29,088 bases of DNA from a virus: positions 1-29,088 of IMG/VR virus record IMGVR_UViG_3300025418_000941. One strand, given 5' to 3'. Position 1 is the stretch's first letter. Each line of letters starts with the position of its first letter. This document shows, one piece after another, positions 1 through 29,088 of the stretch. A program made the translations under genes and the position numbers. A model generated the notes under the pieces. That model did not search any database. It was not told the origin of the DNA and worked only from the letters and a program-made list of their open reading frames with translations.

Positions 1-1649
1 ATATAATTTTGATGCTGTTGATTTAGATATTCCAATCTAGTTCGGTTGGCTGCTGCTTGTTCTTGGGATCTAATCAATATTTGTGCTTGTTGGCTGGCAC
101 TGGCTTGCAGTCGTTTGATATACGGACTGTCCGGTGATTCACCGCGGCCCAATGCAGCCGAAATTTGACTATTGTAATAGTTCAAGGCATTGGTAGACAT
201 CTGCTGTTGGTTTTGTGCCTGATACAAATCAATTTGAGTAGTACGAATATTAGACACCACAACCGAAGCATTGTAGTTGTTGAACTGTATTTGTGCCACC
301 GGATTGATTGACCCTTGATTTGAATTCAAGCCTATGTTGAGACTGACATTGTCTAATCTAATAGATGCGGCGGCAGTCAAGGGATACTGATATTGTTGTT
401 GCGGAACCACACCTGACACAGTGGGGAATCGATTGTAAGGCGAATATGGTGCATATGGTCTACCACCCAGTGCATATATTGTGGCTGCAGTGATTTCTCT
501 ACTAATTGGTACTCGTTTGTCTCTTAGCAGCACCGCGGCACCAATGGCCACAATTGATGATAACATGCTCCGGTTACCGCCGTTGCCAAGACCGTTATAG
601 GGAGTCGATACCACTGTGTTTGGTATACCAGCTGCTGGTCCGTAACCAATACCAGGGGCGTATCCATAAGCTGCAGTAGTGGCTTGTGCTATACTGGTGG
701 CATTCAAGTTAGGCACATAGATGGGTGCAGTGGAATTATTTGCCTGCAGTATGGCTGCACTGATAGCTGTCATGGGTGGCACCGGGTAAGCAACCGGGCT
801 GTTAGACGCATTAATTGATGTTAGGTTTTGACTTACACCTGTAGTAACCGGCGCATCGATATCGGCCAAGTTATGTTCCACATTGTCGGGTGTGGCAGGC
901 AAATCAGTGCCTCCTGCAGACAACAACGGACTGGGCGTATTGTCGTAGTGTAGTGTTGCAAACCCGTTGACCACCTCAGAACTTATAGTACCGTAATAAT
1001 ACAGCACAGTTTCAAATTCAACAGTCATTTGATGTTGCATCACATTGTTGGTATCATTGGATTGATGTTCGCCGTGTGCAAAAGTCTTGATCACAGGATT
1101 GATCAACACATACTCACTGAATTGTTTTTGATGTAGACTATAGATACGAATACTGTTTAAGTATCTGGCACCGCTGGTGTCACGCGGCGTGTAACCCCAC
1201 TCAGTGGCTTGTCGTGTTGTACTGTATTTGTGCGGGGCAGCGTATACACTTTCCTGATAGTCGCTGTCTCTATAGTGATAGTTGAAATAATCGTACCAAA
1301 AATTTCGTACTACATCAGCACTGTCGTCGTGAAATGCTATTTGTACAGGATCGTATTTGATCTTTGATTGTACATAATTCACTCGATTGTATGCGTTGTA
1401 ATTCTTAACATCAATGTTGAACTTGGGCAGACTGACTGATTTGGCCAACATACCAATTTCGGTCTTGGTAATAGAACTGTCTTGCCCAAAGCTGGCCACC
1501 TGATCGTTTATGTCAATGTACACATGGAACAGGAATCCATATTTGGGGGATAGTCTAAAATTATCGCCCACAAATAATTTGCTGGCGTGCTGATAATCTC
1601 TTAAAACCGGCTCGCTAGCTGACTGTGGTGGCGGAAAATTGGTGGCCAT
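1..1649 (-). CDS. Tail-tube-like structural protein (gp19/gp54-like N-terminal domain), 3' end beyond window
   Basis: The frame is open from ATG at 1649 to the left edge, giving about 549 residues with no stop. Roughly residues 25-230 read like the T4-type tail tube fold: 'FRLSPKYGFLFHVYIDI' near the start, then 'SVSLPKFNIDVKNYNAYNR', 'IKYDPVQIAFHDD', and 'DVVRNFWYDYFNYHYRDSDY'. The remainder is Asn/Ala/Gln/Tyr-rich and ends in a Gln-rich, probably helical stretch (many QQ and QA pairs). It follows the tail tube gene in the same direction. A late-promoter-like CATAAATA and an AAGGATC ribosome site precede the ATG. The N-terminal resemblance to gp19 fits a tube-initiator or baseplate/tube junction protein such as gp54. 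That role is inferred from the fold type and position; the truncation prevents a firm assignment. Confidence 0.72.
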   Translation of the reverse strand, partial: MATNFPPPQSASEPVLRDYQHASKLFVGDNFRLSPKYGFLFHVYIDINDQVASFGQDSSITKTEIGMLAKSVSLPKFNIDVKNYNAYNRVNYVQSKIKYDPVQIAFHDDSADVVRNFWYDYFNYHYRDSDYQESVYAAPHKYSTTRQATEWGYTPRDTSGARYLNSIRIYSLHQKQFSEYVLINPVIKTFAHGEHQSNDTNNVMQHQMTVEFETVLYYYGTISSEVVNGFATLHYDNTPSPLLSAGGTDLPATPDNVEHNLADIDAPVTTGVSQNLTSINASNSPVAYPVPPMTAISAAILQANNSTAPIYVPNLNATSIAQATTAAYGYAPGIGYGPAAGIPNTVVSTPYNGLGNGGNRSMLSSIVAIGAAVLLRDKRVPISREITAATIYALGGRPYAPYSPYNRFPTVSGVVPQQQYQYPLTAAASIRLDNVSLNIGLNSNQGSINPVAQIQFNNYNASVVVSNIRTTQIDLYQAQNQQQMSTNALNYYNSQISAALGRGESPDSPYIKRLQASASQQAQILIRSQEQAAANRTRLEYLNQQHQNY

Positions 1650-1672
1650 AAAGTGGATAGATCCTTATGTAA

Positions 1673-1680
1673 TATTTATG
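1673..1680 (-). promoter_or_regulatory. Late-promoter-like element CATAAATA
   Basis: Minus strand reads CATAAATA, one base from the T4 late consensus TATAAATA. It lies 23 nt upstream of the ATG at 1649 and just after the terminator of the tail tube gene, so it probably restarts transcription for the left-hand gene. Confidence 0.6.
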
Positions 1681-1682
1681 TC

Positions 1683-1708
1683 AATAAAAAACCCGGCCTA
1701 AGCCGGGT
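1683..1708 (-). terminator. Rho-independent terminator after the tail tube gene
   Basis: On the minus strand ACCCGGC, a 4-nt loop and GCCGGGT form a perfect 7-bp GC-rich stem, followed by a run of six T and ATT. It starts about 20 nt after the tail tube stop codon. This is the clearest intrinsic terminator in the window. Confidence 0.85.
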
Positions 1709-1730
1709 GTTATAAGAATTGATACCAGAA

Positions 1731-2351
1731 TTACATTGTTATATTCTGTCCATAGGTACGTCCAACAAACGTACCGACTCCAGTACCAAGTGGTGTTTGA
1801 ACTGCATTATCAAACAGCATGGTCATGGTGATTTGAACTGGCTCGTTGGTGCTGTAGTTCATTTCGCCATAGGCTGCGCTCTTGATGTAGCAACCATACA
1901 TTTCCCATGTTTCTAATACCAATGGTGTGTTAACTCCGTTGCCACCGTCTAGCATTTCTAGACGTGTAACAAACTTATAGTCAATACCGCTACTGGCAGT
2001 GCTTTGTTGCATGAAGTCAAATTGCTTCTGGATTTGTTCGCCAATTAGTTTGGTAACGTTTCCAGGTGCATCGTCACGCAATACAACTTGACATTCGCTC
2101 CAGCTAGGTTTACCAGCCAAATTGACTTTGGAGTTGTAAACGTGGATAGCAATATCTTCAAAAGTAACTGTGGGTCTTGCGAACGAAACAATTTGTTTGG
2201 TTAATTCTACACGTTGACCTAAACTTACTCCGAACCCTTCGAAACTTGCTCTGAATCTGAAGGGCAATTTTGGCATTAACAGACCCTGGCTGGTTGCACT
2301 TTGGCCACCTGCTAGGGGTACTGTGTAGTTAATTAATGATGCAACTGACAT
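1731..2351 (-). CDS. gp19: Tail tube protein, gp19-like
   Basis: This 206-residue protein is probably the monomer of the inner tail tube, stacked as hexamers inside the sheath. T4 gp19 has 163 residues, so this one is somewhat longer. Family-like features are 'MPKLPFRFRASFEGFG' near residues 26-41, 'VSFARPTVTFEDIAIHVYNSK' near 55-75, 'GKPSWSECQVVLRDD' near 79-93, and the 'LETWEMYGCYIKSAAYGEM' strand pair followed by 'QITMTMLFDNA' near the end. It lies directly downstream of the sheath gene, the T4 order 18-19. The ATG has a GGAG ribosome site and a GATAAATA late element 21 nt upstream, and the gene ends at a strong terminator. The assignment rests on sequence style and gene order. Confidence 0.85.
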   Translation of the reverse strand: MSVASLINYTVPLAGGQSATSQGLLMPKLPFRFRASFEGFGVSLGQRVELTKQIVSFARPTVTFEDIAIHVYNSKVNLAGKPSWSECQVVLRDDAPGNVTKLIGEQIQKQFDFMQQSTASSGIDYKFVTRLEMLDGGNGVNTPLVLETWEMYGCYIKSAAYGEMNYSTNEPVQITMTMLFDNAVQTPLGTGVGTFVGRTYGQNITM

Positions 2352-2372
2352 ATAATATTCTCCGGTTATACT

Positions 2373-2380
2373 TATTTATC
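2373..2380 (-). promoter_or_regulatory. Late-promoter-like element GATAAATA
   Basis: Minus strand reads GATAAATA 21 nt upstream of the tail tube ATG. It lies downstream of the sheath gene hairpin, so tail tube may be transcribed both from here and by readthrough. Tube and sheath are needed in equal copy number. Confidence 0.6.
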
Positions 2381-2393
2381 TGTATTCCTATGC

Positions 2394-2422
2394 ATAACTG
2401 CCACCACCAGGATGGCAGTTAT
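2394..2422 (-). terminator. Hairpin between sheath and tube genes, weak terminator or processing site
   Basis: ATAACTGCCA and TGGCAGTTAT form a perfect 10-bp stem around a 9-nt loop, starting 10 nt after the sheath stop. There is no U-tract on the minus-strand side, so it may attenuate transcription or stabilise RNA ends rather than terminate fully. Confidence 0.5.
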
Positions 2423-2431
2423 ATATGCACT

Positions 2432-5400
2432 TTATGCTTTACCAGCTGCGATTGAGCCAGTGTTTCTCAATCTAACAGGAATGTAAATAAACTCAACTGA
2501 TTTCACAGGTTCAATTGCAACGTCAACATACAATTCATTTCGATCAATACGATCTGGTGTATTGTTGGTGTCATCACAAACTACCAAATAGTCGTAAATA
2601 CCACGTTTGGCTATCAAGTCGTTACATACACTTTCAATTGCTTGTTTGATTTGATCACGTGTGATCTTGTCATTGGGTTCAAACAAGAAACCGTTAGCTG
2701 TTGCTTGGAATATCACACGCAAGTAGTTGGTCAAACGTGCCACATTCACACGGTCCATGCTGGATGTCACTGGATTACGTGTTTTCTGTCCATATACCAC
2801 TAGACCTGTAGTGGTCAACAATGTGATCGGATTGATGTTTAGTGGATACAATGCATCACGCAATTGTTGGCTAATGCCAGTAGTGATAAACAAACCACTG
2901 TTGGCATCCACATAACCAATCGAAGTTGCATTGTCAACTAGGCCACGACGTGTACCAGCTGGTGCAAACCATGGATAGCTCACGCTGTCGCTACGTAGAT
3001 ATGTGCGTAGTGCAATGTGGCTTGGTGGAACCACAACTTCGTGTCCGCTCAAATCATTGGTCATTGCGCTGGGATAGTACAATGCCACATAAGGGTCATG
3101 GTTAATAGCTTCGGTTGCATTGTAGTTGGTGATAGCAGTAACATTGGCTGGCAATGTCATTGGGGTGTCACCAATAATAAATCCAGTGTCGTTACGATCG
3201 TTGTTCAATTGAATCATGTTTGCTACTAGTTCAGGATAACCGGGGCAAACAATCAAACTGAAGTTGTAACGATCTTCACGGATATCCAAGCTGCTGTCAA
3301 TAGCTGCTTTAAGAGCTTGTACAACCAATGCACGTTGAGCATGATGTCCAGCATATGGTGTACCATCTTCTCTCAAGCCGCTTTCGGTAACCCATGTTGC
3401 AGAAACTGCTGGCAAGCTCATGTTAGGATATGCTCTAGCATTGAAGTAGTTGCCAACAAAACGTTTGATGTTATAACCACTGCGACGTGTGTTAAACAAC
3501 AATGTGCCACGTGGATACAATTCATAGTTGGGAGCGTCTAAGTCAATATAGTCACTGTTTTGTAATGCAGCAATGCTTGGGTAAGCGCCACTGATGGGGT
3601 CAGTAGTACCAGTATTGTCCCAACGAGCATCAGCAAACACAATACCATTTTGGCTGATGGTGTCAGTGTTGTCAATTTTAACCCAGCTGCCCAATGAGCT
3701 GTAACGATATAGACTTGGCCAATTTTCCAAATCACCAGTGTCTAACCACAAATCACCAGCCACTAGTGAAGCACCAGTGCTTTGTGTGATTGGTTGACTA
3801 GCTGTAACAATAGGACCATTGGGGTCAGTGTTTTGCAAATTGTATCCGCGGCTGTCGCGTGGTACATTTTTGTAGCCTTTCCAGCCGTCAGTGTCGCAAA
3901 CCATGATGTCAATTTCAGTTGGATCACTATAATACCATAGTGTACCATCAGCAGGTGCAACATAAGGTGCAGTAGCACTGAATGTATAGCTGGCCACTGA
4001 CCAGTGAGCCAAGTTGATCGCACCAGGAACAATGTTGGGAACAACACCGACTGTGCCGCTTACAAAACCTGCTGTGGTAACTGGGTTTCTACCAGAACCG
4101 CCCATAAGGTTTTCAAGAGTAATAATACCACCAGCTAGGTGTGTAATTGTGATAATACCGGCTGCTGTTGTTGATGCGGTCACGTTAGGAATGTTGGCTG
4201 CAAGAACACCAGAAACAAAAGCTGCAGCAGTTGTACCATTAATGGTGACAGTGTATGTGTTTGGCGAGCTGCTACCTGGCACAGAAACAATCATGTTGAA
4301 TTGATCTTGTGGGGTAAATGTACCAGCTGCTTGGCTGCCTTTTACTGCAGTAACGCCACCAGTTGTAGATGAATAAAATTTGAAACTCAAATTACCATCA
4401 TTGTTGGTGTTGTATTTAACAAAAATAGTGCCGGCTTGAATGTTCAAACCACCACCAGCTGAATCGAGGCCGTTTAATGCAGCGAAACCATCAGCATACA
4501 AAGGTGCTGCTAGTGTGTTCCATGTGCCCAATGCTGCGTTGTATTGGTTAAACACAAAGTTAGCACCGTTGCCAGAAGCAGTGGTTTTAACCCAAATACT
4601 GCCACTTGGTCTTGGAATAGCATCCAATTTGTGCCACGCAGGCACTTGTGCATATGTGCCATAATGTATAACAGGCGAATAGTACATGCCAGGAGACAAG
4701 TTCAATGCTGTTGTCAATGGAGTGTTGGCTCCGTCTACTAATTGTATAGCACCATCAGCATCGGTACCGTTGCTTTCAGCAGCGGCAGTTGCGTACAAGA
4801 TCAATGCACCAGTGATGTCTAGGTCAGCATATACACCAGGAATACTTAGTGCATTAATGATATCACGGATAGCTGAGATTTCGTTAGTGCCGCTGGGAAT
4901 TGATACAGTTGTTCCGTTAATGGCAAAATCTGCAGCAGAAACAATGTTGACACTGGTATTGCCGCTGGTCGCAGCAGGTACGCTGCTTTGCCAATCAGCA
5001 CTGCCAACTTGAACCCAAACGTTCATGCTGTTTTTGTAGAACACATAGTTGTTGGTGTCGTTGACAACCACCGCATAGCTGCCGATAGTACCAAAACTTT
5101 CTTTAGGGAAGTGAATTCCATTTTCTACCACGGTATCAGCTGTGCTAGTGATAACAGTGGGTTCCATGTCAACAAAAGTGTCGGCATTTTGATCATATTC
5201 AAACAAGCCCCAGTGTGTCTTGGCTGTGTCGAGCCAGTTGGTACCATCAAATGGTGCACCAATTGGACGTACTGTGGTACCAACCAATTGATCCAAATCA
5301 ATGTCGGCACGCATGACCCATGCTAGGTTACCTAGACCCAAGGCGCTGTAAGCTGCCAATAGGCCATATTCATTTAGTTCATTGCCATTAAGTGGTGTAC

Positions 5401-5638
5401 CAGCTGAACTCAAACGGAAGTTTGGAGTACCAAAAGTGGTCACTAGATCACGTTGACTAGCAATGCCGTATACTTTACCAGCATTAGCTTTTGTAGTGCC
5501 GGGTGCAATTGCATTGTTATACATTTTGTTTTCTGAACTAGCAAACAAAATAAAGGGGATGGTGCCTACTGCTGTAGGTAGATAGGTGCTTTGGTCGATA
5601 ATCGTTACGCTTGCGCCTGGAGATACTAATGCTGCCAT
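2432..5638 (-). CDS. gp18: Contractile tail sheath protein, gp18-like, with large central insertion
   Basis: This 1068-residue sheath subunit is far longer than T4 gp18 (659). The N-terminal core (about 1-115) starts 'MAALVSPGASVTIIDQS' and includes 'LVTTFGTPNF' and 'GLGNLAWVMRADID'. The C-terminal core (about 715-1068) includes 'LDIREDRYNFSLIVCPGYPE' (785-804), 'PWFAPAGTRRG' (889-899), 'GLVVYGQKTR' (945-954) and 'FLFEPNDKITRDQI' (984-997), which are typical of sheath polymerisation domains. Between them, about residues 116-700 hold small beta-type segments with four short copies of a G-x-x-W...W motif. These probably sit on the outside of the sheath (inference). The ATG has an AAAGGAAA ribosome site and an AATAAATA element 31 nt upstream. 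A hairpin follows the stop, then the tube gene. Confidence 0.92.
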   Translation of the reverse strand: MAALVSPGASVTIIDQSTYLPTAVGTIPFILFASSENKMYNNAIAPGTTKANAGKVYGIASQRDLVTTFGTPNFRLSSAGTPLNGNELNEYGLLAAYSALGLGNLAWVMRADIDLDQLVGTTVRPIGAPFDGTNWLDTAKTHWGLFEYDQNADTFVDMEPTVITSTADTVVENGIHFPKESFGTIGSYAVVVNDTNNYVFYKNSMNVWVQVGSADWQSSVPAATSGNTSVNIVSAADFAINGTTVSIPSGTNEISAIRDIINALSIPGVYADLDITGALILYATAAAESNGTDADGAIQLVDGANTPLTTALNLSPGMYYSPVIHYGTYAQVPAWHKLDAIPRPSGSIWVKTTASGNGANFVFNQYNAALGTWNTLAAPLYADGFAALNGLDSAGGGLNIQAGTIFVKYNTNNDGNLSFKFYSSTTGGVTAVKGSQAAGTFTPQDQFNMIVSVPGSSSPNTYTVTINGTTAAAFVSGVLAANIPNVTASTTAAGIITITHLAGGIITLENLMGGSGRNPVTTAGFVSGTVGVVPNIVPGAINLAHWSVASYTFSATAPYVAPADGTLWYYSDPTEIDIMVCDTDGWKGYKNVPRDSRGYNLQNTDPNGPIVTASQPITQSTGASLVAGDLWLDTGDLENWPSLYRYSSLGSWVKIDNTDTISQNGIVFADARWDNTGTTDPISGAYPSIAALQNSDYIDLDAPNYELYPRGTLLFNTRRSGYNIKRFVGNYFNARAYPNMSLPAVSATWVTESGLREDGTPYAGHHAQRALVVQALKAAIDSSLDIREDRYNFSLIVCPGYPELVANMIQLNNDRNDTGFIIGDTPMTLPANVTAITNYNATEAINHDPYVALYYPSAMTNDLSGHEVVVPPSHIALRTYLRSDSVSYPWFAPAGTRRGLVDNATSIGYVDANSGLFITTGISQQLRDALYPLNINPITLLTTTGLVVYGQKTRNPVTSSMDRVNVARLTNYLRVIFQATANGFLFEPNDKITRDQIKQAIESVCNDLIAKRGIYDYLVVCDDTNNTPDRIDRNELYVDVAIEPVKSVEFIYIPVRLRNTGSIAAGKA

Positions 5639-5668
5639 AGTTGTTTCCTTTTATAAGAACATTGTAGT

Positions 5669-5676
5669 TATTTATT
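5669..5676 (-). promoter_or_regulatory. Late-promoter-like element AATAAATA for the sheath gene
   Basis: Minus strand reads AATAAATA 31 nt upstream of the sheath ATG, inside the divergent gap with the HNH-like gene. No convincing promoter is visible on the plus strand of this gap. Confidence 0.55.
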
Positions 5677-5737
5677 ATGCAACATGCAAAAGTAGGTCGT
5701 TGTTGGTCCTTTGCAACGAAATAGGATTAAATACGTT

Positions 5738-6088
5738 ATGGAAGCAAGAAAGATGTGCCCATGTGGTGCAAACCCAGTGGCAGTTAATTATATCAAACAA
5801 GGTCGCACACACTATCGTACCCTGTGTACCCCGTGTATACATAAAGGACGAAAGAGTAAACCGCCAGCACCCAGCTGGTTTCGGTCAGGGTATAGAAAAA
5901 AACCACATTGTGAAAAATGTGGTTTTAAGGCCAAGTATCCCGAGGATCAACTTAGAGTGTTTTATCTAGATGGCAACTTGAAAAACAACACCAATGTCAA
6001 TCTCAAAACAATTTGTTTGAATTGCCAACCTGAGGTATATCGATCTAGGCTACCTTGGGCTGCTGCTGTAATTGTACCAGATTTTTAA
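5738..6088 (+). CDS. Small zinc-binding protein resembling a degenerate HNH endonuclease
   Basis: From ATG at 5738, preceded by AGGAT, this is a 116-residue protein. A TTG start 27 nt further upstream is possible but lacks a better ribosome site. Cysteine pairs C7/C9 with C30/C33, and C58/C61 with C93/C96, suggest two zinc sites. The second half, 'YLDGNLKNNTNVNLKTICLNC', has the layout of an HNH core (H-x-D-G-N...N...NL.T.C.NC). The first catalytic His position is Tyr, and the residue after the last Cys is Gln rather than His. Proteins of this shape occur in T4-like cyanophages, as I recall. It is probably DNA- or RNA-binding, with nuclease activity doubtful. Its 3' end overlaps the convergent dNMP kinase gene by 44 bp. 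Confidence 0.75.
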   Translation: MEARKMCPCGANPVAVNYIKQGRTHYRTLCTPCIHKGRKSKPPAPSWFRSGYRKKPHCEKCGFKAKYPEDQLRVFYLDGNLKNNTNVNLKTICLNCQPEVYRSRLPWAAAVIVPDF

Positions 6089-6701
6089 TTTGATCGTGCA
6101 GTTCGTCAATGGTGCCATCATTGGTCAGTGTTGCATCAAACTCGGTACCAGCCCATGATGATTCACTGGAGTGAATGTTTAAACGTTCAATTTTGACCTT
6201 GCTCAAGGCCCATGTGGTATTGCCAACTGGCCCACGATTTACACTGGCTGCAGCATCAAACCATTCAGGTTCGCTGCCACGACGTATACGAACCACAATG
6301 CCTCCGGCGGCACGTATGGCTTTAATCTCGTTTGGAAACCTGCAATCACTGATGACAACGTCGGTACGGATCTTACGCAATTTGTTTTCTAGGCTAGCAA
6401 TCCAGATGTCGTCGTGGAAGCCTTGACGGCAAACTTCTGTACCCCAATGTTGCAATACCCAGCGTGGAGTAAGCTGAGGCATGTCAAGGCGTTGGCTCCA
6501 CCAAGGGTCCACTTGTTCGCGCCAGGCACGTGCACCTGGGGTTAGACCTTCTAGGTGCTGGCGATCCCACCCAAATATCAATGCCACTGCATCTTTAAGA
6601 CTTGATGCAAAACTCTCTCGTTGAAATCCATACGAACTTACCAAGTAATCGGCTGCAGTATCCTTGCCTGAGCCAATAAAACCTGTGATGCCAATAATCA
6701 T
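6045..6701 (-). CDS. gp1: Deoxynucleoside monophosphate kinase, T4 gp1-like
   Basis: This 218-residue enzyme (T4 gp1 has 241) is expected to phosphorylate dNMPs to dNDPs for phage DNA synthesis in the cytoplasm. A P-loop 'GFIGSGKDT' lies at residues 7-15, with K13 as the phosphate-binding lysine. 'SFASSLKDAVALIFGWDRQHLEG' follows, a segment typical of phage dNMP kinases. Later comes 'WVLQHWGTEVCRQGFHDDIWI', then a strand ending 'VVISDCRFPNEIKAIRAAGG' and 'VVRIRRG'. These match the gp1/dNMP kinase family well. It lies downstream of the gp13-like gene on the same strand, with an AT-rich inverted repeat between them. No late-promoter motif is visible. Its C-terminal codons overlap the convergent HNH-like gene. 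Confidence 0.88.
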   Translation of the reverse strand: MIIGITGFIGSGKDTAADYLVSSYGFQRESFASSLKDAVALIFGWDRQHLEGLTPGARAWREQVDPWWSQRLDMPQLTPRWVLQHWGTEVCRQGFHDDIWIASLENKLRKIRTDVVISDCRFPNEIKAIRAAGGIVVRIRRGSEPEWFDAAASVNRGPVGNTTWALSKVKIERLNIHSSESSWAGTEFDATLTNDGTIDELHDQIKNLVQLQQQPKVA

Positions 6702-6713
6702 GTGCTTGCCCCT

Positions 6714-6740
6714 TTGTAATATTTTACAACAATATTACAA
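6714..6740. repeat. AT-rich perfect inverted repeat upstream of the dNMP kinase gene
   Basis: TTGTAATATT and AATATTACAA (10 nt each) flank the 7-nt spacer TTACAAC. It begins 13 nt upstream of the kinase start and sits in the gap after the gp13-like gene. There is no GC stem or U-tract, so an operator or an RNA structure that hampers readthrough is more likely than a terminator. Confidence 0.5.
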
Positions 6741-6762
6741 CTGTATCTAACAAAATGGTCAA

Positions 6763-7896
6763 TTAGCCTGTGATCCAAGTCAATGGTTGCGCCCCATCAA
6801 CATAGTTCTTCAAGTCTTCCTCTAATTTTTCCATCTCGGCTTGTGCTTCTTGTTTTAAGGTTTCGCCGTTCAATGTGGTGCCACCTTGTGGACCAGCAAT
6901 AGATCCGAACTTGCTACGAGCTTCACCCACAATGCGTTTGGCAAAACTGTAAGCATAGTCTTGCAACCAGGGGAAAGCCATGTAGTCGTTTAACAGCATA
7001 GAGTCCGGTTTCTGATTGTAGATCCACAGCAACACAGTTTCGCTGGGAACATCGGTCATGGGGTTCCAAACTTGTGTGCTACGCAGATCATGTGTTAACA
7101 CTTGAGTGGCCTGTAGCGGTGTTACTGCTTTCACTGTTATGGTGGTGCCCAAGTAATCCACTGTATCAATTACATAATTGTTGTTATAGCCGCCCACATG
7201 ACAGTTGGCAATGGTGATAACATCACCAGGACTCACGGTCCACACTTGAGAAGTCACAATTGTAATGGTACTACCAGCAGTCAATCCCGATGAGTACAAG
7301 GCATTTAACGGTATGTAATTGTGATAGGCAGCCGGCATCTTTCTCACCAGAGTGATCTTTTTAGTCACTGGATTCCAAGTGTAGTTCATGAAGCCACCAA
7401 ACATCTTCATGGCCAACTTTTGATAGTCAGCAAACAGTTCGTAGTTGGTCAAGCCACCTACACGTCCAGCAACCAGCATGTAGGTATTCAGATAGCCACT
7501 GGCAAATGGCTCAAATTGACTGGCAGTGGTACCAGTTATACTACCAATACCGCGTCTGAACACTTGACGCACTTGCATGATTTCTTGCGGCAGTATGTAT
7601 TCTTGTACTTCGGGTAGTAGATCCAAAAAGGCATAGCTTTCTTCCACGCTGTTGGCGCTACGCTGACGATATTTGATCAAGGCCTGCTTTAGGGCCAGCT
7701 CGTAGTGTTCTTTGTCTAGTTCAACATCAACAATTTGATCACCTAGACGCAGCCTAATGTAGTCGTAAATTTCACTACGTTTGATGTTCAGTGCAACCAG
7801 CTGACTGTCATCAAAAGCGATTCGGCCTGGACCACCAAGATTGTCAGTTTGTATACTTAATGTATTGGGCTTTAACCCAGGTTGTAGTGTTGCCAT
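6763..7896 (-). CDS. gp13: Neck protein, gp13-like
   Basis: This 377-residue protein probably belongs to the neck that joins head to tail (T4 gp13 has 309 residues). The N-terminal helical part, 'SEIYDYIRLRLGDQIVDVELDKEHYELALKQALIKYRQRS' across about residues 36-78, resembles the conserved start of gp13-type proteins. 'LDLLPEVQEYILPQEIMQVRQVFRRGIG' follows. A beta-rich insert of about 60 residues ('VSPGDVITIANC...', near 220-280) precedes 'WIYNQKPDSMLLNDYMAFPWLQDYAYSFAK' and a charged helical tail. A GATAAATA element lies 19 nt upstream of the ATG, in the loop of a hairpin. In T4, gp13 and gp14 are adjacent and co-directional. Here they are separated by the 390-residue gene and lie on opposite strands. 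Confidence 0.72.
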   Translation of the reverse strand: MATLQPGLKPNTLSIQTDNLGGPGRIAFDDSQLVALNIKRSEIYDYIRLRLGDQIVDVELDKEHYELALKQALIKYRQRSANSVEESYAFLDLLPEVQEYILPQEIMQVRQVFRRGIGSITGTTASQFEPFASGYLNTYMLVAGRVGGLTNYELFADYQKLAMKMFGGFMNYTWNPVTKKITLVRKMPAAYHNYIPLNALYSSGLTAGSTITIVTSQVWTVSPGDVITIANCHVGGYNNNYVIDTVDYLGTTITVKAVTPLQATQVLTHDLRSTQVWNPMTDVPSETVLLWIYNQKPDSMLLNDYMAFPWLQDYAYSFAKRIVGEARSKFGSIAGPQGGTTLNGETLKQEAQAEMEKLEEDLKNYVDGAQPLTWITG

Positions 7897-7903
7897 ATAA
7901 AAT

Positions 7904-7932
7904 CCCGTTTAAAGTATTTATCTTTAAACGGG
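7904..7932 (-). terminator. Perfect 11-bp hairpin after the 390-residue gene, enclosing a promoter element
   Basis: CCCGTTTAAAG and CTTTAAACGGG are perfect complements separated by a 7-nt loop. On the minus strand the loop is ATAAATA and the stem is followed by ATTTTAT. The hairpin starts 13 nt beyond the stop of the upstream gene, as expected for a terminator, and ends 8 nt before the gp13-like start. Confidence 0.65.
7915..7922 (-). promoter_or_regulatory. Late-promoter-like element GATAAATA inside a hairpin loop
   Basis: Minus strand reads GATAAATA 19 nt upstream of the gp13-like ATG, a spacing like that of the other late elements here. It occupies the loop and closing base of the 11-bp palindrome. 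Confidence 0.6.
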
Positions 7933-7944
7933 GTGGCACACTTG

Positions 7945-9117
7945 TTACGCAGCCTTCAACAGCACACAGTCGGCATTGATACGACCGTTTAGCAAGATCT
8001 CGGTGGCTCGTATGTCTCTAAGGAAGGTGCGTAGTGCCACCTTACCGGCTCGAGCAAACTCTGCCAACTGTTCAGCCGGCTTACGCAGAGTCTTGGCCAC
8101 TGATTTCTGTTCATCAAAGTCGGCAATGCTGGCGCCTTTGACTGTCAGGGTCTTGTATGCACCTGCAATGTATCGTCCCAGTTTACGAGTCTTGGTGTTG
8201 TAGACCCATAGCTCGCTGGCACCCACAATGTCAGCAGGATTGATACTGACCAATTTGAGTTCTTTGTGCTCTTTGGCATACTTGAGTTTGGCGATCACTT
8301 TCTCTTTGCTGGGTGCCTTTTTAACACGAGCTTTTTTGGTGGCTTTCTTGACACCACGATACTGCTCGATGGCGGCCAGCAATTGATCAATAAACGCATA
8401 GATACGTCTAAAGTCTGTGGCCTTAAGGAATCGGTAACCTTCAACCAATTGTGCATCAGCCTTGGCCTGTGCTTGCTCAAGTTCGGATCGTACTCGAGTG
8501 TAAACAGCTTCATATTTGCCCAACTGACTTTGCGGCACATTGTTTGAACTCAAGTAGTCGTAGGGTTTGAAGTCAACTCGATTGCCAGCTACAACTTCGT
8601 CGAAATGGCCTTCGATCTCACCAATTAACTCACTGGTGCGTTCGTTCAAACGATCTTGAATACTGGGACGATACACTTCGGGCACAGCAGTGGTAGTGGT
8701 CACTGTTTCCACTTCAGGGGCTGTGGCCATGATTGCGGCTCGAATGTTCTCGTTCAAAAACTTCACATGTCGTTCTTTGAGCGGCATACCTGCACGATGA
8801 GCCATGATCAGACTACATGCTGTCATCGAAATGCTCTTGTCTGCACTACGGTCAAAGGTCTTGACATCGTCTTTGGTGTATTCTTTTACAGTACGCATCC
8901 ATTCAACCACGTACTTTTTGGTATCTTTTTGGCTGTAATAATAATTGTAGTAGTAGAAACTGCGGCGCAGGTGATGATCAAATTCGGTATCGGTCATGCT
9001 CAAGGCACGTTCAGTGTCCCATGCCGGTTCACCACCGGTGTATTTTTCATCAAAAAAGATAGGATTGCGGGTTTTTGCTTGTTTTGTTTTGATTTTAACG
9101 CCAGCTACTGTTGCCAT
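7945..9117 (-). CDS. Conserved-looking phage protein of unknown function
   Basis: I do not recognise a function for this 390-residue protein. The N-terminal third is rich in aromatic residues, with 'FDHHLRRSFYYYNYYYSQKD' near residues 46-65, and is probably helical. A hydrophilic linker with a Thr run (139-143) follows, then long charged helices. A Lys/Arg-rich stretch at about 257-288 (including 'KKATKKARVKKAPSKEK') could bind nucleic acid. The last 100 residues are mixed alpha/beta. There are no membrane segments or catalytic motifs. AGGAG lies 5 nt before the ATG. Unlike its structural neighbours it is preceded by a perfect sigma70-type promoter and no clear late element. That suggests early or host-polymerase expression and perhaps a non-structural role. 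Its transcript appears to end at the hairpin 7904-7932. Confidence 0.8.
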   Translation of the reverse strand: MATVAGVKIKTKQAKTRNPIFFDEKYTGGEPAWDTERALSMTDTEFDHHLRRSFYYYNYYYSQKDTKKYVVEWMRTVKEYTKDDVKTFDRSADKSISMTACSLIMAHRAGMPLKERHVKFLNENIRAAIMATAPEVETVTTTTAVPEVYRPSIQDRLNERTSELIGEIEGHFDEVVAGNRVDFKPYDYLSSNNVPQSQLGKYEAVYTRVRSELEQAQAKADAQLVEGYRFLKATDFRRIYAFIDQLLAAIEQYRGVKKATKKARVKKAPSKEKVIAKLKYAKEHKELKLVSINPADIVGASELWVYNTKTRKLGRYIAGAYKTLTVKGASIADFDEQKSVAKTLRKPAEQLAEFARAGKVALRTFLRDIRATEILLNGRINADCVLLKAA

Positions 9118-9148
9118 GAGTACTCCTAAATCTAGTCACTAAGCTCGT

Positions 9149-9177
9149 ATTATACACTAGTTTTCCCTGATTGTCAA
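9149..9177 (-). promoter_or_regulatory. Consensus sigma70 promoter (TTGACA-17-TATAAT)
   Basis: On the minus strand TTGACA (9172-9177) and TATAAT (9149-9154) are both exact consensus hexamers with a 17-nt spacer. It lies 32-60 nt upstream of the ATG at 9117, giving a short leader with an AGGAG ribosome site. Confidence 0.85.
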
Positions 9178-9210
9178 GTGTTATTTAACAGGATGCACAG
9201 CCCGCATATG

Positions 9211-9218
9211 GCTAAATA
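9211..9218 (+). promoter_or_regulatory. Late-promoter-like element GCTAAATA
   Basis: GCTAAATA lies 20 nt upstream of the gp14-like ATG, followed by an AAAAAGGA ribosome site. It shares the TAAATA core and spacing of the other late elements. It probably drives the gp14-gp15-Nudix operon. Confidence 0.5.
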
Positions 9219-9237
9219 CTAAAAAGGATCCGTTTTT

Positions 9238-10437
9238 ATGCCACGTCTCAGTCTCTGGCGGGAAAATTTCTCGAATGATTACAAATACATTGATCGCAAC
9301 ATCAGCGAACAATTCACTGTGGGCGGAACTGGCGTATTGGTACACAAATACCTTGGCACCAAAACTGATCCAACTTCTAACAATGCCGAAATTCCCAATT
9401 ACCCAAGTCAAAGTGCACAGAACATACAAGACTTGCTGTTTTTGGAAAACCGAGATCGCAAATACGATACCAGTGTGTACAGCATGCGCGGTATCTATCA
9501 AGTCAGTGACAGCGACTTTGACCTGACTCAGTTTGGTTTGTTCTTACAAACTGGAACTGTGTTTATGACCTTCCATATCAACGACATGGTGGCCACCTTG
9601 GGACGCAGAATAATGAGCGGCGACGTGTTGGAACTCATGCACCTTAAAGACTACGAAGCATTGAATGATTTGCCAGTGGCCTTGAAACGTTTCTTTATTG
9701 TGGGCGACTGCAGTAAAAGTAGTGAAGGTTTTAGCCCCACTTGGTGGCCGCATTTGTGGCGTTGCAAAATCAGTCCGTTGGTGGACAGCCAAGAGTACAA
9801 AGACATCTTGAACTTGGTAGAAACCACAACCGATGCTGCCGGCAACACAGTGCCTGTTGGTTCTTTGAGCACCTTGTTAAGCACCTACAACAAATACAGC
9901 AACATCAATGATGCTGTGATTGCACAGGCCGAAGCCGACTTGCCAATGAGCGGTTACGACACCACAGTGATTTATGTCAAACCACTGACACTGAACACCC
10001 AAGGCAACATAGGAGATCCATTGGGACTAAGCGCAGACAATATTTCTACCATAGATGCATCGCTCACAACCATCAGCAGCGACAAGAGCATAGTAAGCCC
10101 AGATCAAAAGGTAAAAGGTTATCTAGCCGGCGACGGACTAGCACCAAACGGATTGCCAGTGGCATCGGGTATCGCGTTCCCACCAAATCCCATTGCCGGC
10201 GACTACTGCCTGCGTGTGGACTATTTGCCAAATCGACTGTTCAGATATGACGGCAACAGATGGACCAAGGTTGAAGATGCGGTGCGTACCAACCTTACAC
10301 CCGGTGCCAGCGATAATCAAACTCAACGCAGCAAGTTTGTCAACAACACACGAACTCACACCAACAGTGGTGGCAACCAAGTACCTAATTTGCAGGGTCT
10401 TAGTAACGCACTCAAACCGCAAGCGGATAATCTATGA
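9238..10437 (+). CDS. gp14: Neck protein, gp14-like
   Basis: This 399-residue protein probably belongs to the neck/connector. The N-terminal 150 residues resemble gp14-type proteins of aquatic T4-like phages: 'RNISEQFTVGGTGVLVHKYLG' near 20-40, 'LLFLENRDRKYD' near 66-77, 'FDLTQFGLFLQTG' near 94-106, and 'SGDVLELMHLKDYE' near 127-140. A Trp/His-rich strand region 'PTWWPHLWRCKISPLVD' follows at 167-183. Near the end, 'AGDYCLRVDYLPNRLFRYDG' (320-339) then 'NRW' resembles the G-x-x-W segments of the sheath. The tail is Asn/Gln-rich. The ATG has an AGGA ribosome site. Its stop overlaps the start of the gp15-like gene (ATGA), indicating translational coupling. Confidence 0.78.
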   Translation: MPRLSLWRENFSNDYKYIDRNISEQFTVGGTGVLVHKYLGTKTDPTSNNAEIPNYPSQSAQNIQDLLFLENRDRKYDTSVYSMRGIYQVSDSDFDLTQFGLFLQTGTVFMTFHINDMVATLGRRIMSGDVLELMHLKDYEALNDLPVALKRFFIVGDCSKSSEGFSPTWWPHLWRCKISPLVDSQEYKDILNLVETTTDAAGNTVPVGSLSTLLSTYNKYSNINDAVIAQAEADLPMSGYDTTVIYVKPLTLNTQGNIGDPLGLSADNISTIDASLTTISSDKSIVSPDQKVKGYLAGDGLAPNGLPVASGIAFPPNPIAGDYCLRVDYLPNRLFRYDGNRWTKVEDAVRTNLTPGASDNQTQRSKFVNNTRTHTNSGGNQVPNLQGLSNALKPQADNL

Positions 10438-11825
10438 CCACAGCCTATACCACTTTTTTCTACGATAGACAAATACGTAGATTCTTACAACAATTCATTC
10501 GAATGATCAGCAACTTTCAAGTCGAAATGGGCAGTGATGCCGCTGGCAATCGAGTGCTACAGCGTGTGCCTGTGTTCTACGCCGATGCCAGTCGCCAGGC
10601 CAGCCAAATCTTGCGCGGCAACAGCGAGAATACCATCAAGAGTGTGCCGGCCATGGCTGTGCACATTGCTCAGATAGTGTATGATCGCGAACGAGTTCAA
10701 GACCCTACATTTGTCAGTACACTGAATGTTAGAACCAGAGAGTATGATCCTGCCACTGGTCAGTACACCAATCGACAGGGCGGTGCTTACACAGTCGAAC
10801 GTTTAATGCCAGTGCCGTATAAATTGACTTTGAAAGTGGATGTGTGGACCAGCAACACCGAGCAAAAACTCATGTTGTTGGAACAGCTGATGATTTTGTT
10901 TAATCCAGCACTGGAAATACAGAGCACCGACAACTATGTGGACTGGACCAGTTTGAGCTATGTGTTGTTGACCGACATCAGCTGGACCAATCGCAGTATT
11001 CCAGCCAGTACCGAAGAAACCATTGACATTGCATCCTTGACCTTTGAGTTGCCAATTTGGGTCAGTGCTCCAGCCAATGTCAAACAGCTGGGTGTGGTAC
11101 AAAAAATTGTCAGTACAGTATTTGATGCCAACGGTGCCCTGTTACCCGAATCATTCAACGACGATGGTAGCCCAGCATCAACATCTACACAGATGACCAA
11201 TGCAGCTTACACTTTCTTGAATTATAATGTATACTATCAAGGTAACACCTTGCAACTGATGAAAACCACAGCCGCTATAGAATTATCGCAATCACACCAC
11301 CAGTGGGCACCCTTGGTTGATCAGTACGGTAAACTAAAAAATGGCATAAGTCAAATTAGACTCATGCAGGCCAATGGATCTGAAGTGTTGGGCACAGTGG
11401 CCTATCACCCCACTGATGGCTCGTTGTTGCTGTTTACACCCTACAACGACACGCTGCCAGTAAATACTCTGGATCCAGTCAATGCCATCATTAACCCACA
11501 AAATGTCGACATTACCAGCACTGGTCTATTGAATCCTGCAGTTAGAACAAGATACTTAATCTTGCACGGCATTGGGTCAGTGTACAATACCGATGCTGCA
11601 GCCATATGGAACAATCACGGATATCCTCAGCTGATAGCCAACGCCAACGACATCATTGAGTACACTGGCACACACTGGATCGTGATATTCAACAGCCAAG
11701 ACATCAAAGATGTGCACTATGTTACAAATCTAAAAACTGGTACTCAGTATCGTTGGCAAGATGGCGGCTGGGCCAAGAGTGTTGAAGGCGAATACAGCGC
11801 CGGCAATTGGAGTTTTATTCTGTGA
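10434..11825 (+). CDS. gp15: Tail sheath stabiliser and completion protein, gp15-like
   Basis: This 463-residue protein probably caps the tail and joins it to the neck. The N-terminus 'TTFFYDRQIRRFLQQFIRMI' followed by 'NFQVEMG...RVPVFYADASR' parallels T4 gp15 (Y-F-Y-N-x-x-F-R-R-Y ... RVPITYAS). 'MPVPYKLTLKVDVWTSN' and 'QLMILFNPALEIQ' continue the match in the middle, as does 'DIASLTFELPIWVSAP' near 200-215. T4 gp15 has 272 residues, so about 190 are extra at the C-terminus. That part is beta-like, with 'NDIIEYTGTHWIVIF' and 'TGTQYRWQDGGWAKS', short Tyr/Trp motifs like those in gp14 and the sheath. It overlaps gp14 by 4 bp at its start and the Nudix gene at its end. Confidence 0.86.
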   Translation: MTTAYTTFFYDRQIRRFLQQFIRMISNFQVEMGSDAAGNRVLQRVPVFYADASRQASQILRGNSENTIKSVPAMAVHIAQIVYDRERVQDPTFVSTLNVRTREYDPATGQYTNRQGGAYTVERLMPVPYKLTLKVDVWTSNTEQKLMLLEQLMILFNPALEIQSTDNYVDWTSLSYVLLTDISWTNRSIPASTEETIDIASLTFELPIWVSAPANVKQLGVVQKIVSTVFDANGALLPESFNDDGSPASTSTQMTNAAYTFLNYNVYYQGNTLQLMKTTAAIELSQSHHQWAPLVDQYGKLKNGISQIRLMQANGSEVLGTVAYHPTDGSLLLFTPYNDTLPVNTLDPVNAIINPQNVDITSTGLLNPAVRTRYLILHGIGSVYNTDAAAIWNNHGYPQLIANANDIIEYTGTHWIVIFNSQDIKDVHYVTNLKTGTQYRWQDGGWAKSVEGEYSAGNWSFIL

Positions 11826-12244
11826 TCGAGAGTACTGGTGCACTGATTTACTGTACTCAGACCAATAGATATTTGTTTTTACTACGCAACGGTAGCAAGT
11901 ATCAAGGTACTTGGGGATTGCCGGGCGGCAAACTAGAAGCCAATGAGTTGGTCAGTGTGGGGCTAGCTAGAGAAATTGAAGAAGAACTTGGCGGGGTCAT
12001 TCCCGGCTGCAAGTTGATACCGATTGAAACATTTACCAGTGACAATGGCAAGTTTGCTTATCACACATTCTTAATTCCAGTTGAACAAGAATTTGTACCC
12101 TTTTTGAATCACGAGCATAGAGGCTATGCGTGGGTACGATTAGAAGATTATCCCAAACCGTTACATCCGGGAGTTTGGCGCACCATTAACTTTGACATAG
12201 TGTCAGCCAAGATACGCACCGTGGTGGCCGCAATCAAGGCGTAA
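11822..12244 (+). CDS. Nudix hydrolase
   Basis: From GTG at 11822 this is a 140-residue enzyme. The GTG overlaps the gp15-like stop and is preceded by GGAG with a 9-nt spacer. A TTG at 11807 would add 5 residues but has a poorer context. The Nudix box is complete at residues 36-58: G36, E42, R50-E51, E54-E55 and G57 fit G-x5-E-x7-REU-x-EE-x-GU. 'WGLPGGKLEANE' and the terminal 'YAWVRLEDYPKPLHPG' are typical of the fold. Nudix enzymes hydrolyse nucleoside diphosphate linkages. The substrate cannot be read here; nucleotide clean-up or NDP-sugar turnover for the nearby glycosyltransferases are both possible. It overlaps the convergent small gene by 11 bp. Confidence 0.9.
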   Translation: MIESTGALIYCTQTNRYLFLLRNGSKYQGTWGLPGGKLEANELVSVGLAREIEEELGGVIPGCKLIPIETFTSDNGKFAYHTFLIPVEQEFVPFLNHEHRGYAWVRLEDYPKPLHPGVWRTINFDIVSAKIRTVVAAIKA

Positions 12245-12413
12245 AGAAATCAGGAAATTGGGCAATGGCCCAGGCCAGTGCGTCAGTTTCATCATCAAAT
12301 TTGCCACCATGATCGCTGTGGTGTGGTTGTCGTACCACTTCCACACCACGTTCCAGTATGGTCAAACCAGTTTTGTCATCGTATGTATAGGTGTATTGTT
12401 CTTTAAGGCGCAT
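12234..12413 (-). CDS. Small protein of unknown function, related in pattern to the one at 21137-21364
   Basis: From ATG at 12413 this is a 59-residue acidic protein. A TTG at 12431 would add 6 residues and overlap the preceding glycosyltransferase gene. The order of features is a Tyr-rich start, 'ILERGVEVVRQP', a His/Asp/Gly stretch, then 'ETDALAWAIAQFPDFF'. The last part (E-x-x-A-x-x-W-A then F) matches the pattern of the 75-residue protein near the fibres. No catalytic motif, signal or membrane segment is seen. Its stop region overlaps the Nudix gene, and its start lies just after the glycosyltransferase stop, so it is probably co-transcribed with that gene. Confidence 0.6.
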   Translation of the reverse strand: MRLKEQYTYTYDDKTGLTILERGVEVVRQPHHSDHGGKFDDETDALAWAIAQFPDFFTP

Positions 12414-12417
12414 ACAA

Positions 12418-12425
12418 TATTTATC
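12418..12425 (-). promoter_or_regulatory. GATAAATA motif overlapping the glycosyltransferase stop
   Basis: Minus strand reads GATAAATA only 5 nt before the ATG of the small gene, and its first bases belong to the TGA stop of the glycosyltransferase gene. It matches the late motif, but the spacing would give an almost leaderless RNA, so activity is doubtful. Confidence 0.25.
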
Positions 12426-15120
12426 ACTCAACAGTAAAAGTGCTGGATCCTATGTGTTTGCATAACACAGTGGTATCTGCATATAATCGGAATCCGCGTG
12501 TGCGTGCCTTGGTACAGAAATCAATATCCTCAGATATGGTGTTGGCATGATCAATTGCTGAGTGATACACAAAATGTGGGTACGGAATAGCTCTAAATAC
12601 CTCGCCCTTGATCAAGGCGCAGCCAAAGCCGCAACTGGCAATTTCCACTAATCCACGCCCACGAATCTTTTCGTAAGGTATGTGTGTGACTCCACCGCGA
12701 TCATTGGGTTCATACACTTCCAAGGTATGACGTCCAGGAATACGCTGTATATACAGACCAGACACAATGTCACAATCATGTGCCAACAGTTTGGACAGCG
12801 TATCGGGCGGGAAGGCCATGTCGCTGTCAACTGCAAACAAGTAATCATAACCTTTGACCACCCAGTCAGCAATCAAGTTACGCACTTGGTCAACATTGTA
12901 GCCGTAAAAATACTGGAACACAGCTTGGTATCCTGCAGGTATGACTAAATCATAAATGCTCTTGAATGTTTCAGCTTCAATATTTCTAGCTGTGGGAATG
13001 GCAATCAAGATGGTTTTCTTTGCTTGTGCTGTAGGTGTTGGTGTTGCCACTATAGTTGGACTTGGTCGACGACTGATCACTGCAGCATTGATGTTTTGTG
13101 TAGTGGCATTGACCTTGTAGTCGTTCAAGGGATTGACATCGTTGTAGTTGTACACAATGTCTTGTAGGCAACGTACTTGATCGGGATCGGCTGCTTCGAT
13201 CAAACTGTAGAATGTGCTGCCATCGCCGCCAGCACCATACCAGTTGCCAGCATCGTCTTGGAAGTTGCTGTCGGGAATGCCTGTGATCAACCGCTGTTTA
13301 AATGTACGCAGATGTGTATAGGGCAATATCCAATTGAACTTGTGTTCGCGATAGGCTCGGCGTTGGCGTATGGCTTGTGGATAGGGCTGGCTGATCAGGG
13401 GAATGTTGTCGGCCATGCTCCAGCATGAACCGTAAGTGAATTCGGTATTGCCATCGTATACTGCATTGTAGTAAGTAAAGATGGTGTTGTCGTTGACTAG
13501 GCTGTCGTCGCCATCTAGTATCATGACAATGGATTCGGGATCGGGTAAAGATCTAAACACCGATAATTGGTTGGCCACTGCACCACGATTTTCAGTGTTT
13601 TCAATCACAGTGAATTTGGCTCTGATGTCATCGGGTAGTGCTGCCAGTGCGGCATGCAGGTTGGTTGATGTGGCATCAGTGCTGGCATCGTTTACCAGGT
13701 ACACTTGATAGTTGTCATAGTCTTGTGCTGCGATACTGTCAATACATCTGGCGATGTAATTTTCGCAGTTGTAGAAAGTGCTCACTACCACAATGGGCTG
13801 TTCGCGACCGGGGCGATACGATTCCAGTTCAATAGTGTTGTGAAATCTGCGGCCGTAAATCTTGTGTATACGGCGATTGATTTGACTGACCTCACGATAT
13901 TGGTCACGTGGCAAATATGCACCAATCTTTTTGTAAATGTGCTGTTGCCATTGTTGTGCCACGGTGCCCCATGAAGCTATGTCCTTGACAATGTTGCAGT
14001 AGTATTGTTTTTGCTGATGCAGGTAACGATCATTGTAGGCCCGTACAGTCATTTCAACAAACTTGTCAATTTGTGCATCTGTGTTGATATCAGGGAACAA
14101 GTTGTTGGGCTCTACTGGATAGTCTATTAGGTAGCAGGCACGCTCTAGTGCCACTTCTTCTAGCGCACCAAATCTACAGGTCAAGATTGGGGTATTGTAC
14201 AACAGGCTTTCCAGTGCACTGATACCGTATGTTTCAGGAAACATGGCCGGGTAAATGGTGTAACTGGCCTGTGCCAAAGTTTCAGCTACCACACGCTGTG
14301 GTACAACTCCAGTGAACTCCATGTCCAAGGCCAAATTGGCTGGATCTGAACTCATGGCACGCCATTCAACTTCTTGTGCATCAGGTGCTGCAGTTGAACC
14401 GAATTTGTAAAAGCCACCTAAGATTTTTAATCGTGCTCGAGGCAGCAGTTTTTTGACTCGAGGCCACACACGTTTGACCAAGACTGACATGCCTTTGCTG
14501 ACTGCAGCATTGTACACAAACAGGTCAGGATCCTTGGCCGTGATGTCTACTTCGGGTATGTAGTTCACTGCACCATTGCGTGTCATGAATATTTTGTTTT
14601 TGAGCACTTCATAGTTGCGACGACGACCATGCTGGCAGTTGGTCACATATGTGGTATGGAAGTCACTGAGCGTAAAGATGTCGGTGATGCGATTGCTGAC
14701 TGCCAATTCTTCAATTAGGTTGTCGCCCAAGCAAAAGGTGTCATGCATCCACAGTATACGCATCTTGGCGCGACTGACAATTCGATCATATAGATTCATA
14801 CCAGCATAGGGCATGGCACGACCATCTCCCAAGCGGCCATAGTCTCTGGGATCGGTAAACGGAATCACAGTTCTAGAACTGATGACTACATCAAACGTCC
14901 AGTCTTGTGCTAGTTCACCGAGCAGTCGATAAGTGACTCCGTCGTAGACACCAGGCCGTGCAGTATCCGAGCAGTTGTTGAAAACTGTAACGTCAAAACC
15001 CAGCTGTTGTAATTCACGTGCCATTAGTGTTGCGGCACTTTCGCTTCCACCCAAACCTTGTTTGGCCAAAGTAGACCCATCGTAGGGTATACCAATTATG
15101 TCGATGATGGCAATATTCAT
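12424..15120 (-). CDS. Three-domain glycosyltransferase (GT4-like + GT2-like + GT2-like)
   Basis: From ATG at 15120 this is an 898-residue protein. An ATG at 15153 would add 11 residues, but the fold starts at 'MNIAIIDIIG'; neither start has a clear ribosome site. Numbered from the longer start, domain 1 (about 12-410) is GT-B/GT4-like, with 'LGGSESAA' (34-41) and an E-x7-E motif 'ETYGISALE' (307-315). Domain 2 (about 453-680) is GT-A/GT2-like, with 'PIVVVSTFYNCENYIARCIDSI', 'LVNDASTDAT' and the metal-binding 'LDGDD' (546-550). A Pro/Thr-rich linker (697-710) leads to domain 3 (about 713-909), also GT-A-like, with 'AVDSDMAFPP' (774-783) and 'SEDIDFC' (874-880). All three carry intact key motifs, so it may add several sugars in succession. 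The acceptor is unknown. It is divergent from the carbamoyltransferase operon. Confidence 0.92.
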   Translation of the reverse strand: MNIAIIDIIGIPYDGSTLAKQGLGGSESAATLMARELQQLGFDVTVFNNCSDTARPGVYDGVTYRLLGELAQDWTFDVVISSRTVIPFTDPRDYGRLGDGRAMPYAGMNLYDRIVSRAKMRILWMHDTFCLGDNLIEELAVSNRITDIFTLSDFHTTYVTNCQHGRRRNYEVLKNKIFMTRNGAVNYIPEVDITAKDPDLFVYNAAVSKGMSVLVKRVWPRVKKLLPRARLKILGGFYKFGSTAAPDAQEVEWRAMSSDPANLALDMEFTGVVPQRVVAETLAQASYTIYPAMFPETYGISALESLLYNTPILTCRFGALEEVALERACYLIDYPVEPNNLFPDINTDAQIDKFVEMTVRAYNDRYLHQQKQYYCNIVKDIASWGTVAQQWQQHIYKKIGAYLPRDQYREVSQINRRIHKIYGRRFHNTIELESYRPGREQPIVVVSTFYNCENYIARCIDSIAAQDYDNYQVYLVNDASTDATSTNLHAALAALPDDIRAKFTVIENTENRGAVANQLSVFRSLPDPESIVMILDGDDSLVNDNTIFTYYNAVYDGNTEFTYGSCWSMADNIPLISQPYPQAIRQRRAYREHKFNWILPYTHLRTFKQRLITGIPDSNFQDDAGNWYGAGGDGSTFYSLIEAADPDQVRCLQDIVYNYNDVNPLNDYKVNATTQNINAAVISRRPSPTIVATPTPTAQAKKTILIAIPTARNIEAETFKSIYDLVIPAGYQAVFQYFYGYNVDQVRNLIADWVVKGYDYLFAVDSDMAFPPDTLSKLLAHDCDIVSGLYIQRIPGRHTLEVYEPNDRGGVTHIPYEKIRGRGLVEIASCGFGCALIKGEVFRAIPYPHFVYHSAIDHANTISEDIDFCTKARTRGFRLYADTTVLCKHIGSSTFTVE

Positions 15121-15195
15121 GCATTTATTTACTGTGTGCCGAAAGGGTATCATAAATTTTGATTCGAAAAAATATCTGAGTTGACATTTTTACCC

Positions 15196-15203
15196 TATAA
15201 ATA
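15196..15203 (+). promoter_or_regulatory. Perfect T4-type late promoter TATAAATA
   Basis: TATAAATA is the exact T4 late consensus, 28 nt upstream of the carbamoyltransferase ATG, with AGGA 8 nt before that ATG. A TTGACA at 15181-15186 lies nearby but has no matching -10 at 16-18 nt. Confidence 0.75.
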
Positions 15204-15230
15204 TTACTATCAATTAACAGGAATTTCAAT

Positions 15231-17054
15231 ATGTCAGTTTGGATAGCAGGTATCACACGCGGCCACAACGGGGCCGTTTGCCTTTTACGAGATGGTGAAA
15301 TTGTGTTTGCCATTGAAGAAGAGCGGTTGACTCGACTAAAGTATGACGGCTCGCCCATGGCAGCAATGACCAAGATTTTAGAGTATACTGATCGTCTAGA
15401 CTACATGGTCATGGCACATACTGATCAGCTGGGATCGCAAGGAAAAGTTGATTATACTGCAGAAGATGTGTACACCAGTCTAGCCAGAAAATTAAAATTA
15501 ATTGGGCCTATTAATAGAGACTTACCGCTAAATTCAAACAACACCATTGCCCATCCGCAAGTGATTGATTTGGGCACCATGCATCATCGTTTACATGCTG
15601 CGTGTGCGTTCTATCGTTCAGGATTTGATCAGGCCACAGCAGTTATAGTTGATGGCGCCGGAAGTGTATATTGGCGTGGAAATGATCGTCAGTGGGAAGT
15701 TGAAAGTATTTTTACCTGTAGTTACCCAAACATACTTGATACTGTGTTTGCACATAGAGCAGGCAAAGGCCCATGGGCCAGTAGCTATTTCAGCAAATTT
15801 AAAGATTCAGACGCACCACCAGATGCAAATACATTTGAGTTATTAGATGATGCATCTGTGGGCATTGTTAAAGCCTACGAAGCGGTGACATCATATTGCG
15901 GTTGGGGCGAAATTGAGGCTGGTAAGACCATGGGTTTATCACCATATGGGCGACCAAATGCAAATATTCCGCCCATCTATAACGATGCTGCCGGCTCTTG
16001 GATACACGGTAACCGAGATTTATTTGTCACCAACTACCCGCAAGCGGCTTATGTAAACATTGGAGAATGTCCAGAATTAGACGACCCAGCCGAAGTACGA
16101 GAATCTATAGTCGATGTGACCATGCTACAAAATCGCAGAGATCTTGCGTATGCAGTTCAAACACAAAGCCAAGAGGCGGTATTAAAAATTATACTCAAGG
16201 CTGTGGAAAAAACTGGATGTAAAAATGTTGTACTGTCTGGCGGTTATGGATTAAACTGTGTTGCCAACTATTACTACCTAACTAAACTAAATGAGCTGGG
16301 CATTAATCTTTATGTTGAGCCCATCAGCAGTGATGCAGGAACCAGCATTGGTGCCGCGCTGTTTGTTCACCATAGTATAATGAATACCGAGCGTCCAAAA
16401 CCTAGGGCATCAAGTTTGTACTTGGGTTTTGAATACACATATTCAGCTGATGATATTCGTGCTGTGGCCGAAAAGTATCAAGCTGAAACAAGCACGGTGA
16501 CCAATCATGATGTGGTGCAGTTGTTACGCAACCGTAACATTGTGGCGGTGTTCCGAGGTCGTAGTGAAAGTGGCCCTAGAGCACTGGGCAATCGCAGTAT
16601 CTTGTTTGATCCCACTGTGCCCAACGGCAAAGATTTTGTCAACAGCGTTAAACATCGAGAATATTTTAGACCTTTTGCCGGCAGTATCTTGCACGAACAT
16701 GTCAACGAGTGGTTTGACATGCGCGGCATGGAAGAGAGCCCGCACATGATGTATGCTGTCAACTGCCAACCCGGCAAAGGTGAGCTTGTTCCCAGCATTA
16801 TTCATGTGGACGGTACTTGCCGTATTCAAACAGTCAAGCGTGAACAAAATCCGCTATATTACGATTTGATATCAGATTTTTATGCCGAGTCGGGTGTTCC
16901 TGTTATTTTTAACACCAGCTTTAACCTGGGCGGCGAACCTTTAGTGGAAACACTGGATGATGCTGTACGCACTTTGGCCAATAGCGATATTGAATATCTG
17001 TATCTCATGGAATTCCAAACCCTAATTACTGTAAAAAATCATACTGGAGATTAA
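15231..17054 (+). CDS. O-carbamoyltransferase, NodU/CmcH/TobZ family
   Basis: This 607-residue protein spans the full family length. These enzymes make carbamoyl-adenylate from carbamoyl phosphate and ATP, then transfer the carbamoyl group to a hydroxyl, usually on a sugar. The N-terminus 'IAGITRGHNGAVCLLRDG' and 'AIEEERLTRLK' is the family start. 'MHHRLHAACAFYRSGF' with H118 and H122, D141 in 'VDGAGS', and D368 in 'ISSDAGTSIG' match the metal site of the Kae1-like domain. 'LSGGYGLNCVANY' (335-347) is typical. The YrdC-like C-terminal part has 'GRSESGPRALGNRSIL' (443-458) and 'YFRPFAGSILHE' (478-489), then 'FNTSFNLGGEP' (560-570). No key residue appears lost. It has its own perfect late promoter and is followed 1 nt later by the GT9-like gene. 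The acceptor is unknown. Confidence 0.94.
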   Translation: MSVWIAGITRGHNGAVCLLRDGEIVFAIEEERLTRLKYDGSPMAAMTKILEYTDRLDYMVMAHTDQLGSQGKVDYTAEDVYTSLARKLKLIGPINRDLPLNSNNTIAHPQVIDLGTMHHRLHAACAFYRSGFDQATAVIVDGAGSVYWRGNDRQWEVESIFTCSYPNILDTVFAHRAGKGPWASSYFSKFKDSDAPPDANTFELLDDASVGIVKAYEAVTSYCGWGEIEAGKTMGLSPYGRPNANIPPIYNDAAGSWIHGNRDLFVTNYPQAAYVNIGECPELDDPAEVRESIVDVTMLQNRRDLAYAVQTQSQEAVLKIILKAVEKTGCKNVVLSGGYGLNCVANYYYLTKLNELGINLYVEPISSDAGTSIGAALFVHHSIMNTERPKPRASSLYLGFEYTYSADDIRAVAEKYQAETSTVTNHDVVQLLRNRNIVAVFRGRSESGPRALGNRSILFDPTVPNGKDFVNSVKHREYFRPFAGSILHEHVNEWFDMRGMEESPHMMYAVNCQPGKGELVPSIIHVDGTCRIQTVKREQNPLYYDLISDFYAESGVPVIFNTSFNLGGEPLVETLDDAVRTLANSDIEYLYLMEFQTLITVKNHTGD

Positions 17055-17055
17055 C

Positions 17056-18180
17056 TTGACACGACCACGAGCATATTTCATTAACGGCGGCGCTGGCCGT
17101 GTGATTGCATCTATTCCAGCGTTTGAACAATTGGCCAAAGTGGACAAAGACTTTATCATTGTTTGCGAAGGCGGCAGCGACCTCTATCGTGGGCACCCAG
17201 TGTTAGACCGCAGAGTATTTGAACACTGGCACAAGGGACTGTTCAATGATCACCTCAAACATCGTGACTTGATCACCCCCGAACCCTACCGCGTATGGGA
17301 ATACTACAATCAAAAATGTAGTCTAGCGCAGGCTTTTGATATTGCCATCAATAACCAAGGTGTTCGCAATTTGCCGCCACCAAGTTTGCATTTAAACAAA
17401 ATGGAAATTGCAGATGCTTACAAAATAACACAGGATATTCGTAGCAAGCTGGGGTTTGAAAAATTAGTTGTTGTGCAGCCGTTTGGTCGTAGTGTCAGCA
17501 ACAGTGGCGGTTTGATTGTGGATCCCACATCAAGAAGTATTGCTCAGCAAGATCTAATAGAGCTAGTGAATATCTTGAAGAAAGACTATGGTGTTGTTGT
17601 CATGAGCGAATTGGGCGATGTGCTAGGCGACAGCAATCAGGGAGTGGCCCAGCCCAGAATTCCGCATATACGTATTTGGGCAGCGGTAATTGAGTTATCA
17701 GATCACTTCATTGGCTGTGACAGCGTGGGTCAACACATAGCTCGTGCACTGGGCAAAACTGCCACTGTGGTCACAGGATCAACATTTCCCATCAATGTAA
17801 GCTATCCCGATTGCAGCGATTTTGACATTATTGATGCTGGTGCTAAAACAAGACAGTATAGTCCCATTAGAATCTCCATGGAAGATCATATCGAGCGCAA
17901 CAACGACCAGTGCATGGAACTGACTTCAGACATGAAATCACAGATCTTGAAAAGTGCTAGAAAACGATTGGGTAAATCAGTTAAGTCAAGTGCAAAAAAT
18001 ACAACATTGTCACCAAATTATACCAATACACACTCGCACCATGAGCATGTTTTAACTTGCGACACTGCAGTAAGACCTGAACCTGGTTTTGCTATGAATC
18101 CGATTTCTCAAACTATAACTGCAGAAAACACCTACATGAAGCCAGCAGAGTCTATCACACTAACTGCTACCGGTGTTTAA
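17056..18180 (+). CDS. GT9-like (heptosyltransferase-type) glycosyltransferase
   Basis: This is a 374-residue protein with a TTG start, supported by GGAG six nt upstream; the start follows the carbamoyltransferase stop by 1 nt. 'NGGAGRVIASIPAFEQLAKV' (10-29) matches the GT9 N-terminal G-x-G-x-x-x-x-x-P-A-x-x-x-L pattern. 'VVVQPFGRS' (138-146) and 'HFIGCDSVGQHIARALGKTA' (217-236), followed by 'TGSTFPINVSYP', match the donor-binding half (D-S-x-x-x-H-x-A-x-A-L-G). The family transfers heptose or related sugars from nucleotide donors. The last 65 residues are Ser/Thr/Asn-rich and look like a flexible tail not usual in the family. It is co-transcribed with the carbamoyltransferase and may build or extend the glycan that enzyme modifies. 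Its TAA stop overlaps that of the convergent next gene. Confidence 0.82.
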   Translation: MTRPRAYFINGGAGRVIASIPAFEQLAKVDKDFIIVCEGGSDLYRGHPVLDRRVFEHWHKGLFNDHLKHRDLITPEPYRVWEYYNQKCSLAQAFDIAINNQGVRNLPPPSLHLNKMEIADAYKITQDIRSKLGFEKLVVVQPFGRSVSNSGGLIVDPTSRSIAQQDLIELVNILKKDYGVVVMSELGDVLGDSNQGVAQPRIPHIRIWAAVIELSDHFIGCDSVGQHIARALGKTATVVTGSTFPINVSYPDCSDFDIIDAGAKTRQYSPIRISMEDHIERNNDQCMELTSDMKSQILKSARKRLGKSVKSSAKNTTLSPNYTNTHSHHEHVLTCDTAVRPEPGFAMNPISQTITAENTYMKPAESITLTATGV

Positions 18181-18917
18181 CCAGTCCACTGCTGTCGAGA
18201 TTGGCTTAGTAGTTGATTTGGAGCTAAAGAAGCTGATGGATTTACATAAGCCGATGTCAAGAATATAAATGTGGTGCCACCACTATTAATATTGCCATCG
18301 GTTGACAGCGATACACCGCCGCTGGTGTTGATAGTTAGGAATGCGGTAACTGAACTGGTTACTGGGGTAGACATCCAGGTTATTGGCACTGAAGTAAATG
18401 CCGATCCCGTAGTAGGATAATTCCAAGTTGATACTATAGCCAAGCCACCATCGTAGTCAGGCATGGTTGTAGTGGTTGCAATGGTTAACTCATTTATAGG
18501 ATGTCGACGAGCATCAGCAAAGACCACTTGTCCTTCCATGTACGGAGTCCAAGATCCGGTTAAAGGTGTATTAAATGTCCAAGGACTATTGCCATTGTAA
18601 CTGGCAGCATTGTAAATAGCAAAATCTAATTCAATGATACGTCCCTGATACCAGTAGTCCATGCTAAAATTAAGACTACCACGAACCAGCCGCGAATTGG
18701 CCAATTGTAAATTTGCTGACCACGGATTGGTGGGATTTCCGTGTCCGTATAGTACTACATTGTCTGCAGGGTAACCCGATGGAACAAACTCAAGCGAGTC
18801 TTGAGTTTGACTTATAATATTACCCCACCCAGCAACAAAGACTGGGTTACCCGTAACAGTTATTTGTAGTTCCTGATTCGGATTAGGGTAACTCGGATTT
18901 AATTCACCAATTGGCAT
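18177..18917 (-). CDS. Probable tail or fibre-associated protein of unknown fold
   Basis: I do not recognise this 246-residue protein. It is rich in Ser, Thr, Asn and aromatics, contains no Cys and few Lys, and looks beta-structured throughout, as many virion surface proteins do. Visible segments are 'YPNPNQELQITVTGNPVFVAGWGNIIS'-type strands near the start (4-30), 'MDYWYQGRIIELDFAIYNAAS' mid-protein, and 'VVFADARRHPINELTI' near 130-145. It is the last gene of the minus-strand run led by the short collagen-like fibre. GGACGG lies before the ATG, 12 nt after the cysteine-rich gene. A role in the fibre/adhesin apparatus is inferred from position only. Its stop shares the palindrome TTAA with the convergent GT9-like gene. 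Confidence 0.78.
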   Translation of the reverse strand: MPIGELNPSYPNPNQELQITVTGNPVFVAGWGNIISQTQDSLEFVPSGYPADNVVLYGHGNPTNPWSANLQLANSRLVRGSLNFSMDYWYQGRIIELDFAIYNAASYNGNSPWTFNTPLTGSWTPYMEGQVVFADARRHPINELTIATTTTMPDYDGGLAIVSTWNYPTTGSAFTSVPITWMSTPVTSSVTAFLTINTSGGVSLSTDGNINSGGTTFIFLTSAYVNPSASLAPNQLLSQSRQQWTG

Positions 18918-18929
18918 ATACCGTCCAGG

Positions 18930-21134
18930 TTACGCGGCTGCTACAGTACCAACAATCTTGGCATTGGCGCTAGAAATAACCACAATACCCACAATGGTAT
19001 CAGCTGATGTAGATGTTGTAACTGTGGCTGCATAAGTGCCATTGTTAAATGTAATACCCGGAGTTGCAGTTTGTCCCACAATTGACAACGTGACTGTGGT
19101 AGCTATACGCTGTCCTGCATAGTTATACACATTGACTGTAATGTTACCGTTTATGTTACTACCAGTATACACAAAACTAGTGGTAGGTGCAGTAATTATC
19201 AAGGTCTCGCCGACACTGGCTGAAATAACATCAATGTAATTTGATGTCACGTTAGATGTCAAATTAGCAGTAGTATAAACTGTGTTAGCAGTCCAACCAC
19301 CATTGTTGTTAATAGTTGTTGTATCTACCACTTGTGTAGCCCAACGACCGTTGTGATCTTTAAACAATCTGCTGGCAATGTAAGGCATGGTGCTTTGATA
19401 TTGATACAGCCCGGTTGTGGCATTCAGGGTCAACACAATGTCGTTACCAAATGTAGCACCAGCATATACTGTGTTCCAGTAGGTGTCCAAGGGGCAGAAA
19501 TATCTAGGTGCATAGGTTGCTAGTGATACATAGCCTAGGTAATAGGCATTGAATCCAACATCATCTAGGCTCCAGCTCCATACTCTAAACATGGCACCAG
19601 CACCAGAATCCAAGTTAAATGTATTAGCAATACTCACTAAACCGGTACCGTTGGTGTTATACACGCCCATGTGCAGGCGTTTGACACTGTTGGTGTCTAC
19701 GCTGTACCACACACGATTGACAGTTTGTCTACGGAAGCTGGCATTGTTCAATTGACTGTTAGCAGTGCCGTTGTGGCCCAGTGCAGTATAGATTGATGTA
19801 ATCTGCGCTGCGGTCATTGACTGTAAAGTGTAGGCTTGAGCTGCTGCTGCACCAGTTGACGAGGTAAGAGTGTATCTACTGATGGTCATGGTATTAGCAG
19901 TATCTGCACCACCAAATGCAATGTGGTAGAATCTATAGGCCACTGTGTCATCTTGGTCCGGCTGTGATGGAATTATTAGTCCACTAATACCTTTCTTGAT
20001 GTTGTAAACCACTGTGGTCACAGTGGTATTGGCATTATATTGACGCAAGGTCAAACGCACGTTTCCAGATGTAGTGGTGTCTACCCCTTGTACACCGCCG
20101 TTAAGAGCATTGTAGTGGAAGTACCATTTGAACGGAGGTGCATTTTGTATCAATGTTCTAACACCGTATTCAGCAGTACCGCTGGCAACGCCATAGTTAA
20201 CGTAATTCCCGTAAACATTATTTGAGCAGACCCCGCTAAAACTACATGTAGAAGCAACACATAGATTGACCCGACAAGTAGTACCATAGTATAATTGATC
20301 AGCTATTGAATTTGATTGTAATCCGGCAATGGTGCATTGAGCAGGAAAATTAACAAGAGCATAGTTACAACTACCTCCTCCCCCTTGATTACATGGGCAA
20401 ACGGCATTCGGTACTGTATAATTTGTGGGTGTGTCACCGTAGGTGTATTCAGGCATGGGGAAACAATTGGCATAGCAATTGGCACAGCATCCTTGTACGA
20501 ATGCCAATTGATACATGTTTGATTGTGGCACAAAGCAAGAAAAATTCCCACCAGTGTCCTGTACTATCAAATAATTATACATGGCACAACAGTTAGTGGC
20601 GTTATTGCAACCTGAAATTGAATAACAACTAATGCTGCCGTACGGCAATGCTTGTGTGTTAGTGTTACTGGGTGTAGGACATACCAATGTAATAATCCCA
20701 TTCCATGCAGCACAGGTTTGGCAACTACCAGGCAAAACGCAGCCGGTTAGGCAAGCAGTGCTGGTGCTGGTGTTTATTTGATAACATGCTGGGCCTTGGC
20801 AAGTTTGATTTTTAAAAGTTGTAATATTATTAACGCTTTGGTTAGTGCCATAATACAAAAAGCAGCCGGCTGCGTACTCACCACTGAATCTACTGCCCAA
20901 TAAGTCAAATGTGCTACCTTGGTATGTGGGTTCAAACAAGCTGTCTACTGCCAGCGGGGCCACCGTACAGCCCAAATCAATACAGGCTGGATTATATTGG
21001 TAGTTGCCTACCTGTTCCAAACTGTTAGAGACTGTGTAAAATGCTCCATTGATGGTGTAATTGGTGCCACGATAACCATACTGTATGGTTTTTTCTGTTG
21101 GTGGTGGTAGATATCTTTGATAAAACTTTGCCAT
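18930..21134 (-). CDS. Cysteine-rich virion-type protein with beta-rich C-terminal half
   Basis: This 734-residue protein is of unknown family. Residues 51-303 hold 27 cysteines in C-x2-C, C-x4-C, CC and C-x-C spacings (for example C138/C141, C182-C183, C216-C217-x2-C220-x3-C224, C246-x-C248). The other 481 residues hold only one, in 'RYFCPLD'. The N-terminus starts 'MAKFYQRYLPPPTEK'. From about 320 the protein looks like a beta-sandwich fibre protein: aromatic strands such as 'WYFHYNALNGG', then 'VYNIKKGISGLII', and an Ig-like end ('ITVNVYNYAGQRIATTVTLSIVG') near 675-700. GGAG precedes the ATG, which overlaps the stop region of the 75-residue gene. Context suggests an adhesin or fibre part. 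The Cys-rich segment could be disulfide-bonded or metal-binding. Confidence 0.82.
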   Translation of the reverse strand: MAKFYQRYLPPPTEKTIQYGYRGTNYTINGAFYTVSNSLEQVGNYQYNPACIDLGCTVAPLAVDSLFEPTYQGSTFDLLGSRFSGEYAAGCFLYYGTNQSVNNITTFKNQTCQGPACYQINTSTSTACLTGCVLPGSCQTCAAWNGIITLVCPTPSNTNTQALPYGSISCYSISGCNNATNCCAMYNYLIVQDTGGNFSCFVPQSNMYQLAFVQGCCANCYANCFPMPEYTYGDTPTNYTVPNAVCPCNQGGGGSCNYALVNFPAQCTIAGLQSNSIADQLYYGTTCRVNLCVASTCSFSGVCSNNVYGNYVNYGVASGTAEYGVRTLIQNAPPFKWYFHYNALNGGVQGVDTTTSGNVRLTLRQYNANTTVTTVVYNIKKGISGLIIPSQPDQDDTVAYRFYHIAFGGADTANTMTISRYTLTSSTGAAAAQAYTLQSMTAAQITSIYTALGHNGTANSQLNNASFRRQTVNRVWYSVDTNSVKRLHMGVYNTNGTGLVSIANTFNLDSGAGAMFRVWSWSLDDVGFNAYYLGYVSLATYAPRYFCPLDTYWNTVYAGATFGNDIVLTLNATTGLYQYQSTMPYIASRLFKDHNGRWATQVVDTTTINNNGGWTANTVYTTANLTSNVTSNYIDVISASVGETLIITAPTTSFVYTGSNINGNITVNVYNYAGQRIATTVTLSIVGQTATPGITFNNGTYAATVTTSTSADTIVGIVVISSANAKIVGTVAAA

Positions 21135-21136
21135 TA

Positions 21137-21364
21137 TTATACTCCGGGTGTGCTGTCAACGTTGTTGTTGTCGGTTTCAGGTGGATCAAGAAACAAATGA
21201 GACATATGAGTCAAGGCCCAATCTCTAGCTTCTTGTTCGTTTTGCCATGGCACAGGATCACCCCAGGTGGGACGCAAGGGTTGATGTAACACATCCTGCC
21301 CAATTGAAGGGTCGCGAACAATCAAAATGTTATTTTGAAATATGATCTCATGTTTAACTGCCAT
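21137..21364 (-). CDS. Small protein between fibre genes, family unknown
   Basis: This is a 75-residue protein with GGAG nine nt before its ATG. 'IIFQNNILIVRDPSIGQDVLHQP' is followed by 'WGDPVPWQNEQEARDWALTHMSHLFL' and an acidic Asn/Asp tail. The order Q-P, then W/F, E-x-x-A-x-x-W-A and F is the same as in the 59-residue protein at 12234-12413. It is placed tightly between the short collagen-like fibre and the cysteine-rich protein (14 and 2 nt gaps). A fibre-assembly accessory or small virion protein would fit this position, but no function can be shown. Confidence 0.72.
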   Translation of the reverse strand: MAVKHEIIFQNNILIVRDPSIGQDVLHQPLRPTWGDPVPWQNEQEARDWALTHMSHLFLDPPETDNNNVDSTPGV

Positions 21365-21378
21365 TTAAATTCTCCAAA

Positions 21379-22395
21379 TTAGTAAGTGGTATAGGTCAAA
21401 GTCACATACAAATCACTGGCATACAATCCATTATTGGTAACAACGATATAAATGTAATCATTGCTGGTTGTGGTGCTCCAAGGTGATGTATTGCTGGCTG
21501 GACCTGTTCCAGTAAATGATATATTTGATACAGTTACATCATTCAATAAAATATTTAGCTGAACGGGCTGTGTACCCGATGCTAGCACATAGGCTGTGGC
21601 CGAACTCACAGCAATTCTGCGGCCGGGATACCATCTTGTGGTATACGAAGTGCTGTAGCCCACTGGCAGCGTGCCCGGAGTATAAACTGTGTTGCTCAAG
21701 GATGGATTGGATCCAATTGATGCTCCGTTGGCCAGTAGACTCAGCACGTTGCCCACGTTGCTGTTGAACACTATGTTGCCCGACAACACCGGACTGGTCA
21801 TGGTTATTGTGCCTGCAGGATCAGTGGTGATCTTGGCATTGCCTATGCCAAAATTTACATTGGCTGAATTAAGACTACCGCCTACGTAGACGTTGCCCAC
21901 AATGCCAGCACCACCTGCAATTTGTAAGGCACCAGTAGTGGTACTGGTACTGGAAGTGGTATTGGTTGTAAACAACACATTGTTGGAGTTTAAGTTTCCA
22001 CCTCCGGAACTGCCAGTATAACCTTGTATGCCTTGACTGCCGGTATAGCCATTGAAACCGGCTGATCCAGTGTAACCTTTACTGCCAGTGTAACCCACAC
22101 TACCGGCGTAACCAGGAGCGGTACTGGCTGAACCAGTGTAGCCCGTGGATCCAGTATAACCTATTGAACCGGTATAGCCAGGAGCAGTACTGGCTGATCC
22201 GGTGTAACCTGTTGAGCCAGTGTAGCCCACACCCTGTGATCCGGTGTAACCCACTGATCCAGTGTAACCGGTACTGCCAGCATAACCCACAACCGGAGTC
22301 ACTGCTGCAATCCAGCCCACACCGTTCCAGGTCCAGGTCATGGTACCGTAAACATACGTTTGGCCTATCGAGGTTGGGACTGGAAAGTTTATCAT
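21379..22395 (-). CDS. Short collagen-like tail fibre protein
   Basis: This is a 338-residue fibre. The N-terminal 35 residues ('FPVPTSIGQTYVYGTMTWTW...GW') form a short Y/W module like that at the start of the giant fibre. Residues 37-130 are Gly-X-Y triplets, mostly GYT-GSx, broken by two 'STAP' insertions inside a tandemly duplicated segment. One 'STSTTTGA' fibre module follows at about 149-175, then a beta-rich C-terminal domain ending 'YIYIVVTNNGLYASDLYVTLTY', probably the trimeric tip. The triplets suggest a collagen-like triple helix without proline hydroxylation. A GGTAAATA element lies 23 nt upstream of the ATG, so this gene may head the operon with the next three minus-strand genes. 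Confidence 0.87.
   Translation of the reverse strand: MINFPVPTSIGQTYVYGTMTWTWNGVGWIAAVTPVVGYAGSTGYTGSVGYTGSQGVGYTGSTGYTGSASTAPGYTGSIGYTGSTGYTGSASTAPGYAGSVGYTGSKGYTGSAGFNGYTGSQGIQGYTGSSGGGNLNSNNVLFTTNTTSSTSTTTGALQIAGGAGIVGNVYVGGSLNSANVNFGIGNAKITTDPAGTITMTSPVLSGNIVFNSNVGNVLSLLANGASIGSNPSLSNTVYTPGTLPVGYSTSYTTRWYPGRRIAVSSATAYVLASGTQPVQLNILLNDVTVSNISFTGTGPASNTSPWSTTTSNDYIYIVVTNNGLYASDLYVTLTYTTY
22006..22287 (-). repeat. Gly-X-Y repeat block of the short fibre
   Basis: Codons for residues 37-130 encode GYT-GSx hexads, an 18-bp unit, with an imperfect tandem duplication of the stretch that ends in 'GSASTAPGY'. Nucleotide words such as ccagtgtaacc and ccggtgtaacc recur, shared with the giant fibre gene. 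Confidence 0.9.
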
Positions 22396-22417
22396 GTTTA
22401 GTTAATGCTTTAGTTTG

Positions 22418-22425
22418 TATTTACC
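22418..22425 (-). promoter_or_regulatory. Late-promoter-like element GGTAAATA
   Basis: Minus strand reads GGTAAATA 23 nt upstream of the short-fibre ATG, in the only gap of the fibre block longer than 20 nt. It keeps the TAAATA core and spacing of the other late elements. Confidence 0.4.
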
Positions 22426-22457
22426 AGAATTTTGTTATAGTGTATGTACGGTTGAAT

Positions 22458-23546
22458 TTATTTAGATGATGTAAACGCAGGCCAATATAGTGAAGTTGAA
22501 TTGATTCCAACGCCTGCAATCGTGCCAGCAGGGCTTATGGCCGTGCTTTCTATAAAATAAGTCGTGGTGGTGACTCCGCCCATGGCAGTAATGGTTGACC
22601 AAGTGACGCCATCCGGAGAAGTGGTATACACCGCATAGTATGGAGTAGCAACAGCGTACCAGCCCACAGCTACCCATAAACTAAGAACCGAATCCCAAAT
22701 CACTGAGGTAAAAATGTATTTTGTTGCAGACAAGTTGGCCGCAGCAGTCCATGACACACCATTATTTGAACTGTATGAGAACCATGGTATGTTGGTGCCC
22801 GAAAATCCTATCCATACCATTTGGCCAGCTGGGTTAGCGGCTAGACAGCGTGTGGTCAAATTGGTTGCAGTTGAATTTAGGGTAGTTGGAGTTGTCCATG
22901 TAGTGCCATTATCTGAACTGTACGAGTATACTGGATAACTACTGGCATTGGTACCAACTAGACATAAGTTTGTGCCTGACCCCAGTGCAGCAGATTTTGG
23001 TGTAAAAGTGGTGGCTGTTCCCACTGTTTGAGCCGCACTCCACGTGCTTCCATTTGTAGAAGTATAATACTGTCCGGTGCTGTTACCATTCAATTGACCA
23101 AATGCATAAAAAGTGCCACTGCTATTACAAATTACAGGAACCACATAGGTTTTAACACTACTAGATATACTGGCATAAGTCCACGATGTACCATTGGTGC
23201 TGTAGTAGGCAAAAGGATAGTAGGTGCTAAGAAATCCCACAGACACCATCAACCCAGACGAATTCACTGCTAAACCGCCTATGTTGATATTAAAAGCTCC
23301 CACAGTTGTTGGAGTGGGCCAGCTGGCACCAGTAGTGCTATTTGCATACACTAGATAATTGTTGCCGTCATACCCGGTGGCCACAAATCGGTTCAAGGTC
23401 GGACTCCAGACAACGTTGTACATGGCATACAAGCTAGTACTGCCATTCATGAGTGCTGGCGCATTAAATCCATTGAATCCGGTGGGTCTGGCACCAAACC
23501 CAAGCGCCCGCATAGACCCAGATCCCACTGAAATTATATTTGGCAT
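22458..23546 (-). CDS. Six-bladed Asp-box (BNR-like) beta-propeller protein
   Basis: ATG at 23546 is preceded by AAGGATC, giving 362 residues. The upstream ATG at 23591 lies inside the end of the giant fibre gene and has no ribosome site. Six S-x-(D/N)-G-x-x-W-type motifs occur at about residues 70-76, 116-122, 163-169, 210-217, 259-266 and 310-316, spaced 46-50 residues. This is the layout of a sialidase-type Asp-box propeller. Between them strands such as 'FVATGYDG', 'MVSVGF', 'TFYAFG' and 'WVAVGW' recur. No sialidase catalytic residues (FRIP motif, Arg triad) are apparent, so a carbohydrate-binding or structural tip is more likely than an enzyme. It follows the giant fibre by 10 nt in the same transcript. 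Confidence 0.83.
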   Translation of the reverse strand: MPNIISVGSGSMRALGFGARPTGFNGFNAPALMNGSTSLYAMYNVVWSPTLNRFVATGYDGNNYLVYANSTTGASWPTPTTVGAFNINIGGLAVNSSGLMVSVGFLSTYYPFAYYSTNGTSWTYASISSSVKTYVVPVICNSSGTFYAFGQLNGNSTGQYYTSTNGSTWSAAQTVGTATTFTPKSAALGSGTNLCLVGTNASSYPVYSYSSDNGTTWTTPTTLNSTATNLTTRCLAANPAGQMVWIGFSGTNIPWFSYSSNNGVSWTAAANLSATKYIFTSVIWDSVLSLWVAVGWYAVATPYYAVYTTSPDGVTWSTITAMGGVTTTTYFIESTAISPAGTIAGVGINSTSLYWPAFTSSK

Positions 23547-23556
23547 TGCTTGATCC

Positions 23557-26500
23557 TTAAGCAAACTTGGTTTGGCTGGCAAACACCACATACGCAGCTG
23601 ATCCAGTTTTGGTCACTGTGTACGAATAAATGTCAATTGAATTCGCGTTACCCGAGCTGGGTGCTGTGCCGTTTTGCCACTTGGGCGTAACAGCAGATCC
23701 GTCAACTTGGAATGCCGAAGCATAGTAGGCAGTAGCACCCTGTGTGACCATGAACGCAAAGCTCACTGATTGGCCGGTTGCTAGAGCACTGTTCAACAAG
23801 GTACTGGAACTAAACGACAAGTTCACAGTCCAGTTGGCCGAAGCATTGGCAGTATAATACAGCACCGACTGACTGTTGATGTAGTAGTTGATGGTACCAG
23901 TTGCGGCTGTGGCTGATACTGTGGTGGTTTCAGCCATGTTGGTCATCACCGTGGCAAACGAACTGGCACTGCCGTTGAATGTCTGTGTAGATGTCCAAGT
24001 GCTGCTGATGACCGGAACGCCATTGGCATAGTAGTAACCCGAACTGTACACACTACCAGCAAATATGTTGCCAGCAATGCCAGCACCACCCGAGACCTGT
24101 AGTGCACCTGTAGTGGTGCTGGTACTTGTAGTATTATTACTGGTAATGATCTGTAGTGCGGTTGTACCTGAGAATGAGCCAGTCGCACCTATTGATCCGG
24201 TATAACCTATTGGGCCAGTGGCACCTATTGATCCGGTATAACCAATTGATCCAGTATAACCTGTCGTGCCAGTAGTACCAACGGATCCAGTATATCCTAC
24301 TGATCCATTATAGCCCACACTACCGGTATATCCCACTGATCCAGTATAACCAGTATTCAAATAGGGAGTACCGTTGGCATAAAAATGACGATCTGAGTAA
24401 ATGTTGCCGGCAAAAATGTTACCAGTAACACCCACACCGCCAGCAACTACTAGAGCACCTGTTGTTGTGCTTGTACTAGCAGTTACAGTCACGATCGACA
24501 CGTTGCCAGTGGGTCCACTGATGACCATGGGCTCAGAATAAGTTTCGCCGCCAACTGGGCCAGTGAAGGTCCAGAATTGCAAGCCGCCGCCGACTGTGCC
24601 TTGCAAGGCGCCACCACCATTGCTGTTGGCAGTCATTTGTAAACCGCCACCTGATGTGGTAAAGCTACCGGTGCCCACGCTGTTCAGTGTTAGTGAAATA
24701 GCAGAGTCGCTGGCCTGTGATATAGTACCTATACTGGCTTTTGAACCAGTTATAGTTAACCCGCTTGCAAACACGTTACCAGCAAAAATGTTACCAGTAA
24801 CACCCAAACCACCCGCCACAGTCACAGCACCTGTAGTGGTACTGGTGCTAGGGGTTGCAGTTCCTCCGCCATTAAATGGAGTCGCAGCATTGTAAGTAAC
24901 TGATCCCGAGTTAGTCAATGAATAATTATTAGTGCTAGAATCAGTTATATAATTGCCGGAACTAGCAACACTTAATAACAATGTAGTATTAGGAATTGCT
25001 GTTAACGGTTGGGTAGGTGGAGTAAATGACGAAGTATATACCGCAGTTCCGTTAACAAACCGGAAATTAGTCATATATCCACGAAGAGATTGATTTCCGC
25101 TGCTTCCGTCTGATCTAGCAATATATTCTGGTGCACCACTGTCGTATATACTTCCAGCGTAAGTATATGTTGTGCCCTTTTGCCCATTCAAATACATGTT
25201 GAATGAACTACCGTTCCGTACTACTGCCACGTGGTACCATGTATTTGCAGTTAGTGCAGGTAATGTTGAATCATCATTGGGATTAATTGCCCAAGAAGAA
25301 GAACTATCTGCAACTTGTAGGGTCATTCTATTAGAAGAACTGTATACACGCCACGCTATTCCTGCATAGGTTCCTACTTCTCGTTTACCGTAAAGACCGT
25401 TTTCTACTCCCAGTGTTGTTAAGTATACCCAAGCTTCTATTGTAAAATTATTGCTACCTAATACAAATGCTGAATTATTTGCATAGGTCAAATAATTACT
25501 ACCGCTAAAACTTAAACTGCCACCAGTAGCGAAACCAGTGGGTGCGACCACGCTGACACCAGTAGTTACCACATTACCAGCAATGCCAGCACCACCTGAG
25601 ACCTGTAGTGCGCCTGTTGTGGTACTTGTACTAGGTGTGGTGTTGCTTATGATAACTTGTTGTGCAGTTGTACCTGAGAATGTGCCTGCACTTCCTGTGT
25701 AACCCACGCTTCCAGTATAGCCCACGCTACCTGAATATCCCACTGATCCAGTGTACCCAGTGCTGCCAGTGTAACCCACATTGCCTGTGGTGCCCGTTGA
25801 GCCGGTATAACCTATCGATCCGGTATAACCAGCTGATCCAGCGTAACCCACGTTGCCTGTGGTGCCCACACTACCGGTATACCCAACGCTTCCAGTGTAA
25901 CCTGTGGTGCCTGTTGAGCCGGTGTATCCAACACTTCCAGTATAACCCACCGATCCATTATAGCCCTGTGATCCAGTGTAGCCAGTTGATCCGTTATATC
26001 CCGTGCTGCCGGTATAGCCGGTTGCACCTGCGCTGGCATATGATACGCCGTTGGCCCAGAACACACCTGATGTGGTAATGACACCAGCCGTGGTGGAAAT
26101 ATTACCCGATGCCACTATGGCGTTAGCATATTCAGTACTGGTTATGGTTTCATAGTTCTGTGTGGTGATGTTGCCAGTGACCACCAAGTTACCACCCACA
26201 TACAAGTTGCCGGTAATACCTACTCCGCCTGCTACAGTCACAGCACCTGTTGTGGTACTGGTACTGACTATTGGTGCACTGGCTCCATTAAATGGTGTTG
26301 CAGCATTGTATGCAACCGATCCCACATTGGTCAATGTTAAATTATTAACACTGGAATCGGTTATATACGCACCTGAACTGGCCACATTTAACAATAGGGC
26401 TGTGTTTGCGATGGCAGTTAAGGGTTGTGTGCTTGGTGTGAAATTGGTGGTGTATACTGCGGTACCATTTACAATTCTTAAATTACTAATATATCCTGTA

Positions 26501-28110
26501 AAGAGTGTACCTGCCGATGAATTATTTCTGCTACCAATATAGTTAGTAACACCGGATACTGTATAATTTGTTGTATCAGTAGCACTACTGACAGCAATAC
26601 CATTCTTATATATAGTACCAACTGAACCATTTCTTACGTAGGCAACATGGTTCCATACGTTGGTTCCAAAATCGGTAGTAGAGGCATCCACCACAAGGCT
26701 AGAAGATCCGTTATACCATTCCAATTGCCCGTTTGATGCTGTGCCTCCACCCCATACAAATGCCCATGCTGTGGTATTTGTTGCATCTCTAGCATCAAAT
26801 AAATATTGTAAATTTTGTGCAGATGTAAAATATACCCAGGCCTCAACTGTAAAATTATTTGTACCAAATTTATTGGTATTCCCGGGAGAGTAAGTTAAAT
26901 ACTGAGTTGTACCATTAAAGCTCAAGCTGCCACCGGTTGAAAAACCAGCTGGTTGTACAACTGCGATACCAGTGCTGTAAACATTACCAGCAATACCCGC
27001 ACCACCCGATACAATTAGAGCACCTGTTGTAGTGCTGCTACTAGCAGTGGTGTTGCTTATGATAACTTGTTGTGCGGTATTACCTGAGAATGTGCCGGTG
27101 CTACCAGTATATCCTGTTGAACCAGTATAACCAATTGATCCAGTATAGCCGGCGCTGCCCGAATAACCCACATTACCTGTGATGCCCGTCGATCCAGTGA
27201 AACCAATTGATCCAGTATAGCCGGCGCTGCCAGTATAACCCACATTACCTGTGCTACCAATTGAACCAGTGTAACCAATTGATCCAGTATAGCCCTGTGA
27301 TCCCGAATAACCTACATTACCTGTGGTACCTATGGATCCAGTATAGCCAATTGATCCAGTGTATCCAGTAGTGCCTGTGCTGCCGGTATAGCCCACATTA
27401 CCTGTTGTACCTATGGATCCAGTGTATCCAACAGATCCGTTATAACCTGTTGATCCCGCATAGCCCACGCTACCAGTGTATCCAATTGAACCCTGTGAGC
27501 CAGTATAGCCCACGTTGCCTGTAGTGCCTGTGCTGCCAGTATAGCCAATTGAGCCAGTGTAGCCCACACTACCCGAATAACCTACATTACCTGTGGTGCC
27601 CGTCGAACCAGTATAACCTGCACTTCCGGTATAACCCACACTACCAGTGTAACCTGTACCTGTTGAGCCAGTATATCCAGTTGACCCCGTGCTTCCAGTA
27701 TAACCAATTGATCCAGTATAGCCGGTGGCGCCCGTGCTGCCGTTGTAGCCTGTAGTGCCTGCGCTTCCAGTATAACCTGTTGCGCCCACTGATCCAGTAA
27801 AGCCAGTTAAGCCTGTGCTGCCTGTGTAACCAGTAGCACCACCTGAGAATCCAGCTCCATTGGCGTAGAAGTAGTTGGTGCTATACACATTACCAGCAAA
27901 AACATTACCAGTAACGCCTACACCGCCAGCCACAGTGAGTGCACCTGTAGTGGTTGTGGTACTAACTGAATTACCAGTAACAGCAAGAGTGTTAGTAGAA
28001 GTTATTGGTATAGCCACCCGAGTCCAAGCGCCGTTGGTGCTAGAATAGGTGTATGTGATGCCGTTAACTGTTGCAATTGCGCCGTTAGTTGGTGATGCGG
28101 GAAAACTCAT
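23557..28110 (-). CDS. Giant mosaic tail fibre: collagen-like repeats, two LamG-like domains, seven 'STSTTTGA' modules
   Basis: This 1517-residue protein is probably a long tail fibre or adhesin. In order it has a Y/W N-terminal module (1-35), module 1 (48-75), Gly-X-Y block A (91-341), module 2 (356-385), LamG-like domain A (390-600), module 3 (614-645), a linker, and block B (695-811). It continues with module 4 (826-855), LamG-like domain B (858-1085), module 5 (1087-1115), a small beta domain (1116-1205), module 6 (1211-1240), block C (1254-1313), module 7 (1328-1357) and a C-terminal domain (1365-1517). That last domain ('[15 protein letters not shown]', '[11 protein letters not shown]', 'VTPKWQNG') is of a type I know from many aquatic phage fibres. 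Both LamG-like domains keep 'NNFT(V/I)EAWVY' and 'YVRNGS'/'VVRNGS' strands and would bind glycans. The gene lies in an operon with the small 130-residue protein upstream (9-nt gap) and the propeller downstream. Confidence 0.92.
24172..24351 (-). repeat. Gly-X-Y repeat block C of the giant fibre
   Basis: Residues 1254-1313 are 20 uninterrupted Gly-X-Y triplets, mostly GYT-GSx hexads (18 bp). It includes the only 'GATGPIGYT' variant carrying Pro. Confidence 0.9.
25678..26028 (-). repeat. Gly-X-Y repeat block B of the giant fibre
   Basis: Residues 695-811 are 39 Gly-X-Y triplets. A 24-residue (72-bp) higher-order unit marked by 'GTTGNVGY' occurs twice in tandem. Confidence 0.9.
27088..27840 (-). 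repeat. Gly-X-Y repeat block A of the giant fibre
   Basis: Residues 91-341 are about 83 Gly-X-Y triplets with a single dipeptide interruption (Gly-Thr near residues 151-152). 'TGNVGY' recurs six times at spacings of 24, 39, 27, 24 and 24 residues, so 9-bp, 18-bp and 72-bp periods are nested. Confidence 0.92.
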
Positions 28111-28119
28111 GTTGTATCT

Positions 28120-28512
28120 TTATTGTGTTATTTGTACCCAAGAGGTAGTAATTTCGTTCCACATATATTTATTGCCGTCATCGGGGCAGGCCACAGGAGC
28201 AGCCCAAGTCCATGTGGGTGCCGAAATGGTCCAGCTGGCGCACACTACTCCGTTCATGTCTAGCGGTCTTGGCGGGTAAAACACATCATTGCGAGCATCG
28301 TAAATATAACCAGCACTGGCATAGTTACCACGTAGAGCCACGCCGCCATCGGGTGTATCAGAATTAGGGGCATAATGTACACCACCGCGGGTGTTATATG
28401 ATGTTTGAATCCAGGTACCCGGACTGGAATCGACAAATGTTGTAAAAAAATCAGCTTCGGCCACAATGACTTGTGTGACAATGCCGTTAAGAACTTTTGC
28501 GTAGTGACTCAT
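28120..28512 (-). CDS. Small phage protein common beside fibre genes, function unknown
   Basis: This is a 130-residue protein. The pattern 'MSHYAKVLNGIVTQVIVAEADFF', 'WIQTSYNTRGGVHY', 'TPDGGVALRGNYASAGYIYD' and a Trp/Pro-rich end ('SAPTWTWAAPVACP', then 'YMWNE') is one I know from many T4-like aquatic phages, usually annotated hypothetical or virion-associated. Its ATG overlaps the stop of the glycine-rich gene (ATGA), so the two are translationally coupled, and the giant fibre starts 9 nt after it. It may be a small fibre or baseplate-attached protein; no enzymatic motif is present. Confidence 0.82.
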   Translation of the reverse strand: MSHYAKVLNGIVTQVIVAEADFFTTFVDSSPGTWIQTSYNTRGGVHYAPNSDTPDGGVALRGNYASAGYIYDARNDVFYPPRPLDMNGVVCASWTISAPTWTWAAPVACPDDGNKYMWNEITTSWVQITQ

Positions 28513-29088
28513 GCTGTGTAACTTCCTGATTGTTTAAATATCATTATGGTGTTTGATCCGTTTGTAACCACTGTGGGTGAACCAGTGGTTATGTTTGAAT
28601 AAAACGCTGTTGGCAATGACACAATAACTATACCGCTACCGCCTGCTGCACCAGCACCAGTATTAACACCACCCCCGGCGCCACCGCCAGTGTTTGCTAA
28701 CCCAGCAGTTCCGGGGTTGCCTCCGCCACCTGATCCACCGGTACCTGCAGTTAGCGTGCCACCATAATATCCGCCAGCGCCACCACCAGCAAAGTAAACC
28801 GAAGTGAGCACAACTTGCCCAACGTTGGCATTGGTGGCTTGCAGAGCAGTGATCAGTGTGGTAGTAAGCCCGATACCGCCATTGCCAGAACTTGATGATG
28901 TTGCAGAAGCTCCCGCACCACCAGCACCACCACCACCACCTTCTCTATCCTGTGCTCCACTGACACCAGTACCGCCCATGTTACCTTGCCCGGTGGTTCC
29001 AGAACCACCAACATTGCTCAATGCGCCGCCACCACCTGAACCACCATTGGCGCCATTGGTGGCACTGCCACCACCACCGCCACCGAGA
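28509..29088 (-). CDS. Glycine-rich fibre protein, 5' end beyond window
   Basis: The frame is open to the right edge, so only the C-terminal 192 or so residues are seen. A TTG at 29021 is in frame, but the glycine-rich coding continues upstream of it and it is unlikely to be the start. The sequence alternates poly-Gly runs (GGGGGAGGAG, AGGGAGGYYGG, GGSGGGGNPG) with 'QATNANVGQVVLTSVYFAGG'. It ends with 'AAGGSGIVIVSLP' and a final strand pair 'VVTNGSNTIMIFKQSGSYTA'. This end is characteristic of glycine-rich fibre/adhesin domains in aquatic phages, which may fold as a polyglycine-II bundle like the T4-type gp38 adhesin tip (inference). It is followed by the 130-residue gene through a 4-bp overlap. 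Confidence 0.85.
   Translation of the reverse strand, partial: LGGGGGGSATNGANGGSGGGGALSNVGGSGTTGQGNMGGTGVSGAQDREGGGGGAGGAGASATSSSSGNGGIGLTTTLITALQATNANVGQVVLTSVYFAGGGAGGYYGGTLTAGTGGSGGGGNPGTAGLANTGGGAGGGVNTGAGAAGGSGIVIVSLPTAFYSNITTGSPTVVTNGSNTIMIFKQSGSYTA

Follow-up and report, generated by a model that had tools for sequence, protein, structure and literature searches.

TibC heptosylates adhesin proteins and possesses a four-cysteine iron finger and an N-terminal beta-barrel (PMC4358343), and a WapO-type enzyme is held to carbamoylate the core HepII of Pseudomonas LPS (PMC8005017). In aquatic phages, sugar genes have long been held to alter the host surface or to represent stuffer DNA, and the 'LPS' clusters of cyanophages P-SSM2 and S-SSM7 (PMC3037559) were read in one or other of these ways. 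The very same GT9–carbamoyltransferase pair found in those clusters (T4-GC 302/303, followed there by HldE/HldD-like genes) is present in the stretch of viral DNA analysed here (29,088 nucleotides, hereafter 'the window'), and we read it instead as serving fibre decoration. We see a somewhat better than even chance that the GT9-like enzyme and the carbamoyltransferase (CbT) place a carbamoyl-heptose on the phage's own tail fibres late in infection.

Table 1. Features of the window, with positions, strand and supporting evidence.
Feature	Position	Strand	Evidence or remark
Tail sheath, gp18-like	2432..5638	-	Pfam PF17482; PHROG 10581 5e-194
Neck protein, gp13-like (head-tail adaptor Ad2)	6763..7896	-	PHROG 211 3.1e-28
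Tail sheath stabiliser, gp15-like	10434..11825	+	PHROG 11196 and 227
Three-domain glycosyltransferase (GT4 + GT2 + GT2-like)	12424..15153	-	Pfam/PHROG, alignment, AF2 topology, Foldseek, contexts
T4-type late promoter box TATAAATA	15196..15203	+	28–35 nt upstream of CbT start
O-carbamoyltransferase (NodU/TobZ type, predicted), 607 aa	15231..17054	+	Pfam, PHROG, PDB homologues, motifs
GGAG ribosome-binding site of GT9-like gene, within CbT end	17046..17049	+	
GT9-like glycosyltransferase with heptosyltransferase fold (374 aa; TTG start, 1 nt past CbT stop)	17056..18180	+	PHROG 8954, family Pfam GT9, AF2, Foldseek
246-aa protein, no family match, convergent with GT9 gene, fibre block	18177..18917	-	
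734-aa Cys-rich protein, fibre block	18930..21134	-	
Collagen-like fibre protein, 338 aa	21379..22395	-	Pfam Collagen 2.4e-9; PHROG tail fiber; repeat count
377-aa BNR-like protein, fibre block	22458..23591	-	sub-threshold Pfam match to BNR_2 (5.6e-4)
Collagen-like tail fibre with laminin-G domains, 1517 aa	23557..28110	-	Pfam, PHROG tail fiber, repeat count

An earlier, sequence-only reading had described three sugar-acting genes here, the last two behind a perfect TATAAATA of the promoter class that serves structural genes. All three reading frames are present and intact, and the box lies where that reading had it (Table 1). TATAAATA occurs once in the window, where chance alone would give 1.4 occurrences. 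On this phage's 210-kb contig, 28 of 179 genes have NATAAATA within the 70 nucleotides before their start, against 4.2 in shuffled sequence and 6 in antisense (binomial P about 3e-15). Most of these genes are structural, among them those for the sheath, the tube and a gp13-like protein; the late promoter class is therefore real. NATAAATA also stands at about the same distance before CbT in three of the four loci in which CbT comes first. Judged by sequence, the pair would be expressed late from a T4-type late promoter, and its 1-nucleotide gap, GGAG ribosome-binding site and TTG start make the two genes look like a single transcript.

Across relatives, the GT9 gene lies beside CbT on the same strand in all 51 dereplicated CbT loci, and a search seeded with GT9 found CbT at 77 of 79 loci (47 of 47 where at least 4 kb was available on both sides). 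A stop–start overlap of −4 is common between the two genes, and CbT identity among the loci falls to about 46–48%. CbT and GT9 form an ancient two-gene unit. Its placement among virion genes, already remarked on in the sequence-only reading, is kept across many phage lineages; a fibre-type gene occurs within three genes of the pair in 47 of the 51 loci, so its homologues are not confined to early operons. The usual order is tail fibre, Gly-rich proteins, a tail-assembly-chaperone-like protein (PF16778, PHROG 4912), GT9 and CbT, with the pair often directly after the chaperone-like gene, and cyanophages S-SSM7, Sf-FS3, S-CAM1 and P-SSM2 carry the same arrangement between fibre and neck genes. 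Gene content downstream of the pair is highly variable. Because fibre-adjacent regions may be hotspots of insertion, closeness to fibres does not in itself prove function.

The N- and C-terminal carbamoyltransferase domains of CbT (PF16861, 3.6e-58; PF02543, 1.6e-24) together span the whole protein in a Kae1-like N-terminal plus C-terminal carbamoyltransferase architecture, and its PDB homologues are VtdB, NovN, GdmN and TobZ. The metal motif HHxxHA lies at residues 118–123 and GRSESGPRALGNRS in the C domain; the carbamoyl-adenylate loop GR[SM]ExGPRALG[NH]RS is present as GRSExGPRALGNRS, and of the positions equivalent to the TobZ specificity residues, G421 and R423 are kept while W408 is replaced by V. 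By architecture and motifs CbT is a NodU/TobZ-type O-carbamoyltransferase with predicted transfer activity.

The GT9-like protein matches PHROG 8954 (8.7e-133); of that family's 38 members, 21 hit Pfam Glyco_transf_9 (PF01075; best 2.5e-6). The window's own protein has no PF01075 match and only a weak one to the NCBIfam model of heptosyltransferase III (0.002), which places it at a distance from LPS heptosyltransferases at the sequence level. Searches of PDB sequences with phmmer and profiles gave nothing useful, and matches came from the fold search alone: the AF2 model (pLDDT 84, pTM 0.82), which begins directly with a Rossmann-type strand, is closest to the GT9 enzymes 3tov, WaaC, WaaF and TibC, with moderate TM-scores of 0.43–0.60. 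The modelled fold is GT-B and resembles that of WaaC/WaaF. The claim of intact key motifs holds for CbT and, within the GT9-like enzyme, for the C-lobe (D222-S-V-G-Q-H227). In the N-lobe, the 'GD' of canonical GT9 enzymes (WaaC Asp13) appears to be an invariant 'GR' (R15, within NGGAGR) in an alignment judged by eye. The catalytic Asp seems to be replaced by Arg15, a reading that relies on inspection because a profile comparison between this family and the phage's own canonical GT9 aligned the C-lobe only. Among 84,980 genomes searched the family is confined to viruses, with only 10 relatives, all accompanied by CbT and most on contigs with fibre genes.

Of the 51 pair loci, 25 include one or more members of the HldE/HldD/GmhB/phosphatase set; the best NCBIfam models of the HldE, HldD and GmhB candidates are those ADP-heptose enzymes, and an HldE-like PfkB kinase is found on 13 of 26 long pair-bearing contigs. 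The protein annotated as phosphoheptose isomerase (GmhA) in P-SSM2-type clusters more nearly resembles a capsule phosphatase (TIGR01689, a weak match), so we do not take GmhA as confirmed. Marine Synechococcus LPS lacks heptose (PMC4515613), and yet heptose genes are present in cyanophages that have the pair. Assignment of hosts by psbA marked only one cyanophage among the long contigs, so no statistic relating Hld genes to host is possible. The 210-kb contig of the phage studied here, which may be incomplete, holds generic epimerases but no convincing HldE, GmhB or HldD and no PfkB or nucleotidyltransferase HldE match, so that ADP-heptose from the host must be assumed. The donor is probably ADP-heptose in the family and, by extension, in this phage.

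The triple glycosyltransferase proved to be a module of its own. Pfam identifies GT4 and GT2 domains in it, and the third, GT-like domain is seen by PHROG and in the three-domain topology of the AF2 model; its true start is probably 15120 rather than 15153, since relatives align from residue 12. A general linkage to the pair was tested and rejected: none of 78 relatives outside this phage has it, and among pair loci the triple enzyme is found only in L008 and L017. The single three-gene cassette proposed earlier therefore survives as the CbT/GT9 unit, and the triple glycosyltransferase falls into a distinct phage family whose members are often found close to genes for laminin-G/collagen-like fibres. 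Its Foldseek matches include human collagen galactosyltransferase COLGALT1, but hydroxylysine glycosylation was set aside because other tandem GT2 enzymes score better, the TM-scores are low and Lys makes up only 0.5% of the collagen fibres.

Two fibres of the window are candidate acceptors: the 338-aa protein, with Gly-X-Y repeats in which Thr is commonest at Y, and the 1517-aa protein (Collagen, 1.9e-58; Laminin_G_3, 8.7e-32), with Thr at Y in 80 of 142 triplets. The window's fibres lack homology to the Gly-rich and chaperone proteins found beside the pair in other loci. In the same block, the 734-aa protein matches nothing in Pfam or PHROG but has homologues in the corresponding position of L008 and L017, and the 246-aa protein has a weak one there in L017. 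The gp15-like stabiliser has relatives in PA5oct, Atu_ph07 and Phosso. The window gave no defence-system match, no Rfam match and no tRNA. Where decoration of 'fibres or sheath' had been suggested, the fibres are retained as the putative target and the sheath is not.

In the mechanism that we propose, the two genes would be transcribed late, as a single unit with coupled translation, in a T4-like phage. In the host cytoplasm, the GT9-like enzyme would move heptose from an ADP-heptose-type donor to a tail-fibre protein, probably on Ser/Thr; CbT would convert carbamoyl phosphate and ATP to carbamoyl-adenylate and then carbamoylate a hydroxyl of the fibre-bound heptose. The triple glycosyltransferase would probably extend these glycans, or add others, on the same class of fibres. 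Carbamoyl-heptose so placed could alter adhesin binding, solubility, or sensitivity to proteases or debris.

The pair might instead alter LPS or another host glycan late in infection, changing the receptor of the phage itself and so keeping its progeny off debris and cells that are already infected; we think this unlikely, at roughly one chance in four. GT9 enzymes classically build LPS core, carbamoyl-heptose is known from Pseudomonas LPS, the literature takes cyanophage 'LPS genes' in this sense (PMC9602691), and a second sugar cluster of this phage includes a canonical GT9. Linkage to fibres is expected here too, because receptor and fibre co-evolve. Set against this are the heptose-free LPS of marine Synechococcus, a late promoter that leaves little time for surface remodelling, the distant, viral-only character of the GT9-like family, and the frequent position of the pair right behind a fibre-assembly-chaperone-like gene. 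Only a small chance is given to the view that the pair is non-essential 'stuffer' or moron cargo of a fibre-adjacent hotspot with no fixed target. That idea has been raised for cyanophage LPS clusters (PMC3037559), and it fits the variable genes after the pair and the meeting in the window of modules that are separate elsewhere; yet strict pairing across divergent loci, frequent overlaps, late promoters and the preservation of catalytic motifs in CbT point to the two genes being selected together.

Modification of phage DNA, with CbT carbamoylating a modified base or nucleotide and GT9 glycosylating the base, is likewise unlikely, and we allow it only a very small chance; the sequence-only reading had also argued against it, and no sign of 5hmC-type DNA modification was found. 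CbT shares its Pfam families with a proven phage 5hmC carbamoyltransferase (PMC8670742), and split CbTs beside thymidylate synthase (TS) in S-RIM44 and S-SCSM1 form the clade sister to that of the pair. The 5hmC enzyme, however, is linked to a dCMP-type TS homologue, whereas the window has no TS gene close to the pair and the pair loci profiled have none beside it (that of P-SSM2 lies about 7.5 kb off), and the phage's own distant TS has the dUMP-type PFNIASY (Asn177), not the Asp of dCMP enzymes. The pair's promoter is late rather than early, a separate preQ0 pathway (FolE, QueD, QueE, QueC) offers another DNA-modification route, and the same study (eLife 2021, PMC8670742) found CbTs next to group-1 glycosyltransferases on unmodified contigs.

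Returning to fibre decoration, we tentatively put at close to even the broader proposal of widespread, dedicated virion glycosylation, in which a virus-specific pair serves aquatic phages to attach O-linked carbamoyl-heptose to their own tail fibres; some would carry the whole ADP-heptose pathway with them, since the LPS of their cyanobacterial hosts has no heptose. Were this true, many cyanophage 'LPS genes' would be fibre-decoration genes, a testable alternative to the established view. We know of no described virion modification of this kind, carbamoylated heptose on adhesins; it would affect host recognition, and recombinant fibres produced without CbT/GT9 may miss part of their surface. 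Work by Freeman et al. in 2023, as cited in PMC10955285, is said to have described glycosylation of mycobacteriophage virions, which resembles the present proposal in the phage-encoded addition of sugar to virion proteins and differs in hosts and enzymes; to our knowledge it involves no heptose or carbamoyl chemistry.

CbT has the two-domain architecture and active-site motifs of the O-carbamoyltransferases NodU, TobZ and WapO, the last held to carbamoylate a heptose as proposed for CbT; unlike them, the viral clade is always paired with a GT9 gene, and its substrate is putative. With WaaC/WaaF the GT9-like enzyme shares the predicted fold (2h1h, 3.3e-8; 1psw, 7.4e-8) and the C-lobe D-S-x-x-x-H motif, and it differs from them in being viral-only, in the apparent loss of the N-lobe catalytic Asp, in its fibre-gene location and in its late promoter. 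TibC/Aah (the BAHT family) offer a likeness in the GT-B/GT9-type fold (Foldseek 1.4e-7), in an adhesin-linked gene position and in an ADP-heptose donor that is likely also used by relatives of the GT9-like enzyme. Their iron finger and beta-barrel are absent from the latter, in whose alignment C221 is the only invariant Cys. The acceptors of TibC/Aah are adhesins, whereas those of the GT9-like enzyme, which pairs with a carbamoyltransferase, are putatively phage fibres.

The carbamoyltransferase gene and the GT9-like gene that follows it (the pair) recur together. The closest IMG/VR carbamoyltransferase loci, four cyanophages and the window gave 51 loci after dereplication at 85% carbamoyltransferase identity; a GT9 gene lies on the same strand in all of them, often overlapping by 4 nt, and a converse search seeded with GT9 found a carbamoyltransferase at all 47 loci having enough flank. 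Each search covered the best 80 of at least 599 relatives, and the pairing claim therefore applies to this clade. GT9-linked carbamoyltransferases form a single clade (support 0.906) whose sister group comprises split carbamoyltransferases near thymidylate synthase. A search of 84,980 cellular genomes returned only ten relatives, every one paired with a carbamoyltransferase and mostly on contigs bearing the same fibre genes, and hence probably viral in origin. In several lineages (L061, L073, L022, L054 and others) one or two copies of a ~300-aa family, SGNH-hydrolase-like by eye and without a match in a Pfam search, lie between the two genes.

In unbiased neighbour clustering, the gene order runs from a tail fibre (PHROG 9851, 6.6e-89) through small tail proteins, some three Gly-rich proteins (PF21722) and a tail-assembly-chaperone-like protein (PF16778) to GT9 and then carbamoyltransferase. 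A fibre-type gene is found within three genes of the pair in 47/51 loci. The pair is located between fibre and neck genes in cyanophages S-SSM7, Sf-FS3, S-CAM1 and P-SSM2; in the window, collagen-like and laminin-G fibres lie opposite it, the larger with Thr at the Y position in 80 of 142 Gly-X-Y triplets. Genes for 2OG-Fe(II) oxygenases and tryptophan halogenase-like enzymes are recurrent in the pair's operon (L002, L003, L038, L046), and their products might hydroxylate or halogenate fibre residues.

All three sugar-acting ORFs that the sequence-only reading had described are intact. The carbamoyltransferase (607 aa) is a two-domain O-carbamoyltransferase with intact motifs. The GT9-like protein (374 aa) belongs to PHROG 8954; 21 of 38 members of its family have a Pfam GT9 match, and its AF2 model (pLDDT 84, pTM 0.82) resembles GT9 structure 3tov, the LPS heptosyltransferases WaaC and WaaF, and TibC. 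The adjacent triple glycosyltransferase (909 aa; relatives begin at its residue 12) combines Pfam GT4 and GT2 domains with a third glycosyltransferase-like domain assigned from PHROG and predicted topology, in a model of middling confidence (pLDDT 73, pTM 0.52). The same reading had joined all three genes in one cassette, a grouping that we abandon: the triple enzyme has at least 387 relatives, and in the 78 looked at from outside this phage there is no linkage to the pair. A relative of it does occur at L008 and L017, two pair loci close to the lineage of the window. A collagen-like or laminin-G-like gene is nearby in 27 of the 48 triple-glycosyltransferase loci that include an upstream gene. 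The enzyme is best regarded as a fibre-associated glycosyltransferase in its own right, which happens to adjoin the pair.

The window, an IMG/VR fragment, derives from a T4-like phage in which the structural genes resemble their counterparts in the jumbo phages PA5oct, Atu_ph07 and Phosso; its 1068-aa tail sheath protein is far longer than T4 gp18, with a conserved C domain at 958-1057. The phage is also represented by a 210-kb contig (G001, IMGVR_UViG_3300006120_000012), which contains the identical region and on which genome-wide tests were done. The lone TATAAATA in 29 kb of window is not significant by itself; in G001, NATAAATA precedes 28/179 genes versus 4.2 after shuffling (P ~3e-15), mainly structural genes, most commonly 26-39 nt before the gene start. 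This enrichment bears out the proposal that the carbamoyltransferase, whose box lies 28-35 nt before its start, is behind a late promoter of the structural genes' class. The box is present in 3/4 relatives with carbamoyltransferase as first gene and before 13/49 GT9 genes; heptose-pathway and oxygenase genes of the same loci have almost none.

Features outside the main comparison, with the three sugar-acting genes
Feature	Sequence	Position
Triple glycosyltransferase	window	12424..15153 (-)
Carbamoyltransferase	window	15231..17054 (+)
GT9-like gene	window	17056..18180 (+)
Tail sheath protein	window	2432-5638
GTP cyclohydrolase I, QueD-like, QueE-like, QueC	G001	L087 15386-16129, 17712-18194, 18833-19678; L097 16228-16845
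Second sugar cluster (GDP-mannose dehydratase-like, C-methyltransferase, canonical GT9 with GD motif, GT4)	G001	182107-187884 (L096 11107-16884)
Carbamoyltransferase split into C-domain and N-domain ORFs, adjoining thymidylate synthase	S-RIM44, S-SCSM1	L100 4998-6616; L101 4187-7766
Annotated phosphoheptose isomerase, nearer to a capsule-biosynthesis phosphatase (TIGR01689, weak)	P-SSM2 NC_006883.2	239311-239655

We somewhat favour a reading in which the pair would heptosylate and carbamoylate tail fibres. In 25/51 pair loci, one or more genes for HldE, HldD, GmhB or a related phosphatase are found no further than 10 kb away, and the best NCBIfam models for the HldE, HldD and GmhB genes are ADP-heptose enzymes, with scores that mostly fall below the strict cut-offs. 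An HldE-like kinase is present in 13 of 26 long pair-bearing contigs; G001 has none in its 210 kb, so that there the donor would have to come from the host. Marine Synechococcus LPS is without heptose (PMC4515613), and phage-made heptose is therefore unlikely to serve an LPS core there.

Cyanophage sugar genes have so far been read as host-surface modification or stuffer DNA (PMC3037559, PMC9602691), one carbamoyltransferase even being attributed to pyrimidine synthesis (PMC9146016). The main rival, a late change of receptor, is a distinctly less probable account of the pair, and its carriage as cargo without a fixed target is improbable. The preQ0 pathway genes of G001 suggest 7-deazaguanine DNA modification in this phage; modification of DNA by the pair itself is unlikely, because that pathway is separate and the phage's thymidylate synthase is of the dUMP type.

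For fibre decoration by the pair, precedents exist for each step: GT9-fold enzymes such as TibC can heptosylate adhesin proteins (PMC4358343), and heptose can be carbamoylated, as by WapO (PMC8005017). Among titles and abstracts, we found no paper that connects fibres with a heptosyltransferase and a carbamoyltransferase in this way. The enzymes are of known kinds; the novelty is their fixed pairing within fibre operons.
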